Source of the DNA: Aureimonas mangrovi
GTDB lineage: Bacteria; Pseudomonadota; Alphaproteobacteria; Rhizobiales; Rhizobiaceae
NCBI RefSeq assembly: GCF_014058705.1
Contig: NZ_CP059692.1
Location: 811,001-875,000 of the forward strand
Length of the DNA stretch: 64,000 nt
Direction of reading: 5' to 3'
Below are positions 1 to 64,000 of this stretch, in pieces (position 1 is the first letter of the stretch; every line of letters begins with the position of its first letter). The notes beneath the pieces were generated by a model, which made no database searches, had not been told where the DNA came from, and saw nothing but the letters and a program-made list of their open reading frames with translations. The position numbers and the translations under genes were made by a program.

Positions 1-642
1 GCGGACGCCCTTCTGGAGCAGTTGATCGACGCGGTGCCGGATGCCGGGCAATTGCCGATCGACGAAGTGCTGCGGCAGGCGGGGCTTGCAGAACTCTCCT
101 CGCAGGCAAGGCACAAGGCGCCCGGCCAGCCTGATGCGGTCTATGAGCGCCTCGCGACCGGCCTGCCGGCAGCGATGGGGCCGGCCTATCCGGAATTCGT
201 CGGCATGAGCTACATCGCGCACTTCGTGGAGGTGCGGATCGAAGGCAGCACGCGAAGGGTGCGGGTCCCGCGCGTTGTCAGCGTTGCAGACTGCGGACGG
301 GTGGTCAGCCCGGTGACGGCCGCGAGCCAGGTGCGCGGCGGTGTCGTCGGCGGCATCGGCGCAACGCTGATGGAGATCAGCGAGATCGACCCGCGCCACG
401 GTGGCTTCCTGAACGCCGACCTCGCCGAATACGTCGTTCCAGTGAACGCCGACATCGGTGAGATCGAGGTCCATTTCGTCGACGAACCAGATCCGCTTCT
501 GAACGCAACGGGAGCGAAGGGGCTCGGGGAGGTGGCCATGACAGGCGTCGGCGCCGCCCTTGCGAACGCCATCCACCACGCGACGGGCCGCCGGCACCGC
601 AACCTGCCGATTCGCCTCGACCAGATGTGGTCTGCCCCTTGA
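1..642 (+). CDS. Molybdopterin-binding subunit of a xanthine dehydrogenase/aldehyde oxidase family enzyme (3' end only)
   Basis: The reading frame is open from the first base, so this is the C-terminal ~213 residues of a longer gene whose start lies upstream of the window. The fragment carries the segment typical of the large molybdenum hydroxylase subunit: a DCGRVVSP stretch, then a glycine-rich GGIGATLMEI stretch, then GAKGLGEVAMTG, in which the GLGE glutamate corresponds to the catalytic base of the family. These enzymes hydroxylate N-heterocycles or aldehydes using molybdenum cofactor, FeS clusters and an electron acceptor. The substrate cannot be read from this fragment. It is unlikely to be co-transcribed with the next gene, because a riboswitch and terminator intervene. 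It is a different protein from NicB at 19-22 kb. Confidence 0.85.
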   Translation, partial: ADALLEQLIDAVPDAGQLPIDEVLRQAGLAELSSQARHKAPGQPDAVYERLATGLPAAMGPAYPEFVGMSYIAHFVEVRIEGSTRRVRVPRVVSVADCGRVVSPVTAASQVRGGVVGGIGATLMEISEIDPRHGGFLNADLAEYVVPVNADIGEIEVHFVDEPDPLLNATGAKGLGEVAMTGVGAALANAIHHATGRRHRNLPIRLDQMWSAP

Positions 643-814
643 ACGGCTGGATCCTTCTTCAGGGTAGAACCATAGTTCGGGATGGACACGTTCAATGGGG
701 GAGGGTCAGCACTCCCTGTCCGCCAAGGTAGGAGACGGGCAGGCGGTCGGTACGTACGCGTTTCCATATCTTCACGTCTTGACAGAGCTTCGGCCGCGGA
801 TGACTTATCCGCCC

Positions 815-990
815 GATCCAGGTGCCGGGGGAGACCTCGGGTAAAAGGGAATCCGGTCAGGGCTCTTGCCTCACTCCGGAACTGCCCCCGCAACTGTAGG
901 CGGAGAGCCTGCCCGAAACGCCACCGCCTCAGATGAGGTTGGGAAGGCCGGGTGAGGCGACGACCCGCAAGTCAGGAAACCTGCCTGGAT
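815..990 (+). promoter_or_regulatory. Cobalamin (B12) riboswitch aptamer
   Basis: The segment has the conserved landmarks of the cobalamin aptamer in the right order: a GGTGCCGGGGGA start (821 onward), the GGGTAAAAGGGAATCCGGT block (839-857), the B12 box GCCCCCGCAACTGTAGG (884-900), and a closing GACCCGCAAGTCAGGAAACC block (962-981). In this family, adenosylcobalamin binding to the leader RNA switches off the downstream gene. The next gene encodes a B12-independent methionine synthase-like protein, the classical kind of target: it is silenced when B12 is available for MetH. The boundaries are approximate because no covariance model could be run. Confidence 0.93.
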
Positions 991-1046
991 CGATCACCTG
1001 TTCCGGCCGCGGGCGGCGTGTCGGGAGCGGCTCTTCCGCCAGGGTG

Positions 1047-1090
1047 ACATCGCTGCTTCGCGGGTTGGCCCGTGAAGCGATGTTTTGTTG
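1047..1090 (+). terminator. Rho-independent terminator, expression platform of the B12 riboswitch
   Basis: ACATCGC (1047-1053) pairs with GCGATGT (1077-1083). After a 3-nt bulge, TTCGCGGG pairs with CCCGTGAA around a TTGG loop. The stem runs straight into TTTTGTT. It sits between the aptamer (ending about 990) and the start codon at 1128. This fits transcriptional control: ligand-bound aptamer lets the terminator form, and ligand-free RNA would read through. The alternative antiterminator pairing was not worked out. Confidence 0.75.
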
Positions 1091-1127
1091 CACGGCCCCC
1101 GAAGGGCCGACCTGAAGGCATGTCACG

Positions 1128-2243
1128 ATGACGACCGAACAGACGCCCCGCCGCCGCGCTCCGCACCGCGCCGACCATGTCGGCTCTCTTCTTCGGCCGA
1201 GCGAAGTGCGCGAACTGCGCGACGCCGGTATCTTCGACGAACGCCTGCGTCAGGCCGAGGATGAAGCGGTCGGCGAACTGGTTCGGTTACAGAAGGATGC
1301 GGGCCTGCGCGTCTTCACCGACGGCGAAGTGCGCCGGCAGTTCTGGCACTACGACTTCATGGGGATGCTCAACGGCCTCGACATGAAAGCCTCGACGCGG
1401 TCGCTGCCGTTCCAGACCGAACACAAGACGCCGCCGGTCGAGGCGCACCTGACCGGACCGCTCGACTTCCCCGCCGACCACCCGATGATCGAGCACTTCA
1501 CCTTCCTGAAGGGTCTGGTCAAGCCGGAAGACGGCATCGCCAAGATTTCGATCCCCGGTCCGTCGGCCTGTCATTTTCGCATGGAAGCCGAGAACATCGA
1601 GTACGCTCCCTATCGCGACGACGAGGTCCTCTTCGCCGACATCGCCGAGACGTACAGGAAGGCGGTTCAGGCCTTCTACGACGCCGGCTGCCGCTACCTG
1701 CAGCTCGACGACATCTTCTTCGCCTATCTCGGCGACGAGAAGCAGCGCGAGCAGCGCCGCGCCCGCGGGCAGGATCCCGACAAGCTGATCGAGCGCTACG
1801 CCTGGATGCTCGAGGAGGCGATCAAGGACCGTCCCGCAGACCTCGTGGTCGGCATGCACATGTGCCGCGGCAACTTCCGCTCCTCGCACGTCGCCGAAGG
1901 CGGCTACGACGCGGCGGCCGATGCGATCTTCAACCACACGTCGGTCGACGTCTACTTCATGGAGTACGACACGGAGCGCGCCGGCGGGCTGGAGCCCCTC
2001 AGGCTCCTGCCGAAGGGCGACAAGCGGGTCATGGCGGGCTTCATCACCACCAAGACCGGCGAGCTGGAGAGCATGGACTGGCTGCGCTCCAAGTTCGAAG
2101 AGGCGTCGCGCTACGTCGACATGGACCAGCTCGGCATCGCGCCGCAGTGCGGCTTCGCATCCACCGAGCATGGCAATGCCATCACCGAGGATGAGGAACG
2201 CCGCAAGCTGGAACTCGTGGTGAAGACGGCGGAGGCGATCTAG
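1128..2243 (+). CDS. B12-independent methionine synthase-like protein (MetE C-terminal domain, COG0620 type)
   Basis: 371 residues, the size of the short stand-alone MetE-like proteins and not the ~750-residue two-domain MetE. Members use zinc to activate a thiol and transfer a methyl group to homocysteine or a related thiol. The zinc ligands of the family are visible: His244 and Cys246 (GMHMCRGN), Glu279 (FMEYD) and Cys341 (PQCGF). An AAGG ribosome site at 1114 precedes the ATG at 1128. The B12 riboswitch and terminator upstream imply that it replaces a B12-dependent activity when cobalamin is scarce, which supports a role in methionine formation. The methyl donor is not known from sequence. 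The family also includes members acting on other thiols, so the exact reaction is inferred. Confidence 0.85.
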   Translation: MTTEQTPRRRAPHRADHVGSLLRPSEVRELRDAGIFDERLRQAEDEAVGELVRLQKDAGLRVFTDGEVRRQFWHYDFMGMLNGLDMKASTRSLPFQTEHKTPPVEAHLTGPLDFPADHPMIEHFTFLKGLVKPEDGIAKISIPGPSACHFRMEAENIEYAPYRDDEVLFADIAETYRKAVQAFYDAGCRYLQLDDIFFAYLGDEKQREQRRARGQDPDKLIERYAWMLEEAIKDRPADLVVGMHMCRGNFRSSHVAEGGYDAAADAIFNHTSVDVYFMEYDTERAGGLEPLRLLPKGDKRVMAGFITTKTGELESMDWLRSKFEEASRYVDMDQLGIAPQCGFASTEHGNAITEDEERRKLELVVKTAEAI

Positions 2244-2301
2244 GGCGAGAACTGATCCGCTTCGACCGCCTGTCCCTGTCTCTCATCCAAGGAACGTCCC
2301 G

Positions 2302-3276
2302 ATGAAGAACCTCAAGCGCGTCGTCCTCGCCGCAGCGCTCCTGGTCGTCGCTCCCGCCTCGGCCGAAACGCTGAAGCTCGCTCATTTCGTCGCGCCGACT
2401 CACACGTTGACCGAAGCCATCGTCACGCCGTTGACCGAGGGCATCGCGCCGTCGGGCCTGGTGATCGAAACTTATCCGGCGGGAAAGCTCGGTGCCGGTC
2501 CTGCCGACCAGTATGTCCGGGTCGTGCAGGGCGTCGCCGATATCGTCTGGGGCCTGCCGGGCTACACCTCCTCGCAGTTTCCGCTCGCCATGCTGACCGA
2601 ACTGCCGGGCGCGCAGCCCGACGGAATGACCGGCGCCGATTTCCTCTGGAACGGCTACGACGCGGGGCTTCTGGAGCGGGAGTTTCCGCGAACCGAGCCA
2701 CTGGCGCTGTGGACCGCCGAGCCCGCGGTCCTTATTCTGCGCGACCACGAAGTTCGCGAGCCGCAGGATCTGCGCGGCCTGAAGATCCGGGTTTCCTCCT
2801 CAATCACAGGCGAGATCGTGCAGGCGCTCGGGGCGATCCCGGTTCAGATGGCGGCCACCGACGTCTACAACGCGATGCAGACCGGCCTCGTCGATGGCGT
2901 CATCACCGGCTCTTCGGCGATCTCGGATTTTCGCTTCGACGAGGTTCTGTCGCACGTCACGCTCGGTATCCCGCTCGGCAACCAGTCCTTTTACGTCGTC
3001 GCCAATGCGGCGCGTGTCGGGAGCCTGCCGGACAGCGAGCGTGAAGCTCTTCGTGCGGCGAGCGGACGCGAGCTCTCGCGTCATGCCGAAGCGGCCTGGA
3101 ACGCCAAGGGTGAGAGCGCCATCGCGGCGCTTCGCGAACGCGATCAGGGGATCGTCACCGAACTGACCCCCGACGAGATGTCCGCCTTTGAGGCGATTCT
3201 CCTGCCTCTCACGCAGGAGAAGGTTGCCGAACTCGGGGCTGAAGAGGCCTTCGCCACCATGCGGGGCGGGCAGTGA
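2302..3276 (+). CDS. dctP: TRAP transporter periplasmic solute-binding protein (DctP family)
   Basis: 324 residues starting with a Sec signal peptide (basic MKNLKR, hydrophobic core, likely cut after PASA near residue 20). The mature part begins LKLAHF, as is usual for DctP binding proteins, and contains LRGLKIRVSSSITGEIVQALGA and ATDVYNAMQTGLVDGVITG, the conserved central region around the carboxylate-binding arginine. It captures an organic acid in the periplasm and hands it to the membrane subunits encoded next. An AAGGAA ribosome site lies 8 bases before the ATG. The stop overlaps the start of the small permease gene by 4 bases. The ligand is unknown. Confidence 0.9.
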   Translation: MKNLKRVVLAAALLVVAPASAETLKLAHFVAPTHTLTEAIVTPLTEGIAPSGLVIETYPAGKLGAGPADQYVRVVQGVADIVWGLPGYTSSQFPLAMLTELPGAQPDGMTGADFLWNGYDAGLLEREFPRTEPLALWTAEPAVLILRDHEVREPQDLRGLKIRVSSSITGEIVQALGAIPVQMAATDVYNAMQTGLVDGVITGSSAISDFRFDEVLSHVTLGIPLGNQSFYVVANAARVGSLPDSEREALRAASGRELSRHAEAAWNAKGESAIAALRERDQGIVTELTPDEMSAFEAILLPLTQEKVAELGAEEAFATMRGGQ

Positions 3277-3764
3277 ACACAAGCCTCGTTGAGCGCGGCA
3301 TCGACGCGCTCGCCCGGTTCTGCGCGCGCCTTGCCGGTGCGGTACTCCTCGGCGTCACTGCCATGCTGCTTGCCGACGTCGCCGGCCGGTTCTTCGGCCA
3401 CCCGCTTTTCGGCGCGCAGGACGTGGCGGAGATGTCGATGGTGATCATCACCTTCGGTGTCGTCGCGCTCCTCGACAGGCGCGGCGATCAGATCCGCGTT
3501 GATCTCTTCGGTCCGGTCATGTCGGCGCGGTTCCGGCGCGTGGTGGATCGCCTGTCCTCGCTTCTCGCCGCTGTCATCTGGCTGACCCTCGCCTGGACGC
3601 AGGTGGATGCGGCGGAGCTTTCGAGTCTTCTGTCGCTCTCCACCAACATCCTCGGCATCCCGCGCGCGCCGTTCGAATATGCACTGGCCGCCTTTGCCGC
3701 CACCGCCGGCGTCAGCGCGCTGGCGAGCGCTTTCCTGCCGTGCAGGAGCCAGCCTCATGCCTGA
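3273..3764 (+). CDS. dctQ: TRAP transporter small permease subunit (DctQ family)
   Basis: 163 residues with four predicted membrane segments and the family signature region GAQDVAEMSMVIITFGVVALLDRRGDQIRVDL. It starts at a GTG inside the stop region of dctP (GTGA overlap), which indicates translational coupling. DctQ stabilises the large DctM permease and links it to the binding protein in the cytoplasmic membrane. The C-terminal end overlaps the dctM start by 8 bases. The three genes form a complete canonical DctPQM set that uses a sodium gradient rather than ATP. Confidence 0.88.
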   Translation: MNTSLVERGIDALARFCARLAGAVLLGVTAMLLADVAGRFFGHPLFGAQDVAEMSMVIITFGVVALLDRRGDQIRVDLFGPVMSARFRRVVDRLSSLLAAVIWLTLAWTQVDAAELSSLLSLSTNILGIPRAPFEYALAAFAATAGVSALASAFLPCRSQPHA

Positions 3765-5073
3765 GACGCTCGCCGGCCTCCTCGGCATCTTCGCGCTTCT
3801 CGCCCTGATTCTTCTTCGCGTGCCGGTGGCGTTCGCCATGTTCGCGATCGGGTTCGTCGGCATCACGGCGCTGTCGGGCGTGAATGCCGCCCTGGCGCTT
3901 CTAGCTTCGGAGTCGTTTGCGCTCGCCGCTCGCTACGAACTCATCGTCATCCCGCTCTTTATTCTGATGGGCAATCTGGCGACGCGCTCAGGAATGAGCC
4001 GCGAGCTCTATGCCGCCGCATACGTCCTCGTCGGGCGCCTGCGCGGCGGGCTCGCCATGGCGACGCTTCTCGGCTGCGGCGCCTTCGCCGCCCTCTGCGG
4101 TTCCTCGATCGCCTCCGCGCTGACGATGGGCAAGGTCTCGCTCGGCGAAATGGAACGATACCGCTATTCGCCGCGCCTCGCGACGGCGACCGTGGCGGCG
4201 GGCGGTACGCTCGGCATCCTGATCCCGCCCTCCACCGGCTTCGTGATCTACGCGATCCTGACCGAGCAATCGATCGGACGCCTTTTCCTTGCGGGGCTCC
4301 TGCCGGGTCTCCTGCTTCTAGCCCTCTTCATGCTGACTGTAGCGCTTCTCTGCCGGCTGAACCCGGACGCCGGGCCGGCGGGCGAGCGGCCCACGCGGGG
4401 GTTGGGCCGGCGTGCGATTGCCGGCGCCGTTCCGGGCCTCGGCGTGATCGTAGCCACGATCGGCGGGCTCTACGCCGGCCTCTTCTCCCCGGTCGAAGCG
4501 GCGGCCGTGGGCTCGGGGCTCCTCGCGATCCTTGGCCTCGTGCGCCGTGAAATCCGCTTGAAAGACCTGTGGGACGCGGGCCGGGACTCGGCGATGACAT
4601 CGGCGACGGTCATGCTGATCCTGATCGCCGCCCATCTCGTCAATCCGTTCCTGGCGCTCAGCCACATTCCGCAATGGGTTGGCGAGGCGTTGACCGGCAG
4701 CGGTCTCTCGCCCTATGCGGTCCTGGCGCTGATCATCCTGGCTTATCTCCTGCTCGGCATGTTCATGGACGGCTTCGCCATGCTCGTGCTGACGCTGCCG
4801 ATTTTCTTCCCGGTCGTGATGGCGCTCGGCTTCGATCCGATCTGGTTCGGCGTCATCGTCATGATCGTCCTGGAGATCGGTCTTCTGTCGCCGCCGGTCG
4901 GCATGAACGTCTTCATCGTCCATTCCATTGCGCGGCACGTTCCGCAGTCGCAGATCTACCGCGGCGTCCTGCCGTTCTGGGCGGCGATGATCGTGGCGCT
5001 CGCGATCCTCGTCGCGATCCCGCAGATCGCCACGACCTTGCCCGACTGGGTCATGGGCGTTTCCAGCCGCTGA
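3757..5073 (+). CDS. dctM: TRAP transporter large permease subunit (DctM family)
   Basis: About 439 residues, the normal DctM size, with a dozen or so hydrophobic segments. Recognisable motifs are [14 protein letters not shown] near the N-terminus, the [17 protein letters not shown] loop and [13 protein letters not shown] near the C-terminus. I chose the ATG at 3757, which overlaps the dctQ end, over upstream in-frame positions inside dctQ, because the protein then begins PETLAGLLG, as DctM proteins do. It is the transport channel of the TRAP system encoded from 2302. Downstream the sequence decays into pseudogene remnants, so this is the last gene of the operon. Confidence 0.9.
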
Positions 5074-5078
5074 GAAGG

Positions 5079-5237
5079 GGGGAAGCGAACCAGTTGCCCT
5101 TCTCGTAGTCGGCATCGATGAGGGGTACGGCGTGCTTTTCGGCAAAGCGCACATTCTCGTCCTTTCGCAGAAGTTACTCCCGCGCAGGATGGATGTTCGG
5201 CTTGTAGAAGAAGAACGTGTAGTCGATGCCGGAGGCC
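5079..5237 (-). pseudogene. Remnant of queH (epoxyqueuosine reductase, DUF208)
   Basis: Read on the minus strand, the segment encodes SGIDYTFFFYKPNIHPARE, a TAA stop (5176-5174), then [20 protein letters not shown] and ADYEKGNWF. This matches the N-terminal region of QueH, which reduces epoxyqueuosine to queuosine in tRNA. The in-frame TAA stands where the family normally has a tyrosine codon (TAC to TAA). Only about 53 of roughly 200 or more codons remain and the start is missing. It abuts the dctM 3' end and the tRNA-Ser remnant, so it was probably left behind by an insertion and deletion event. Confidence 0.6.
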
Positions 5238-5309
5238 GACTAATCTAGGAACTGGACAATCGCGTTTGCTATTCCAGCTGTACCTACAGCGTTTGGATGC
5301 CTGTCAGGC

Positions 5310-5341
5310 TGGCGGAGGGAGCGGGATTCGAACCTGCGATA
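5310..5341 (-). other. tRNA-Ser 3'-end remnant (possible attachment-site scar)
   Basis: The minus strand reads TATCGCAGGTTCGAATC followed by CCGCTCCCTCCGCCA. This is the end of the variable arm, the T arm with the invariant GGTTCGAATC, the acceptor 3' strand and the encoded CCA of a bacterial serine tRNA. One T-stem pair is mismatched, and no anticodon arm or 5' half lies next to it, so it is not a functional tRNA. A short 3' tRNA copy beside transposase debris is what remains after an element integrates at a tRNA gene. The element itself is not visible. Confidence 0.6.
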
Positions 5342-5559
5342 CCTAAAAGCGCTGAACGATCAGATGTTTGGCCGACCATACAATTTCAACAGTGTTCTAG
5401 TCGGAACATTCGCTGGAACAAGTGGTCGCTGTCAACGGCGTCCAAGAACTATCCAAAGGACATGGTTGCGCTACCACGGCTTCGACCTTGGGCTCGGCGG
5501 CACGCAATTCGTGCGCGGCGTTTCGTTTTCCTTTGGCGACCGGATGACACGACGAACGA

Positions 5560-5775
5560 GCTGCGCTTCTCGCCGGCAATCGACCCGCGGTTCAGCTATC
5601 GCGGTGAAGACGTCGTTCAGGCGCTGGAACGCATCTGCGGCGAGGTCGGCTATCCGAAGGCCATCCGGGTCGACCAGGGATCGGAGTTCATCTCCCGCGA
5701 CCTTGATCTCTGGGCCTATCAGAAAGACGTCGTTCTCGACTTCTCGCGCCCGGGGAAGCCGACGGATACGGATGT
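5560..5775 (+). pseudogene. IS3-type transposase (orfB integrase core) fragment
   Basis: The translated segment contains YRGEDVVQALERICGEVG, YPKAIRVDQGSEFISRD and DFSRPGKPTD, the middle of an rve-type integrase core, with the second catalytic aspartate in VDQGSEF. It breaks off just after GKPTD, where intact relatives continue with the region carrying the catalytic glutamate. No start codon, first aspartate region or terminal inverted repeats are seen. The copy is inactive and is truncated against the IS110 remnant on the other strand. Confidence 0.7.
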
Positions 5776-5789
5776 TGTTGGAAAGCGTT

Positions 5790-6420
5790 TTACGCCGGCG
5801 CTGGTCGATTCTTCGATGGCTTTCCCGCAGCGGGTCGGGTTCGCCATCTGGATGTGAAGTCGGCATAGGTCCTCTCGGCTGCTTCGACGGGCGCCCGCTC
5901 AGCGGCCCGCTTCTCCGGGATGTTGTAGTTGTAGGCTGCCCCGCGCTTGGCGTGCTCGGCTGGTCGCCCGGCCTTCAGCTCGATGCTTCGGAACTTGCGC
6001 GCCAGAAGGGCCGGTCGCACCCAGATGTAGTCTTCGTTCTTCGTCAGCATGTGCCAGATGATCATCGCCAGCTTGCGGGCCGTCGCAACGGCCGCGATCG
6101 GCTTGCCCCGTTTGGCTGCGATGCGCTGAAAGAAGGCGCGCAAGGGTCCGGGCGAGCGCGCTGCCGCCCATGCCGCTTCGACCAGCATGCCACGCGCCTG
6201 GCCTCGACCCTGCTTGGTGATCCGCCCGTGATAGGCCGGCCCTTCGCCGGACTGCCGGGTGCTCGGGTTCAGGCCGAAGTAGCCGACAAGCTTCGTGGAT
6301 CGGCAAAGCGCCGGATATCGCCGATGGCCGCTGCAACGCCGGACGCAACCGTCATGTCGATCCGTGTCTGCAGATCGGCCTGATCGCCGCGCCGGGACTC
6401 ATAGGTGTAGAGCGAGCGAC
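5790..6420 (-). pseudogene. IS110-family transposase, 5'-truncated and frameshifted
   Basis: Minus-strand translation gives TRIDMTVASGVAAAIGDIRR then FADPR, a one-base deletion near 6290, then KLVGYFGLNPSTRQSGEG and AYHGRITKQGRGQARGMLVE. This is the transposase_20 domain that forms the C-terminal half of IS110/IS116/IS902 transposases. The N-terminal DEDD half is missing. In intact copies CGAAAGCTTGTC would be expected; here it is CGAAGCTTGTC, which explains the frame break. The copy cannot be functional. The flanks are too eroded to recognise element ends or a bridge RNA. Confidence 0.75.
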
Positions 6421-6483
6421 CGACCTTTCCCGCGCCGATCGCGAGTGGCGTCGACCCTCTAGAGAAAGGTCGCCGGCGGGTTT

Positions 6484-6500
6484 TTTTAGTATGTGTGTAA
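6484..6500 (+). promoter_or_regulatory. Putative nic-regulon site upstream of the nadC-like gene (TTAGTAT motif)
   Basis: TTTTAGTATGTGTGTAA lies 270 bases before the nadC-like start. The core TTAGTATRYRY is shared with sites directly before nicA (18627) and nicC (22663). In the nicC promoter the TAGTAT part sits where a -10 element should be. The motif therefore probably marks promoter plus operator of one regulon, with NicR the obvious candidate regulator. This rests on sequence similarity and position only. Confidence 0.4.
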
Positions 6501-6623
6501 ATCCCCCGTAGCGCGAAATCGTCTGCTGTAATTCTAAGCGTTAAGGCCACCAACATGCCTAAACCGGCAGCGCTGCCTCATTCTGTTTCTGTGGGGTCTG
6601 GGCGTAAGATATTGAAAACAATA

Positions 6624-6663
6624 GTATAAAAATAAATTTTGACGGCCTAACTTGTTTTTATAC
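6624..6663. promoter_or_regulatory. AT-rich inverted repeat in the nadC leader
   Basis: GTATAAAAA (6624-6632) and TTTTTATAC (6655-6663) form a perfect 9-bp inverted repeat with a 22-base spacer, about 110 bases before the nadC start. The spacing would place both arms on the same DNA face for a dimeric repressor. TTGACG (6639-6644) inside the spacer followed after 16 bases by TACGAA could be a weak promoter. The whole stretch 6451-6769 has no gene; this repeat and the TTAGTAT site are the only structure I see in it. Confidence 0.35.
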
Positions 6664-6769
6664 GAACAAAATGGCTAGCATCCAGCTGCTACTGAGGACC
6701 GAGACTCTCAAGTAACTCCCGGTGGCCTCGCCTAGCGATAAGCGCCCAGCGCATCGGAGGAATTTGCGG

Positions 6770-7606
6770 ATGTATGATAAGTTCGTCGCCCAGAAGCTGA
6801 TTGATCTCTGGCTTACCGAAGATATCGGCTGCTTCGATCTAACAGCCCAGCTCATGGTCGACGCGAAGGCGCAGGCGACGTTCTACATGAATGCGCGCGA
6901 GGAGATGACACTCGCCGGCGTCGAGGTCGCTGCGCAGGTTTTCCGCAGTTACGATCCCAGCTGCAAGGTCGAGCTGCGCTGCAATGACGGTGACGTCGTT
7001 GAAAAGGGCACCGTCCTGATGGTCATCTCCGGGCCAGGGCAGTCGCTGCTGACGGCCGAACGCACCGCCCTCAACATCGCCCAGCGTCTGTCCGGCATCG
7101 CCACCGAGACAGCGAAGTACGTTAAGGCGATCGAGCACACCAAGGCTCGTCTTCTAGACACGCGCAAGACGACGCCGGGCCTGCGCATGCTGGAGAAGCA
7201 CGCGGCCGTCTGCGGCGGGGCGTTGAACCACCGGCTTGGGCTCGACAGCGGCGTGATGCTCAAAGACAACCATATCGCCGTATGCGGCAGCATCGAGGCC
7301 GCCGTGAAGCGCGCCCGCAGGCATCTTCCTGCGCTGACCAAGATCGAGGTCGAGGCCGACCGGATCGAGCAGGTTCGCGAGGCGCTCGACGCCGGTGCTG
7401 ACGTCATCATGCTCGACAACATGGAGAACGAGGCGATGGTCGAGGCTGTGCGTCTCGTCAATGGCAGAGCCCTCGTCGAGGCATCGGGGGGCATCCGCCT
7501 CGACACCATCGCCGGAAAGGCGGAAACGGGCGTCGATTTCGTTTCCACCAGCCGCCCGTTCCAGTCCGCTCCGGCCGTCGATATCGGCCTCGACGACGAG
7601 GCATGA
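6770..7606 (+). CDS. nadC: Nicotinate-nucleotide pyrophosphorylase (carboxylating), quinolinate phosphoribosyltransferase
   Basis: 278 residues from the ATG at 6770, chosen because GGAGG lies 8 bases upstream; in-frame upstream codons lack a ribosome site. NadC condenses quinolinate with PRPP to nicotinate mononucleotide, CO2 and PPi. The catalytic signature is complete: TAERTALNIAQRLSG, LLDTRKTTPGLRMLEKHA, NHRLGL, MLKDNHI and the C-terminal SGGI. ModD relatives diverge in this signature, which favours a true NadC. There is no nadA or nadB nearby. It sits 22 bases ahead of the kinase-phosphorylase fusion gene and upstream of a nicotinate degradation locus, so a catabolic rather than biosynthetic role is inferred: decarboxylating quinolinate to feed nicotinate breakdown. 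Confidence 0.9.
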   Translation: MYDKFVAQKLIDLWLTEDIGCFDLTAQLMVDAKAQATFYMNAREEMTLAGVEVAAQVFRSYDPSCKVELRCNDGDVVEKGTVLMVISGPGQSLLTAERTALNIAQRLSGIATETAKYVKAIEHTKARLLDTRKTTPGLRMLEKHAAVCGGALNHRLGLDSGVMLKDNHIAVCGSIEAAVKRARRHLPALTKIEVEADRIEQVREALDAGADVIMLDNMENEAMVEAVRLVNGRALVEASGGIRLDTIAGKAETGVDFVSTSRPFQSAPAVDIGLDDEA

Positions 7607-7628
7607 GGTCCTGAGGCGGGGGTCGGAC

Positions 7629-9716
7629 ATGCAGGTGGGAACGCTCTTCTACATCGTTGGCCCGAGCGGCGTCGGCAAGGACACGCTGATCTCGGGCGCG
7701 ATGGCGATGCTCGCCGGGACGGGGCGCTACGTTCAGACGAAGCGCGTCATCACACGCCCCGCGGCCATTGGCGAGGATCACGAGCCTGCCTCCACCGCGG
7801 CTTTCGACGCTATGTGCGCGGACGGAGCGTTCCTCCACCATTGGGGAGCCCACGAGCTGCGATACGGCTTGCGGCGTACGCTGCTTGAAGATCTGGCGGC
7901 AGGTCGCAACGTCCTTGCCAACGGATCGCGGCGCGCGCTCCCCGACCTTGCCGGAACGGTCGATCGTCTCGTTGTCGTGGAAATCACCGCCTCCCCGGCG
8001 CTCCTAGCCGAGCGGCTGGCCCGGCGCGGACGGGAGAGCGCGGACGAGATCGCCGCCCGCATCGCACGCGAGGTTCCGCCCTTGCCGAGGACCGGAGATC
8101 TCGTGCGCATCGTCAATGACGGCGGCGTAGACGAGGCGGTCGCGGCGCTGGTCGCAGCACTGGAACGCATGGCGTCACGGCTCGTCCTCAAGCGGATGCC
8201 CGTCACCTCCGCAAGGCGGCACACGGCATTCCTAGCCGAAGACTGCACCGCCGTGAACGCCTCCGCCTATGCCGGCTCCGGCCGGATCGAAATCCGCTCG
8301 ACGGCACGGCCCGCGGTTCCGGCCGACCTCATGCTGATCGAGCCGGGGAATGGGCTGGACGGCGACGAGGTCGGGTTGAGCCGCGAAGCCTTCGAAAAGC
8401 TCGGGCTGCCGGAAGGCGCGCTGGTCTCGATTGATCGCACGCCTTCACCCTCCAGCCGCGCGTTGCTGCGCCGCAAGATCGGGGGCGGCGCGCTCGACAC
8501 GGAGGAGTATGCGACGCTCTTTCGCGAGATCGTCGAGCAGCGCTACCCCGAAGGCGAAACAGCCGCCTTCCTCGTCAAGGCCATCCAGTCCCTCGATGAT
8601 GAGGAGACGATCGCCGTCGCGAAGGCTCGCTGCGGGTTCTCGCCACGTATCGACTGGGGCGTGCCGATCGTCGTCGACAAGCACTCGCTCGGCGGCGTTC
8701 CAGGCAGCCGCATCACGCCCATCATCGTGCCGATCGTAGCCGCGGCAGGCCTGCTGATGCCCAAGACCTCCTCGCGCGCAATCACCTCCGCCTCCGGCAC
8801 CGCAGACACGATGGAGGCTCTGTGTCGCATCGATCTGGATGGCGGGCAGATCCGCGAGGTCGTTCGAAAGACGGGTGGCTGCATCGCCTGGAACGGAAAG
8901 CTCAACCATTCCATCCTCGATGATGTGGTAAACGCCGTCACGCGGCCGCTCGGTCTCGACAGCAACCAGTGGTCGGTCGCGTCGATCCTCTCGAAGAAGT
9001 GGTCTGCCGGCGCCACTCATGTCGTCATCGACCTGCCGTTCGGACCGAGGGCCAAGCTGAAGAGCCAAACCGAGGCCGAGAAGCTCGGTCGCCTCTTCGA
9101 GGTTGTCGGCGCCGGGCTCGGCCTGATCGTGAAGGCGTTTGCGACCGATGGCTCGAAAGTCATCGGGCGGGGCCTCGGCCCCTCGCTCGAACTTCGCGAC
9201 GTCCTCGCAGTGCTCGACAATGCGCCGCAGGCCTCGCGCGCGCTGCGCGATAAGGCGCTCTTCTACGCGGCGAACATCCTGCATTTCGCGGGCCATGCCC
9301 CGACGCTCGACGCCGCGCGCGAGGCTGCGGAGGACATTCTCCTCTCTGGTGAGGCGCGGCACAGGCTCGATGCGATCGCCGCCGCGCAGGGCAATGTATC
9401 ACAGGTCGCGCCGGCACGCCTCTCACGCTCCGTTGGCGCGCATGCGGCCGGAACGATTGGCGGCATCGACGGCTGGCATCTGGGCGGCATCGCGCGACGG
9501 GCTGGCGCCCCACACGACAAGTCGGCCGGCGTCGATGTGCTCGTTGAGCCGGGCCGCCAGGTCGAGGCGGGCCAACCGCTTTACACGATCTACGCCTCGG
9601 ACATCGCCTCTCTCGAGGAGGCCGCCGCCGAAGCTTCCCGCGAACCGGGCGTTGCGATCGCTATGGCGCAAGAAGACGCGCTGCAGTGGACGATCGCCGG
9701 CCAAGGGGCCCTCTAA
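7629..9716 (+). CDS. Fusion of PhnN-like ribose-1,5-bisphosphate phosphokinase and AMP-phosphorylase-like (thymidine phosphorylase family) enzyme
   Basis: 695 residues from the ATG at 7629, 22 bases after nadC, with a purine-rich ribosome site. Residues 1 to about 185 form a guanylate-kinase-like P-loop domain (GPSGVGKD at 11-18, RVITRPA lid region), as in PhnN, which converts ribose 1,5-bisphosphate and ATP to PRPP. Residues from about 190 resemble archaeal-type AMP phosphorylase of the DeoA superfamily: an N-terminal extra domain, then VVDKHSLGGVPGSR from about 348, then KTSSRAITSASGTADTME. These phosphorylases release the base from a nucleoside 5'-monophosphate and yield ribose 1,5-bisphosphate. 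The two halves therefore share an intermediate. Beside nadC, the protein could split NaMN and regenerate PRPP; that assignment is inferred. Confidence 0.85.
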   Translation: MQVGTLFYIVGPSGVGKDTLISGAMAMLAGTGRYVQTKRVITRPAAIGEDHEPASTAAFDAMCADGAFLHHWGAHELRYGLRRTLLEDLAAGRNVLANGSRRALPDLAGTVDRLVVVEITASPALLAERLARRGRESADEIAARIAREVPPLPRTGDLVRIVNDGGVDEAVAALVAALERMASRLVLKRMPVTSARRHTAFLAEDCTAVNASAYAGSGRIEIRSTARPAVPADLMLIEPGNGLDGDEVGLSREAFEKLGLPEGALVSIDRTPSPSSRALLRRKIGGGALDTEEYATLFREIVEQRYPEGETAAFLVKAIQSLDDEETIAVAKARCGFSPRIDWGVPIVVDKHSLGGVPGSRITPIIVPIVAAAGLLMPKTSSRAITSASGTADTMEALCRIDLDGGQIREVVRKTGGCIAWNGKLNHSILDDVVNAVTRPLGLDSNQWSVASILSKKWSAGATHVVIDLPFGPRAKLKSQTEAEKLGRLFEVVGAGLGLIVKAFATDGSKVIGRGLGPSLELRDVLAVLDNAPQASRALRDKALFYAANILHFAGHAPTLDAAREAAEDILLSGEARHRLDAIAAAQGNVSQVAPARLSRSVGAHAAGTIGGIDGWHLGGIARRAGAPHDKSAGVDVLVEPGRQVEAGQPLYTIYASDIASLEEAAAEASREPGVAIAMAQEDALQWTIAGQGAL

Positions 9717-9808
9717 CCGCACTCAGCGAACCCTTCAACGAGCTTGCCCACCACGAGAGACTTTCCCCTCGAACGACCTCCCCACCAACCGAAAAGGAAC
9801 GACGTCAC

Positions 9809-10783
9809 ATGAAGACATATGCCAGGAAGCCCGCTCTCCTCTTGTCGGCCGTCGTCGCGGCAGGCCTCGCGGGAACGGAGGCCAAGGCCGAGAACTACAC
9901 GCTGTGCGGCGCGAGCCCTGGCGGCCTGTGGGGCCTTCTGGGCGTGGGCCTCGATGCAGCCGTCAAGCAGACGGACCCGTCCTCGTCCGTGACCTACCAG
10001 ACTTCCAGCGGCGGCTTCGCCAACATCGTTCAGATGAGCCAGGGCGCTTGCGACATGGCCATCGTCCACATGGGCGAGGCGGTGATCGCCAACAACGGAG
10101 ATGAGCCGTTCCCGGTGCCGATGGATGATTTCGCACTTGTCGCCGTCCTCTACAACTGGGCGCCGATGCAGTGGCTGATGAACGAGCAGTTCGCCGAACA
10201 GCACGGAATTGTCTCGATCGCGGACATGGTCGGCAAGCCCGTCGACCTCGTCGTCAACCGCCGCGGCATCCTGCCGAGCATCCTCGCCGAAGTCGCTCTC
10301 GAGCAGGCCGGTCTCACCTTCGACGATCTGTCGAGTGCTGGCGGCTCGGTTCAGTATCAGGGCTCGCAGACGGCCGAAGAGCTGATGAAGGACGGACGTG
10401 GCGACGTGTGGACCAACGCCATGTTCATTGGCACCGGTTCGATCGGCTCCATCGCCGAGAGCGTCGACCTGCGCCTCCTCTCCGTGCCCGAGGATGTGGT
10501 CGCCTACATGGCGGAGAACTATGGTTCGCTGCCTTCGGTGATCCCGGCGGGAAGCTACGAATGGCAAGACGCCGACGTGCCAACTTTCAGCGCTCAGGCC
10601 GCCTTGATCGTGCCTAAGTCGATGGACTCCGCCGAGGTCGAGGCGCTTACCCGTTCGCTGGTCGAAAACATCGACCAGCTCACCCAGGTCCACAGCTCGA
10701 TGCAGGCGCTTACGCCGGAGATCATGCAGTCGGGCAAGAGCGTCGCCTATCACGAGGGCGCGCTCGCAGCTTACGCGAACTGA
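9809..10783 (+). CDS. TAXI-family TRAP transporter solute-binding protein
   Basis: 324 residues with a signal peptide (MKTYARKPALLLSAVVAAGL, cut near EAKA). The mature start ENYTLCGASPGGLWGLLGVG and the YQTSSGGFANIVQMSQG region are typical of TAXI proteins, which bind small acidic solutes for TRAP transport. The ATG at 9809 follows AAAGGAAC. The gene lies between the nadC/fusion pair and the fused TRAP permease, inside the nic locus, so a pyridine carboxylate such as quinolinate or nicotinate is a reasonable but unproven ligand. A stem-loop separates it from the permease gene. Confidence 0.88.
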   Translation: MKTYARKPALLLSAVVAAGLAGTEAKAENYTLCGASPGGLWGLLGVGLDAAVKQTDPSSSVTYQTSSGGFANIVQMSQGACDMAIVHMGEAVIANNGDEPFPVPMDDFALVAVLYNWAPMQWLMNEQFAEQHGIVSIADMVGKPVDLVVNRRGILPSILAEVALEQAGLTFDDLSSAGGSVQYQGSQTAEELMKDGRGDVWTNAMFIGTGSIGSIAESVDLRLLSVPEDVVAYMAENYGSLPSVIPAGSYEWQDADVPTFSAQAALIVPKSMDSAEVEALTRSLVENIDQLTQVHSSMQALTPEIMQSGKSVAYHEGALAAYAN

Positions 10784-10798
10784 AGCTTCTGACGGCAA

Positions 10799-10826
10799 GC
10801 AGGGTCCGCTTCTAGGCTGGCCCTGC
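10799..10826 (+). other. Intercistronic stem-loop between binding protein and permease genes
   Basis: GCAGGG (10799-10804) and CCCTGC (10821-10826) form a 6-bp stem with a 16-base loop in the 75-base gap. There is no T-tract. Hairpins in this position often protect the 3' end of the more abundant binding-protein message or dampen read-through into the permease gene. Confidence 0.35.
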
Positions 10827-10858
10827 GAACTCCCGCATTCCCGCGAAAGGCGTTTGCC

Positions 10859-12778
10859 ATGATGGCCTTCTTCAACAGCATGTTCGCGGTCGGCGGTCGC
10901 CGGGACCTTACCGATCCCGTGGCGACCATCGTCAAGGTCTACGCAGCTGCTGTCGCGCTGTGGGTGCTGTGGGAAACCACTTATGCGCGGGTCGACGCTC
11001 TTTCAGCAACGGCCGTCTTCCTGGCGGCGATGCTGCCGCCGTCCTTCCTCCTCATCCGAGGCAGCGAAGGCGCGCCGCGCTCGCGGGTCCCTTGGTACGA
11101 CTGGGCGCTGGTGGCGATCGGGCTCGCGACCGCTGTCTACTTCGTGGCGAACATCGACGTCATCGCCACGCGGATCAGCCTTTTCCTTCCGCTGACGAGC
11201 GTCCAGACCATCGCGGCGGCGTCGATCATCTTCCTCACGCTCGAGATCACGCGGCGAACGGTTGGCCTGTTCCTGCTTCTGATCGTGCTGGCGTTCACGG
11301 CCTACAACCTGTTCGGCCATCTCATCCCCGGGCCGCTCGGCCATGGCTACATCAGCGTCAACCACTTCCTCGATATCAACGTCTTCACCGGTGACGGTGT
11401 CTTCGGCGTGCCGGTGCGTGTCGCAGCCACCTACGTGTTCCTCTTCGTGATGTTCGGGACCTTCCTCGAAGCGGCGGGTGGCGGCGAGTTCTTCTTCCGT
11501 GTCGCTGCCGCGCTTACCGGTCGTTCGCCGGGCGGCCCGGCCAAGGTCGCCGTCGTCTCATCAGCTTTGTTCGGCACGATGTCCGGAAGCCCGACCGCCG
11601 ATGTCGTCGTCACGGGGTCCGTCACGATCCCGATGATGAAGCGCCTAAAATACAACCCGACGCTCGCTGCCGCCGTCGAAGTGGCCGCCTCCACCGGCGG
11701 AAGCATCCTGCCGCCCGTCATGGGCTCGGCTGCCTTCATCATGGCCGAGTACACTGGCATCAGTTATGTCACGATCGTCTTCGCAGCCATCATCCCCGCC
11801 ATCCTCTATTACGCATGCATCATGCTGCAGGTGCATTTGCGCGCCGAGCGGCTGCAACTCGCTGGTCTCGGCCGAGATGAAGTGCCCGCCGTCGCACGCA
11901 CCCTTCGCGAGGGCTGGATCTACGTCGTCCCGCTCACCGTGCTGGTCGTCGTTCTAATGCAGGGCTACTCGCCCACCTTCGCGGCCGTCCTCGCCATAGC
12001 CTCGATCATCGTCGCATCATGGCTTCGGCCGGGTTACAGGCTCGGCCCGCAACGCATATTCGAAGCGCTTTCGACGACGACCGTTCGCATGCTCGGCGTG
12101 ACCGGCGCCTGCGCCGCGGCGGGCCTCGTGATCGGCGGCATCACGATGACTGGCCTCGCCATGAAGTTCAGCTACATCACGTTCCTCTTTGCGGGCGACA
12201 GCATGATGCTGGGGCTCCTCCTCGGCGCAATGGTGACGATCCTGCTTGGGCTGGGCATGCCGACGCCGAGCGCCTACGTGCTCGCTGCTGTGCTCATCGG
12301 CCCGACGCTGGTCAACACCTTTGGCATTCCGACGCTCAACGCGCATCTGTTCCTGATGTATTTCGCGGTCCTGTCCGCGATGACGCCGCCAGTCGCCGTG
12401 GCCGCCTATGCGGCGGCGGCGATCTCCGGCGGCAACCCGATCAAGATCGCGTTGAGCGCCTGCAAGCTTTCGATCGCCGCGTTCGTCATGCCCTTCGCGT
12501 TCGTCTACGCGCCCAGCATCCTGGAGCCCGCGTTCGAGCTGGAGACGCTTATCCAGATCGCCACCGTCTGCCTTGGAACGTTCTTCGTCGCAGTCGGAGC
12601 GGAGGGGTACCTGCGCAAGCCGCTGCTGGCGCCGGTTCGCGTGGCCGTCTTTGGCGGAGGTCTGCTGATGTTTACGCCGAGCTACGCATTCGCGACCGTT
12701 GGCTTTCTGTTCGCCGCTGTCCCTCTCGTGGTCGTGTCTCGCGGCGTGAAGGCGGGGCGGAGCGCACCTACCGCTTAG
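10859..12778 (+). CDS. TRAP transporter permease, fused 4TM/12TM type (DctQ-DctM fusion)
   Basis: 639 residues with many hydrophobic segments, the normal size for the fused permeases that work with TAXI binding proteins. The DctM-like part shows SSALFGTMSGSPTADVVVTG then STGGSILPPVMGSAAFIMAE, and GLGMPTPSAYVLAAVL further on. The cytoplasmic-membrane protein would import the solute bound by the TAXI protein. ATG codons at 10859 and 10862 are both possible starts. The gene is followed 47 bases later by nicE, so the transporter is probably co-transcribed with the catabolic genes. Confidence 0.9.
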   Translation: MMAFFNSMFAVGGRRDLTDPVATIVKVYAAAVALWVLWETTYARVDALSATAVFLAAMLPPSFLLIRGSEGAPRSRVPWYDWALVAIGLATAVYFVANIDVIATRISLFLPLTSVQTIAAASIIFLTLEITRRTVGLFLLLIVLAFTAYNLFGHLIPGPLGHGYISVNHFLDINVFTGDGVFGVPVRVAATYVFLFVMFGTFLEAAGGGEFFFRVAAALTGRSPGGPAKVAVVSSALFGTMSGSPTADVVVTGSVTIPMMKRLKYNPTLAAAVEVAASTGGSILPPVMGSAAFIMAEYTGISYVTIVFAAIIPAILYYACIMLQVHLRAERLQLAGLGRDEVPAVARTLREGWIYVVPLTVLVVVLMQGYSPTFAAVLAIASIIVASWLRPGYRLGPQRIFEALSTTTVRMLGVTGACAAAGLVIGGITMTGLAMKFSYITFLFAGDSMMLGLLLGAMVTILLGLGMPTPSAYVLAAVLIGPTLVNTFGIPTLNAHLFLMYFAVLSAMTPPVAVAAYAAAAISGGNPIKIALSACKLSIAAFVMPFAFVYAPSILEPAFELETLIQIATVCLGTFFVAVGAEGYLRKPLLAPVRVAVFGGGLLMFTPSYAFATVGFLFAAVPLVVVSRGVKAGRSAPTA

Positions 12779-12825
12779 CGGCGGCAGGACGGAATTCTCT
12801 TTTTTACGAATGAAGGACAGGTCCT

Positions 12826-13575
12826 ATGCACCCCATCCGGATTGGACAGATCGTTCCGAGTTCCAACGTGACGATGGAGACCGAAATTCCCGCTCTGCTG
12901 CGCCTGCGCGAGACCATCTCGCCGGAGCGCTTCACTTTCCATTCCTCGCGCATGCGCATGAAGAAGGTGACGGCCGAGGAACTGGCCGCGATGGACCGCG
13001 ACAGCGACCGCTGCGCGCTGGAGCTCAGTGACGCCAGGGTCGACGTGATGGGCTACGCATGCCTCGTCGCGATCATGTCGATGGGGCACGGCTATCACGC
13101 GCGTTCGGCCGAGCGGCTGCACCAGGTGACGGTCGACAACGGCAATCCGGCGCCCGTCGTCTCCTCGGCCGGCGCGCTGTGCGAGGGCATCAAGGCGATC
13201 GGCGCCAGGCGCGTGGCGGTCGTCGCGCCCTACATGAAGCCGCTGACGCAGATGGTCGTCGACTATATCGGCAACGAGGGCATCGAGGTCGTCCACTGGC
13301 GCGCGCTCGAGATCCCAGACAATCTCGCCGTCGCCGCTCACGATCCAGCCAATCTGCCCGGCATCGTCGACGGGATCGAGACGGCTGACGTCGACGCGGT
13401 CGTGCTGTCGGCGTGCGTGCAGATGCCCTCGCTCGCTGCCGTTCCCCTTGTCGAGGCGCGCACCCGCAAGCCCGTCCTGACCGCCGCGATCGCGACGACG
13501 TGGTCGATGCTGCGCGCGCTGGATCTGCCGACCCGCGTTCCGGGCGGCGGCACGCTCCTTTCGGGCGCCTACTGA
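12826..13575 (+). CDS. nicE: Maleate cis-trans isomerase
   Basis: 249 residues, Asp/Glu racemase superfamily. Maleate isomerases convert maleate to fumarate using two active-site cysteines; here these are Cys79 (GYACLVA) and Cys197 (LSACVQM), spaced as in the characterised enzymes. SSNVTMETEIP at the N-terminus matches the substrate-binding region. AAGGA precedes the ATG, inside a small palindrome AGGAC-AG-GTCCT. This is the last step of the nicotinate pathway and delivers fumarate to the TCA cycle. The stop shares a base with the nicD start (TGATG). Confidence 0.93.
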   Translation: MHPIRIGQIVPSSNVTMETEIPALLRLRETISPERFTFHSSRMRMKKVTAEELAAMDRDSDRCALELSDARVDVMGYACLVAIMSMGHGYHARSAERLHQVTVDNGNPAPVVSSAGALCEGIKAIGARRVAVVAPYMKPLTQMVVDYIGNEGIEVVHWRALEIPDNLAVAAHDPANLPGIVDGIETADVDAVVLSACVQMPSLAAVPLVEARTRKPVLTAAIATTWSMLRALDLPTRVPGGGTLLSGAY

Positions 13576-14360
13576 TGGCGCGCGGCTACAACGTCCGCGC
13601 CAACGGCATCCGCCAGCACCTGATCCATTATCCGGGGCAGGGGCCGGCGATGCTTCTGGTGCCGGGGATCACCTCGCCTGCGGTGACCTGGGGCTTCATC
13701 GCCGAGCGTCTTGCCGAGCGCTTCGATGTACATGTGCTCGACGTGCGCGGCCGCGGTCTCACCCAAGCAGGCGATCTCGACTATTCGCTGGATGCGATGG
13801 CCGCCGACGCAGTGGCGGTCGCGCAGGCCGCCGGTCTCGGCAAGCCGATCGTTCTCGGCCATTCGATGGGCGCGCGCATCGCCATCCGTGCGGCGCGCGG
13901 CGCGCCGGACGCCTTTGCCGGGCTCGTGCTTGTCGATCCGCCGGTGAGCGGGCCGGGCCGGCGCCAATATCCCTCGAACTGGCCGTGGTACGAGGATTCG
14001 ATCCTGCTCGCGCAGAAAGGTTGCTCGGCCGAGGACATGAAGGCCTTCTGCCCGACCTGGACCGAGGACCAGCGCGCCCTGCGCGCCGAGTGGCTCCACA
14101 CCTGCCAGCTGGATGCCATCGACACCGCCTTTCGTGGCTTCCACACCGACGACGTTCATCAAGACCTGCCGCATCTCTCGCTGCCCATGCGCCTCGTGGT
14201 CGCCGGTGGCGCGCCGGTGATCGGCGAGGAGGACGTCGCCGAGATCCGCGAACGCGCGCCTGCGATCGAGGTGCGCGTGGTGGAGGGTGCCGGCCACATG
14301 ATCCCTTGGGACGACCTCGAGGGCTTCCTCGCGGCCGTCCTCGATTTCAAAGCCACCTGA
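13575..14360 (+). CDS. nicD: N-formylmaleamate deformylase
   Basis: 261 residues, alpha/beta hydrolase fold. The catalytic triad is visible as Ser97 (LGHSMGA), Asp121 (LVDPP) and His241 (GAGHMIP), matching the spacing of the Pseudomonas putida enzyme with an offset of four. It hydrolyses N-formylmaleamate, the ring-opening product of NicX, to maleamate and formate. The start overlaps the nicE stop by one base, and the protein begins MARGYNVRANGIRQHLIHYP. The physical order nicE-nicD-nicX-nicF places all four lower-pathway genes together. Confidence 0.93.
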   Translation: MARGYNVRANGIRQHLIHYPGQGPAMLLVPGITSPAVTWGFIAERLAERFDVHVLDVRGRGLTQAGDLDYSLDAMAADAVAVAQAAGLGKPIVLGHSMGARIAIRAARGAPDAFAGLVLVDPPVSGPGRRQYPSNWPWYEDSILLAQKGCSAEDMKAFCPTWTEDQRALRAEWLHTCQLDAIDTAFRGFHTDDVHQDLPHLSLPMRLVVAGGAPVIGEEDVAEIRERAPAIEVRVVEGAGHMIPWDDLEGFLAAVLDFKAT

Positions 14361-14388
14361 GCGCAGCACAAGAGAAGGACCGACTGTC

Positions 14389-15420
14389 ATGGATCAAGCC
14401 AGCTTCACCGAGATCTGCCTGCATCAGCTCAAGATGTCGGGCGTCCACGAGGGCGAGAAGCTCGTGATTCTCACGCAGGGCAGCGACCGGATGGACTATG
14501 CGGATGCCTTCATGGCAGCGGGCCAGCGTCTCGGCGCCAGGATGTACCACATGCGTCTGCCCGCGCCGCCCATCGTCGGCGCCTGGGCCGTCGGCCAGAC
14601 GGGCCTTGCCGCCATGCCCGAGGCCGTCGAGGCGCTGAAGAACTGCGACATGCTGATCGACTGCGTGTTCCTGCTGTTCAGCCCCGAGCAGTTCGCCATC
14701 CAGGCCGCCGGCACGCGCATCCTGACGGCCGTCGAGCCGCCAGAGCTTCTGGCGCGTATGCTGCCCTCCAAGGAACTGCGCGAGAAGGTCGAGATCGGCG
14801 CCGAATACCTTGCGAAGGCCAAGGTGATGCGCATCACCTCGCCGCACGGTACCGATGTGACCTACAAGCTCAACACCTACGAGACCGTAGCCGAATACGC
14901 CTGCACCGACCAGCCGGGCCGCTGGGATCACTGGCCCTCGGGCTTCGTCTTCACCGGCGGCGACGACGATGGCGTCGACGGTCAGATCGTCGTGGCGCAG
15001 GGCGACATCCTCCTGCCGCAGAACATGTATGTCCGCGATCCGATCACCTACACGATCGAGAAGGGCTGGGTGGTCGACATCCGCGGCGGGCTCGATGCCG
15101 AGCTGGTCAAATCCTACATGGCCGGCTTCAACGATCCTCGCGGCATGGGCATGAGCCATATCGGCTGGGGGATGAATCCGGCTGCCAAGTGGCACGGCAT
15201 GGTGCCGGGCGAGTTCCCGGGCGGCATGGGGATGGAGCCGCGTTCCTTCTACGGCAATGTCATGTTCTCCACCGGCCCGAACAACGAGCTGGGCGGCCCG
15301 AACGACACCGCCTGCCATCTCGACATCCCGATGCGTGGCTGCTCGCTCTTCCTGGACGACGAGCCGATCGTGATCGACGGCGACCTCGTCGTGAAAGAGA
15401 TGCAGATGGCGCGCGCTTGA
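14389..15420 (+). CDS. nicX: 2,5-dihydroxypyridine 5,6-dioxygenase
   Basis: 343 residues. NicX opens the 2,5-dihydroxypyridine ring with O2 and Fe(II), giving N-formylmaleamate. It has the M29 aminopeptidase-like fold rather than a classical extradiol fold. The iron ligands are His257 (MSHIGW), His310 and Asp312 (ACHLDIP), at the same spacing as in the P. putida enzyme with a constant offset of eight. AGAAGGA stands before the ATG, 28 bases after nicD. All key residues are intact, so the gene is expected to be functional. Confidence 0.95.
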   Translation: MDQASFTEICLHQLKMSGVHEGEKLVILTQGSDRMDYADAFMAAGQRLGARMYHMRLPAPPIVGAWAVGQTGLAAMPEAVEALKNCDMLIDCVFLLFSPEQFAIQAAGTRILTAVEPPELLARMLPSKELREKVEIGAEYLAKAKVMRITSPHGTDVTYKLNTYETVAEYACTDQPGRWDHWPSGFVFTGGDDDGVDGQIVVAQGDILLPQNMYVRDPITYTIEKGWVVDIRGGLDAELVKSYMAGFNDPRGMGMSHIGWGMNPAAKWHGMVPGEFPGGMGMEPRSFYGNVMFSTGPNNELGGPNDTACHLDIPMRGCSLFLDDEPIVIDGDLVVKEMQMARA

Positions 15421-15480
15421 CGATGGCGAATCCGGCGGTCGGCTCGGCCGACCGCCTCTCAACGGAGCGGGGAAAGAAAG

Positions 15481-16128
15481 ATGTCTCAGGCGGTCGTCTA
15501 CGATCGGGCAGGTTTCGGCGCCAACGTGCCGCGCGGATCGCGCCCGGCCGTCCTGGTCGTCGATTTCAGCTACGGCTTCACGGACACGCAGTATCCAACG
15601 GCGGCCGAGATGGGTGCCGAGATCGAGGCGACGAGACGACTGACCGACTTTGCACGGCGGGCGGGGATGCCGGTCGTCTACACGACGATCGCCTACCGGC
15701 CCGCCGAGCGTGACAGCCTGCCCTGGCTGAAAAAGGCGAAGGGCATGGCGGCGCTGATGGTCGGAACCCGCCTCATCGAGATCGATGCGCGCGCCGGCAT
15801 GCAGGACGAGGACGCGCTGATCGTCAAACACGGCGCATCCGCGTTCCACGGAACCAACCTTGCCGCGCTCCTGACGGGGGCCAAGGTCGATACGCTCGTC
15901 GTTACGGGTGCGACGACCTCTGGTTGCGTGCGCGCCAGCGTGGTGGACGCGGTTCAGTGCGGTTTCAACGTTTTGGTTCCTGCCGATTGCTGCGCCGACC
16001 GCGCGTCGGCGCCGCACGAGGCGAACCTCTACGACATGCAGCAGAAATACGCCGACGTGACCGACAGCGCCGATGTCCTCGCATGGCTTGGCCAGGTCGC
16101 GGGGGCGCGCGAGGCGGCGCGGGCCTGA
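15481..16128 (+). CDS. nicF: Maleamate amidohydrolase
   Basis: 215 residues of the isochorismatase-like cysteine hydrolase family. The catalytic triad is Asp28 (LVVDFS), Lys116 (IVKHGAS) and Cys149 (TSGCVRAS). It hydrolyses maleamate to maleate and ammonia, the step before NicE and one that releases the pyridine nitrogen for assimilation. It is separated from nicX by 60 bases, with a GGGGAAAGAAAG ribosome region before the ATG. A strong GC hairpin follows the gene and may reduce transcription into the symporter pair. Confidence 0.93.
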   Translation: MSQAVVYDRAGFGANVPRGSRPAVLVVDFSYGFTDTQYPTAAEMGAEIEATRRLTDFARRAGMPVVYTTIAYRPAERDSLPWLKKAKGMAALMVGTRLIEIDARAGMQDEDALIVKHGASAFHGTNLAALLTGAKVDTLVVTGATTSGCVRASVVDAVQCGFNVLVPADCCADRASAPHEANLYDMQQKYADVTDSADVLAWLGQVAGAREAARA

Positions 16129-16187
16129 CGCCCGCCCAACCGACATCCGGGCCGGCCGCAAGACCGTCCGCAGCATGACGAAGACGC

Positions 16188-16210
16188 CGCCGGCGGCACA
16201 TCCGCCGGCG
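16188..16210 (+). terminator. Perfect 9-bp GC hairpin after nicF (attenuator or weak terminator)
   Basis: CGCCGGCGG (16188-16196), loop CACAT, CCGCCGGCG (16202-16210). The stem is perfect and all G/C, 60 bases after the nicF stop and 56 bases before the next gene. No T-run follows, so it is more likely a partial terminator or RNA-stabilising structure than a full intrinsic terminator. Confidence 0.5.
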
Positions 16211-16265
16211 ACCGGAGACGTGCATTCCGAAATGACCCTCTCACCCCCGCGCGGAAGGACCCGCC

Positions 16266-16454
16266 ATGTCTCGAAAAACCAGTCTCGTTCTAATGGCATT
16301 CCTAATCATCGCCTGTTACGCGGTGCCCTACCTCTTTCTGGGCGGCGTGACCGGCTTTGCGGGAGCGTTCCTGTTCTGGACGCTCGCGGGCCTCGCTGTC
16401 ATCGCGCTCAATGCGGTCGCCACCGCCGGCTTCGTGCGGGGGAACGGTCGATGA
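16266..16454 (+). CDS. Small membrane protein preceding a sodium symporter (DUF3311-like)
   Basis: 62 residues with two hydrophobic segments (VLMAFLIIACYAVPYLFLGG and FLFWTLAGLAVIALNAVATA). Small DUF3311-type proteins of this size commonly stand immediately before sodium:solute symporter genes and are thought to be accessory subunits. The stop overlaps the symporter start (ATGA), which supports joint production. No enzymatic motif is present. Confidence 0.75.
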   Translation: MSRKTSLVLMAFLIIACYAVPYLFLGGVTGFAGAFLFWTLAGLAVIALNAVATAGFVRGNGR

Positions 16455-17950
16455 ACACGAACCTCATCATCATCGGCATCGTCGTCTATATCGCAATCTC
16501 GCTTCTCGTGGCCTTCCTGTCGCGGGCCGGCCAGTCCACCACCATGTCGGACTATTTCCTCGGCGACCGCACGATGGGCGGCGTCGTCTCGGCGCTCAGC
16601 TACTCGGCCACCACCTATTCGGCCTTCATGATGGTGGGCCTTGCCGGCCTCACCTATCGCGGGGGCGTCGGCGCCCTCGGCTTCGAGATCATCTATTTCG
16701 CCGGCGTCTCGCTGGTGGCGATCTTCGGCCCGCGCTTCTGGGCTGTGGGCAAGAAATACGGCTTCGTCACGCCCTCCGAAATGCTGGGCTTTCGCTACGG
16801 CAACAAGTGGGTGGCCGTCTCCGCGGCCGTGGCGAGCTGCGTGTTCCTCATTCCCTACTCGGCCGTGCAGCTGGCGGGCGTCGGCTATCTCCTGTCGGGC
16901 ATGAGCGGCGGGGCGATCTCCTTCGCGCTCGGCATCGTCGTTGCGACGGTCCTCGCGATCGCCTTCTCCTACATCGCCGGCATCCGCTCGGTGATGTGGA
17001 CGGACAGCGTCCAGGCGCTCCTGATGATTGTGGCGAGCGTGGCCGTCGTCGGGTTCGTCGTCTACGAACTCGGCGGCTTCTCGGGGCTCTTCGCCGCCGT
17101 GGAGGAAGCCGATGCGCGCATGCTGAGCGTGCCCGGTCCGGGGCTGTTCAGCTTCACCACTTTCCTCGGCCTGACGATCCCCTGGTTCTTCTTCGCCATC
17201 TCCAACCCGCAGGTGAGCCAGCGTCTCTTCATGCCCGCCTCGCTTGGCGCGCTGCGCAGCATGCTGATGATCTTCCTCGCCTTCGGTTTCGTCTACACGC
17301 TGGTGTCGGTGATCTGGGGCTTCTCGGCCTTCGTCGCCTTCCCCGACCTTGAGAACCCGGATCTCGCGACCTCGACGCTCCTGTCGTCCGAATATGTCCC
17401 GCCGCTCCTCGGCATCATCGTGATGATCGGCATCCTCGCGGCGGCCGTCTCGACGATCGACTCGATCCTCCTGACGCTCGCCTCGATGGTGGCGCGCGAC
17501 GTCTACGGCAATCTGGCAAAGCGCGACGACGCCCGCGAGCTGAAGATCGGCAAGTTCGTCATCCCGGTGATTTCGTTGCTCGCGCTCGGCTTCGCCGCTC
17601 TCCAGCTCAACCTGATCGCCGTCCTCTCCGTTGCGGCATCGGCGGGGCTGGTCGTGATGGTGCCGGCCATCATCGGCGCGTTCTTCTGGGAGCGCGGAAC
17701 GGCGGCCGGCGCGCTGGCGAGCATCGTCGGCGGCAGCATCTTCGTGATGGCCATGTACATGACGGGCAACTCGCTCTTCGGCCTGAACGCCGGCATCCTC
17801 GGCTTCCCGGTCTCGGCGCTACTGTTCGTCGCGGGCAGCCTCGTGACGAAGCCCTCCACCGACGCGGCGCGTGCCTTCATGGGCGAGGCGAACGCCGTCC
17901 TCGAGAAGGACGAGGGGCACACGGCGCCCGTTGCGCCGGCCGCAGGTTGA
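16451..17950 (+). CDS. Sodium:solute symporter family protein
   Basis: 499 residues with about 13 membrane segments, beginning at an ATG that overlaps the upstream small gene by 4 bases. Family features include DYFLGDRTMGGVVSALSYSA near the N-terminus, the ISNPQVSQRLFMPASLGALR region, and ILAAAVSTIDSILLTLASM in the conserved sodium-binding area. It imports a small organic anion with Na+. Its place between nicF and nicR suggests nicotinate or another pathway acid, but this is not provable from sequence. It gives the locus a second uptake route besides the TAXI transporter. It converges on nicR across a hairpin. Confidence 0.88.
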   Translation: MNTNLIIIGIVVYIAISLLVAFLSRAGQSTTMSDYFLGDRTMGGVVSALSYSATTYSAFMMVGLAGLTYRGGVGALGFEIIYFAGVSLVAIFGPRFWAVGKKYGFVTPSEMLGFRYGNKWVAVSAAVASCVFLIPYSAVQLAGVGYLLSGMSGGAISFALGIVVATVLAIAFSYIAGIRSVMWTDSVQALLMIVASVAVVGFVVYELGGFSGLFAAVEEADARMLSVPGPGLFSFTTFLGLTIPWFFFAISNPQVSQRLFMPASLGALRSMLMIFLAFGFVYTLVSVIWGFSAFVAFPDLENPDLATSTLLSSEYVPPLLGIIVMIGILAAAVSTIDSILLTLASMVARDVYGNLAKRDDARELKIGKFVIPVISLLALGFAALQLNLIAVLSVAASAGLVVMVPAIIGAFFWERGTAAGALASIVGGSIFVMAMYMTGNSLFGLNAGILGFPVSALLFVAGSLVTKPSTDAARAFMGEANAVLEKDEGHTAPVAPAAG

Positions 17951-17976
17951 GCGAAGAGCTCGACGACGATCGCGAC

Positions 17977-18001
17977 GGTCCGCATCCGGTGGGTGCGGAC
18001 C
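17977..18001. terminator. Hairpin between convergent symporter and nicR genes
   Basis: GGTCCGCA (17977-17984) and TGCGGACC (17994-18001) form a perfect 8-bp stem with a 9-base loop, in the 120-base gap between two convergent genes. No T-tract is present on either side. Position and symmetry suggest a shared terminator or a block to antisense transcription. Confidence 0.45.
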
Positions 18002-18070
18002 GAGGCCCTATCTCCGGCTAGCCACCTGAATGAGAGCGACACGGTTATGCTCTTCGCCGCAAAACTCCAC

Positions 18071-18505
18071 TCATGTCAGCTTGGCCAGAAGTTTGAGGAA
18101 GACTTGCCGCTCACGCGCGTTCAACGGTTCGAGGGTCGCCTCGGTGATCTCCTTGACGACGGGAATGGTCGCCTGCACCAGCGCGCGCCCCTTCTCGGTC
18201 GAGCGCAGGACGTAGCGCCGACGGTCGACCTTGTCGCGCTCGGTGGTCAGGAGGCCCTGGCTTTCAAGCCGCGACACCACGCCCTTCGTCGTTGCGGCAT
18301 CCATCGCGACAAGGCGGCCGAGCGAGTTCTGCGAAATCGGGCCGGGCTCGCTGTAGAGACGGAAGAGCGTCGAGAACTGCGTGGCGGTCAGCGTTGCTCC
18401 CGCCGCGCGCGAGAACAGGGTCATGTGACGCTGATAGGCCTTGCGCAGGAGGAAGCCGACCTGCTCGTCGAGAACATAGTCGGATGGCTTCACCTGATCG
18501 CCCAT
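18071..18505 (-). CDS. nicR: MarR-family transcriptional regulator of nicotinate degradation
   Basis: 144 residues with a winged helix: the recognition helix region is SLGRLVAMDAATTKGVVSR, followed by the wing DKVDRRRYVLRSTEKGRA. NicR homologues repress nic genes and are released by the pathway intermediate 6-hydroxynicotinate. It is divergently transcribed from nicA with about 155 bases between them, the classical arrangement for controlling both directions from one operator region. The TTAGTATGCATCC site at 18627 is a candidate operator. The name rests on MarR family membership plus location. Confidence 0.85.
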   Translation of the reverse strand: MGDQVKPSDYVLDEQVGFLLRKAYQRHMTLFSRAAGATLTATQFSTLFRLYSEPGPISQNSLGRLVAMDAATTKGVVSRLESQGLLTTERDKVDRRRYVLRSTEKGRALVQATIPVVKEITEATLEPLNARERQVFLKLLAKLT

Positions 18506-18594
18506 CGAATGCTCCGATACCTATCCCGCGTCGTATCGGCCCCCGGGCGCAATCGCCCGCTACCGGGAAGCGCCGCCTGGGGCCGGGTCCAATC

Positions 18595-18641
18595 GCTTAT
18601 AAGCCGAGCCCTGGGGAGACAAGCCGTTAGTATGCATCCGA
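18595..18641. promoter_or_regulatory. nicR-nicA divergent control region with TTAGTATGCATCC site
   Basis: GCTTATAAGC (18595-18604) is a perfect 10-bp palindrome, and TTAGTATGCATCC (18627-18639) contains the palindrome ATGCAT. The latter shares TTAGTATRYRY with the sites before nicC and the nadC-like gene. The likely -10 TAGTAT would start transcription near 18640, just before the nicA start. A small MarR dimer typically binds a palindrome of this size. Confidence 0.45.
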
Positions 18642-18660
18642 CTGAACGAGCGTGGTCGCG

Positions 18661-19173
18661 ATGAGGCGGGAGACGCAAAGGTCTGTGAGGTTCTGCCTGA
18701 ACGGCAAGGAGCGCACTGAAACCGTCGATGTCGAGCGTTCGCTTCTCGACGTCCTGCGCGCCGACTTCGCTATCAAGGGCCCGAAATACGGCTGCGGCCT
18801 CGCCCAGTGCGGAAGCTGCACGGTGCTGGTCGACGGCGCGCCGGCCAGAAGCTGTGTCCTGCGCGCGGCCAAGGCCGACGGCAGCGAGATCGTCACGCTC
18901 GAAGGGCTCGCGGATGACGAGCGAGGCGTGCTCCACCCGGTGCAGCAGGGCTTCATCGACGCGCAGGGCGCGCAGTGCGGTTATTGCCTCAACGGAATGA
19001 TTATGACGACGGTGGCGCTTTTGCGCGCCAATCCCGCTCCGAGCGACACAGAAATCCGCAGCGCCCTGCGCCACAATCTCTGCCGCTGCGGCACGCATCA
19101 GGAAATCCTTGAATCAGTGCGGCGGGCCGCAAGCCTCACGGCGGCTCGTCAGGCAGGCGGAGTCGCCACATGA
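18661..19173 (+). CDS. nicA: Nicotinate dehydrogenase, small [2Fe-2S] subunit
   Basis: 170 residues from the ATG at 18661; a GTG at 18652 would add three residues. It contains the two [2Fe-2S] cluster motifs of molybdenum hydroxylase small subunits: a plant-type ferredoxin set (KYGCGLAQCGSCTVLVDG) and a C-terminal set (QCGYCLNGM and HNLCRCGTHQE). It passes electrons from the molybdenum site of NicB to the cytochrome part. NicAB hydroxylates nicotinate to 6-hydroxynicotinate with water as oxygen source. The stop overlaps the nicB start by 4 bases. Confidence 0.93.
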   Translation: MRRETQRSVRFCLNGKERTETVDVERSLLDVLRADFAIKGPKYGCGLAQCGSCTVLVDGAPARSCVLRAAKADGSEIVTLEGLADDERGVLHPVQQGFIDAQGAQCGYCLNGMIMTTVALLRANPAPSDTEIRSALRHNLCRCGTHQEILESVRRAASLTAARQAGGVAT

Positions 19174-22100
19174 CGACGACCCCGCGCTCCGGCTCCATTT
19201 CAGTCTATCGCGAGACGCCCGCGCGCCGCGATACGCTCCTTACATTCGAGGCGAGCGGCATCGTCACCGCCTTCAACGGCCACGTGGATCTGGGCACCGG
19301 CATCCAGACGGCGCTGGCGCAGATCGCCGCCGAGGAACTGGACCTTCCCGTCGACCGGGTCCGCTTGGTGCTGGGCGACACGGCTCGCACGCCGGATCAG
19401 GGACCGACCATCGCCTCCGAGACGATCCAGATCGCCGCCGTGCCGCTGAGGCTGGCGGCCGCGCAACTGCGGGCCGAACTGGCAACCCGCGCCTCGCTGC
19501 GGCTGAACGCGCCGGTGGAGGAGATCGCCCTGCGGGACGGGCGCGTCGGCCATGCCGGTACCGAACTGGACTATGCCGACCTTCTCGACGACGAGGCGGC
19601 TTTCCTCGCGCTCGACCTTCAGGCGGTGGTGAAGGACCCTCGCGCCTATTCGATCGTCGGGCGCAGCGTCCCGCGCGTCGACCTGCCCGCCAAGGTGACG
19701 GGCACCCATCGATATATCCACGACGTGGACGTGGCCGACATGGTGCACGGCCACGTCATCCGGCCGCCTTATGAGGGCCGCGACAGCGGCGAATTCATCG
19801 GCCGCAGTCTCATCGGCTACGATCTGGCGGCCGTCGAGGCGATGGACGGCTTCATCGCGGTGGTGCGCGAGGGCGATTTCCTCGGCGTCGTCGCGCAGCG
19901 CGCCGACCAGGCGCAACGCATTGCCGAGGCGCTGCCGGTCGACTGGCATCTGCCGCCCGACTTGCCGGACCTGACGAACCTTGCCGAGGCGATCCGCGCG
20001 CAGCCCTCGACGCCGCGCCGGCTCGATGAAACGGGCGATTTTTCGGCCGGCATCGCGCAGTGCGACAAGCGCTTCGTGCGCACTTATCTCTGGCCGTACC
20101 AGCTCCACGGCTCCATCGGTCCTTCCTGCGCGATCGCGCACTGGCAGGGCGAGAGCGCCATCGTCTGGTCGGGCAGCCAGAACCCGCACATGCTGCGCGG
20201 CGACCTCGCCACTCTCTGCGGCCTCAAGCCCGAGCGCATCGAAGTGCGCCGCTATCAGGCGGCGGGCTGCTACGGTCGCAACTGCGCCGACGACGTCTGT
20301 GGCGATGCCTTGATCCTGTCGCGCGCCGTTGGGCGCCCCGTGCGCGTGCAACTGACAAGGGCGCAGGAGCATCTGTGGGAGCCGCGCGGAGCGGCGCAGG
20401 TGATGGACGTCGAGGGCGGGCTGAAGGACGGCCGCTTCCACGCCTACAGCCTCGACACCTGGTATCCGTCCAATCGCGGACCGAACCTGTCGCTTCTTCT
20501 CACCGGGCGCATCACGCCCGAGCCGCGCCCGACCGACATGGGCGACCGCACGATCATCCCGCCCTATCGCATCGCCCACAAGGCGATCACCGTGCACGAC
20601 ATGGCGCCGATCGTGCGCGCCTCCTGGATGCGCGGCGTCTCGGCCCTGCCCAACACCTTCGCGCATGAGAGCTTCGTCGACGAGCTGGCAGCGGAGGCGG
20701 GCGAGGATCCCGTCATCTTCCGCCTGCGCCATATCGACGACGAGAACACAGCCGATCTCATCCGTCAGACGGCCGAGAAAGGCGGATGGGAGGAGCGCAC
20801 CGGGCCGCGCCGTCGGCGCGACGGGCGCATGGCCTACGGGCAGGGTTTCGCCTTCGCCACCTATGTCCACGGCACGTTTCCGGGCACGGCCGCAGCCGCC
20901 GCTGCCTGGGTCTGCGACGTCACGGTCGATCTCGACAGCGGCGAAGTGAACCTGACGCGCGTCTTCGTCGGCCAGGACCAGGGCCTCGTCATCAATCCGG
21001 ACGGCGTGCGGCACCAGATCCACGGCAACGTCAACCAGACGGCGAGCCGCGTTTTGACCGAGAAGGTCACGTTCGACGAGATCACCCGCACCGGCTCTCC
21101 GCAGAGCTGGGCGAGCTATCCGATCCAGACCTTCCCGGAGACGCCGCATATCGAGACCATGCTGGTGGAGCGGCCGGGAGACGCAGCGCTCGGCGTCGGC
21201 GAGAGCGCGGCCGTGCCGTCCGCCGCCGCAATCGCCAACGCCATCTTCGATGCCACCGGCATTCGCCTGCGCGAGGTGCCATTCACGCCCGAAAGCCTGC
21301 GCCGCGCGCTGCAGGAAGAGAAGGGGCCGACCGCCGTTTCCGGTGCGCATGCGGGCTCGGCTGCGGCGAAGACGAAAGGCTGGCGCGAGCGGATGGGCTC
21401 CAGGGGGCTGGCGGCCGCCGCCGCACTGTGCGGCACGCTCACCGTCGCGGCGGTCGGTCTGCCGATCCACCGTTCGATCCCGCCGACGCCGGCACCGGGC
21501 GCCTCGAGCTTCTCGCCCGAACTTCTTGAGCGCGGCCGGCAGGTCTTCGCCACGGGCAATTGCGCGGACTGCCACACCGCGCCGGGCGGGGCTGCCAATG
21601 CGGGCGGGCTGCCGGTCGAGACGCCCTTCGGCACGATCTACACGACCAACATCACCCCGGACCCCGAAACGGGCCTCGGCCGCTGGAGCTTCACCGCCTT
21701 CGAGCGCGCCATGCGCCAGGGTATCAGCCGCGACGGGACGAACCTCTATCCGGCCTTCCCCTACACCTCCTTCGCCCGGATGGAGGGCGAAGACCTCTTC
21801 GCGCTCTACGCCTATCTCCAGACGCTCGAGCCGGTTCGCCAGGAGGCGCAGCCGTCGCAACTCGTCTTCCCGGCCAATCTGCGGCCCGTGAACGCGCTGT
21901 GGAACATGATGTTTCATGACGCGACGCCGCTTGAGCCGGAGCCCGCGAAGGGCGAGGCGTGGAACCAGGGCCGTATCCTCGTCGAGACGACGGGCCATTG
22001 CAGCGCCTGCCACACGCCGCGCAACGCGCTGGGCGCTGAGAAGGGCGGCGAGGCGGCCCTGTCCGGCGCGACAGTGAAGGGATGGTACGCCCCGCCGATC

Positions 22101-22619
22101 GCCGGGGAGGGCGCGTCCACCTTCGGCTGGAGCGAGGAACGCTACTTCGAGTATCTGCGCACCGGTTTTGCGGACGGCCTCGGCGCGGCGTCCGGGCCGA
22201 TGGCCGACGTCGTGGACAATCTCCAGGCTCTGCCCGACGCCGACATCGCGGCGATGGCGACCTATCTCGCCTCGCTGACTCCACAGGTGCCGGCGGGAGC
22301 CGACCCCGTCCCCGAGCCGGCTCGGGCATATAACGTCTCGGCGCCCGATGCGACGCACCGCTTGTTCGAGACCGCTTGCGCCGTCTGCCACGAGCCTGTC
22401 GTCACAGATCTCGCGACGGCCGCGCGCATCCCGCTGTCGCGTTCGCCCGCCATTCGCGCAGCATCGCCCGAGCCTGTGCGTACCGCGATCCGCGAAGGCA
22501 TCCGCGCGCCGCTCTCGCTTTCGACGCGCGATATGCCGGCCTTCGCGTTGGAGCTGACGGAGCGCCAGATCGACGACCTCGCGGATTATGTGCGGGCTCG
22601 ATATGGCGCCTCGCGGTGA
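19170..22619 (+). CDS. nicB: Nicotinate dehydrogenase, large subunit: molybdopterin domain fused to triheme cytochrome c
   Basis: 1149 residues. The first ~720 form the molybdopterin-binding hydroxylase domain (for example FNGHVDLGTGIQTALAQIAA near the start and ALGVGESAAVPSAAAIANAI, with the catalytic GVGE glutamate). A hydrophobic stretch near 740-760 is probably a membrane segment, followed by a cytochrome c region with three CXXCH heme sites at Cys798 (CADCH), Cys944 (CSACH) and Cys1070 (CAVCH). This matches the architecture of P. putida NicB, which sends electrons to the respiratory chain instead of NAD+. The topology implies a cytoplasmic active site and periplasmic hemes. It follows nicA by a 4-base overlap. 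Confidence 0.95.
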   Translation: MTTTPRSGSISVYRETPARRDTLLTFEASGIVTAFNGHVDLGTGIQTALAQIAAEELDLPVDRVRLVLGDTARTPDQGPTIASETIQIAAVPLRLAAAQLRAELATRASLRLNAPVEEIALRDGRVGHAGTELDYADLLDDEAAFLALDLQAVVKDPRAYSIVGRSVPRVDLPAKVTGTHRYIHDVDVADMVHGHVIRPPYEGRDSGEFIGRSLIGYDLAAVEAMDGFIAVVREGDFLGVVAQRADQAQRIAEALPVDWHLPPDLPDLTNLAEAIRAQPSTPRRLDETGDFSAGIAQCDKRFVRTYLWPYQLHGSIGPSCAIAHWQGESAIVWSGSQNPHMLRGDLATLCGLKPERIEVRRYQAAGCYGRNCADDVCGDALILSRAVGRPVRVQLTRAQEHLWEPRGAAQVMDVEGGLKDGRFHAYSLDTWYPSNRGPNLSLLLTGRITPEPRPTDMGDRTIIPPYRIAHKAITVHDMAPIVRASWMRGVSALPNTFAHESFVDELAAEAGEDPVIFRLRHIDDENTADLIRQTAEKGGWEERTGPRRRRDGRMAYGQGFAFATYVHGTFPGTAAAAAAWVCDVTVDLDSGEVNLTRVFVGQDQGLVINPDGVRHQIHGNVNQTASRVLTEKVTFDEITRTGSPQSWASYPIQTFPETPHIETMLVERPGDAALGVGESAAVPSAAAIANAIFDATGIRLREVPFTPESLRRALQEEKGPTAVSGAHAGSAAAKTKGWRERMGSRGLAAAAALCGTLTVAAVGLPIHRSIPPTPAPGASSFSPELLERGRQVFATGNCADCHTAPGGAANAGGLPVETPFGTIYTTNITPDPETGLGRWSFTAFERAMRQGISRDGTNLYPAFPYTSFARMEGEDLFALYAYLQTLEPVRQEAQPSQLVFPANLRPVNALWNMMFHDATPLEPEPAKGEAWNQGRILVETTGHCSACHTPRNALGAEKGGEAALSGATVKGWYAPPIAGEGASTFGWSEERYFEYLRTGFADGLGAASGPMADVVDNLQALPDADIAAMATYLASLTPQVPAGADPVPEPARAYNVSAPDATHRLFETACAVCHEPVVTDLATAARIPLSRSPAIRAASPEPVRTAIREGIRAPLSLSTRDMPAFALELTERQIDDLADYVRARYGASR

Positions 22620-23840
<1,221 letters not shown>

Positions 23841-24228
23841 TTAAATGCGCAATAAGTAACTGGGCTTGCTTCGGAGCCGACGACCCGCCGACACCACGTC
23901 CCGTAAGTTTTGAGTATGCGTCAAGCAGACCAAGCTATCTGATTGGCCGAAACAGGCAGCAATAGCTTCGCCCATCCTTGCCACCAACTGGCAGGGTATC
24001 GCCTCGAAAGCTACCGTCAGAGCGATCGTCTCCCAGCCTCGCCCTGCCGCAGCACAACCGGCTTGCAGATGCCGAATATCTGATATCGCGTAGTCGGCGG
24101 CGCTGGTTCTGCTAGCGTCATCGTGTTGTCGCATGAAGTTCTGGTCCGCTTCCTTTTTAGGGAAGCACCGGTCGAGCCTCGCTCGCTCGGCCGTGGGTAG
24201 AATTGTGCCCGGAAAAAAGGGGTAACGG
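23841..24228. other. 388-base intergenic region without a recognisable gene
   Basis: No convincing coding sequence on either strand; open frames here lack ribosome sites and family features. The only structure noted is GAGTATGCGTCAAG (23912-23925), similar to the TTAGTATGC sites of the nic promoters and to a sequence at 35951-35969. It could be a regulatory site for the transporter operon that starts at 24229. The gene start itself is preceded by AAAAAAGGGGTAACGG. Confidence 0.4.
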
Positions 24229-25245
24229 ATGAGACACTACGCCATTTCTGTCGCTGTCGTGCTTGGAGCAGCCGCTCCGGCAGCCTCGCAAGACCTGACC
24301 GTGACTGCCTTCGGCGGCATCTGGGAGGAGTCGTTGCGAAAGTGCACGATCGAACCTTTCCAGGCAGCGACCGGGAAACAGGTTGCAGTCCAGCTCGGCG
24401 GATCGGCCCAATGGTTAAATCAGATTTCGGCGACGCCCTCCAACCCGCCGATCGACGTTCTCCTGATATCAAGCGATGCGGCCTTCGACGCCGTGGAGCG
24501 CGGCTTGGTGGAACATCTGACAACCGAACAGGTGCCGGCGCTCGACCAGATCCTGCCTCGCTTTCGCGAACTGACGGGTGATAACGGCGCAGTGCACAAT
24601 TACGGCACGATGGGGGTCCTTTATAACAAGGACGTCATTGATGAGCCGCCCGCAAGCTGGAACGAGCTCATCGACGGGACGATCGAGGGTCGATGGACGT
24701 TGGCGATCCCCGGCGTCAACAACGGCATCAGCGCGATGCTGACGACCGTCTGGTACTGGTCGACGCAGCTCGGTGGCGACATCGACAATGTCGATCCGGC
24801 TTTCGAGAAACTGGCCGAAATGCGCGATAGCGGCAATCTGGTCGTCTGGAACAGTTCCAGCGACGTCATCCCGATGATGGGCAGTGGCGAGGCGGACATC
24901 GCGGTCTACTGGGACGGTCGTGCCTGGGCCTTTATTCGCGATGGGAACGACGAGTTCGACTTCTACGGCCCCGAGCCCGGCATGGTGCCCGCACTGACGT
25001 GGGTCCAGAAGGTGAAGAACGGGCGCGAACTCGGCTACGAGTTCATCGACTTCATGCTGCAGGAGGAGCAGCAATCGTGCTTCGCGGCCAACATTCTCTA
25101 CGGCGTCGGCAACGAGAATGCCACGGTGCCGGGCGACCTCCAGGCCTACATGCCTGACCATGAGGGCCTGGTGTTCCCACCCTTCGAGGATGCCGCCGCC
25201 AATTTGGCGTCGTGGGTCGAGCGCTGGAACCGCGAGGTCGATTGA
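24229..25245 (+). CDS. ABC transporter periplasmic binding protein, spermidine/putrescine (PotD) type
   Basis: 338 residues beginning with a signal peptide (MRHYAISVAVVLGAAAPAAS). The mature protein starts QDLTVTAFGGIWEESLRK, as in family 1 extracellular binding proteins of the PotD/AfuA group, and contains NYGTMGVLYNKDVID and IAVYWDGRAWAFI. It should deliver an amine or amino-acid-like solute to the ATPase and permeases encoded at 31942-34687. The binding protein and its membrane parts are separated by four enzyme genes of the same orientation, so uptake and first metabolic steps are probably one operon. The ligand is unknown. Confidence 0.85.
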   Translation: MRHYAISVAVVLGAAAPAASQDLTVTAFGGIWEESLRKCTIEPFQAATGKQVAVQLGGSAQWLNQISATPSNPPIDVLLISSDAAFDAVERGLVEHLTTEQVPALDQILPRFRELTGDNGAVHNYGTMGVLYNKDVIDEPPASWNELIDGTIEGRWTLAIPGVNNGISAMLTTVWYWSTQLGGDIDNVDPAFEKLAEMRDSGNLVVWNSSSDVIPMMGSGEADIAVYWDGRAWAFIRDGNDEFDFYGPEPGMVPALTWVQKVKNGRELGYEFIDFMLQEEQQSCFAANILYGVGNENATVPGDLQAYMPDHEGLVFPPFEDAAANLASWVERWNREVD

Positions 25246-25301
25246 CCGGTTCGGGGCGGCTTTGCCGCCCCATCTCTTCTTCCAACAATTCGGAACTGAC
25301 G

Positions 25302-27350
25302 ATGGGATATCGGGTCGGCGTCGACATCGGTGGCTCTTTCACCGACTTTGCTGTGTTTCATGAGGAAACCGGCAAGATTTCCAGCATGAAGACCTTCTCC
25401 CGACCGGATGAGCCCGGCGCCGAGGTCATAGAGGGCATTCGTCTGCTCGGCGAGCGTTACGGCATCCAACCGGCGGACATCACATACTTCACCCATGGGA
25501 CCACCGTGGGCATCAATACGGTGATCCAGCGTCGGGGCCTCAAGCTCGCGCTCTTCACGACGCGCAATTTCGAGGACGTCCTCGAACTGGCGCGGCTGAA
25601 GGGACCCGACATGTATAGCCTTCTGTCGAAGCGCCCGGCGCCGCTCGTGCGCCGTTCGATGGTGTTCGGCATCGTTGGCCGGCTGAACGCGGATGGCAGC
25701 GAACGCGAACCGCTCGACGACGCTTCGATCGTCGCAGCCGTGGAGGCGGCTCGTGCCAAGGGCGCCGAGGGCATCGTCGTGTCCCTACTGCATGCCTATC
25801 GCAATCCGGCCCACGAACTTGCCGTACGCGAGCGCATCGAGGCTCTGTGGCCAGGGGTTTTCGTCAACTGCTCCAGCCAGACGTGGCCGATCATCCGCGA
25901 GTACGAACGCACCATCACCTCGGTGATCGGCGGGTATGTGCAGCCTCGCGTGGCGCACTATCTCGGTTCGCTGCAGGCCGCTCTGAAACGGGCGGGCGTT
26001 GATTGCGAGCCGCGGCTGACGAAGTCGAACGGCGGCGTGATGTCGGCTGAGCAAGGCAAACGCGACTGCGTGCAGATGATCCTCTCGGGCACCGCCTCGG
26101 GCGTCATCGGCGCCGCACATCTGGCCAAGACATGCGGAATCGCCAACGCGCTCAGCCTCGACATCGGCGGCACCAGTGCGGACATCTCAGTGATCAGCGA
26201 TGGCGAACCACGCTACGGCACCGGCGAACTGATCGGCGACTTCAACATCCACATTCCGTCCGTCTCCGTGTCCTCAGTCGGCGAGGGCGGTGGCTCGATC
26301 GCTTGGGTCGATGATCTGGGCGTCCTGAAGGTCGGGCCGGAAAGCGCCGGCTCGCGCCCGGGCCCCGCCTGCTACGGACGCGGCGGCGATAGGCCGACGA
26401 TCACCGACGCCATGGCGGCGACGGGCCTTCTTGGCCACGCCCCGCTCGGCTACAGCGCCGTCGATGTCGACGTCGAGGCCTCGCGCAGGGCGATCGCCAA
26501 GCTGTCGGACCGTCTGGGCGAGAGCGTGGAGGAGACGGCTGAAGCCATCCTGAATGTTGCTATCTCCGGCATGTACACCGAAGTCAGCGCGCTGATCTCG
26601 AAATACGGTATCGACATCAGCGAGTTCTCGATCCTCGCTTTCGGGGGCGCAGGCCCAATGCTCGGCTGCCATCTAGCGCAGGAGCTCGGCGTAAAAGAAA
26701 CCGTCATTCCGCTGACGCCGGGCGTTCTCTCGGCGCTCGGAGGTCTCATCGCGGACCTTAAGAGCGACTTCCTCTCGACGGTCTATTTGGACCTCCAGGA
26801 CGACGACGGTCCGCTGATTGCGAACGAATATGCGAGGCTGAAGGGAGCGGCGGAGGAATGGCTCCTCGATGAACAGGGTTTTGCCGGACAGGCAGCCGTC
26901 ACCGTGAGCGCTGACATGCGCTACAAGGGCCAGTCCTACGAACTTGACGTCCCTGTCGATCTCGACGCTGCGTTGGCCGGTGACGTTGCGGCATTCTCGA
27001 CGGCGTTTCATGCCGAACACGAGCGGATGTACGGACACAAGAACACCGCGGCGCCCCTTCAGTTGATCTCGTTGAAGCTCGTCATCACGGCGGCGGGCGA
27101 AAAGCCGTCGTTCGAAGAGCAGGACGTCGTGGACGCGCATGCAGAGCCGGCAAACCGGGTGCAGGTCTTCATGGGCGGCGTTTGGCGCGAGGCGTCCCTG
27201 TTCCATCGCGCAGCGCTGGCGCCAGGTCACCACTTCCAGGGTCCGGCGATCGTCGCGCAGGACGACACAACCACGGTCATCCCGGCGCAATATGTCTGTC
27301 GGGTCGATCGAAACGGCAATCTGCGTGTCGCAAGGGAGCTCGCATCATGA
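25302..27350 (+). CDS. hyuA: Hydantoinase/oxoprolinase family protein, subunit A
   Basis: 682 residues from the ATG at 25302. The N-terminus YRVGVDIGGSFTDFAVF is the ASKHA-type ATP site of HyuA; further motifs are THGTTVGINTVIQRRG, LSLDIGGTSADISVI and LAFGGAGPM. With HyuB it forms ATP-dependent ring-opening enzymes such as N-methylhydantoinase, 5-oxoprolinase or acetone carboxylase relatives. The stop overlaps the hyuB start (ATGA). The substrate cannot be read from sequence; a lactam or cyclic amide imported by the adjacent ABC system is the simplest reading. Confidence 0.88.
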   Translation: MGYRVGVDIGGSFTDFAVFHEETGKISSMKTFSRPDEPGAEVIEGIRLLGERYGIQPADITYFTHGTTVGINTVIQRRGLKLALFTTRNFEDVLELARLKGPDMYSLLSKRPAPLVRRSMVFGIVGRLNADGSEREPLDDASIVAAVEAARAKGAEGIVVSLLHAYRNPAHELAVRERIEALWPGVFVNCSSQTWPIIREYERTITSVIGGYVQPRVAHYLGSLQAALKRAGVDCEPRLTKSNGGVMSAEQGKRDCVQMILSGTASGVIGAAHLAKTCGIANALSLDIGGTSADISVISDGEPRYGTGELIGDFNIHIPSVSVSSVGEGGGSIAWVDDLGVLKVGPESAGSRPGPACYGRGGDRPTITDAMAATGLLGHAPLGYSAVDVDVEASRRAIAKLSDRLGESVEETAEAILNVAISGMYTEVSALISKYGIDISEFSILAFGGAGPMLGCHLAQELGVKETVIPLTPGVLSALGGLIADLKSDFLSTVYLDLQDDDGPLIANEYARLKGAAEEWLLDEQGFAGQAAVTVSADMRYKGQSYELDVPVDLDAALAGDVAAFSTAFHAEHERMYGHKNTAAPLQLISLKLVITAAGEKPSFEEQDVVDAHAEPANRVQVFMGGVWREASLFHRAALAPGHHFQGPAIVAQDDTTTVIPAQYVCRVDRNGNLRVARELAS

Positions 27351-29347
27351 TCAGCAAATCCCGGCTGCAGATTTTGGCGAACTACTGTGCCGCCGCGGCC
27401 GAGGCGATGGGCTTCACCATGATGCGCACGGCCTACTCGACATTCGTCAAGGAAACGGAGGACTTCTCCTGCCAGTTGATGACGCCGCAGGGGCTCACCT
27501 TCGCCTCACCGGTGACGACGGGCGCGACCTGGTATACCGGGCTCGACTACGGACCGGTGATCGCGATGATCGACGATTACCGCCCCGGCGACGTCTACGC
27601 GGTGAACGACCCCTACAGCGGCTTCGTGGCCACCCATACGCCGGACGTCCATGTCTGGATGCCGGTGTTCCGTGACGGTCGTCTCGTCTGCTTCGTCGGC
27701 AACCACGTGCACAACACAGATATGGGCGGGGCGGTGCCGGCCTCGCTTTCGCGGACGCTGACCGAGGTCCAGCAGGAGGGGATCCGCTTCCCGCCCATCC
27801 GCATCATGCGTGACGGCGTCCTCGACGAACGTTTGGTCGAGATGATCGAGCTGAACGTGCGCTCTCCCGTGCAAAACCGCGGCGATCTCGGCGCTCAGTT
27901 GGCCTGCCTTTCCACCGGAGAGCGCAAGGTGCAGGAGATCATCGATCGCTTCGGCATCGACGATTTCATGGCCGGCAGCCAGCAGCTGCTGGACTATGCG
28001 GAATCGCAGGCCCGGCAGATCGTTCAGTCGATCCCCGACGGGCGGTACGAATTCTCTGAGTTCGCCGATGAAGACAGCGTCGACGGCGTTCCCTGTCGGA
28101 TCAACATCGCCATGACCATCTCGGGCTCGGATGTCGATCTCGACTTCACCGGGAGCGATCCCCAGGTCGTCTCGTCGCTGAACATGCCTACCGGCGGAAA
28201 TGTCAGGCATTCGCTGATCACGGTGGGTTTGATCTACAGCCTCCATACGCTGCGGCCCGACGCTCTCCTGAACGCAGGTACGGTGCGGATCCTGACGGGT
28301 ACACTGCCACTCGGCACGATCGTCAACCCGGTGTCACCGGCCGCCGTCGGCATGCGAAGCCTGACGAGCGCCGTGACGCAGGCAGCGTTCTTCGGCCTTT
28401 TCTCGCAAGCCGCCCCAGACCGTCTGCCGGCTTGCCCCGCGGGAGGCTCGAGCCTTCTGAACGTTCGTGCCGTCGCCAGCGACGGCCGCCGCATCATCGC
28501 CTCGATCGGCCCTGTGGGCGGAGGCGCCGGCGGCGGTCCCGGTGCCGATGGCCAAGAGGGCTGCGGTGCGAACTCGGCTTTCCTGAAGAACACGCCGGTC
28601 GAGATCAACGAGGCCGAGGTGCCGATCGACATCATCCGCTACGGACTCGTCCCGGATACGGGGGGAGCAGGGCGCTGGCGGGGTGGCAACGCAGCGGTGA
28701 TGGAGTTCCGCATGCGCACGCCGGAAGCCATGGTTACCGCCCGCAACCGCAACCGCGCCACGCTGGCGGCATGGGGCGTCCTTGGTGGAAAGGCAGGCGC
28801 GAACGCCCGCTTTACCCGAAATCCGGGAAGCGACACCGCGTTGGAACTTGGCAACACGGACATCGTCCCGTGCGAGCCCGGCGACGTGATCCGCAGCCAG
28901 GGGCCTGCGGGGGGCGGTTATGGACATCCCTTCGACCGTCCGGTGAGTGAGGTGCTAGAGGACGTCGAAAGCGGCTTCGTCTCCGCCGAGAAGGCGCGAA
29001 CCGCGTACGGCGTCGCCATCCGCGAAGGACGGATCGACGAAACCGAAACCGCCGCGTTGCGAGCCGATCGAGCAAAAATTGGCGGCCACTTCGATTACGG
29101 ACCGAACCGTACGGCTTTCGAGGCATGCTGGACCCGTGAGAATTATGTCGCGATGACGCGGATCATGGAAGCCGTTCCGATCAACTGGCGCCATTTCGTG
29201 AAGCATCGTCTGTTCAAGGCGGTGAGCGAGGACGCGACGACTTCGACACCGCAGTCGATCCTCCGTGCCTACGGCGAACTGCAAGAGCGCTTCGTCGACC
29301 TCCCCGTCATCGATGACCGTCAGTCCGATAAGCGAGACGCAGCATGA
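27347..29347 (+). CDS. hyuB: Hydantoinase/oxoprolinase family protein, subunit B
   Basis: 666 residues, normal for HyuB. Characteristic stretches are MGFTMMRTAYSTFVKETEDF near the N-terminus, GDVYAVNDPYSGFVATHTPD and GPAGGGYGHPFDRPVSEVLE near the C-terminus. It pairs with HyuA; the start lies within the hyuA stop, and its own stop overlaps the next start by 4 bases, so all three proteins should be made together. Known HyuAB enzymes consume ATP to hydrolyse cyclic amides. Confidence 0.88.
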   Translation: MISKSRLQILANYCAAAAEAMGFTMMRTAYSTFVKETEDFSCQLMTPQGLTFASPVTTGATWYTGLDYGPVIAMIDDYRPGDVYAVNDPYSGFVATHTPDVHVWMPVFRDGRLVCFVGNHVHNTDMGGAVPASLSRTLTEVQQEGIRFPPIRIMRDGVLDERLVEMIELNVRSPVQNRGDLGAQLACLSTGERKVQEIIDRFGIDDFMAGSQQLLDYAESQARQIVQSIPDGRYEFSEFADEDSVDGVPCRINIAMTISGSDVDLDFTGSDPQVVSSLNMPTGGNVRHSLITVGLIYSLHTLRPDALLNAGTVRILTGTLPLGTIVNPVSPAAVGMRSLTSAVTQAAFFGLFSQAAPDRLPACPAGGSSLLNVRAVASDGRRIIASIGPVGGGAGGGPGADGQEGCGANSAFLKNTPVEINEAEVPIDIIRYGLVPDTGGAGRWRGGNAAVMEFRMRTPEAMVTARNRNRATLAAWGVLGGKAGANARFTRNPGSDTALELGNTDIVPCEPGDVIRSQGPAGGGYGHPFDRPVSEVLEDVESGFVSAEKARTAYGVAIREGRIDETETAALRADRAKIGGHFDYGPNRTAFEACWTRENYVAMTRIMEAVPINWRHFVKHRLFKAVSEDATTSTPQSILRAYGELQERFVDLPVIDDRQSDKRDAA

Positions 29348-30555
29348 GCACCGCTACCGCACCGCACCGCGCGAGCCGCACGGCCGCGGAGGGCCGGCCA
29401 CTTCTCTTCTCGCCCTACCGCCTGGCGGGCGTGACGTTCCCCAATCGGCTCGTCGTCGCACCGATGCAGATGTATGTCGCCGACCAGGACGGCAAGCTGA
29501 ACGACTGGCACTTCCAGCATCTCGCCCGCTTCGCGACAGGCGGCTTCGGCACGGTGATGACCGAAGCACTGATGGTGGAGGCGCGCGGTCGCAACACCTA
29601 CGGGGACTGCGGCATCTGGGAGGACGGACATGTCGCTCCCCTAAGGCGGCTCGTCGACTTCCTGCACGGTCAGGGGACGCTCGCAGCGGCTCAGTTGCAC
29701 CATGCCGGACCGAAGGCGTCCCGTCAGAGACCTTGGGAGGGCCGCGGTCCGCTTGGCGCGGTCGAGAGTGCACGTGGCGAGGCCGCCTGGCAGCCCATTG
29801 CCGCCTCCTCGGGCAAGACGCTCGATAATTGGCACGAGCCTCGTGCCGCCACGCTTGAGGATATCCGCGAGATCGTCGCTGCCTATGGTCAAGGCGCGAG
29901 GCGTGCCGACGAGGCCGGGTTCGACGTTCTCGACATTCACGCGGCCCACGGCTACCTCATTCACTCCTTCCTTTCGCCTGTGAACAACGATCGGACCGAC
30001 GCCTACGGCGACTCCTTGGAAGGGCGAATGCGACTGGCGCTGGAGATCGCCGAGGAGTTGCGGCGCTTCTGGCCGAAGGACAAGCCGCTAATCTTCCGGA
30101 TTTCCTGCGTCGACTGGCGGCCCGATCTCGACGAGCGTAAGGACGGATGGTCCCTTGAGGACTCTATCGTGCTCGCCAAGGCGTTGAAGGCGCGGGGCGT
30201 CGACATGATCGACTGCTCGTCAGGCGGCATTCGCTCCGCCAGCTCGGGCACGGATTTCCTGCTCAAGCGTCAGCCGCTTCGCAAGGGACATCAGACGCCT
30301 TACGCCGAACGGATTCGCCGTGAGGCGGATATTGCGACCATGGCGGTCGGCGTGATCGTCGATGGGCCGCAGGCGGAGGCGATCCTTCAGGCCCGCAAAT
30401 CGGATCTCATCGCCATCGGGCGCGAAGCGCTCGTTGATCCCCATTGGGCTTTGAATGCCGCCCGTGCGCTCGGGATCGACGATCCCTGGTCGATGTGGCC
30501 GCCGTCCTACGGGTGGTGGCTGAAGATGCGCGAAGAGATCGGCATCGCTGACTGA
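29344..30555 (+). CDS. FMN-dependent NADH:flavin oxidoreductase, Old Yellow Enzyme family
   Basis: 403 residues. A TIM-barrel OYE-type protein: SPYRLAGVTFPNRLVVAPMQ at the N-terminus, AQLHHAGPKAS in the FMN-binding region, DIHAAHGYLIHSFLSPVNN, and the C-terminal IAIGREALVDPHWALNA. There is no 4Fe-4S/FAD extension, so it belongs to the YqjM-like class of simple ene-reductases. It would reduce an activated C=C or act as an imine-forming dehydrogenase in the breakdown of the imported compound. It is coupled to hyuB by a 4-base overlap. Confidence 0.88.
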   Translation: MSTATAPHRASRTAAEGRPLLFSPYRLAGVTFPNRLVVAPMQMYVADQDGKLNDWHFQHLARFATGGFGTVMTEALMVEARGRNTYGDCGIWEDGHVAPLRRLVDFLHGQGTLAAAQLHHAGPKASRQRPWEGRGPLGAVESARGEAAWQPIAASSGKTLDNWHEPRAATLEDIREIVAAYGQGARRADEAGFDVLDIHAAHGYLIHSFLSPVNNDRTDAYGDSLEGRMRLALEIAEELRRFWPKDKPLIFRISCVDWRPDLDERKDGWSLEDSIVLAKALKARGVDMIDCSSGGIRSASSGTDFLLKRQPLRKGHQTPYAERIRREADIATMAVGVIVDGPQAEAILQARKSDLIAIGREALVDPHWALNAARALGIDDPWSMWPPSYGWWLKMREEIGIAD

Positions 30556-30595
30556 ACACTACCAAATTCTTGAAGCTGCCGCGGGGAGCCGCGCA

Positions 30596-31942
30596 ATGAC
30601 GCCATCGATCCTTTCGTCCGACTACGTTGCAAGACCGTACTGGTGGGACGCCTACACGCCGGACACCGGCCGCGCGGACGAGCTTCCCGCTACAGTCGAC
30701 GTGCTCGTCGTGGGCGGCGGCTATGCCGGTGTCTGCTGCGCCGCAGAGATCGCCGAGGACGGACGTGACGTCGTGGTGCTCGATGCAGCCGAGCTGGGTG
30801 GCGGCGCCTCGAGCCGTTCGGGTGGACAGGTGACGGGCGGGGTTAATGTCCAGAAGAAGGCTGCACAGGCCTCCTCCGGCGACCCGACGCCGGAGGGGCG
30901 CCAGTTGTTGGAGGACCGGCTTGGCGATGCCTCGCGGGCCTTCCAGTGGCTGCGCAACGTCATCGCGGAGGAGGCGATCGACTGTGAGCTGAAGATGAAT
31001 GGGCGACTGACCGCCCTGTGGGCGCCGGAGCACTTCGCTGGGTGGCAGTCGCGCTTGCCGCAACTCAATGCACTGACCGACTCCGATGCCGTGATGCTGA
31101 CGCGCGAGCAACTGAGAGAGGAACTCGGAACGTCGATCTACCAGGGCGCCGCGTTCATCCGCCATGCGGGGCACCTCAACCCGGCCGCGCTTTACGGCGG
31201 TCTTCTGCGGCGCGCACTCGAGCGCGGTGTGCGCTGCTGGGGCGGGATCAAGGTTCAGGGCGTCGAGCCCGTCAACGGCAGCTTCCTGGTCCATACGACG
31301 CGCGGTGATATTCGGTGCGGCGAACTCGTCCTGGCGACCAACGGCTCGGTCGGCGAACTCGACGCCCCATTGTCCCGGAGTGTGGTCCCGGTCTCCAGCC
31401 ACATGATCGCGACGGAGCCGCTGCCGGAGGATCTCCTGCGCTCGGTCATCCGTCACGACCGCGCTGTCTCCGAAACGCGCCGTGTGGTCAATCACTATCG
31501 GCTCTCTGGCGACGGTCGCCGGCTGGTTTTCGGGGGACGAGCACGCTTCGTCCCGACACGTCCCGATACGACAGCGCGCCTGCTGCATCGATTGATGACA
31601 CGCCGCTATCCACAGCTCACCGAGGCAAAGATCACCCATAGCTGGGGCGGGAACGTCTCGATGACGCTCGACTTCATGCCGCATATCGGCGGGCGGGACG
31701 GCGTCTATTTCGTGTTCGGCTGCAACGGCAGCGGCGTTGCGATGATGTCTTGGCTGGGCAGCCGACTTGGGGTGAAAATTCGCGAGCGGCGCGCGGATCC
31801 CGTCTGCGCCTACGATTCGCGCCCTCTGCCGCGCCACGCGCTTTATCGCGGCAATCCATGGTTCATGTTCGCGCTCGGCAGTTACTACCAGCTGCTCGAC
31901 GCGATTGATTATCGCCGATCCACCCGGACAATGGGTACGTGA
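30596..31942 (+). CDS. FAD-dependent amine/amino acid oxidoreductase (DAO fold, gamma-glutamylputrescine oxidase-like)
   Basis: 448 residues. The FAD dinucleotide motif is VVGGGYAGVCCAAEIAEDG, followed by GGGASSRSGGQVTGGVN, and FGCNGSGVAMMSWLGSRLG near the C-terminus contacts the flavin. The N-terminal PYWWDAYTPDTGRADELPA resembles PuuB-like oxidases. Such enzymes oxidise secondary amines or amino acids to imines. The stop shares a base with the ATPase gene start (TGATG). Together with HyuAB and the OYE homologue this suggests degradation of an N-alkylated or cyclic amine, by inference from gene content. Confidence 0.85.
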   Translation: MTPSILSSDYVARPYWWDAYTPDTGRADELPATVDVLVVGGGYAGVCCAAEIAEDGRDVVVLDAAELGGGASSRSGGQVTGGVNVQKKAAQASSGDPTPEGRQLLEDRLGDASRAFQWLRNVIAEEAIDCELKMNGRLTALWAPEHFAGWQSRLPQLNALTDSDAVMLTREQLREELGTSIYQGAAFIRHAGHLNPAALYGGLLRRALERGVRCWGGIKVQGVEPVNGSFLVHTTRGDIRCGELVLATNGSVGELDAPLSRSVVPVSSHMIATEPLPEDLLRSVIRHDRAVSETRRVVNHYRLSGDGRRLVFGGRARFVPTRPDTTARLLHRLMTRRYPQLTEAKITHSWGGNVSMTLDFMPHIGGRDGVYFVFGCNGSGVAMMSWLGSRLGVKIRERRADPVCAYDSRPLPRHALYRGNPWFMFALGSYYQLLDAIDYRRSTRTMGT

Positions 31943-32991
31943 TGACGAAGACCGCCTCGCTCAAGCTCGACAACATCAGCAAGACATACGGCGCAATCGT
32001 CGCGCTGCAGCCCATGCAGTTGCAGGTGGAGCCGGGAGAACTGATCGCGTTGCTCGGCCCCTCCGGCTGCGGCAAGACCACGACGCTTCGTATCGTCGCC
32101 GGCTTCGAGCCCCCGGATCGAGGACGTGTTCTCATCGGAGATCGTGACGTGACCGCTTTGTCGCCGAACATGCGCGATATCGGTCTGATGTTTCAGAACT
32201 ACGCGTTGTTTCCGCATATGAGCGTGGCGGAGAATGTCGGCTTCGGGTTGAAGATGCGCAAGGTGGCGAAGGCGGAGGCTCAAAGCCGTGTCAGCGCAGC
32301 GCTCGACATGGTGCGTATGGGCGCCTTCGCAGAACGCTCCATCGGACAGCTTTCGGGCGGTCAACAACAGCGCATCGCACTGGCTCGCTCCCTTGTGGTG
32401 AACCCGTCCGTCCTTCTTCTCGATGAGCCGCTGGGGGCGCTCGATCGCAAGCTTCGCGAGGAGATGCAGTTCGAGCTCCGTCAGCTCCAGCGCCGCTTCG
32501 GCATCACGTCGATCCTGGTCACCCATGATCAGGAAGAAGCCCTGACCATGAGCGACCGCGTCGCGGTGATGAACGCCGGTGCGATCATGCAGATCGGAGA
32601 GCCCAAAGCGATCTACGACCGGCCGAGTTCGGTCTTCGTGTCGGAGTTCCTCGGAACCAGCAATCTCTTCGCCGGCGAAATCCGCGGCGGTACCTTCCGG
32701 TCGAGCGAAAGCGCTAAGCTGGCTGTATCGTGCGACGAGCCCGACGGACCCGCGATCCTGGTCTTTCGGCCGGAGCGCCTTCTCATCAAGCCACAGGGGA
32801 AGGGAAAGCTCGAGGCCCGGGTCCGCGACGTCGTGTTTCGCGGCAGCCAGTACACCTACGAACTCGATGCCGGGCAGCGCGACCGCCCTATCATCGTCTA
32901 CAGCCAGCACGCCCATCCGATCGATGCAGACGGGGTCGTCGGTATCGACTGGACGCAGGCTCCTGTCGTCCTGCGCGAGACTTTGCCGTGA
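31942..32991 (+). CDS. ABC transporter ATP-binding protein, PotA type
   Basis: 349 residues from ATG 31942; a GTG at 31939 is less likely. It has Walker A GPSGCGKTT, the signature [15 protein letters not shown], Walker B LLLDEPLGALD, the switch histidine in VTHDQEEA, and a C-terminal TOBE domain of about 100 residues, as in PotA/UgpC importers. It powers uptake for the binding protein encoded at 24229. The last codons overlap the first permease start (GTGA). Confidence 0.92.
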   Translation: MTKTASLKLDNISKTYGAIVALQPMQLQVEPGELIALLGPSGCGKTTTLRIVAGFEPPDRGRVLIGDRDVTALSPNMRDIGLMFQNYALFPHMSVAENVGFGLKMRKVAKAEAQSRVSAALDMVRMGAFAERSIGQLSGGQQQRIALARSLVVNPSVLLLDEPLGALDRKLREEMQFELRQLQRRFGITSILVTHDQEEALTMSDRVAVMNAGAIMQIGEPKAIYDRPSSVFVSEFLGTSNLFAGEIRGGTFRSSESAKLAVSCDEPDGPAILVFRPERLLIKPQGKGKLEARVRDVVFRGSQYTYELDAGQRDRPIIVYSQHAHPIDADGVVGIDWTQAPVVLRETLP

Positions 32992-33872
32992 GTGCGGCGG
33001 AGCCCGTTCGCGTCGAGCCCCACCGCGCCCTGCGGCGCTTCCGTGTCGCGCGTCTCTGGTGGATCGCTCCGGCAGCCGTCTTCCTCGTGCTGTTCTTCAT
33101 CGCCCCGCTGGTCGCCAACATCTGGCGCAGCATCGGCGGCAGCGCACCGGGCCGCGCCAGCCAACGAGGGGTCCTGGAGAACTACACGGTCCTCGTCACC
33201 GACCCGTTCTATTTCGGGGTGCTTCAGGAGACGATCGTCGTCGCAGTCGTCGTGACGCTGGCCTGCATCGCGCTCGGTTATCCGCTTGCCTACTTCATGG
33301 TGCGCAAGGCCGGGCGCTGGAAGGGGCTTATCCTGTTCTGCCTGATCGCACCGCTGCTGACCTCGGTCGTGATGCGGGCCTTTGGCTGGCGGGTGATCTT
33401 CGCCAATCGAGGTTTCCTGAACACGTTGCTCGTCGATGGAGGTCTGCTGGAACGTCCGATCAACCTCGCCAACCATCCGGTGTCCGTCTATGTGGCGCTG
33501 ATCCACATCCTTCTTCCGTTCATGGTGTTGTCGATCTCCTCCGTCCTGCAAGCCATCCCGCGTTCGCTCGAGGAAGCGGCGCGCGCGCTGGGTGCGAGTA
33601 AGATCAAGGCCTTCTGGCACGTCACGCTTCCGCTGAGCATAGAAGGCGTGATCACGGGATCGATCCTCGTCTTCGTGCTGACGAACGGCAATTTTGTCGC
33701 TGCCCTTCTGCTCGGAAACAATTCGGTTCGAACGCTGCCCTTGATGATCTACCAGCAGTTCAACCTGACGCAGGACACTTCCTTCGCGGGCGCCATGGGC
33801 AATGTTCTGCTCGTCATCGCCCTCATCGGCCTGTGGGCACAGTCTCGGTTCGGCAAGGGAAGGGGCATCTGA
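32988..33872 (+). CDS. ABC transporter permease, PotB type
   Basis: 294 residues with six predicted membrane segments, starting at a GTG overlapping the ATPase stop. The EAA loop that docks on the ATPase is EEAARALGASKIKAFWHVTLP. The N-terminal segment before the first helix is basic (ALRRFRVARLWW). It forms the channel with the next gene product. The stop shares a base with the PotC-type start. Confidence 0.9.
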   Translation: MSAAEPVRVEPHRALRRFRVARLWWIAPAAVFLVLFFIAPLVANIWRSIGGSAPGRASQRGVLENYTVLVTDPFYFGVLQETIVVAVVVTLACIALGYPLAYFMVRKAGRWKGLILFCLIAPLLTSVVMRAFGWRVIFANRGFLNTLLVDGGLLERPINLANHPVSVYVALIHILLPFMVLSISSVLQAIPRSLEEAARALGASKIKAFWHVTLPLSIEGVITGSILVFVLTNGNFVAALLLGNNSVRTLPLMIYQQFNLTQDTSFAGAMGNVLLVIALIGLWAQSRFGKGRGI

Positions 33873-34687
33873 TGGCGCAGCGCAGTTCAGGACGCCGCGA
33901 ATGGAGCAGCCTCGCGCTCGGCGCATATTCCGTGGTGCTTTTGGCCATCGTGATGTTGCCGATCGTGCTTGTGGTCGTGGTCTCCTTCTCGGAAGGCAGT
34001 TTCATCCGCTTCCCCGTCGAAAGCTGGTCGCTGCGCTGGTATGTGCGCGCCATCGAATACGGCCCCTTCATGCACTCCTTGTGGATCAGCGTGCAGCTCG
34101 CGGTGGCCGCGACGGCCGCAGGATGCTTGATCGGCGTCCCCGCCGCGCTCGCCTTGGCCCGCAGCCGTTCAGGCTTCGCAACGGCGGTCGCCGCCTTCCT
34201 GCTCGCTCCGATCTCGATTCCCGCGATCGTCCTCGGCTTCACCCTCTTGTACTATCTCTCCGCCCTCGGCATCGGCGTCTCATTTCTCGGACTTTGGGTG
34301 GCACACACCGTCGTCGCCGTCCCCTACGTCGCCCGCACGGTGATCGCGGTGTATCGCTCGGTTCCGGAGAATCTCGAGGAGGCCGCGTCCATCCTGGGGG
34401 CCTCCCGATGGGCCACCCTCCGCTACGTGACCTTGCCGGTGATCCGTCCCGGCATCTTCGCCGGTTCGATGTTCGCGGCACTGATCTCCTTCGACAATCT
34501 TTCCCTGTCCTATTTTTTCGGATCGACGTCCGCGACAACACTCCCGGTCGTCATGTTGAGCTACATGGAGAACCAGTTCGACCCCGCGATCGCGGCGATC
34601 AGCGCGATCCAGATGGCGATCGCTGTGGCGGTCCTCCTCGTCCTCGAACGTCTCTACGGCCTCGACACGCTGGTGGCCGCCAAATAG
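33872..34687 (+). CDS. ABC transporter permease, PotC type
   Basis: 271 residues, six membrane segments, EAA loop EEAASILGASRWATLRYVTLP. The N-terminal part matches PotC permeases (VVVSFSEGSFIRFPVESWSL). It completes a full importer: binding protein 24229, ATPase 31942, permeases 32988 and 33872. It is the last gene before the LysR regulator. Confidence 0.9.
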   Translation: MAQRSSGRREWSSLALGAYSVVLLAIVMLPIVLVVVVSFSEGSFIRFPVESWSLRWYVRAIEYGPFMHSLWISVQLAVAATAAGCLIGVPAALALARSRSGFATAVAAFLLAPISIPAIVLGFTLLYYLSALGIGVSFLGLWVAHTVVAVPYVARTVIAVYRSVPENLEEAASILGASRWATLRYVTLPVIRPGIFAGSMFAALISFDNLSLSYFFGSTSATTLPVVMLSYMENQFDPAIAAISAIQMAIAVAVLLVLERLYGLDTLVAAK

Positions 34688-34769
34688 CCTGACTACGAGG
34701 ACTGTTAGGGAAGGTCTCGCCGACGCAGCCGGCGATCCGCCGTGTTCGCATCGGCTCGATCGGTTCGTG

Positions 34770-35708
34770 ATGAGGACGACGAGATTGGTCACTGCCGCGA
34801 TCCTCAACGAGCGGAATCTCAGCTATCTGATCAGGATCGCGGAGTGTGGCAGCTTCTCGCGTGCCGCCATCCTCCTCGGCGTGACGCAATCGGTCCTCAG
34901 CCGGCGCATTCGCGATCTCGAGAACGAGGCCGGGACAACGATCTTCCACCGCAACGGCCGCGGACTTGTTATCACTCGCGACGGGGAAATGATCGTCGAA
35001 CTCGCACGCAAGGTACTCGACGATGTCGACAGACTGCGGCTTTCTATCGAGACAGGTCGCGAAGCACAGCCCGATAAGTTGATCATCGGGTTGATCCCCT
35101 CGCTTGCGGCCAGCGCGACTGTGCCGTTGGTCCGCCGTCTTTCCAAACTGCTACCCGACACGAAGCTGCATATTCAGGAAGGCTCGTCCGGGAGTTTGGT
35201 CGAGTGGCTCCATGACGCACGGCTGGACGTCGCATGCCTCGACGACGGCCCCATGCTCAAGCGGTTCAATCCCGTCCGGATCACGGGCAACCCACTTTAC
35301 CTGACCTGTCACCGCGACGACATCACTTTGCCGCCGGAAACGCCGATCCGCGATCTGCCGCGATACCGTCTGGTGCTGGCGGCCAAAGAGCACATCACCC
35401 GCAGGCAGATCGAGCAGGTTGCGCAGTCCCGCAACATTAAACTCGACGTCGCCTACGAGTCTGCGAGCCTGTGGTCGGTGATGAAGATCACGGACAGCGG
35501 CCTTGCTATGAGCATCCTGCCCTATCTCGCGACGTCCGAACCGGGCTGGCAGAGGAGCAGGCTCGTGGAACCGGAGATCGTCCGATCGCTCTGTATCGCA
35601 ACCCCGCTGAAAACACAGAACTCGATCCCCATTCAACGTATCGTCAGTACGATCAAAGACGAGGTCCAGGCACTTTATCGAGAGATGCAACGTGAACTCC
35701 TGAGCTAG
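34770..35708 (+). CDS. LysR-family transcriptional regulator
   Basis: 312 residues from the ATG at 34770; GTG 34767 is an alternative. The N-terminal winged HTH is GSFSRAAILLGVTQSVLSRR and the rest is a LysR substrate-binding domain. It lies 82 bases downstream of the ABC/hydantoinase operon in the same direction, so it probably controls it in response to the imported compound. No obvious LysR box could be assigned. It lacks a close divergent partner, which is less common for LysR genes. Confidence 0.9.
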   Translation: MRTTRLVTAAILNERNLSYLIRIAECGSFSRAAILLGVTQSVLSRRIRDLENEAGTTIFHRNGRGLVITRDGEMIVELARKVLDDVDRLRLSIETGREAQPDKLIIGLIPSLAASATVPLVRRLSKLLPDTKLHIQEGSSGSLVEWLHDARLDVACLDDGPMLKRFNPVRITGNPLYLTCHRDDITLPPETPIRDLPRYRLVLAAKEHITRRQIEQVAQSRNIKLDVAYESASLWSVMKITDSGLAMSILPYLATSEPGWQRSRLVEPEIVRSLCIATPLKTQNSIPIQRIVSTIKDEVQALYREMQRELLS

Positions 35709-35945
35709 CAGCTCCCAAGCGTTTCCGTGAGCCTTCGCTACCGAGCTCAATCGAGGGTCATCAACGATCATAATCTGGTAGCTTTTGAAAATGAGCCAAA
35801 ATAAACCTGTAGGATGCTGATCTAAAGCATCATGGTCCAAGCCATCACGAGACGGCAGCTATTTCTCGCGTTCGTTCGAAAGCCGCCGTTCCGCTTTCGG
35901 CCCGTCTTCGCCTGTCCTCGGATCCGTCAGTCGCACATTCACCTT

Positions 35946-35969
35946 TACGTTTTAAGTATGCATCAAGAG
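35946..35969 (+). other. TAAGTATGCATCAAG sequence downstream of the LysR gene
   Basis: GTTTTAAGTATGCATCAAG (35948 onward) resembles GTTTTGAGTATGCGTCAAG near 23908, with two differences over 19 bases in the same orientation. The pair brackets the ABC/hydantoinase cluster. It could be a degenerate direct repeat from an insertion, or a regulatory site like those of nicA and nicC. No gene starts close by. The rest of 35709-35989 holds nothing recognisable. Confidence 0.25.
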
Positions 35970-35989
35970 AACCGGCTTCAAAGTTCGCA

Positions 35990-36460
35990 TCACGACCGAA
36001 TTTCGCGCATGACACAGTCATACTCGGTCAACGCATTGTAGGCATCCTGGGGATCGCGCGCCTCGCGTATGCGCGTTGCAACCTCCGGGGACCGAAGCTG
36101 ACGGGCGAACTTCGCCATCAGCGTCAGGTTGGACGCCGGATCGCTCGGCGGCAGGATCAGCAGGCAGACGATGTCGACGGGCGCTTCGTCGATCGCATGG
36201 AATTCGACTGGCCGATCGAGCCGAACCAAGATGCCAAACGGTGATGGGATGTCGAGCGTCGCGTGCGGCATTGCGATGCCGCCACCCATGCCGGTCGAGC
36301 CGAGTGCCTCGCGCCGTTCCAACGCCGTGAGAACGTCGCCTTCCGTAAGTCCCGGCAGGTGTGCGCACCGCTCGGAAAGCCAGCGCAACAGCTTCTCCTT
36401 GGTCCATTTGGAACCGTCAAGGATCACGTTCTCCGGTGAGATGACGTCGGAGATCTTCAT
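35990..36460 (-). CDS. ptsN: PtsN-like PTS IIA domain protein (nitrogen PTS)
   Basis: 156 residues, the size of EIIA-Ntr. The phosphorylatable histidine is His66 in MGGGIAMPHATLD, and the start MKISDVISPENVILDG is typical. In E. coli, unphosphorylated EIIA-Ntr binds KdpD and stimulates kdp expression. Here the gene lies 47 bases after kdpE on the same strand, which fits a dedicated partner of this KdpDE pair. The rpoN-linked ptsN of proteobacteria is normally elsewhere, so this is probably a paralogue. Confidence 0.88.
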   Translation of the reverse strand: MKISDVISPENVILDGSKWTKEKLLRWLSERCAHLPGLTEGDVLTALERREALGSTGMGGGIAMPHATLDIPSPFGILVRLDRPVEFHAIDEAPVDIVCLLILPPSDPASNLTLMAKFARQLRSPEVATRIREARDPQDAYNALTEYDCVMREIRS

Positions 36461-36507
36461 GCAGTCACTCGCTTGTTTCAGTATCGGTCGGGGTGGCCGT
36501 CGCGCTC

Positions 36508-37200
36508 CTACTCGGTTTCGCGCAGTCGGTAGCCCACTCCCGTCTCGGTGGTGATGTATCGCGGGTCTTCCGGGGACTGTTCGATCTTCTGCCTCAGCTG
36601 CCGCACGTAGACGCGCAGGTACTGGACGTCGGTCGAGCCGCCCCAAACCTCGTCGAGAAGATGCTTATGAGTGATCGCCTTGCCCGCGTGCTGCACCATG
36701 ACACGCAGGATGTCGTATTCCTTGGGAGACAGTTTCACCTCGGCCCCGGCGAGGGTGACGATGCGCTTGACGAGATCGACGCGCAGGTCCCCCGTCTGGA
36801 AAACCGGCCGCTCGCCCTGACGCTGGAGCCTGTGGCGCATGGCGACGCGGATACGCGCGACGAGCTCCTTCGTGCCGAAAGGCTTCGTCACGTAGTCGTC
36901 GGCACCCAGCTCCAGCGCGGCCACGATCCCCGTCTCGTCGGTTCGGCTGGACAGCACGATGACCGGCAGCGCCACGCCATTCTCACGCCAGCGCATCAGG
37001 AGATCCTGCCCCTTCATGTCGGGCAGGCCGAGATCGAGAAGAACGACGTCCGGCTTGTCGGACGCCGCCTTGGCAATTGCGTCCTTGCCGTTCGGCGCTT
37101 CCACGAGCGCAAAACCCTCCGCCGTCAGCCCGACGCGCAGAAGCCTGCGGATGGCCGGCTCGTCGTCGACGACCAGAACCTTGACGACCGAATTCGTCAT
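36508..37200 (-). CDS. kdpE: Two-component response regulator KdpE
   Basis: 230 residues, OmpR/PhoB type: receiver domain with acidic pair VVDDEP and phosphoacceptor Asp56 (LLDLGLP), then a winged-helix DNA-binding domain ending ITTETGVGYRLRE. It activates kdp transcription when phosphorylated by KdpD under potassium limitation. The start overlaps the kdpD stop by 4 bases. The C-terminal recognition region VWGGSTDVQYLRVYVRQLRQ is conserved in KdpE proteins. Confidence 0.94.
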   Translation of the reverse strand: MTNSVVKVLVVDDEPAIRRLLRVGLTAEGFALVEAPNGKDAIAKAASDKPDVVLLDLGLPDMKGQDLLMRWRENGVALPVIVLSSRTDETGIVAALELGADDYVTKPFGTKELVARIRVAMRHRLQRQGERPVFQTGDLRVDLVKRIVTLAGAEVKLSPKEYDILRVMVQHAGKAITHKHLLDEVWGGSTDVQYLRVYVRQLRQKIEQSPEDPRYITTETGVGYRLRETE

Positions 37201-39902
37201 GCCTCGTCCTTTTTGATGTTCACCGCATCAGAGATGCGCAGGCGGACGGTGAACACCGCGCCGCGGCGATCGTGCCGGTTCGCGGCTGTGATCGTGCCGC
37301 CCATCGCCTCCACGAAACCGCGGCAGATCGACAGGCCGAGCCCCGTTCCGGCCTGCACGTGGTCCTTCTTGCGGACCCGGTGGAAGCTGTCGAAGATCAG
37401 TTCCAGTTCGCCCTCCGGCACGCCCGGCCCCTCGTCGAGCACCTGCAGGACGACCATGCCGGCATCGCGCATGGCGCGCACGGTCACGGTGGTGCCGGGC
37501 GGGGCGTATTTGGAGGCGTTGTCGAAGAGGTTGAACAGGACCTGCTCGAACAGCACAGGATCCATCGTCACCATCGGCAGGTCGGCCGGGATCGAGACGC
37601 GCGTTTCGTGGCGCGACAGGATCTTGGCCGCACGTCTGAGCGCCGCCGCAACGGCGTCGTCGAGATAATGCGCCGCGAGCGCGGGGCGCGTCGCGCCCGA
37701 TTCCAGCCGCGTCATGTCGAGAAGGTTGGCGATGAAGCGATTGAGCCGTTCGGATTCGTCGATCACGGTGGAGAGAAGCTCCTCGCGGTCCGTGGGCGAG
37801 ATGTCGTCGGGATAGTCCTTCAGCGTCCCGGCCGCGCCGAGGATGCCCGCGAGCGGCGTCTTCAGATCGTGTGAGATCGAGGTGAGGAGCGCGGCCCGCA
37901 GCTTGTCCGCTTCGGCAGCGCGCTTGGCCTCGTCGACGTCGTCGACGAGCTGGATGCGCTCGATGGCGATCGCGGCCTGGTCGGCCAGCGCATTGAACAG
38001 ACGCTGCTGCTCGGGTGTCAGGAGCGGGCCTTCCTTATCGTTGTCGAGGCCGACGACGCCGACGGGCGTCTGGCCGGTGATCAGCGGGATGTAGAGGCGG
38101 CGAGCGCCCGGCAGCGTATCGGCGCCGCGTCCGGCGGGGCGGTTGTGCTGCCATGCCCACTGCGCAGCCGCGATATCGGCATCGACCAAAGTATCGTCCG
38201 GCGGATAGCCGGCCCGCACAGCTACTGTATCGCCCTCCGGCAGAAGGAGCACCGTACGCACGTTCAGCATCGACGATATCTGGTAGGCGGTCGCCCACAG
38301 CACGTCGTCCAGCGTGGCGGCGCCGGCGAGCTTTTTGGAAAACAGATAAAGATCCTCGGTCGTCCTTGCCCGCCGCCGGGCGGCAGTTGCCTGGCGGTGG
38401 ACGCGCGCGGTGAGGTTGCTGGTGATGACGGCGGCGCAAAGAAAGAAGAAGAAGGCGACCACGGCCTCGGGGTCGTGGATCGTGAAGGTGTAGGTCGGAT
38501 CGAGAAAGAAGAAGTTGAAGGTCAGCGCCCCGACGAGCGAGGCGAAGAGCGCCGGCCAGAGCCCCGCCGTTGCGGCCGAGGCGAGGACCGCCATCAGGAA
38601 GGCCAGCGCGATGTTGCGCACGTCGAGCGTGCGCGACAGAAGCGTGCCGAAGACGAAGGCGGTCGCGACATAAGCGATCGACAGGAGATAGGGGCGAGGC
38701 CGGAACTTGCGGGGCCGAGCGAGCGTCAGGGCTCTGGACGGCATGGACGCGGACTCGCGTCCCGAGATGACGTGGACGGAGATGTCTCCGGCGTGGCGGA
38801 TCAGATCCTGCGAGACCGAACCGCGGAAGAACTGGTGCCAGCGCGGCTCGGAGGATCGACCGACGATGATGTGGCTGACATTGTTCTCGCCCGCGTAGCG
38901 CAGGATCTCGCGGGCGACGTGATGGCCGGGTAGCGTGACCGCCTCGCCACCGAGCTGGCCGACGAGGCGCAGGGTCGCGGCGATCCGGTCCTTCTGCGCA
39001 TCCGACAGGGTCGTCGAGCGTGGGATCTCAATATGGACAGCGGTCCAGGAGCCGCGCAGCCTGTCGGCCTGGCGCTTGGCATAGCGCACCAGCGAGGGAC
39101 TACGGGGATCGTCGTCGACGCAGACCAGCACCCGCTCGCCCGCGGCCCAGGGCCCCTCGATGGCGTTAGCCTGCATGTGGCGCAGGAGCTGTTCGTCGAC
39201 GCGCTGGGCCGTGCGCCTGAGCGCGAGCTCGCGCAGCGCCGTCAGGTTGCCCGGCGAGAAGTAGTTCTGCACGGCGCTCTTCGCGACATGCGGCAGGTAG
39301 ACCTTACCCTCGTGAAGGCGCTTGATGAGATCGTCCGGCGTGATGTCGATGATCTCGATGTCGTCGGCGCGGTCGATGACGCTGTCGGGCACCGTCTCGC
39401 GCACCTGCACGCGGGTGATCTGCGCGACGACGTCGTTGAGGCTCTCGATGTGCTGGACGTTCAGCGTCGTGTAGACGTCGATGCCCGCCTCGAGGATCTC
39501 GAGGACGTCGAGATAGCGCTTGGGGTGGCGGCTGCCGGGCGCGTTGGTGTGGGCGAGTTCATCGACGAGGACGAGCGCCGGGCGGCGCGCGAGGACGGCG
39601 TCGATGTCCATCTCGTCGAGCGTGCGGCCCTTGTAGGCGACGCTCGCGCGCTCGATCACTTCAAAGCCCTCGATCAGCGCCTGCGTCTCGGCGCGGCCGT
39701 GGGTCTCGACGACGCCGATGACGACATCGACGCCGTCGCCGAGGCGGGCGCGCCCGCTCATCAGCATCTCGTAGGTCTTGCCGACGCCCGGCGCGGCGCC
39801 GAGGAAGATCTTGAAGCGGCCGCGCGTCTCCCGGTGCGCCGCTTCGAGAAGGGCGTCCGGTGACGGGCGCTTTTCGCCGTCTCGTTGATCGTCCGCCATC
39901 AT
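37197..39902 (-). CDS. kdpD: Potassium-sensing histidine kinase KdpD
   Basis: 901 residues. Domain order: N-terminal KdpD domain with Walker A GAAPGVGKT (35-43), a universal-stress-protein-like domain (VSHIIVGRSSEPRW), four membrane segments of the DUF4118 type, a GAF domain, then HisKA with SISHDLKTPLAGILG and a HATPase domain (GTGLGLSICRGF). It senses potassium limitation or turgor and phosphorylates KdpE. It is full length and intact. It lies 51 bases after kdpC, so sensor and transporter are in one operon. Confidence 0.95.
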   Translation of the reverse strand: MMADDQRDGEKRPSPDALLEAAHRETRGRFKIFLGAAPGVGKTYEMLMSGRARLGDGVDVVIGVVETHGRAETQALIEGFEVIERASVAYKGRTLDEMDIDAVLARRPALVLVDELAHTNAPGSRHPKRYLDVLEILEAGIDVYTTLNVQHIESLNDVVAQITRVQVRETVPDSVIDRADDIEIIDITPDDLIKRLHEGKVYLPHVAKSAVQNYFSPGNLTALRELALRRTAQRVDEQLLRHMQANAIEGPWAAGERVLVCVDDDPRSPSLVRYAKRQADRLRGSWTAVHIEIPRSTTLSDAQKDRIAATLRLVGQLGGEAVTLPGHHVAREILRYAGENNVSHIIVGRSSEPRWHQFFRGSVSQDLIRHAGDISVHVISGRESASMPSRALTLARPRKFRPRPYLLSIAYVATAFVFGTLLSRTLDVRNIALAFLMAVLASAATAGLWPALFASLVGALTFNFFFLDPTYTFTIHDPEAVVAFFFFLCAAVITSNLTARVHRQATAARRRARTTEDLYLFSKKLAGAATLDDVLWATAYQISSMLNVRTVLLLPEGDTVAVRAGYPPDDTLVDADIAAAQWAWQHNRPAGRGADTLPGARRLYIPLITGQTPVGVVGLDNDKEGPLLTPEQQRLFNALADQAAIAIERIQLVDDVDEAKRAAEADKLRAALLTSISHDLKTPLAGILGAAGTLKDYPDDISPTDREELLSTVIDESERLNRFIANLLDMTRLESGATRPALAAHYLDDAVAAALRRAAKILSRHETRVSIPADLPMVTMDPVLFEQVLFNLFDNASKYAPPGTTVTVRAMRDAGMVVLQVLDEGPGVPEGELELIFDSFHRVRKKDHVQAGTGLGLSICRGFVEAMGGTITAANRHDRRGAVFTVRLRISDAVNIKKDEA

Positions 39903-39953
39903 GATCGTTCCTTTGGTACGGCGGACCGTATTCTGTCCGCCGTACCCTCCGTC

Positions 39954-40508
39954 TTACGATCGATCGAGCGCGATGTTGAGTTCGAGCACATTGACGATCC
40001 GGTCCGGGCCGAGGAAGCCACCGGGCGCCACGGCGTAACCGCGCACGAGCGTCCGCAAGGCGTCGGGCGCAATGCCCCGCGCTTCTGCCACCCGGTCGAT
40101 CTGGTAGAGTGCGGCAGCCTCGGAGATGTGCGGATCGAGACCGGCGCCCGAGGCGGCAGCAAGGTCCGCCGGCAGCGGGTTCTCCGCCGTCGCGCCGTAG
40201 CGCTCCACCATCTCCTGCCCGCGCGCCGCGACGTCCGGGCTTGTCGGCGACTTGTTGCTGCCGCCGGCACCGGCGCCGTTGTAATCGACGGCCGAAGGGC
40301 GCGGCCAGAAGTAGCGCGGCTCGGTGAACGCCTGCGCGATCTGCCGGCTGCCGACCACCGTGCCGTCATCGGTGACGATCAGGGAACCGTTGGCCTTGTC
40401 CGGCGCGATCGTCTGGGAGATCGCCCAGACGGCGGTGGCATAAAGGCCGACGCAGACCGCCATGGTGGCGGCGGTGACGCGCAGGCTGGCGAGAAGGGAC
40501 TGCATCAT
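39954..40508 (-). CDS. kdpC: Potassium-transporting ATPase subunit KdpC
   Basis: 184 residues with one N-terminal membrane helix (SLLASLRVTAATMAVCVGLY) and the periplasmic domain motifs FWPRPSAVDYN and AASGAGLDPHIS. KdpC stabilises the KdpFABC complex and couples KdpA to KdpB. The gene is 12 bases after kdpA. The length is normal. Confidence 0.94.
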   Translation of the reverse strand: MMQSLLASLRVTAATMAVCVGLYATAVWAISQTIAPDKANGSLIVTDDGTVVGSRQIAQAFTEPRYFWPRPSAVDYNGAGAGGSNKSPTSPDVAARGQEMVERYGATAENPLPADLAAASGAGLDPHISEAAALYQIDRVAEARGIAPDALRTLVRGYAVAPGGFLGPDRIVNVLELNIALDRS

Positions 40509-40520
40509 GTCCGTCTTTCC

Positions 40521-42191
40521 TCAGTTCATCTCGATGACGTGCTCGGCGATCGGGCCGAGGGTCGCTGCAGGGAAGAAGGTGAGCGCGCCGACGATGACGA
40601 CCGTCGCACCGAGCATGGTGGCGAAAGTGCCGCCCTCGACGCTGAGCGTGCCGGTGGACTCCGAGGCGCGGCGCTTGGAGGCGAGCGAGCCGACGATGGC
40701 GAGCGGCAGGATGATCGGGATGAAGCGAGCAAAGAGCATCACGAGGCCTGTGGCGATGTTCCACGGGCCTGTGTTGTCGCCGAGACCCTCGAAGCCCGAA
40801 CCGTTGTTGGCGGCCGCCGAGGAGAATTCGTAGAGAATCTCCGAGAAGCCGTGCGGCCCTGCATTGTTCAAAGTGTCGGCGCCCCAGGGCGTCGCAGCGA
40901 AGAGAGCCGTGCCGCCGAGGATGAAGAAGCCGTGCGCCAGAAGCGCGACGAGCGCGAGCTTGACCTCCTTCGCCTCCACCCGCCAGCCGAGATATTCCGG
41001 CGTGCGACCGATCATCATGCCGGCGACGAAGACGCCGAGGATGATGTAGAGGAACATGTTGATCATGCCGACGCCGACGCCGCCGAAGCTCTCGTTCAGC
41101 CACATGCCGATCATCGGCATCAGGCCGGTGAGCGGGTTGAGGCTGTCGTGCATGGCGCCGACCGAGCCGTTGGAGGTGGCCGTCGTCAGCACCGACCAGA
41201 GCGGGCCGCCCGTCGGGCCGAAGCGCATCTCCTTGCCCTCGAGATTGCCCACATCCTGCGTGATGGGCAGGCCCGTGAAGGCCTGCGTGGGCGCCGCCTC
41301 GAAATAAACCGCGCCGACAACCTTGAGCGCGACGAAGGTCAGCATCACCGCGAAGAGCACCGCTCCGTGCTTCATCCGCTCGACGATGCGCGCGAACATC
41401 CACACGCAGGCCATTGGGATCAGCAGGATTGCGACCATCGAAAGCATGTTCGTCCAGAAGGTCGGGTTCTCGAGCGGGTGGGTCGAGTTCGGGCCGAAGA
41501 AGCCGCCGCCATTCGTGCCGAGTTGCTTGATCGCCACGAAGGCCGCGACGGGGCCTCGCGCGATCGCCTGCTGCGCGCCCTCCAGCGTCGTGGCGATGGC
41601 CGAACCGTCGAAGGTCATCGGCACGCCGCCGAGCGCCAGAAGAATGGCGAAGACGAAGGCGAGCGGCAGGAGCACGAGGAAGGCGGCACGCTGAAGATCG
41701 ACGAAGAAGTTGCCGAAGCTTCGCCCCGCAAGGCCGCGAGCCAGCGCCGCGAGCGCCGCGATGCCGGTCGCGGCCGAAACGAACTGCAACCACATCAGAC
41801 CGCCGAGCTGCGAGAGATAGGAGAGCGAGACCTCGCCCGAATAGTGCTGCAGGTTGGTGTTGGTGACGAACGAGGCCGCCGTGTTGAAGATCAGCGAACC
41901 CTCCAGCGCCTCCTTCGAGTCCGGGTTCAGCGGCAGATGCTGCTGCAGTGCCAGGATCGCGAAGACGAGCGTGAACATCACCACGTTGAAGGCCAGCATG
42001 GAGAGCATGTAGCTCTTCCAGTCCTGCTGACGCTCCGAGGCGGCGCCACCGACAAGCTGGAAGATGCCGTGCCGGCCCTGCGTCGCCCCTGCGGGGTCCA
42101 GGGCCCATTTCATGTAGCGGCCGAGCGGCCAGGAGAGAAGCGCCGTGCCGCCGACGATCAGCAGCACGAACAGGAAGGGTTGGGTGGTCAT
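40521..42191 (-). CDS. kdpA: Potassium-transporting ATPase subunit KdpA
   Basis: 556 residues, about ten membrane helices, with potassium-selectivity regions such as ASFVTNTNLQHYSGEVSLSY and LGTNGGGFFGPNSTHPLENP. KdpA binds and admits K+ with high affinity and passes it to KdpB. In the classical operon kdpA precedes kdpB; here it follows kdpB, separated by a 26-codon membrane ORF. The protein shows no sign of decay. Confidence 0.95.
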   Translation of the reverse strand: MTTQPFLFVLLIVGGTALLSWPLGRYMKWALDPAGATQGRHGIFQLVGGAASERQQDWKSYMLSMLAFNVVMFTLVFAILALQQHLPLNPDSKEALEGSLIFNTAASFVTNTNLQHYSGEVSLSYLSQLGGLMWLQFVSAATGIAALAALARGLAGRSFGNFFVDLQRAAFLVLLPLAFVFAILLALGGVPMTFDGSAIATTLEGAQQAIARGPVAAFVAIKQLGTNGGGFFGPNSTHPLENPTFWTNMLSMVAILLIPMACVWMFARIVERMKHGAVLFAVMLTFVALKVVGAVYFEAAPTQAFTGLPITQDVGNLEGKEMRFGPTGGPLWSVLTTATSNGSVGAMHDSLNPLTGLMPMIGMWLNESFGGVGVGMINMFLYIILGVFVAGMMIGRTPEYLGWRVEAKEVKLALVALLAHGFFILGGTALFAATPWGADTLNNAGPHGFSEILYEFSSAAANNGSGFEGLGDNTGPWNIATGLVMLFARFIPIILPLAIVGSLASKRRASESTGTLSVEGGTFATMLGATVVIVGALTFFPAATLGPIAEHVIEMN

Positions 42192-42215
42192 CGATGTGGC
42201 TCCGTCGCTCGAATG

Positions 42216-42296
42216 TCAGGCGCGGTCGGTCGACAGGGTCAGGGCATAGAGAACGCCGAAGACGCCGAGGCCGAGCAGAAGATAGAGGATCGTCAT
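42216..42296 (-). CDS. 26-residue hydrophobic ORF between kdpB and kdpA
   Basis: Minus-strand ATG at 42296 and TGA at 42218-42216 encode MTILYLLLGLGVFGVLYALT plus a short polar end LSTDRA. It is one membrane helix, and a GGAC/GAAGGAC-like ribosome site stands upstream. It sits 17 bases after the kdpB stop and 24 before kdpA, where little else would fit. It resembles the size and topology of KdpF but lacks the LRPERF ending. It may be an accessory helix of the pump. Its function is unknown. Confidence 0.5.
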   Translation of the reverse strand: MTILYLLLGLGVFGVLYALTLSTDRA

Positions 42297-42313
42297 GGGG
42301 ATCAGTCCTTCGT

Positions 42314-44386
42314 TCAGGCGAGGCCGAGGGCTGTGATGGCGAGGTCGATCGCCTTGATGCCGATGAAGGGCACGACGAGGCCGCCGAGGCCGTAGATAAG
42401 GAGGTTGCGGCGCAGGAGCGCGTCGGCCCCGATCGCCTTGTAGGCGACGCCCTTCAGGGAGAGCGGGATCAGCGCGACGATGATCAGCGCGTTAAAGATG
42501 ATGGCCGAGAGGATCGCGCTTTGGGGCGTTGCAAGCCCCATAACGTTGATCGCCTCGAGCTGCGGATAAAGCGCGATGAACATCGCCGGCACGATCGCGA
42601 AGTACTTCGCGACGTCGTTGGCGATGGAGAACGTCGTCAGGGCGCCGCGCGTCATCAGGAGCTGCTTGCCGATGCCCACCACCTCGATGAGCTTGGTGGG
42701 ATCCGAGTCGAGGTCCACCATGTTGCCGGCTTCGCGCGCGGCCACCGTGCCGGTGTTCATCGCAACGCCGACATCGGCCTGCGCCAGCGCCGGCGCGTCG
42801 TTGGTGCCGTCGCCGCACATGGCGACGAGCTTTCCCTTGGCCTGCTCCTCGCGGATCAATGCCAGCTTGTTCTCGGGCGTGGCTTCCGCGAGGAAGTCGT
42901 CGACGCCTGCTTCTGCCGCGATCGCGGCGGCCGTCATCGGATTGTCGCCGGTGATCATCACCGTGCGGATGCCCATGCGGCGCAGCTCCGCGAAGCGCTC
43001 GCGGATGCCGCCCTTCACGATGTCCTTCAGATAGACGACGCCGAGAAGCCTGCCGTCGCGAACGACCGCCAGAGGCGTGCCGCCCTTCTGCGCCACGTCG
43101 TCGGCGATCGCCTTCAGATTGCGCACGGTCTCGGTGGTCGCCGCGGCCGATCCCGTGGCGACCTGCGCCAGCTCGACATGCTTGAGCACGGCTTCCACCG
43201 CACCCTTGCGGATCGAGGAGCCGTCCACGTCGACCCCGCTCATGCGGCTCTGCGCCGTGAACGGCACGAAAGTGGCGTTCATCGAGCCCATGTCGCGGGC
43301 GCGGATGCCGTACTTCTCCTTGGCGAGAACGACGATCGAGCGCCCCTCGGGCGTCTCGTCGGCGAGCGAGGCAAGCTGAGCGGCGTCGGCGAGATCCTTC
43401 TCGCTGATGCCCTTCACCGGCAGGAACTCCGTTGCCTGGCGGTTGCCGAGCGTGATTGTGCCGGTCTTGTCGAGGAGCAGCGTGTCGACGTCGCCGGCGG
43501 CCTCGACCGCGCGGCCGGACATGGCAAGCACGTTAAAGCGCACGAGCCGGTCCATGCCGGCGATGCCGATGGCCGAGACGAGCGCGCCGATCGTCGTCGG
43601 GATCAGCGTCACGAACAGCGCGACAAGAACGATGACGGGGATCGAGCCGCCGGCATACGCTGCGAAGGCCGGGATCGTCGCCGTCGCCATCACGAAGATC
43701 AGCGTCAGGCCGGCGAGAAGGACGTTCAACGCCACCTCGTTCGGCGTTTTCTGACGCTCGGCGCCTTCCACCAGCGCGATCATCCGGTCGATGAAGGTGG
43801 AGCCGGCGGCCGCCGTGATCCTCACCTTGATCCAGTCCGACAGAACCTGCGTGCCGCCGGTCACGGCCGAACGGTCGCCGCCCGACTCGCGGATGACCGG
43901 GGCGGATTCACCGGTGATCGCCGCCTCGTTGACCGAGGCGATGCCCTCGATGATCTCGCCGTCGGACGGGATGATCTCGCCCGCCTCGACGAGAACGACG
44001 TCGTCGACCTTGAGGCTGGTGCCGGGCACCTCCCTGATGCTGTCCGAGCGCCCGTTCACCAGGAGCTTGGCCTTGGTCTCGGTGCGCGAGCGCCGAAGCG
44101 TCGCCGCCTGCGCCTTGCCGCGACCTTCCGCAACGGCTTCGGCGAAGTTCGCAAAGAGGATCGTGAACCAGAGCCACAGGACGATCTGGAGCGAGAAGCC
44201 GAGATCGGGCGCACCCGTCGCGAGGTCGCGCAGGAAGAGGATCGTGGTCAGCGCCGAGACGACGGCGACCACGAACATGACCGGGTTCCTGGCAAGCGTG
44301 CGCGGGTCGAGCTTGCGGACCGCGCCGCCGAGCGCGGGAACGAGAATGCGGGCATCGAAGATGCTCGGCGAGCGTGACGAGCTCAT
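42314..44386 (-). CDS. kdpB: Potassium-transporting P-type ATPase subunit KdpB
   Basis: 690 residues from the ATG at 44386, chosen because GGAG lies 8 bases upstream; a TTG further upstream would overlap another ORF. The phosphorylation site is Asp306 in [12 protein letters not shown], with TGES (AITGESAPV) of the actuator and [10 protein letters not shown] of the hinge. KdpB hydrolyses ATP to drive K+ import by KdpA. It is placed ahead of kdpA, the reverse of the usual order. Confidence 0.95.
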
Positions 44387-44426
44387 GGTAGCTCCAGATG
44401 TCGAGGGATGGGTGCGTCGGACCGCG

Positions 44427-44600
44427 TCAGGCAAGGCTCAATAGCCTGGCTGCGGAGCGGACGATGAGGACGATGGCGAGGGCGGCCAAAGCCATGCCGA
44501 CCAAGATGTCCGACGAACGGATCGGTCGTCGTAGGTGCCAGCGCTGGCGAAAGGTCTCGCGCAGGCCATAATGGTCGTTGCGCTTGCGTTCGTCGGCCAT
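44427..44600 (-). CDS. 57-residue single-helix membrane ORF between kdpF and kdpB
   Basis: Minus-strand ATG at 44600, stop at 44429-44427. The protein starts with a polar, strongly basic region ([20 protein letters not shown]) followed by a helix [20 protein letters not shown]. The ORF lies 9 bases after kdpF and 40 before kdpB and is in operon orientation. I do not recognise a family. A positively charged N-terminus followed by one helix fits a small inner-membrane protein with a cytoplasmic N-tail. Confidence 0.5.
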
Positions 44601-44609
44601 GCCAGCGCT

Positions 44610-44699
44610 CTAAAAGCGCTCGGGACGCAGGAGGGCGATGACGAGATAGCCCGCGACGAACAGCGTCACGAGCGTGCCGAGAACGAGATCGATGGTCAT
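44610..44699 (-). CDS. kdpF: KdpF, small stabilising subunit of the potassium ATPase
   Basis: 29 residues, minus-strand ATG at 44699 and TAG at 44612-44610. One membrane helix (VLGTLVTLFVAGYLVIALL) followed by RPERF, the conserved KdpF ending. It is too short for most gene finders. As in other bacteria, it is the first gene of the kdp operon. The ribosome site is GAGCCAAGGCC. Confidence 0.88.
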   Translation of the reverse strand: MTIDLVLGTLVTLFVAGYLVIALLRPERF

Positions 44700-44803
44700 T
44701 GGCCTTGGCTCTTCCTACGGGAAGCGGCGCGGATGCCGCATGTGTGGGAAACCAAGGATGAGCCCGGACCGCATAGGAGTTCGAGAGAGGGCGGTCGGCA
44801 ATG

Positions 44804-44819
44804 TTATAAAGATCTTATA
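44804..44819. promoter_or_regulatory. AT-rich palindrome in the kdp promoter region
   Basis: TTATAAAGATCTTATA is a near-perfect inverted repeat about 105 bases before kdpF, in an otherwise GC-rich region. It is a candidate KdpE binding site or promoter core. Position and symmetry are the only evidence. Confidence 0.35.
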
Positions 44820-44937
44820 GGAATTCCGCCGGTTCCGGTCAGCCGCCGACGAGCACGAGAAAAACGACCAACCCCATCAGGCAGACCCCGCGTCTCAGGA
44901 GTTGCCCAGAGTGGCCCGTGCCAGCCGCCGCTGCCCT

Positions 44938-45093
44938 TCATCGAACCAGGCTCCACCAGGTTGGAAGGAGCGCGACCACCGCGGCGCCGAGGACCATGAC
45001 GGACAGGACCGCGATCTCCACCAGGAAGCTCTTGAGCGGTGGAAGCCGCTTCTCGGAAACGTCCGGTTCGCCGACTTTCGTGGGCGCCCTCAA
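44938..45093 (-). CDS. Possible 51-residue small membrane protein
   Basis: Minus strand, TTG at 45093 overlapping the stop of the preceding 93-residue gene (TTGA), stop at 44940-44938. The translation has a polar N-terminus (LRAPTKVGEPDVSEKRLPPL) then a hydrophobic segment FLVEIAVLSVMVLGAAVVAL. Support is the stop/start overlap and the single helix. There is no recognised family, and the start is a weak TTG, so the call is tentative. Confidence 0.3.
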   Translation of the reverse strand: MRAPTKVGEPDVSEKRLPPLKSFLVEIAVLSVMVLGAAVVALLPTWWSLVR

Positions 45094-45371
45094 GACACTC
45101 GTTCCGGTGTCGGCTGCGCGGAAAACCGCACGCCGGGAAGCCGAAACTCCACCGCGCGCACCTTGCCAGCCTGGGGCCCAGGAGATTGTGCGGGTTCGAT
45201 AGCGACCCGCCTCGCACGCGCTTCACGGCGGATGAAGCGTCGAGCTTCCTCTTCACTTGTAAAAAGGCCACCGCAACTGTTGCCGGGGCCCTCGACGCAC
45301 CAGACGCACTTCTGTGATTGCCAGAGCCTGAAGCCGGTCGCCGGTAACGGGACTTCGAGCAGCGCGCTCAT
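45090..45371 (-). CDS. Conserved hypothetical small protein (93 residues)
   Basis: ATG at 45371 follows a good ribosome site GGAGG and overlaps the stop of the DapA-like gene (ATGA). The sequence contains KCVWCVEGPGNSCGGLFTSE then EEARRFIRREARARR, a pattern I associate with short alphaproteobacterial proteins of unknown function. The two close cysteines (CVWC) could bind metal or form a disulfide. The C-terminal third is proline-rich and probably disordered. Confidence 0.5.
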   Translation of the reverse strand: MSALLEVPLPATGFRLWQSQKCVWCVEGPGNSCGGLFTSEEEARRFIRREARARRVAIEPAQSPGPQAGKVRAVEFRLPGVRFSAQPTPERVS

Positions 45372-46021
45372 CGGACAGCCTCCCGTGAAACCGCGTCTCT
45401 CAGAGACCGAGCGTCCTTCAAGGCATCGTTCAACCGAGCCCTGACCTGCGAACCCGCACGCACGAGTGGAAGCCGCACGGTGGGATCCAGACCGATCTGT
45501 GGGTACATGGCGAGCTTCAAGGCAGGCACTCCTTCCTCCTCGACGACATTCATCAGCGGCAGAAGATGTCTGTGAATATGCCGGGCGCCGTCGAAATCGC
45601 CGCGCTCGCAAGCCGACCACAGGGCCAGAACTTCGGTAGGAAAGACGTTGGCGACCGCGCTGAACAAGCCATGGGCACCAAACGCGGCGCTCGCGATCGC
45701 ATTCGGCTCATGCGCCGTCAGAAACGCTCGAGAAGAGTGCGCGGCCGAGAGACATTCGATGTGCAACGGGTTTGCCGAATGATCGATGACGCCTGCAACG
45801 CCATCGACGAGCATCAGCTTCGCCATCTCCTGGATCGATGGGCTGAGTGCCGTTCGCGCGTCGAACTCGAGGATCAGCGGCAGGCTGGTTGCGCGAGTAA
45901 CGCGGCGCACATGTCCGAGGAGTCCTTCCGTGCTCGGCCGCGAGTAATAGGGAACGACCATGATGAGAGCGTCGGCGCCTGCAACCTGCGCGTCCAGCGC
46001 GTAGGCGCTTCGCGACATTCT
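45368..46021 (-). pseudogene. DapA-family (dihydrodipicolinate synthase/N-acetylneuraminate lyase) gene, 5'-truncated
   Basis: Residues homologous to DapA begin around 46020 (YALDAQVAGADALIMVVPYY) and continue to the normal C-terminus, about 215 residues of a usual ~300. The first third, with the GTTGE substrate loop, is replaced by an IS256 remnant on the opposite strand. The Schiff-base lysine normally in GVKD/GVKE is isoleucine here (GVIDHSANP), and the tyrosine before PxRT is glutamate (LEFDARTAL). It is therefore both truncated and catalytically altered. The frame is still open, so a non-catalytic product cannot be ruled out. Confidence 0.6.
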
Positions 46022-46410
46022 CGCGCGCGCTGCCGATCTCGACGCGGTGTTAGCCGCGGACGAAAAGGCCGGCATGGCCGTGCTGGAGGTATTCGAAGCC
46101 GGCCCTTGGGGACAGCGATATCCCGCGGTCGCGCAAAGGCGGCGACGCAACTGGGCCAACGTCGTGCCCTTCTCCGCTTACCCTGAAGCGTACGGCGGAG
46201 AAGGGCACGACGAATGCGATCGAGGCGCTGAATTCGCAGCTGCGCCGCGCCGTGCGGACCCGAGGCCACTTCCCCAATGACGATGCTCCGATGAAGCTGC
46301 TACATCTCGTTCTCAATCAGGCGGCCGCGGAATGGAAACGCCCGCCTCGCGAGTGGGGCGAGGCCAAGACGCAGTTCGCAGTCGTCTTCGGCGAGCGCTT
46401 CTTCCTCTGA
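46020..46410 (+). pseudogene. IS256-family transposase, 3' remnant with frameshift
   Basis: The first part reads LAADEKAGMAVLEVFEAG and WGQRYPAVAQRRRRNWANVV in one frame. The second part reads TTNAIEALNSQLRRAVRTRG then HFPNDDAPMKLLHLVLNQAA in another, ending FGERFFL and TGA at 46410. These are the C-terminal blocks of IS256 (Mutator-like) transposases. A base loss near 46190 separates the frames, and the N-terminal two thirds with the catalytic aspartates are missing. It adjoins and probably truncated the DapA-like gene. Confidence 0.7.
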
Positions 46411-46595
46411 TGACGAACCGGCCTCACGCATAGAATTCCTTACAGTCCCACGCTGACCGGGTCAGACGCGGGATCGTTGGCTATAGAGCGTAGAGGCAAT
46501 CATCCAATGGCAGCAGCGTATGCCTGCGAAAGGCGACCACCATGGCTTCCTCAGCCTTGCTGATGGTCCTCGAACGCGGCTCCATCGGCGCGGTC

Positions 46596-46737
46596 TTCAA
46601 CTTCGGCCGTCGACTCAAGACACTCGGTGGACTGACGCCCTGCGAATACATCACCAGGATCTGGATTCTCAGAGCCAGGCCGCTTCATCGTCAATCCGAT
46701 CCACCAGATGCCGGGACCAAACACCTGGACTAGGTCA
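46596..46737 (+). pseudogene. IS481/IS3-type transposase 3'-end fragment
   Basis: FNFGRRLKTLGGLTPCEYIT then a frameshift, then SEPGRFIVNPIHQMPGPNT, is the very C-terminus of IS481-like transposases. Nothing upstream of it belongs to the same gene. The surrounding 46411-46807 otherwise shows no gene. Confidence 0.65.
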
Positions 46738-46807
46738 CTTTATGCTGCCGCCGACTGTCGAGGGCGACATCACAATTCTTCGCGGATTATGCCGCGTACG
46801 AGAATCT

Positions 46808-47605
46808 TCACCCAATCACGGCCGCGATAAAAGCCTTGGTCCTATCCTCTTGAGGGTTGATCAAGACTGCGTCGGTCGCGCCCTGCTCGACGATTGTCCC
46901 GCGATCCATGAAGACTACGCGATCCGCGACCTCTCGCGCGAAACCGAGTTCATGCGTGACGACGACCATCGTCATTCCCGAATGTGCTAGTTCGCGCATG
47001 ACAGCGAGGACCTCGCCGACCAGTTCGGGATCCAGGGCAGACGTAGGCTCATCGAACAGCATGATCGTCGGGTTCATCGCCAATGCGCGCGCGATCGCAA
47101 CGCGTTGCTGCTGCCCCCCGGACAGCTGCGAGGGGTAGTTCGCAGCTTTTTCCAAGAGGCCCACACGGTCGAGCAAAGCACGCGCGGTCGCGCGCGCCTT
47201 CTTCACCGGTTGTTTCAACACCTGAATCGGCCCTTCGGTGATGTTCTCGAGCGCCGTCATGTGCGGAAATAGGTTGAACCGTTGGAACACCATTGCGCTC
47301 TTGAGACGCTGCCGGACGGCTTGCCGCTCTGTTAGCGCAAAAAGCTTTTGCCCTTCCTGTCGGTAGCCAACGATCTCGTCGTCGAGCCAGATCGTCCCAT
47401 CGTCGATGTCGTGCAGGTTGTTGATGCATCGCAGCAAGGTCGTCTTGCCCGAGCCTGATCCGCCGATCAGACAGACGACTTCCCCTTTATGGACGTCGAG
47501 GGACACACCATCGAGAGCCACGTATCCATCGAAGCGCTTAGTGACGGAACGGATACGTAACAACGGATTTCGTTCAACGGTTGATAATTCGCTCCGGTAA
47601 CTCAT
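46808..47605 (-). CDS. Polar amino acid ABC transporter ATP-binding protein (GlnQ/HisP type)
   Basis: 265 residues from the ATG at 47605, overlapping the permease stop. Walker [10 protein letters not shown], signature [15 protein letters not shown], Walker [16 protein letters not shown], switch VTHELGFA. There is no TOBE domain, as expected for amino acid importers. A 20-residue insert after [13 protein letters not shown] is seen in HisP/OccP-like members that transport basic amino acids or opines. It is the last gene of the operon. Confidence 0.92.
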
Positions 47606-48474
47606 CGCCGCTCGCTCCCTTTTGCGAAATGCCTCTCGAGCGGAATCTGTATGAGAGTAAGAACGGAGACGACTGCGAGATACCATGCCCCTGCGACCAG
47701 CAAAAGCTCAACCACGCGTGCATTTGAGTAGTAGATGGAGCTAGCGTTATACATGACTTCGGAAAACTGAATCACGCTGGCAAGCGAAGTGGTCTTAACG
47801 AGAAGGATGAATTCGTTTCCGAGGGGAGGAATGACAACCCGCATTGCTTGTGGCAGCACAATCCGGCGCAGGGCACGCAGTCGTGTCATCCCGATCGTTT
47901 TGGCAGCTTCGTACTGGCCTGTATCGACGGAAAGCATGCCTGCTCGCATAACCTCCGAGGTGTAGGCGCCCTGGTTGAGGGCAAGACCCAGCAGCGCTGC
48001 GGTGAACGGCGTCATGAACTCGATCATCGGCATCGACCACACGCCGGGAATGCCGATGACTGGAAAGACCAGCGCCAGATTGTACCAAAGCATCAACTGC
48101 AACAGCACCGGCGTACCACGAAACAACCAGATGTAGGCGAAAGCGACCGATTGCAGAACCGGGTTGTCGGAGCTTCGCATGATCGCCGTGATGGTGCCGA
48201 GAGCGATGCCAATCGCCATCGCCAGCACAGCAAGGATAACGGTGTTGGCGACACCATTGAGAATGGAAGAAACGGTAAGGAAGCGGCGGAAAACCTGCCA
48301 ATCGATCTGTCCGGTCGCGAAGGCGTAGGCGATCATCCCGAGGACTGAGAGGATGGCAGCAGCCGATATCCAGCGCCCGTATCTCGGGCGCCGGATGATC
48401 TGATAGTCTGACAATCGGTACAGCCTCTCCGGCGCACACGATGCGGCGCCGGAGAGTGAGTGCTGCGAAGCCAT
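47602..48474 (-). CDS. Polar amino acid ABC transporter permease (HisM/GlnP type)
   Basis: 290 residues from the ATG at 48474, with one base shared with the binding-protein stop. It has an unusually long N-terminal cytoplasmic part before the first helix ([19 protein letters not shown]). The EAA loop is [21 protein letters not shown]. Only one permease is encoded, so it probably works as a homodimer. Confidence 0.9.
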
Positions 48475-49310
48475 CAGCCGCGCGGCTCGCTGTTGATCAT
48501 TGCCGCCTCGACGGCGTGGGAGTTGAGGTCCCACTTTTCGAGAATGGCGCCGTAGGTCCCGTCGTCGATAAGCTCCTGCAGCGTGTCGGCGAAGGCGTCG
48601 CGGAACTCGGAATCCTGCTTGCGGAAAGCCGCGCCGTAATAGGCATCTACGAGCGGCTCGCCGATCAGGCGATAAAGATCGCCTTCCTGAGAGTTGACGA
48701 ATGCCATCGTCTCACCGCCGATGACGCCGGCGACTGCACGTCCCTGCCGGACCTGAAGGCGCACTTCAGGGGAGCTTTCGCCACCGAGGACGGTGATGGG
48801 CTCCAGCCCCGCAGCGACGCAGTTGGCATCGCTCCACTGTTCGGTGAGCGCCGGATAGCTTGTTGAGCGCACGGTGCTGATGGTCTGGCCGCACAGCTCG
48901 ATCGGATCCTGAATCTCGCTGCCGGTCAAAACGTAGAATTGCGCGCCGGCGCGAAGGTAGTTGACGAAGTCCATCGTCTCCCGGCGCTCTTCGTTATCGA
49001 TCATACCGGACAGGATGAAATCTGTGCGCCCGGTGGTCAGCGCGGGAATGAGCTGGTTAAACAGCCCGTCAGTGCGTACGACCTCTAGGCCAAGCCGGTC
49101 CGCGACGGCGTCGACGAGCTCGACGTCCAGCCCTTCGAACTCACCAGTTTCCGTGTTGACGTATTCCATCGGAGGGAAGGTCGCGTTGATTGCAAGCGTG
49201 AAATTACCGCGATCCCGGATCGCCTGCGGCAGCTCACCGGCGATTGCCGACACGGGAGACAGGACCAGTCCGGCCAGTAAGATGCTCTTGAGACCTGCAG
49301 ATTTCATCAT
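48474..49310 (-). CDS. Amino acid ABC transporter periplasmic binding protein (family 3)
   Basis: 278 residues: signal peptide MMKSAGLKSILLAGLVLSPV (cut near AIAG), then FTLAINATFPPMEYVNTETG and FEGLDVELVDAVADRLGLEV, the standard family 3 start. The arginine-containing segment ETMDFVNYLRAG lies near the ligand site. Its ligand is unknown; the neighbouring hydrolases suggest a ureido, amido or N-acyl amino compound. Confidence 0.9.
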   Translation of the reverse strand: MMKSAGLKSILLAGLVLSPVSAIAGELPQAIRDRGNFTLAINATFPPMEYVNTETGEFEGLDVELVDAVADRLGLEVVRTDGLFNQLIPALTTGRTDFILSGMIDNEERRETMDFVNYLRAGAQFYVLTGSEIQDPIELCGQTISTVRSTSYPALTEQWSDANCVAAGLEPITVLGGESSPEVRLQVRQGRAVAGVIGGETMAFVNSQEGDLYRLIGEPLVDAYYGAAFRKQDSEFRDAFADTLQELIDDGTYGAILEKWDLNSHAVEAAMINSEPRG

Positions 49311-49376
49311 GGCTTCCTTTGTTGAAATGCGGGTGAAATCGTTGGGCGCGGGCGGGACCGCAGCCAGTGATCGTGC

Positions 49377-50297
49377 CTAGTTTGCTCTGCGGAAAGGAGC
49401 GCCTTGCTCGGCGGCGTGATCGTCGAAAATCGCCTTCGCCTGCATCGGTGACACGAAGCGAGCGCCGCTCTCGCGGACATGTTCAAGAATGCCCTGCAGC
49501 CGAGTCTCAAACTCTTCACGTCCCATCGTATAGGTATGACAAACCATTGAGACGATCTGGAGCGCGTCTGCCGTCGCAGCGCGTTCCGCCACCGCATCCC
49601 AAACCAACTTCATCGCCGTCAGGTTGGAGAATTCGTTGATGATGTAATTCTCGCCCACCACGAAAGGGCGAGACTGCCCAGGGGCCTTTGCATCCCAGGC
49701 CCAGGGAATCTCGAACAGTGCGCCATTATCGGCGTGCCCGGAATGGCGCGCTGGCTGCTCCGGGTCCATGTAATAAGCCGAGAGAGGCGCACCGTTCCAG
49801 TTTGCCGCCTTCTGCGGCCAGACGATGCCGGGCGCGCAGGACAGCTCGATCGAAATTCCTACGTCCTTAAGTATGGCGCCAATCTCGGGCGTGAAACCGT
49901 GATAGCCACCTCGGTAGGCGTGGAGCGGAAGCCCGGCGGACGTCATCGCCTCGACGCAGTCTTGGATGACGCCGCGCATGTGGTCGGTGTGATAGTAGGT
50001 CGTGCTGTCAGGCGCCGTTCCGGGCCCAGGCCCATAAAGGTCTTCTTCGGGATGGAGGACTAGATCCGCGCCGTCTTCGACAACGTCGCGCCAGAAGCCG
50101 ATGAAGGGCTCTTCGTAGAACCGCCGGCGATACATGGGCCCGGTCAGGACCGTCCATGCCGCAGCGCCGCCCGTATGCGCCGCGAGAATCTCTTGCATCC
50201 GACGGTACTTGGCAAGAATGACGGCGTCGTCCTGGAACTCGGAAACCGGGTCAGGATCGCTGTCCACGTTCACGACTAGGTAAAGCGGTCGATCCAT
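49377..50297 (-). CDS. Polysaccharide deacetylase-like (NodB-fold) protein of unknown substrate
   Basis: 306 residues, no signal peptide, starting LYLVVNVDSDPDPVSEFQDD. The DSD at residues 12-14 corresponds to the NodB motif 1 aspartates. HTDHMRGV may supply the motif 2 histidines, YRGGYHG (an R-G-G-Y motif 3) is clear, and MVCHTYTMG could be motif 5. It is cytoplasmic, so a small-molecule amide rather than polysaccharide is the likely substrate, as for PuuE-type allantoinases. It lies 66 bases ahead of the binding-protein gene and after a terminator, so it may head the transporter transcript. Confidence 0.65.
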   Translation of the reverse strand: MDRPLYLVVNVDSDPDPVSEFQDDAVILAKYRRMQEILAAHTGGAAAWTVLTGPMYRRRFYEEPFIGFWRDVVEDGADLVLHPEEDLYGPGPGTAPDSTTYYHTDHMRGVIQDCVEAMTSAGLPLHAYRGGYHGFTPEIGAILKDVGISIELSCAPGIVWPQKAANWNGAPLSAYYMDPEQPARHSGHADNGALFEIPWAWDAKAPGQSRPFVVGENYIINEFSNLTAMKLVWDAVAERAATADALQIVSMVCHTYTMGREEFETRLQGILEHVRESGARFVSPMQAKAIFDDHAAEQGAPFRRAN

Positions 50298-50421
50298 GTG
50301 GCTACATTCCCCAGAATTTTCGAGTTTTGGCTAGCTTTTAATCACCGCCTTCTGGCGACTAAAGATATTGCATTACGGCTGAAGATGGTCAAGCGACTTT
50401 CTCATAAGGAATATAGCTTGA

Positions 50422-50464
50422 ACAAAAATTCAGCCGGGCTTCAGGCTGGGCGCTTGAAGTTCGG
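50422..50464 (-). terminator. Intrinsic terminator after the arginase-like gene
   Basis: On the minus strand CCGAACTTCA (50464-50455) pairs with TGAAGCCCGG (50443-50434), ten positions with two mismatches around an 11-base loop, followed by CTGAATTTTTG. It lies 24 bases past the stop of the gene at 50488 and separates it from the deacetylase/ABC genes. Confidence 0.5.
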
Positions 50465-50487
50465 GCCGCCCGCCTGGGGGAGGGGCT

Positions 50488-51558
50488 TTAGGATTTGGCC
50501 GCCGCGATCTTTCGCTTGGCCAGCCCCGCCATGAAGTACATCATGACATAGACGATCACGCGGTAGGTCACCGCCGATCCGGGGGGGATGCAGATGAAGG
50601 ACAGCCCGTCACATCCGCGAAGCCCGACCTCGTGGCCGAGCCGTATGGCCTCGTAGTCGGACATTCCGATCGGTTCAGCGAGTTCCCCGAGGATATCTCC
50701 CTCGGCCGGACCGGCGCCTCCCATCACATCCATGTCAAAATGGGCATAGACCGCATCGGTGCCGTCGAAGGCCCGGTCGAGCGCCTTGACGGTACCTTCG
50801 ATGCCGAGCTCGGTCCGCAGGCGCCACATCGGTATGAAGTCGGCACCCGCCCCGACGAACCGCCTGATCGTCGCCGGATCCTCCAGCATCCCGCGCTCGC
50901 CGATCTCCACGAGGTTTGCCATCGAGAAGTTCGAGCAGTCGCGATAGAGCTTGTCCTTCCAGTTCGTCGACCCTGCGACATGGTCGCTCATGGTCGCCCA
51001 GTCGTAGGGCCACGCGTCCCAGTGAGTGTCGAGGCTGACCATGCCTACCTTCCCGCTGACGGACTCAGCGATGGGCCGCCCGACTGCGTAGGAGCCGCAA
51101 GGCGAGTTCTGGCCGATGACGATCGGTACGGCTCCCGCCTTCAGCGCCGCCCTGACCTTGACCATCGTGGCTTCCTCAGCCTCGAGGATTTTCTCCACTC
51201 GTCCGTCATAACTGGTGGCCAGCGGGATATCGGCATCGCCAAAATCGACGACGTTGAGATGTTCGAAAACGTCGAGATCGAAGTCTTGGATGTAGCCCGA
51301 GCGATAGCGAATGGATTGCTGGCGTACCCGGCGCGTGGCCGAGATCCATTCCGCCTTATCGACGCCGCTGTATTTCTGCCCCCAACCGGCAACGAAAGGC
51401 GCGCCGATGATCACGACGTCAGCGCCTTGGATGTCTTCTTCGGTCAAAGCGTGTCGAACGCCGAGAAAGGTCGGCATGTCTTCTTCGATGCGCGGAAAGT
51501 GCGTCGTGCGCCAGACCTTGCCTCGAAAAGTCTCTTCCCAGCTTGGATAATGCGGCAT
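50488..51558 (-). CDS. Arginase/agmatinase (ureohydrolase) fold protein with altered metal site
   Basis: 356 residues from the ATG at 51558 (ribosome site AAGGAC). Ureohydrolases hydrolyse guanidino compounds with a Mn2+ pair bound by GGDHS, DAHxD and SxDxDxxDP. Here the second motif is kept as SLDTHWDAW and the third partly as HFDMDVMGGAGP, but the first is IGQNSPCG, so the histidine ligand is replaced. A long N-terminal part (GKVWRTTHFPRIEEDMPTFL) is not typical of arginase. It may use one metal, another metal such as nickel, or act on a different substrate. It is in the operon with an M20 amidohydrolase and a NodB-fold enzyme. Confidence 0.75.
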   Translation of the reverse strand: MPHYPSWEETFRGKVWRTTHFPRIEEDMPTFLGVRHALTEEDIQGADVVIIGAPFVAGWGQKYSGVDKAEWISATRRVRQQSIRYRSGYIQDFDLDVFEHLNVVDFGDADIPLATSYDGRVEKILEAEEATMVKVRAALKAGAVPIVIGQNSPCGSYAVGRPIAESVSGKVGMVSLDTHWDAWPYDWATMSDHVAGSTNWKDKLYRDCSNFSMANLVEIGERGMLEDPATIRRFVGAGADFIPMWRLRTELGIEGTVKALDRAFDGTDAVYAHFDMDVMGGAGPAEGDILGELAEPIGMSDYEAIRLGHEVGLRGCDGLSFICIPPGSAVTYRVIVYVMMYFMAGLAKRKIAAAKS

Positions 51559-51580
51559 TCGATCGTCCTTGTTAAGTTTA

Positions 51581-52516
51581 TCAGCTGTGTTGCGAAGCGC
51601 CGAACATGTCGGCGACCTTGGCGGCTTGGGCATGTCCGGCGTCAATAAGTGCATGGACGTGCCGTTGCCGAGCATCCCCTGCGGCGTCCCTGAGTGCTGC
51701 AGTCACACAGGCAGGCAATGGCTGGAGTGTGTGTCCGTCTTCCAGCGCCAGCGCGCGTCCCGGGGTCGACCACCGGGTCCAGTAATCCCCGAACCGCAGC
51801 GAGAGATCCGGGCCGGACATGGCCATGAGGACCGTCCTCTCCGCAGGTTCGAGCCGCGAGAACGCGGCCGCGTTCATCACGAAATACAGGGGCGAGAGAT
51901 AGAAGACGTCGCTGTGATGGTGGCGGAAGACATCAATCGTCCGCGAATAGGCGAGGACGTCCCACGCCATGACGGCACCGTCGATGGCGCCGCTTCTCGC
52001 CGCATCGCCGATCGCGGGCGGCAGAAGGTGAATTGGCTGCGCCCCGAGGGCCGCGAGCGTTTCGGCCATGGCACCCGCCGGCGAGCGAATTCGCTTGCCC
52101 GCGAAGTCGGAAACGCGTTCGATCGGAGCATCGCGCATGTGCAGCAGCCCACCACTGTCGGCGTGAAGCGCCAAGACCTTGAGCGGCTCGAATTCCGCGG
52201 CCAAGTAGGCATCATGCGCGGCTAGAAGCCGCTCGCCGGCTTGGTGCGGGCCATCCACAAGGAATGGCAGGTTCATCAGCTGAGTCAGCGGGAAGCGCCC
52301 CGGCGGAAGATTGGCGGGGGAATGCGCCACGTCCACCGCACCAGACATCACCTGATCGAACTGGTTCTCCAGAAGGCCGAGTGGCGAGCCCTCTCCGTGG
52401 ATCTCGAACGACAGGCTCGGACAGGCGGTGGTCAGGCGCTCGGCCCAAGGCAGGATGAAATCGCGGTGAGTGCCGTGATCGGAGGGCATGTAGTGGCTGA
52501 CAATCAGGCGGGTCAT
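51581..52516 (-). CDS. DctP-family TRAP binding protein homologue without signal peptide
   Basis: 311 residues starting MTRLIVSHYMPSDHGTHRDF; the first residues are already the mature beta-strand of a DctP domain, and no signal peptide or membrane anchor precedes it. DctP features include FAGKRIRSPAGAMAETLAALG and GAIDGAVMAWDVLAYSR. The start overlaps the stop of the M20 gene by 4 bases, and no DctQ/DctM genes are near. It is thus either cytoplasmic, with a sensing or carrier role, or exported by an unusual route. An upstream start that would add a signal peptide is blocked by the overlap. Confidence 0.75.
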   Translation of the reverse strand: MTRLIVSHYMPSDHGTHRDFILPWAERLTTACPSLSFEIHGEGSPLGLLENQFDQVMSGAVDVAHSPANLPPGRFPLTQLMNLPFLVDGPHQAGERLLAAHDAYLAAEFEPLKVLALHADSGGLLHMRDAPIERVSDFAGKRIRSPAGAMAETLAALGAQPIHLLPPAIGDAARSGAIDGAVMAWDVLAYSRTIDVFRHHHSDVFYLSPLYFVMNAAAFSRLEPAERTVLMAMSGPDLSLRFGDYWTRWSTPGRALALEDGHTLQPLPACVTAALRDAAGDARQRHVHALIDAGHAQAAKVADMFGASQHS

Positions 52517-53757
52517 CGCTCGGGCCGTGCTGCAAGCGCGAAGACCGTGTCTGCCAAGACCTGCGCACCCTGCACGACGGCCTCGGGATCGCAGAATTCA
52601 TTCTCGTTGTGGCTGATACCGTCACGGCACGGGACGAAGATCATTCCCGAAGGGCACAACGCCGCGACGTGGGCGGCGTCGTGGATCGCGCCGGACACCA
52701 TTCTGCGCCAGCTGAACCCGCGCTTCGCTGCCGAGGCCGCGATCGCTTCGGTGATCTCTTTGTCGAACGGGACGGGCGTTTGGTAGATCAGGCGCTCGGC
52801 CCGCGCGTTCGTCAGGGCTGCCTCGACCCTCGCCATGGCGTCTTCGAGGACGATGCGGTCGGGGTGGCGCACGTCCAGTGTGAAGCTGGCGGACGAAGCT
52901 ATGGTGTTGATAGACCCCGGCGCGAGCTCGAACCGGCCGATCGTATATCGCAATCCGTGCAGATCGCGGAGTGTCTGATCGATTGCGTCCATGAGCGTGC
53001 GAGCCGACGAGAGCGCGTCGGCGCGTCGCTCCATCGGCACAGCCCCGGCATGACCTGCGACGCCGTCGACGCTCACCCGATATTGCGCGAGACCTTGGAC
53101 GTCGGTCACCACTCCGATCGCAACCCCCTGATCCTCCAGGATCGGTCCCTGTTCGATGTGGAGTTCCACATAGGCGGCATAGGCGCCGCAGAGAGGACGT
53201 GGCGCAAGCGTGATGTCCGATGCGGCAAAGCTGGCGAGGGACTTGGCCAGAGCTTCTCCCACGGCCATGCCATCAGCGGCCTTGACCGCCAAGGCGTCAT
53301 CAAGCTGCAGATGACCCGCGTGAACAGCCGAGCCCATGGTGGTCGGGTTGAAGCGCGCACCTTCCTCGTTACACCAGATCGCCACTTCGACCGGCGTCGC
53401 AACCGATCCCGGATGCTTGGCGAGAACCTCGATGCATTCGAGTGCGGCGATCACGCCGAGTACGCCGTCGAAATTGCCGCCGACAGGCTGACTATCGAGA
53501 TGCGAGCCCACGAGGACGGGGCGTTGCGACGTCGCTCCCGGCGGTGTCCACCGCATGAAAAGATTGCCGATCGGGTCGACGAAGCTCTCGCAGCCGATGG
53601 ACTCGGCGCATTTCAGGCACCTGATGCGCGCGTGTGTCTCCTCTTCTGAGAGCGCGAGGCGGCACACCCCGCCATTATCCAGCGCACCGATCTTGGCAAT
53701 CTCGGCAAGGCGTCCGAGGGTACGGTCTCGATCGACCGCTCGATCATGATTGAGCAT
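52513..53757 (-). CDS. M20-family Zn-dependent amidohydrolase (N-carbamoyl amino acid hydrolase/allantoate amidohydrolase type)
   Basis: 414 residues from ATG 53757, the usual length; ATG 53863-53865 would extend it into the previous gene. Metal-site motifs are VGSHLDSQPVGGNFDG and WCNEEGARFNPTTMGS. LHIEQGPILED is the HyuC/AllC signature, and GAIHDAAHVAALCPSGMIFV is the C-terminal site. Members cleave carbamoyl or ureido groups (allantoate, N-carbamoyl amino acids). With the PuuE-like enzyme upstream this suggests a ureide-type pathway. Confidence 0.85.
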   Translation of the reverse strand: MLNHDRAVDRDRTLGRLAEIAKIGALDNGGVCRLALSEEETHARIRCLKCAESIGCESFVDPIGNLFMRWTPPGATSQRPVLVGSHLDSQPVGGNFDGVLGVIAALECIEVLAKHPGSVATPVEVAIWCNEEGARFNPTTMGSAVHAGHLQLDDALAVKAADGMAVGEALAKSLASFAASDITLAPRPLCGAYAAYVELHIEQGPILEDQGVAIGVVTDVQGLAQYRVSVDGVAGHAGAVPMERRADALSSARTLMDAIDQTLRDLHGLRYTIGRFELAPGSINTIASSASFTLDVRHPDRIVLEDAMARVEAALTNARAERLIYQTPVPFDKEITEAIAASAAKRGFSWRRMVSGAIHDAAHVAALCPSGMIFVPCRDGISHNENEFCDPEAVVQGAQVLADTVFALAARPER

Positions 53758-53798
53758 GTGTGGCCGTATACCTGTCGTCTTGCGGAGCTCTTGCGTGA

Positions 53799-54710
53799 TC
53801 AACCCGGTGAACCTGACGGCATCGGCCCAGTGGCGAATGGCAGGAAGTCCCGGCGCGGTGTCCATCGCTCGGTATCGATCAGCGACCGACAGTGGTCCGC
53901 TATCTGCGACAGGGTCGCGAACCAGACACCGCCCCTGGTCTGCATGTGCTCGATCAACTCAATCATCATTTCGGCACGAGCGAGCCGCCCCGTCAGGAAC
54001 GGGTGCCAGACGGTGACGAACATCCCTCCGTGGCGCCACGCCGCGTCGAATTCGGACTTATACATTTCGAGCGCGGATCCCGGCGTCGCGATCGGCAGCA
54101 TGTAGCCAAAGTCGGGCAGGCAGGCGAATTGCGTCCAGTCATCGAGCGTGATGTCCGTCGGCAACTCGACCATCGTCCGTTCGTCGTCGCCTACGAGATA
54201 CGGAACGTCGTCGCCGAAGAGGGACGAGTCGTAGAGGAAGCCCTCGTCGAGCAGATGCGCCACTGTATGCCGCGAGTGCTGGAAGGCCGGCGCCCGATAG
54301 CCCGTAGGGCGCGCTCCGGTGAGCGCCCGTATCGACTCGATCCCGGCCTGCAGGCTTTCCAGCTCGGCGCTCGACGTCTGCGTGTTCGGCCGCGCGTGGG
54401 CGTAGCCGTGGTGTGCGATCTCGTGCCCTTCGGCGAGGATCTTCTCGACAGTGTCCGGATAGGTGTCGACGCACCAGCCGGGCACGAAGAAAGTCTGGCG
54501 TAGCCCCTGCTCACGAAAGATATTGAGAAGGCGAGGGATTGCCGCGACCGGCTCGTAGCGAAGCTGTGCCGCAAGAGCCACTTGGTCGGGTGCGGTGTCG
54601 GGAAAACGCCGATAGACGAGCGTTTCTCCATCCATGTCGAACGACAAGCACACAGCGCATCGCGCACCGTCCGGCCATGTGGGAGGATTTTCGATAAGCT
54701 TCGAAACCAT
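53799..54710 (-). CDS. Polysaccharide deacetylase family protein, PuuE allantoinase-like
   Basis: 303 residues from ATG 54710. NodB motifs: AVCLSFDMDGET (motif 1), HEIAHHGYAHARPN (motif 2), TGYRAPAFQHS (motif 3), and VTVWHPFLTGRLAR near the end. It has no signal peptide, so it is a cytoplasmic amidase like PuuE, which opens cyclic amides without a metal. It is the first gene of the minus-strand operon and faces the XRE-cupin regulator. The exact substrate is unknown. Confidence 0.8.
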   Translation of the reverse strand: MVSKLIENPPTWPDGARCAVCLSFDMDGETLVYRRFPDTAPDQVALAAQLRYEPVAAIPRLLNIFREQGLRQTFFVPGWCVDTYPDTVEKILAEGHEIAHHGYAHARPNTQTSSAELESLQAGIESIRALTGARPTGYRAPAFQHSRHTVAHLLDEGFLYDSSLFGDDVPYLVGDDERTMVELPTDITLDDWTQFACLPDFGYMLPIATPGSALEMYKSEFDAAWRHGGMFVTVWHPFLTGRLARAEMMIELIEHMQTRGGVWFATLSQIADHCRSLIDTERWTPRRDFLPFATGPMPSGSPG

Positions 54711-54847
54711 GATCAAGGCATCTCGGTGAATCTGGGCGATTGAAGTTCGGTCGCGACAAATGGTAGTGACATTGAGAACCGCTGGATGCCTATTTGTCAA
54801 CCAGCTGTACCTACAATAAAGGGCCTGGAGAGGCGGGGTGGTCATAC
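54711..54847. promoter_or_regulatory. Divergent control region between the amidohydrolase operon and the XRE-cupin regulator
   Basis: 137 bases between two divergent genes, relatively AT-rich (for example CTATTTGTCAACCAGC at 54790). It must hold both promoters and probably the operator of the XRE-cupin protein. No clear palindrome was found. CCAGCTGTACCTACA here also occurs at 5275-5289, which may be chance. Confidence 0.3.
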
Positions 54848-55441
54848 GTGCAGAACACCGTTAGCGGACCGAATCAGCGCATCCACATCGGCGGCCGCCT
54901 GCGACATGCTCGTAAGGTAATGGGCCTGAGCATGCAGCAGGTGGCGACACAGGTGGAGTGTTCGGAGAGTTTCATCTCGAAACTTGAGCGCGATAAGGTC
55001 CAGCCGTCGCTTTCCCTGCTTCATCGCCTCGTCGGCGTGTTGGGGATCAACGTTTCGCATCTGTTCGACGCGGCCGACGTTGGCGACGATCCCGTCTATG
55101 TCGTTCGTGTCGAAAACAGACCTCGTATACAGACGGCCGTCCGGCCGAATACAAGCGGTGTCATTCTAGAGCAGGTCGCGCCTCTCGGGCCGCAGTCTTT
55201 GCTGCAGGTCAACATACACGTCGTCGCGCCCGAGGGTGGCGGGCACGAAGCCATTAGTCACTCGGGTGAAGAAATGGGACTGGTGCTCGACGGCGCGATC
55301 GATTTGCAAGTCGGCGAACGGACCTACCATCTCAAGGCAGGCGACTCATTCGCCTTCGCCTCCGAGTTACCGCATGCCTACAACAACCCAGGCAGGGAAA
55401 CGGCCAGGGTGCTTTGGGTCAACACGCCACCAACCTTTTAA
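54848..55441 (+). CDS. XRE-family regulator with C-terminal cupin domain
   Basis: 197 residues from GTG 54848, preceded by GAGAGGCGGGG; an upstream TTG is possible. HTH: LRHARKVMGLSMQQVATQVE then SESFISKLERDKVQPSLSLL. Cupin: HEAISHSGEEMGLVLDGAID and GDSFAFASELPHAYNNPG. This architecture (PuuR/SutR-like) senses small metabolites through the cupin. It is divergent to the amidohydrolase operon and is its likely regulator. Confidence 0.85.
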   Translation: MQNTVSGPNQRIHIGGRLRHARKVMGLSMQQVATQVECSESFISKLERDKVQPSLSLLHRLVGVLGINVSHLFDAADVGDDPVYVVRVENRPRIQTAVRPNTSGVILEQVAPLGPQSLLQVNIHVVAPEGGGHEAISHSGEEMGLVLDGAIDLQVGERTYHLKAGDSFAFASELPHAYNNPGRETARVLWVNTPPTF

Positions 55442-55715
55442 CTGGGCGAAAGAGATTTTTGCTGCGAGGTCGGCGATTCTGCCTCGACGGAAAATCCGAG
55501 ATCTTTTGAAGAGGTATTACTGGTCGCGAAGCGACGTAATTCGTCGGATGAGAGAGGAACTGCTTAACCGCTTATGGTCGTGACATACGCATCACGAACG
55601 AGCGCAATTATAGGCCCGCAGCGGCCGTGCCACGAGAAGTCGTTACGCCGGATGGAGGGCGCGTAGATCCCTGCACAGCGACCGGTAGCTGAGCGGACGT
55701 CGCCGGCTGACTTCT

Positions 55716-55851
55716 TTACTTGGTTGGGAGCACTCGATAGACCTGCATGCCGGAGCATCTGAAGGTGGCGGCAATCGTCGCGACCGATACGCCCTCAGAT
55801 TGCATCGCGCGGATGCGCTCCTTGTCGAAGCGTGGCTTGCCACCCTAGCAG
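55716..55851 (-). pseudogene. Serine resolvase C-terminal (HTH) fragment
   Basis: Minus-strand reading gives GGKPRFDKERIRAMQSEGVS then VATIAATFRCSGMQVYRVLP and a TAA at 55718-55716. It matches the helix-turn-helix tail of Tn3-type resolvases/invertases. The catalytic serine domain is gone. It joins directly to other transposase debris. The flanking 55442-55715 holds no gene I can support. Confidence 0.55.
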
Positions 55852-55855
55852 TTGC

Positions 55856-56285
55856 CGGCGTCGGTAGCAAGGCGTGACGGGTAGTGACCGAACCGCTCCC
55901 AGGTCCGCGCGATCATTCGCTTGGCCACTGCCACCTTGGCCTGGACGTCGATGACGTCGGTGGAGTTGAGCTTCCGGTCGATCCGGATGGCGATGCATTC
56001 CCGGGTGAACTCGTCGATCACGTTCAGCATGCGGGACTTGAGTCCGTTGTAGGTGCGATCCCCGACGAAGTCATAGGACGAGACATGGTTGGGATGTTCC
56101 GCCCGAAGCCGGATGCAGGAGCCGTTGTTCAGCCAGAGCCAGCCTCTCTTCGGCTGCCGGGCCAGGACCTTCAGCCCTTCCTGGCGCCAGATGCGCTCGA
56201 CGCGTTTGACGTTCGCCGACCAGCCAGCGGTCCCAACATGGCCACGATCCGGCGATAGCCATAGTGGACTTGCCATGAAATGCGC
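55856..56285 (-). pseudogene. IS3-family transposase (orfB) fragment, frameshifted, fused to other transposase debris
   Basis: The segment encodes RRISWQVHYGYRRIVAMLG, a frame change near 56235, then AGWSANVKRVERIWRQEGLK and RMLNVIDEFTRECIAIRIDR, ending STDVIDV. This is the N-terminal half of an IS3 orfB up to the first catalytic aspartate region (SYDFVGDRT). After STDVIDV the sequence switches to KRMIARTWERFGHYPSRLAT, which looks like part of another transposase. The mosaic shows repeated nested insertions and deletions. Confidence 0.65.
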
Positions 56286-56289
56286 CTCT

Positions 56290-56685
56290 TTCCTTCAGAA
56301 GAGCTCTCCACTTTCCCGGGCAAGTCCAAATACACCAGCGAGCAGTTCCAGCGCCTGATGGAGGGGGTGATCGCCGGCCTGGAGCCCAACTCCATCGTCG
56401 TCAATTTCGGAACGTCGTTGCCCGAATCCACCAAGCGGATCGCAGCTGCCGTGGAAGGCCCCGGCTCGCGCTACATGGATGCCCCGCTGGGGCGCACGCC
56501 CTCCAATGCGCTGGAGGGAAAGCTCAACATAATGGCGGCCGGCTCGCCTGACGATTTCGCGCGCCTTGAGCCGGTGTTCCGGGATTTCGGTTAGAACGTA
56601 CTCCATGTCGGACCGCTCGGGGGCAGGGCACACGCTGAAGCTCATTAACGACCTATTCGCAGCCCTTTTCGCCCGCAAACGCTGA
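56290..56685 (+). pseudogene. 3-hydroxyisobutyrate dehydrogenase/GarR-like gene remnant
   Basis: The translation includes GVIAGLEPNSIVVNFGTSLP, ESTKRIAAAVEGPGSRYMDA and PLGRTPSNALEGKLNIMAAG, the second half of the NAD-binding domain of beta-hydroxyacid dehydrogenases. A TAG at 56592-56594 stands where a sense codon is expected before NVLHVGPLG. One extra G in the following GGGGGC run shifts the frame before the GHTLKLIND segment that carries the catalytic lysine. The 5' part with the nucleotide-binding glycine motif is missing. The gene is dead. Confidence 0.65.
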
Positions 56686-56800
56686 GCTCTTCTACGGGTC
56701 GTTCCGCGAGGTTCGTACATCGACACCTGTGCCCGGGCGCCCGCTCCAGTTCGCGCACCGGGCTGCATGCGGCGGGTTTCAGCAGGAGTTCGACCCTGGC

Positions 56801-56971
56801 CGCAGGTCGAGCCTGCCCATGCGGGCAGCCTCGACCTGCGCCGTGCCGGTGGCGTACCGGCATCAGCGTTGCATTCCTGCACCAAGATCGAATTTAAACG
56901 ACATGTTTCAGCGGACCGCAAGCGTCCGCCCGCAGACTCTTCCCGATCGCGGTATAAAGGAGTCGATCGGG
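56801..56971 (+). promoter_or_regulatory. Cluster of four stem-loops in the bcs operon leader
   Basis: Four inverted repeats stand in a row. (1) CGCAGGTCGAG (56801-56811) with CTCGACCTGCG (56830-56840), continued inside by CTGCCC/GGGCAG around ATGC, a 17-bp stem with one C-C mismatch. (2) TGCCGGT/ACCGGCA (56844-56862). (3) GCGGAC/GTCCGC (56911-56929). (4) CCCGATCG/CGATCGGG (56942-56971), whose loop holds AAAGGAG. None is followed by a T-run. The series ends 45 bases before bcsN, so it may be a structured leader or a protein-binding region. Hairpin 1 could also be a palindromic repeat element. Confidence 0.5.
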
Positions 56972-57016
56972 TCAGAATGGGTATCGGCTCCGAGCGGGCT
57001 GCAGGGGGCGCAGCGA

Positions 57017-57967
57017 ATGCTTGCCAGAAGAACGCGCGGGCGCGCGATTTCGATGAACACCGCACTGTCGTCCCTGCTGGCGGCCTGCGTCTTCTTGTCG
57101 GGATGCATGACGGGCGCGCAGCCCATCTCGACCTCCCGCACGCGCACCGTCATGCTGGAGGACACCTACATCGCCCCGCCCGTTGGCGGGCCGCAGATCC
57201 TGGAGGTGACCGAGCGGCGCTACCCCAACGCCACGGAGCAGACGATCCTTCTCGGCAACCGCTCCCGGGTTCCAGGCAGCAACTTCATCGAAGTGCGCTT
57301 CTTCGGGCCGGTGGGTAACAGCGGAACGGGGCGCACGCCGCTCCCCAACCGCCCGCTGTCCAACACGAACCTGATCGCGGAAATGCGCGAGGTTCTGCCG
57401 AGCGTGCCGATGCGCCAGAGTGCGCTCTACGTGCAGAACCGCTACGGGCCCTTCGGCTATGCCGCCGGGCGTGCCGCCGGGGGTGATACCTGCGTCTACG
57501 CCTGGCAGCGGATCGCCGGTGTCGACCACTCGACCTTGCTGATGCGCGACAAGGGGACGATCGAAATCCGCTTCCGCCTGTGCGACAGCGAAGTCGACGA
57601 GGAGCGGCTTCTCTACACGATGTACGGCTTCACCATCCGGGCGTTCTTCAGCGATCTTCTCTGGAACCCGTATGGCGCGCCCAACGCGGTGGACGAGCAG
57701 CTGGGAAGCACCGGCGCGCCCGTTATGCCGACAGGGGCGCGCGGCTTCGAGAACACCGCGCCGGTGGCCGCACCCGTGCGCCGGGCCGCGCCCGCCCGCG
57801 CCCCCGCAGCGCCGGAGCCGGCACCCACCGAAGCACCGCCCTTGCCGGCGCCGGTCGGACCGCTGGTTCCCCCACCGCCGCTCGCCGCCGCCGTCGTCGA
57901 TAGCCCCGCAGCTGCTACGATCGAGGTTCCGAGCCCGCCCGCCTGCGAGGGAACGCAGACATGCTGA
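57017..57967 (+). CDS. bcsN: Cellulose biosynthesis protein BcsN (lipoprotein)
   Basis: 316 residues from ATG 57017, preceded by a GGGGG-rich ribosome region; an ATG at 57053 is the alternative. A type II signal peptide ends in the lipobox LSGC (ACVFLSGCMTG), so it is anchored as a lipoprotein. The middle region (TERRYPNATEQTILLGNRSR, YAWQRI) matches BcsN, a component found mainly in Rhizobiales cellulose operons. The last ~70 residues are alanine/proline-rich and probably disordered. The stop overlaps the bcsA start by 7 bases. Its biochemical role is not known. Confidence 0.85.
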   Translation: MLARRTRGRAISMNTALSSLLAACVFLSGCMTGAQPISTSRTRTVMLEDTYIAPPVGGPQILEVTERRYPNATEQTILLGNRSRVPGSNFIEVRFFGPVGNSGTGRTPLPNRPLSNTNLIAEMREVLPSVPMRQSALYVQNRYGPFGYAAGRAAGGDTCVYAWQRIAGVDHSTLLMRDKGTIEIRFRLCDSEVDEERLLYTMYGFTIRAFFSDLLWNPYGAPNAVDEQLGSTGAPVMPTGARGFENTAPVAAPVRRAAPARAPAAPEPAPTEAPPLPAPVGPLVPPPPLAAAVVDSPAAATIEVPSPPACEGTQTC

Positions 57968-60168
57968 GGGCTCTCGCCTTTCTGGGCTGGGCCAGTGCGG
58001 CCATCGTCGCGCTCTTCGTGATCACGCTGCCGATCAGCGTGCAGTCCCAGCTCATCGCCGTGACGCTGGTCCTGTCGGTCATGGTGGTGCTGAAGGTCTT
58101 CAACCTCGGCGGCACGTGGCGGCTCATCGCTCTGGCGCTCGGAACCGCCGTGGTGCTGCGCTACGTCTACTGGCGCACCACCGGCACGCTGCCGCCCGTC
58201 AGCCAGCTGCACAACTTCATTCCCGGCTTCCTCCTGTATCTCGCCGAAATGTACTCGGTGTTCATGCTGGGGCTCAGCCTCTTCGTCGTCGCCGATCCCC
58301 TGCCGCCGCGCCCCTCGCGTGGTAACGAGCGCACCGACCTCTTCCCGTCGGTCGACGTGTTCGTGCCGACCTACAACGAGGAACCGGCGCTTCTCGCCAA
58401 CACCATCGCGGCCGCGCTGGCCATGGACTACCCGTCCGACCGCCTGAAGGTGTGGCTGCTGGACGACGGCGGCACGATGCAGAAGCGCAATTCGGAACAT
58501 GCCGGCGAGGCGCAGGCCGCCGAGCGGCGCCGGCGCGACCTGATGGCGCTGTGCGAGGAACTGGGCGCGACCTACCTGACGCGCGAGCGCAACGAACACG
58601 CCAAGGCCGGCAATCTCAACAACGGACTCCTGCACTCCACCGGCGATCTCGTCGCGGTGTTCGACGCAGACCACGCGCCGGCGCGCGACTTCCTGCTCGA
58701 GACGGTGGGGTATTTCCACGAGGATCCGCGGCTCTTCCTGGTACAGACGCCGCATTTCTTCCTCAACCCCGATCCGCTGGAGCGCAACCTCCAGACCTTT
58801 GAGCGCATGCCCTCCGAGAACGAGATGTTCTACGGCGTCATCCAGCGCGGGCTCGACAAGTGGAATGCGGCCTTCTTCTGCGGGTCGGCTGCCGTCCTGC
58901 GCCGCACGGCGCTGAACGAGGCGAACGGATTCTCCGGTCTTTCGATCACCGAGGACTGCGAGACCGCGCTGGAGCTGCATTCGCGCGGGTGGAACTCGAT
59001 TTATGTGGATCGTCCGCTGATCGCCGGGCTGCAGCCTGCGACCTTCGCGTCCTTCATCGGCCAGCGTTCGCGCTGGGCGCAGGGCATGATGCAGATCCTG
59101 CGCTTCCGGTTCCCGCTGCTTAAGGGCGGGCTCTCGCTGCCGCAGCGGCTCTGCTACATGTCCTCGACGCTGTTCTGGCTTTTTCCGTTTCCGCGCGTGG
59201 TCTTTCTGATCGCGCCGCTTTTCTACCTCTTCTTCGACCTGCAGATCTTCACCGCCTCAGGCGGCGAGTTCCTGGCCTATACGCTCACCTACATGGCTGT
59301 GAACCTGATGATGCAGAACTACATGTACGGCTACTATCGTTGGCCGTGGATCTCGGAACTCTACGAATACGTGCAGACAGTGCATCTGCTGCCGGCGGTG
59401 GTTTCGGTGATGCTCAACCCGCGCAAGCCGACCTTTAAGGTGACGGCCAAGGACGAGTCGATCCTACAGTCGCGCCTATCCGAAATCAGCCTGCCGTTCT
59501 TCCTGATTTTCGCCGTTCTTCTGGTGGGTGTCGGCGTCACCGCGTATCGGGTCTACGCCGAACCGTATCGCGCCGATCTGACGCTGATGGTCGGGCTGTG
59601 GAACTTCATGAACCTGCTTCTGGCCGGCTGCGCGCTGGGCGTCGTCTCCGAGCGCGGCACGCCGAGCCAGTTCCGCCGGGTGAAGGTGGCACGGCGCGGC
59701 GAACTCCGGATCGGCGATGCTAGCCTGCCCGCCACCATCGAGGACGTTTCGGTGGGCGGCGCACGCGTGCGCGTCTTCGGCAAGTTGCCGTCGGCCACCG
59801 GGAAGGGCATGCTGTGCGAGCTTCGTTTCCGCCCGCACGCCTCGACCGCCATGGGCATGCTGCCGGTTTACTTGCGCAACATCCGCGAGGAGAGCGACGG
59901 GGCGACGCTGGGCCTCAACTTCGCGACGCCCAGCATTCAGGACAATCGTCTGGTGGCCGATCTCGTCTTCGCCGATTCCGCGCAGTGGAGCGCATTCCAG
60001 CAGAGGCGTCGGCGCAATCCGGGCGTTCTGGGCGGCACCGTCTGGTTCGTCTACCTCTGCGTCTTCCAGACGTATCGCGGTTTCTACTATCTGGCGAAGG
60101 GCTCGACCAAGCGCTCGCGACCGATCGTGCCCTCGCCCTTCGGCGAAGCGACGGGAGGCCAATCGTGA
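57961..60168 (+). CDS. bcsA: Cellulose synthase catalytic subunit BcsA
   Basis: 735 residues. After N-terminal membrane helices comes a family 2 glycosyltransferase domain: Asp168 (LDDGGT), Asp235/Asp237 (FDADHAP), the catalytic base Asp332 (TEDCETA) and Gln368 of QRSRW. Further helices and a C-terminal PilZ region with EDVSVGGARV follow. It polymerises UDP-glucose to cellulose and translocates the chain across the inner membrane with BcsB. The PilZ arginine box around QFRRVKVARRG is not a perfect RxxxR, so c-di-GMP control may be modified. Confidence 0.95.
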   Translation: MLRALAFLGWASAAIVALFVITLPISVQSQLIAVTLVLSVMVVLKVFNLGGTWRLIALALGTAVVLRYVYWRTTGTLPPVSQLHNFIPGFLLYLAEMYSVFMLGLSLFVVADPLPPRPSRGNERTDLFPSVDVFVPTYNEEPALLANTIAAALAMDYPSDRLKVWLLDDGGTMQKRNSEHAGEAQAAERRRRDLMALCEELGATYLTRERNEHAKAGNLNNGLLHSTGDLVAVFDADHAPARDFLLETVGYFHEDPRLFLVQTPHFFLNPDPLERNLQTFERMPSENEMFYGVIQRGLDKWNAAFFCGSAAVLRRTALNEANGFSGLSITEDCETALELHSRGWNSIYVDRPLIAGLQPATFASFIGQRSRWAQGMMQILRFRFPLLKGGLSLPQRLCYMSSTLFWLFPFPRVVFLIAPLFYLFFDLQIFTASGGEFLAYTLTYMAVNLMMQNYMYGYYRWPWISELYEYVQTVHLLPAVVSVMLNPRKPTFKVTAKDESILQSRLSEISLPFFLIFAVLLVGVGVTAYRVYAEPYRADLTLMVGLWNFMNLLLAGCALGVVSERGTPSQFRRVKVARRGELRIGDASLPATIEDVSVGGARVRVFGKLPSATGKGMLCELRFRPHASTAMGMLPVYLRNIREESDGATLGLNFATPSIQDNRLVADLVFADSAQWSAFQQRRRRNPGVLGGTVWFVYLCVFQTYRGFYYLAKGSTKRSRPIVPSPFGEATGGQS

Positions 60169-62576
60169 AGCGTTCGGTGATCCTGGCGCTGACCGCGCTG
60201 CTTTCGGCAGGTTCCGCTTCGGTCTGGGCCCAGCCGGCACCCTTCGATATGACGCCGGAGGAAGACGCCGAGCCCGCGGCACCCCAGCCGTCGCAGTCCC
60301 CCTCGACCGGACCGGCCGAGACTGCGCCCGAACCGCAGAATGACGACCCGCAGGGCGGCCAGGCCGATTCCGGCCCCGTGGAGGATCCGGGCGAGCCGAC
60401 CGTGGTGCGAGGCGGGAGCGAGGCCCCGATCGATCCCGTAACGCGCCGCTACGTGGTGCCCGGAAACGCCCTGACGCTTTCGGGGGAAGTGGCCGAACGC
60501 CGCTGGTCGGTCTACCTCACGCCCGAGCAGGCGTCATCGGCCGCGACGCTTCAGTTCGGCTACCAGAACTCCATCCTGGCCGCGCCCGAAACCTCGCGCC
60601 TGTCGGTCGTGCTGAACGGCACCGTGCTGGCCGAACTTCCCCCGGCCTCGCCGGATGCGGTCGCCGATGTCGTGCTGGACGTGCCCGCAGGGCTCCTTCG
60701 CGAGGGCGCCAACGTCCTCTCCTTTGCCTCCCGGCTGCGCCACCGCACCGACTGCACGGTCGAATCCACCTACGATCTATGGGTCGAGATCGACCCCGAG
60801 CGCACCTTCCTCGACTTCGGTGACGAAGACGCGATGACACTGCGGCGGCTCGACGATCTTCGCGCGGTGGGGCTGGCGTCGGACGGCGCCACCAGGCTCC
60901 AGATCGTCGTGCCGGGAGGGTCGCTGACCCAGGCGGCCGGCCCTCTCGTGCGCCTCTCGCAGGGTTTGGCCCTTCTGGCTGGCATGCCCAATCAGTCCGT
61001 CACCATCAACGAGGGCGATTTGCCGCCGCGCGGAGCGGGCAGGCTCACCGTGCTGGCCGGGCCGGAGAGCGCTCTTTCGTCACTGCTCGAGAACGCGGAA
61101 CAGACTCGACCCGACGGCTCGGCTTCTCCCGGTTTCGTGCAATTGCCCGACGGGCGGACCGCTCTGCTGGTGAGCGGCCAGGACTGGCGGGAAGTCGGCG
61201 AGGCGGTGGAGCGCGTGGTGGCACCCACCGACCGGCCGATCAGCGTCGAACGCACCGAACTTTCCACGCCCAACTGGCGCACGCCCGATACGCCGCTGGT
61301 GGTGGGCGAAAGCACGCTGCGCCTCAGCGATCTGGGTGTTGCCACGCAGGAATTCTCCGGCCGCCGCTTCCGCACGGAGTTCACGGTCGGCGTGCCGGCG
61401 GACTTCTACGCCGAGTCCTACGGCGAAGCCTCGTTCATCCTCGACGCCGCCTACAGCCCCGCCGTTCTACCCGGCAGCCATATCGACATCTACGTGAACG
61501 GCAACATCGCCACCACGGTGCCCATCGGCTCGAACGAGGGCGCGGTGCTTCGCAACAACCCGGTCGGGCTGACGCTGCGCCACTTCCGGCCGGGCGTGAA
61601 CACTCTGGCCATCGAGGCAATCCTCGACACGCAGGCAGACGAGGCCTGCCTGCCCGGCACCACCTCGGACGACACCAATCGCTTCGCCCTGTTCGACAGC
61701 TCGCGTCTGGTGATGCCGAACTTCGCGCGGATCAGCCAGCGCCCCAACCTAGCCGCCACGGCCGGGACGGGCTATCCCTACAATCGCTCGCCCGATCCGG
61801 TGCCGCTCATCCTTGGCGAAATCTCGCCGTCGGCCCTGAGCGCGGCGAGCACCTTCCTCTCACGCCTCGCCCTGGTCGCCGGCCGTCCAATCACCGTGGA
61901 AACGGGGGTCAGCGCCGTGAACGCGGCTGCGCATGACGCCTTGTTCGTGGGCGCCGCATCGCGGCTGCCGGCTGGCGTCCTCAACGAGATCGGGGTTTCC
62001 GAAACGCTCCGTTCGGGCTGGGAGCTCGACCAGAACGCGCCGCAGACCAGCGGCACGCAGGCGTCCATGGAGGGATGGAGCGATCGCGTCGGCAGCAGGT
62101 GGCAGCAGCCGCTTCTGGCCGTCGACGCCTGGCTGGAGGAACGGTTCGACCTGTCCACCGAGATGCTTTCCCTGCGCCGGCGTGCCGAGGGCAACTATGT
62201 TCCGCCGGCACAGACCTCGCTTCTGGTGGCGCAGGGCAGCGACCCGACCGACGAGCGGGTCTGGACGGTGCTGACCGCGCCCGATGCCGAAGCGCTCGCA
62301 CAGGGTGTCGATACGCTCACCCGGCAGGAGAACTGGAGCGAGCTGACCGGAGGTGTAACGCTCTATCAGGCCGGCGAGAACGCCTTCTTCCAGGTTCCCG
62401 CGCAGGTGACGTCGCTGGCGCCGACTCAGCCGACCTCGCTGCGCAACCTGCGGCTGGTGACGGCCAACTGGCTCTCCGAGAACGTCCTGTTCTACGCACT
62501 GCTGCTGGCGCTGGTCTCGCTGGTCCTCGGCATCATGACGACCCTCTTCACCTCCGTTCTAGGACGCCGCCAATGA
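60165..62576 (+). CDS. bcsB: Cyclic di-GMP-associated cellulose synthase subunit BcsB
   Basis: 803 residues from GTG 60165 (GTGA overlap with bcsA). A signal peptide (RSVILALTALLSAGSASVWA) is followed by a ~70-residue acidic, proline-rich stretch, then carbohydrate-binding-like domains (LTLSGEVAERRWSVYLTPEQ, GEASFILDAAYSPAVLPGSH) and a C-terminal membrane anchor (FYALLLALVSLVLGIMTTLF). BcsB sits in the periplasm and guides the cellulose chain. The stop overlaps bcsZ by 4 bases. Confidence 0.93.
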   Translation: MKRSVILALTALLSAGSASVWAQPAPFDMTPEEDAEPAAPQPSQSPSTGPAETAPEPQNDDPQGGQADSGPVEDPGEPTVVRGGSEAPIDPVTRRYVVPGNALTLSGEVAERRWSVYLTPEQASSAATLQFGYQNSILAAPETSRLSVVLNGTVLAELPPASPDAVADVVLDVPAGLLREGANVLSFASRLRHRTDCTVESTYDLWVEIDPERTFLDFGDEDAMTLRRLDDLRAVGLASDGATRLQIVVPGGSLTQAAGPLVRLSQGLALLAGMPNQSVTINEGDLPPRGAGRLTVLAGPESALSSLLENAEQTRPDGSASPGFVQLPDGRTALLVSGQDWREVGEAVERVVAPTDRPISVERTELSTPNWRTPDTPLVVGESTLRLSDLGVATQEFSGRRFRTEFTVGVPADFYAESYGEASFILDAAYSPAVLPGSHIDIYVNGNIATTVPIGSNEGAVLRNNPVGLTLRHFRPGVNTLAIEAILDTQADEACLPGTTSDDTNRFALFDSSRLVMPNFARISQRPNLAATAGTGYPYNRSPDPVPLILGEISPSALSAASTFLSRLALVAGRPITVETGVSAVNAAAHDALFVGAASRLPAGVLNEIGVSETLRSGWELDQNAPQTSGTQASMEGWSDRVGSRWQQPLLAVDAWLEERFDLSTEMLSLRRRAEGNYVPPAQTSLLVAQGSDPTDERVWTVLTAPDAEALAQGVDTLTRQENWSELTGGVTLYQAGENAFFQVPAQVTSLAPTQPTSLRNLRLVTANWLSENVLFYALLLALVSLVLGIMTTLFTSVLGRRQ

Positions 62577-63616
62577 GGAGCCGCTTTGTTGCCTGCCTGC
62601 TGGCCGCCTGCATTGTCATGATCAGTGCCCCCCGGCCCGCCGTGGCGTCGATCGAGGCGGACGACTGGGCGGCCTACAAGGCGCGCTTCCTCACGGATGC
62701 AGGCCGGATCGTCGACGACGGCAACAATGGCATCAGTCACAGCGAAGGGCAGGGCTACGGGCTCTGGCTCGCCTATCTGGCGGGGGACCGTGCCGGCTTC
62801 GATCAGATCTGGAGCTTCACGCGTACCGAACTGATGCTGCGCGACGACGGTCTGGCGATGTGGAAATGGGATCCAGCCGCCGATCCGCACGTCACTGACC
62901 CCAACAACGCCACCGACGGCGACATCCTTATCGCCTACGCTCTGGCGCAGGCCGGTGAGGCCTGGCAGCGCGACGATCTGAGCGAGGCGGCGCGAGCCAT
63001 CGCGCAGGCTCTCACCTCGACGCTCATCGAAAGGGGCGGACGGCGCCTCATCCTGCCTGGCAAGGCCGGATACGGTGTTGAGGACCGGCCCGATGGGCCG
63101 GTGGTCAACCTCTCCTACTGGATCTTCGAGGCATTCGACCGGCTGGCAGCTCTCGAGCCGGAGGCCGGCTGGGACCGGGTGTCGCAGGATGGGGTGGATC
63201 TTCTCGATCAATCGCTGTTCTCGGACCGCCAGCTGCCGCCGGACTGGCTGTCCGTGCGCAGCCGGCCCCGTCCCGCGGAGGGCCTTCCATCCGAATTTGG
63301 TTACAACGCCCTTCGCATCCCCCTCTATCTGATCCGCGCGGGCAACCGGGACGAGGCGCTGCTGCGCACCCTGCGCGACGGCATGAGTGATGCCGACGGC
63401 AATCTCGTTCTGGCGAGCCCGCCCGGCGGGGTGGTGAACGAAACGCTGAGCGACCCGGGCTACCGCATCCTGCCTGCGTTGATCGACTGCGTGCTGGACG
63501 AAACGCCGGTGCCAAAGGCGCTGCGCAGCTTCGAGCCAACGCTCTACTACCCATCCACCCTCCATCTCCTCTCGCTCTCGTTTCTGGCGGAGAACCGGCC
63601 GGAGTGCATGCCGTGA
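62573..63616 (+). CDS. bcsZ: Endo-1,4-beta-glucanase, glycoside hydrolase family 8 (BcsZ)
   Basis: 347 residues with a signal peptide (FVACLLAACIVMISAPRPAV). The GH8 acid is Glu58 in ISHSEGQGYG and the second acid is Asp115 in NNATDGDILIA. BcsZ trims cellulose in the periplasm and is needed for normal fibre formation. The order bcsN-A-B-Z with overlapping ends is that of rhizobial cellulose operons. Confidence 0.93.
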   Translation: MRSRFVACLLAACIVMISAPRPAVASIEADDWAAYKARFLTDAGRIVDDGNNGISHSEGQGYGLWLAYLAGDRAGFDQIWSFTRTELMLRDDGLAMWKWDPAADPHVTDPNNATDGDILIAYALAQAGEAWQRDDLSEAARAIAQALTSTLIERGGRRLILPGKAGYGVEDRPDGPVVNLSYWIFEAFDRLAALEPEAGWDRVSQDGVDLLDQSLFSDRQLPPDWLSVRSRPRPAEGLPSEFGYNALRIPLYLIRAGNRDEALLRTLRDGMSDADGNLVLASPPGGVVNETLSDPGYRILPALIDCVLDETPVPKALRSFEPTLYYPSTLHLLSLSFLAENRPECMP

Positions 63617-64000
63617 GACGAACCACTATTCTCGCCCTCGCCACCGCTCTCACGCTGATTGAGGGCCTTTCTATCCATTCCGGCATCGTGTGGGCCCAGA
63701 CGGGCTCTGGCGACGTGGCCGGCGCGCCGGATGCATCTGCCGGAGCCGACGGTGGCACGCAGACCCCGGCGTTCGACGCGTCCGGCTCGAGCGGGGCGAG
63801 CGCCGCTCCAGCGGCAGGGGGAGGGGCACCCTTCATTGCGCCGCCGGACCCGGCGCGGCCTGCGACCGCGGTGGACGAAACGGCGTTGCGCTACTTCGCC
63901 CAGCAGGGCGATACCCGCCGCCTGCAAACCGAGATTGCGCGGCTGCAGGCGCTCTATCCGGACTGGACTCCGCCTGAAAACCCGCTGGCGGTGCCTCAGG
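63613..64000 (+). CDS. Cellulose biosynthesis protein, N-terminal part of a BcsC-like repeat protein (runs off the window)
   Basis: Starts at GTG 63613 overlapping the bcsZ stop and continues open to the window end (129 codons). It has a signal peptide (TTILALATALTLIEGLSIHS) then a glycine/alanine-rich linker and TALRYFAQQGDTRRLQTEIA followed by RLQALYPDWTPPENPLAVPQ. The latter resembles the start of the tetratricopeptide-rich proteins found after bcsZ in Rhizobiales. In that role it would form the periplasmic scaffold toward the outer membrane. The identity needs the rest of the gene. Confidence 0.6.
   Translation, partial: MRRTTILALATALTLIEGLSIHSGIVWAQTGSGDVAGAPDASAGADGGTQTPAFDASGSSGASAAPAAGGGAPFIAPPDPARPATAVDETALRYFAQQGDTRRLQTEIARLQALYPDWTPPENPLAVPQ

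Follow-up and report, generated by a model that had tools for sequence, protein, structure and literature searches.

The window, a 64,000-nucleotide stretch of contig NZ_CP059692.1 from Aureimonas mangrovi, contains a nadC gene followed by a single gene that joins a PhnN kinase to a nucleotide phosphorylase of the AMP-phosphorylase type, and the pair heads a nicotinate-degradation locus (Table 1). This arrangement, with 22 bases between the two genes, had been read in the initial annotation and was borne out by family profiles, coordinates and matches to solved chains; the interval is given as 22 bases because the next ATG lies at 7629.

Table 1. Features of the nadC-fusion pair and the adjoining nicotinate-degradation locus (positions within the window).
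Feature	Position	Strand	Evidence or remark
Inverted repeat GTATAAAAATAAATT, 10 nt, AACTTGTTTTTATAC	6624..6663		Upstream of nadC
nadC, quinolinate phosphoribosyltransferase	6770..7606	+	TIGR00078, 320.5 bits against a cut-off of 198.4
phnN::phosphorylase fusion, 695 aa	7629..9716	+	N-terminal PhnN kinase, C-terminal nucleotide phosphorylase
PhnN domain	7629..8174	+	About residues 1-182; TIGR02322 match spans 4-179
Phosphorylase domain, archaeal-type	8181..9668	+	About residues 185-680
TAXI-family TRAP solute-binding protein	9809..10783	+	TIGR02122 above cut-off (ORF 9686-10783)
TRAP fused permease	10859..12778	+	TIGR02123, 582.7 against 320.65
nicE, maleate isomerase	12826..13575	+	Solved chain 4fq7, 2e-123
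nicD candidate, alpha/beta hydrolase	13413..14360	+	Pfam Abhydrolase_1; start codon uncertain
nicX, 2,5-dihydroxypyridine 5,6-dioxygenase	14389..15420	+	Solved chain 7cn3, 6e-92
nicF candidate, isochorismatase-family amidohydrolase	15481..16128	+	4l07, 2e-86; PF00857
MarR regulator, BpsR-like	18071..18505	-	PF01047; solved chains 2nnn best, then 6pcp, 6pco
nicA, nicotinate dehydrogenase 2Fe-2S subunit	18652..19173	+	Fer2/Fer2_2
nicB, molybdopterin subunit with C-terminal cytochrome c domains	19170..22619	+	MoCoBD, Cytochrom_C
nicC, 6-hydroxynicotinate 3-monooxygenase	22674..23840	+	Solved chain 5eow, 1e-166

The window NadC has 1x1o as its closest solved chain and carries TRKTTPGLR, HR and KDNH, which we take to be motifs with a NadC role (the aligned 1x1o reads KENH where KDNH is expected); residues R132, K133, H154, R155, K165, D166, N167 and H168 were invariant among the six paired NadCs compared. 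The PhnN domain of the fusion scored above the TIGR02322 equivalog cut-off (159.7 against 156), and its P-loop residues G11, S13, G14, G16, K17 and D18 were invariant in 53 sequences. The phosphorylase domain belongs to the subfamily of NF003338 (552.9 against a cut-off of 434), narrowly misses the sister model TIGR02645 (433.9 against 434.6) and falls below the AMP phosphorylase equivalog TIGR03327 (373.2 against 535). A structure model of the fusion (pLDDT 90.9, pTM 0.78) gave 4ga5 and 4ga4, both AMP phosphorylase, as its top structure matches. A PhnN of a C-P lyase operon was considered and rejected, as no C-P lyase family was found among the 29 window ORFs scanned, all within the first 40 kb; the other PhnN-like match of this genome is a separate gene (locus L002).

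The genes downstream of the pair form a nic locus, with NicX, NicC and NicE close to solved enzymes and with subunits of the nicotinate dehydrogenase type. By its position, the nicD candidate may encode N-formylmaleamate deformylase, and the TAXI-family binding protein is a candidate for quinolinate or nicotinate uptake. Among the solved chains matched by the MarR regulator, 6pcp and 6pco are presumably BpsR. Three of the four 6-hydroxynicotinate (6HNA) contact positions are kept in the window protein, which is 44% identical to the MarR adjoining the pair in Bosea and appears similar to the 6-hydroxynicotinate-sensing BpsR. The inverted repeat upstream of nadC is a putative operator, and a relative of its half-site with two mismatches lies at 22657-22671, just before nicC. 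A promoter scan around the pair gave nothing above shuffles.

The neighborhoods of the pair were surveyed in the best 80 of 209 relatives, a best-scoring sample whose genomes are not independent (16 are titled Bosea). Of these 80 loci, 77 had a window-type nadC close to the fusion, and in 67 of the 77 the end of the nadC frame was at most 63 nt from the fusion match; two of the three loci lacking a nearby nadC are contig ends. In two loci (L121 and L123) the two halves of the fusion are encoded by distinct genes, phnN first and then the phosphorylase, that overlap; L115 has the phosphorylase with neither PhnN nor nadC. Some copies are carried on plasmids. Members of the alpha-, beta- and gammaproteobacteria share the nadC-fusion arrangement, which is therefore more than chance.

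Nicotinate genes were sought within flanks of up to 10 kb. At least two nic genes were present in 17 of the 80 loci and 6-hydroxynicotinate reductase (Hnr) in 20, so that one route or the other was represented in 31; the other 49 had neither two nic genes nor Hnr within the flank (L110 has nicB alone). Forty control loci were composed of 12 stand-alone phosphorylases (from 14 strong matches, the other two being on short contigs), 8 stand-alone PhnN loci picked from many, and 20 second NadC-like genes from 19 of the surveyed genomes; nicotinate genes of either route adjoined 0/12, 0/8 and 0/20 of these, respectively. At the level of whole genomes, the initial annotation had named wide occurrence of the pair without nicotinate degradation as evidence that would tell against it. 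Such occurrence was not observed: NicX (E < 1e-40) or Hnr was found in 75 of the 80 carriers. Among genomes of the window's family that have no fusion the figure was 91 of 196 (Fisher p 8e-15), and in a phylum sample it was 51 of 395 (p 2e-46); this last sample was taken without a fusion screen but with three carriers, known or inferred by identical coordinates, removed. The five carriers with neither NicX nor Hnr were four MAGs and Acetobacter garciniae.

Regulators and transporters also accompany the pair. BpsR-like MarR genes were present in the flanks of 35 of the 80 loci, 33 of them with the spacing of the 6HNA contacts, and in none of the 40 control loci. Transporter genes, of three types overall, were found in the flanks of 63 of the 80 loci, with TAXI/TRAP homologues at 28. 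In Variovorax, the binding protein 3' of the pair has Bug27 as its closest solved relative (2.6e-136). According to the available text of PMC11452294, Bug27 binds quinolinate in vitro with a KD of 136 nM, and Bordetella without bug69 still grew on quinolinate. An upstream motif is common to some betaproteobacterial loci, with none in 7 of the 16 loci scanned; because it had been selected by visual inspection of the sequences preceding a subset of these loci before it was counted, its position ahead of nadC is in part a circular result.

The phosphorylase domain retains its catalytic core but differs from AMP phosphorylase around the base. Residue counts were made on the 81 rows remaining after four fusions shorter than 600 aa (L038, L115, L121 and L123) were left out; L039/L047 and L040/L085 are apparently two genomes counted twice. 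The equivalents of E. coli DeoA K84, H85, S113, T123, S186 and K190, namely K351, H352, S381, T391, S452 and K456, were kept in 81/81 rows. At the base site, R334, N422, N435 and T/N438 were present in all 81 rows and H427 in 80, replacing M146, G234, I247, E250 and L239, respectively, of the Thermococcus kodakarensis enzyme; all 14 stand-alone rows read M, G, I/V (V in three), E and L at the same positions. Judged by alignment, the replaced positions would lie near the base. Counting against the base-site argument, the conserved residue aligned with DeoA Arg171 is R439, the immediate neighbor of position 438. In a tree from which 36 of the 81 fused rows had been dropped at random, the fused phosphorylases formed one clade.

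The initial annotation had described nadC as lacking nadA and nadB. This holds for the locus, where neither was found among the same 29 ORFs scanned against NCBIfam and nadC thus does not belong to a de novo NAD operon, but not for the genome, in which a second NadC (locus L035, 45% identical to the window protein) directly follows a nadB-like gene, so named from its reading frame and relatives rather than from a family scan. The paired NadC was the only NadC found in 23 of 50 genomes (E 1e-20), and may therefore also serve NAD synthesis there. Relative to the other NadCs of such genomes, the paired proteins were nearly one group (two label changes in the tree, one in 78% of bootstrap trees) with no single paired clade, as 4 of the 81 paired rows stood apart from the other 77; L196, having no frame with the motifs, is outside this tree. 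NadB lay near 8 of the 20 second NadC-like loci. Three of those 20 control genes (L214-L216, 31-33% identity) may be ModD.

We propose that the pair operates as a cycle. NadC would convert quinolinate and PRPP to NaMN, CO2 and PPi, as is known for its family; the phosphorylase domain would carry out the AMP-phosphorylase reaction on another base, splitting NaMN with Pi into nicotinate and ribose 1,5-bisphosphate; and the PhnN domain, by the reaction known for its family, would phosphorylate ribose 1,5-bisphosphate with ATP to give PRPP and ADP. The net reaction would be quinolinate + ATP + Pi to nicotinate + CO2 + ADP + PPi, with nicotinate then entering the adjacent NicAB-NicC-NicX route in the window or, in other hosts, the route through 6-hydroxynicotinate reductase. 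Judged from the genes themselves, the pair is likely a catabolic module that forms nicotinate from quinolinate, with PRPP serving as a carrier that is recycled. Gene order, families, conservation, linkage and residue changes are seen in the sequences, and the linkage, the regulators, the quinolinate-binder homologue and the base-site residues agree with this reading; what we infer is that the phosphorylase is specific for NaMN, which way the flux runs, that quinolinate is taken up, and whatever channelling there may be. The two genes are probably a previously undescribed entry of quinolinate into degradation. The novelty claimed is the cycle, its parts being members of known families. No NaMN phosphorylase was found in the literature searched, a search whose reach left out most subscription journals.

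The same genes could be read as a means of PRPP supply, in which the phosphorylase breaks down AMP or another ordinary nucleotide, PhnN makes PRPP, and NadC uses it with imported quinolinate to form NaMN for NAD salvage. This would extend the NAD-related interpretation that PMC11452294 gives of bug27-nadC-phnN; its available text ties bug genes adjoining nadC to NadQ and to NAD metabolism. It is favored by the ability of PhnN to make PRPP for NadC, by the genomes with the paired NadC alone, and by the acceptance of all natural NMPs by the T. kodakarensis AMP phosphorylase (PMC8376864, available text), but a nadC next to nadB is already present in this genome, the AMP-type base-site positions are replaced, and the pair adjoins nicotinate-destroying genes of two routes as well as BpsR-type regulators, with no such genes beside the second NadC-like genes. 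We regard PRPP supply from AMP as unlikely and rank it below the cycle because of the nicotinate context and the base-site residues.

Two further readings were considered. NaMN arising from quinolinate or from NAD turnover might be returned to nicotinate and PRPP as overflow or pyridine-nucleotide salvage, with external quinolinate not the main substrate; the chemistry is identical to that of the cycle and nicotinate genes do adjoin 31 of the 80 loci, but the dedicated NadC beside nearly every fusion, the Bug27-type binder and the three transporter types would be left unexplained, making such salvage very improbable. Hitch-hiking of the pair by chance on mobile catabolic islands, with a phosphorylase whose substrate is one of the common purine or pyrimidine nucleotides, would accord with the plasmid location of some copies and with the action of characterized relatives on NMPs (PMC8376864, available text). 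Set against it are the nadC linkage across three proteobacterial classes with differing transporters, the absence of linkage of this kind at the 20 stand-alone phosphorylase or PhnN loci, and the upstream motif of some betaproteobacteria, and we consider it hardly credible.

There is a good likelihood that the PRPP cycle is encoded by a mobile, widely shared module that combines PRPP as carrier, a new NaMN phosphorylase and a fused recharging kinase, serves at least two nicotinate routes with several transporter types, and possibly channels ribose 1,5-bisphosphate. In such a module the attached phosphoribosyl group would activate quinolinate for loss of its carboxyl group and would then be taken off by the phosphorylase. 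Nucleotides, NAD and certain amino acids are built from PRPP, and quinolinate is a neuroactive pyridine derived from tryptophan. If the proposal is true, PRPP would be put to a new use, in a degradative cycle that spends and regenerates it while removing a carboxyl group from a growth substrate, and NaMN phosphorylase would be added as an enzyme activity. The proposal would also give functions to proteins that now bear the label 'phosphonate metabolism protein PhnN' or 'thymidine phosphorylase', offer an alternative reading of the bug27-nadC-phnN neighborhoods, and predict which bacteria use quinolinate.

Each part of the module has a known counterpart. The phosphorylase shares fold, family and catalytic residues with the T. 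kodakarensis AMP phosphorylase (PDB 4ga5/4ga4), as well as the proposed release of a base and ribose 1,5-bisphosphate, but differs in its fusion to PhnN, its score below the TIGR03327 cut-off and its base-site residues. In the archaeal pentose bisphosphate pathway ribose 1,5-bisphosphate passes through an isomerase to RuBisCO, whereas here it would return to PRPP. The PhnN domain resembles PhnN of phosphonate (C-P lyase) metabolism in its profile score and P-loop, yet is fused to a phosphorylase and adjoins nadC. The paired NadC agrees with NadC of NAD biosynthesis in family, motifs and expected reaction, but is of a near-separate clade and lies beside the fusion rather than nadB, in a degradation locus. 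Quinolinate catabolism by direct hydroxylation is known; it shares the substrate, while a phosphoribosyl intermediate would occur only in the proposed cycle. The bug27/bug69-nadC(-phnN) neighborhoods of PMC11452294 were found alike in Variovorax; the available text of that paper noted bug27-nadC-phnN and proposed a role in NAD metabolism, and the word 'phosphorylase' does not occur in its main text. The downstream window genes belong to the nic route (NicAB-C-X-D-F-E), and those of some other hosts to the Hnr/THON route of Azorhizobium, whose Hnr cluster is described in PMC3511419 (available text). Both routes begin at nicotinate, to which the pair would add an entry from quinolinate.

Gene calling in the window bore out the initial annotation of nadC followed, 22 bases after its end and at the next ATG, by a PhnN/phosphorylase fusion ahead of nicotinate degradation genes. 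The 695-residue fusion product comprises PhnN (residues 4-179) and an archaeal-type phosphorylase (residues 185-680), and the order 3' of the pair is a TAXI-type TRAP transporter, nicE, nicD, nicX, nicF, a sodium symporter, a MarR gene (minus strand), nicA, nicB and nicC. NicX, NicC and NicE were named from close solved relatives, NicD and NicF from family and position, and NicA and NicB from domain make-up. The A. mangrovi genome, one contig of 3,485,124 bases, encodes a second NadC (45% identical) directly after a nadB-like gene, and another PhnN match (L002, 47%). Just 5' of the locus, a transposase match scoring below the family cut-offs is possibly a trace of mobility. A second block in the window looks catabolic, with ABC transporter parts, caprolactamase/hydantoinase-like subunits, an old-yellow-enzyme relative, an FAD oxidoreductase and a LysR regulator; it perhaps serves lactam degradation.

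Coordinates of features in the window and in related loci (L-numbers)
Sequence	Position	Strand	Feature
Window	5297-5857		IS3/IS481-type transposase match
Window	6770-7606	+	nadC
Window	7629-9716		PhnN/phosphorylase fusion
Window	24229-35708		second catabolic-looking block
L121	9851-12036		phnN and phosphorylase, two overlapping genes after nadC (order nadC-phnN-phosphorylase)
L123	9839-12039		as L121
L115	9806-11458		fused-clade phosphorylase without PhnN or paired nadC; nicA, nicB and TctC gene in flank
L038	14989-16827		Paraburkholderia fusion
L174	9001-10509		plasmid stand-alone phosphorylase, annotated thymidine phosphorylase family protein
L175	9013-10500		as L174
L055 (Bosea)	6382-7413	-	PRK04334-type protein

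Relatives were collected by scanning genome contigs once with a six-fusion alignment, and the best 80 of 209 (L044-L123), from alpha-, beta- and gammaproteobacteria, were examined. A window-type nadC lay near the fusion in 77 of these 80, and for 67 of them the nadC frame ended no more than 63 nt before the fusion match. Two of the ten larger gaps (550 nt; L121, L123) contain phnN as its own gene, and this two-gene arrangement is a naturally split version of the fusion; a gap of ∼1 kb in three Cupriavidus loci (L101, L103, L120) is filled by a MarR gene. The three loci without nadC were L115 and two with a contig edge immediately ahead of the fusion (L084, L105). The pair is plasmid-borne in Variovorax, Pacificitalea (order TAXI-permease-nadC-fusion) and Paraburkholderia. 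The Paraburkholderia fusion (L038) differs from the other five aligned fusions in lacking the greater part of the N-terminal domain in its AMP-phosphorylase region.

Flanks (fetched sequence of up to 10 kb, match thresholds fixed in the script) contained at least two nic genes in 17 of the best 80 of 209 loci, 6-hydroxynicotinate reductase (Hnr) in 20, and one or the other in 31; both were missing from the remaining 49, among which L110 had nicB alone. The Hnr name was taken from plasmid records (26 matches, with 16 of the 25 listed so annotated), and the enzyme is described in PMC3511419 as part of the THON route in Azorhizobium and a Bradyrhizobiaceae strain. The same criterion (two nic genes or Hnr) picked out none of 12 stand-alone phosphorylase loci, none of 8 stand-alone PhnN loci and none of 20 loci around a second NadC-like gene, these 20 coming from 19 genomes among the 50 searched for NadC; NadB lay nearby in eight of the 20. 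The stand-alone phosphorylases of L174 and L175 adjoin a ribose-phosphate diphosphokinase and an MBL-fold hydrolase. Close to the pair in Bosea, the gene after Hnr encodes the PRK04334-type protein, which scores above the NF003322 cut-off.

The association with nicotinate degradation anticipated by the initial annotation was found at the genome level, with NicX (E < 1e-40) or Hnr in 75 of the 80 carriers (best 80 of 209). NicX occurred in 18/50 and 14/30 of these genomes and Hnr in 34/50 and 18/30; both were missing from four MAGs (L090, L106, L109, L123) and Acetobacter garciniae (L092), and L121 was counted as positive solely through a NicX match of 34% identity. Grouping the carriers by the first word of their titles gave 38 labels, of which 36 included at least one positive genome. 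At the same threshold, background genomes of the family gave Hnr in 75/199, NicX in 33/199 and either in 94/199 (91/196 after removal of three fusion genomes), and a phylum sample gave 31/398, 34/398 and 54 (51/395 after three such genomes were removed from it), the unions being counted by hand. Many NicX matches in the background are at 33-36% identity and may be paralogues, inflating that background. Fisher tests of carriers against background gave p-values of 8e-15 (family) and 2e-46 (phylum sample), which overstate the significance because the genomes are related.

On a tree of 81 paired and 20 other NadCs, 77 of the paired sequences formed one branch (92/95) and four stood apart; the two classes were separated by two label changes, or one in 78% of bootstrap trees. 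Alpha-, beta- and gammaproteobacterial paired sequences were interleaved, which points to horizontal spread. At E < 1e-20, 25 of 50 genomes had at least two NadC matches, 23 had only the paired one, which possibly also serves NAD synthesis there, and two (G260, G270) had a match only outside the pair.

The AlphaFold model of the fusion (mean pLDDT 90.9, pTM 0.78) best matched the solved AMP phosphorylase structures 4ga5 and 4ga4, from Thermococcus kodakarensis. A quick tree placed 46 fused rows in one clade (SH-aLRT 100) against 14 stand-alone phosphorylases, the genome's own thymidine phosphorylase, and the T. kodakarensis enzyme and E. coli DeoA, the last two as long branches. Equivalents of DeoA K84, H85, S113, T123, S186 and K190 are conserved in all 81 fused rows. 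Five positions set the fused clade apart: R334, N422 and N435 (81/81 each), H427 (80/81) and T or N at 438 (81/81). The corresponding residues of the 14 stand-alone rows are, respectively, M, G, I/V, L and E. N435 is the counterpart of E. coli Tyr168, which an inhibitor contacts in docking (PMC8347464), and R439 (78/81) aligns with Arg171, which is among the base contacts proposed in PMC5238616 together with Ser186 and Lys190, although studies partly disagree. In the fused clade an acidic residue has thereby been lost and R, H and N gained, changes that would suit an anionic base, for example nicotinate.

Genes for MarR proteins similar to the one in the window, or to those in Bosea or Paraburkholderia, lay in the flanks of 35 of the best 80 of 209 loci and of none of the 40 control loci. 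BpsR is reported to contact 6-hydroxynicotinate through Tyr15, His23, Arg26 and His32 (PMC6837509); the spacing Y-x7-any-x2-R-x5-H was present at 33 of the 35 loci, with H at the second position in ten of the 33. In the window MarR the four residues are Y, F, R and H. A 16-bp motif occurred in 3-5 copies before nadC, the fusion, an SsuA-like transporter or MarR gene in five betaproteobacterial loci (L101, L103, L120 and the nearly identical L110 and L112), and in 1-2 copies in L113, L097, L116 and L093; it was absent from 7 of the 16 loci scanned. Sites close to TTCGATATCTAAGTTA precede nadC, fusion, transporter or MarR genes in L101, L103, L110, L112, L113 and L120, a placement that is partly circular because the consensus was chosen by eye from such upstream regions; the motif looks like an operator of a local regulator.

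TAXI, TctC or SsuA-like genes flanked 63 of the best 80 of 209 loci. The protein after the pair in Variovorax best matched Bug27 among solved chains. According to PMC11452294, Bug27 binds quinolinate with a KD of 136 nM, Variovorax bug27 adjoins nadC and phnN with a proposed role in NAD metabolism, and growth of Bordetella on quinolinate is unimpaired by loss of bug69.

A PRPP cycle is our best reading of the pair, and its net reaction would be quinolinate + ATP + Pi → nicotinate + CO2 + ADP + PPi. The lability of the pyridinium N-glycosidic bond makes phosphorolysis of NaMN plausible on energetic grounds. The literature searched, which lacked most subscription journals, made no mention, under any of six names, of an NaMN/NMN phosphorylase or a quinolinate decarboxylase, and earlier publication is possible. 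Phrases on quinolinate catabolism appeared there mostly in medical or physiological contexts, aside from Aspergillus terreus, for which quinolinate degradation is mentioned in PMC9304392 and also in PMC7842363. The component proteins fall into known families; the apparent novelty lies in the PRPP cycle, the proposed phosphorolysis of NaMN and the catabolic use of NadC.
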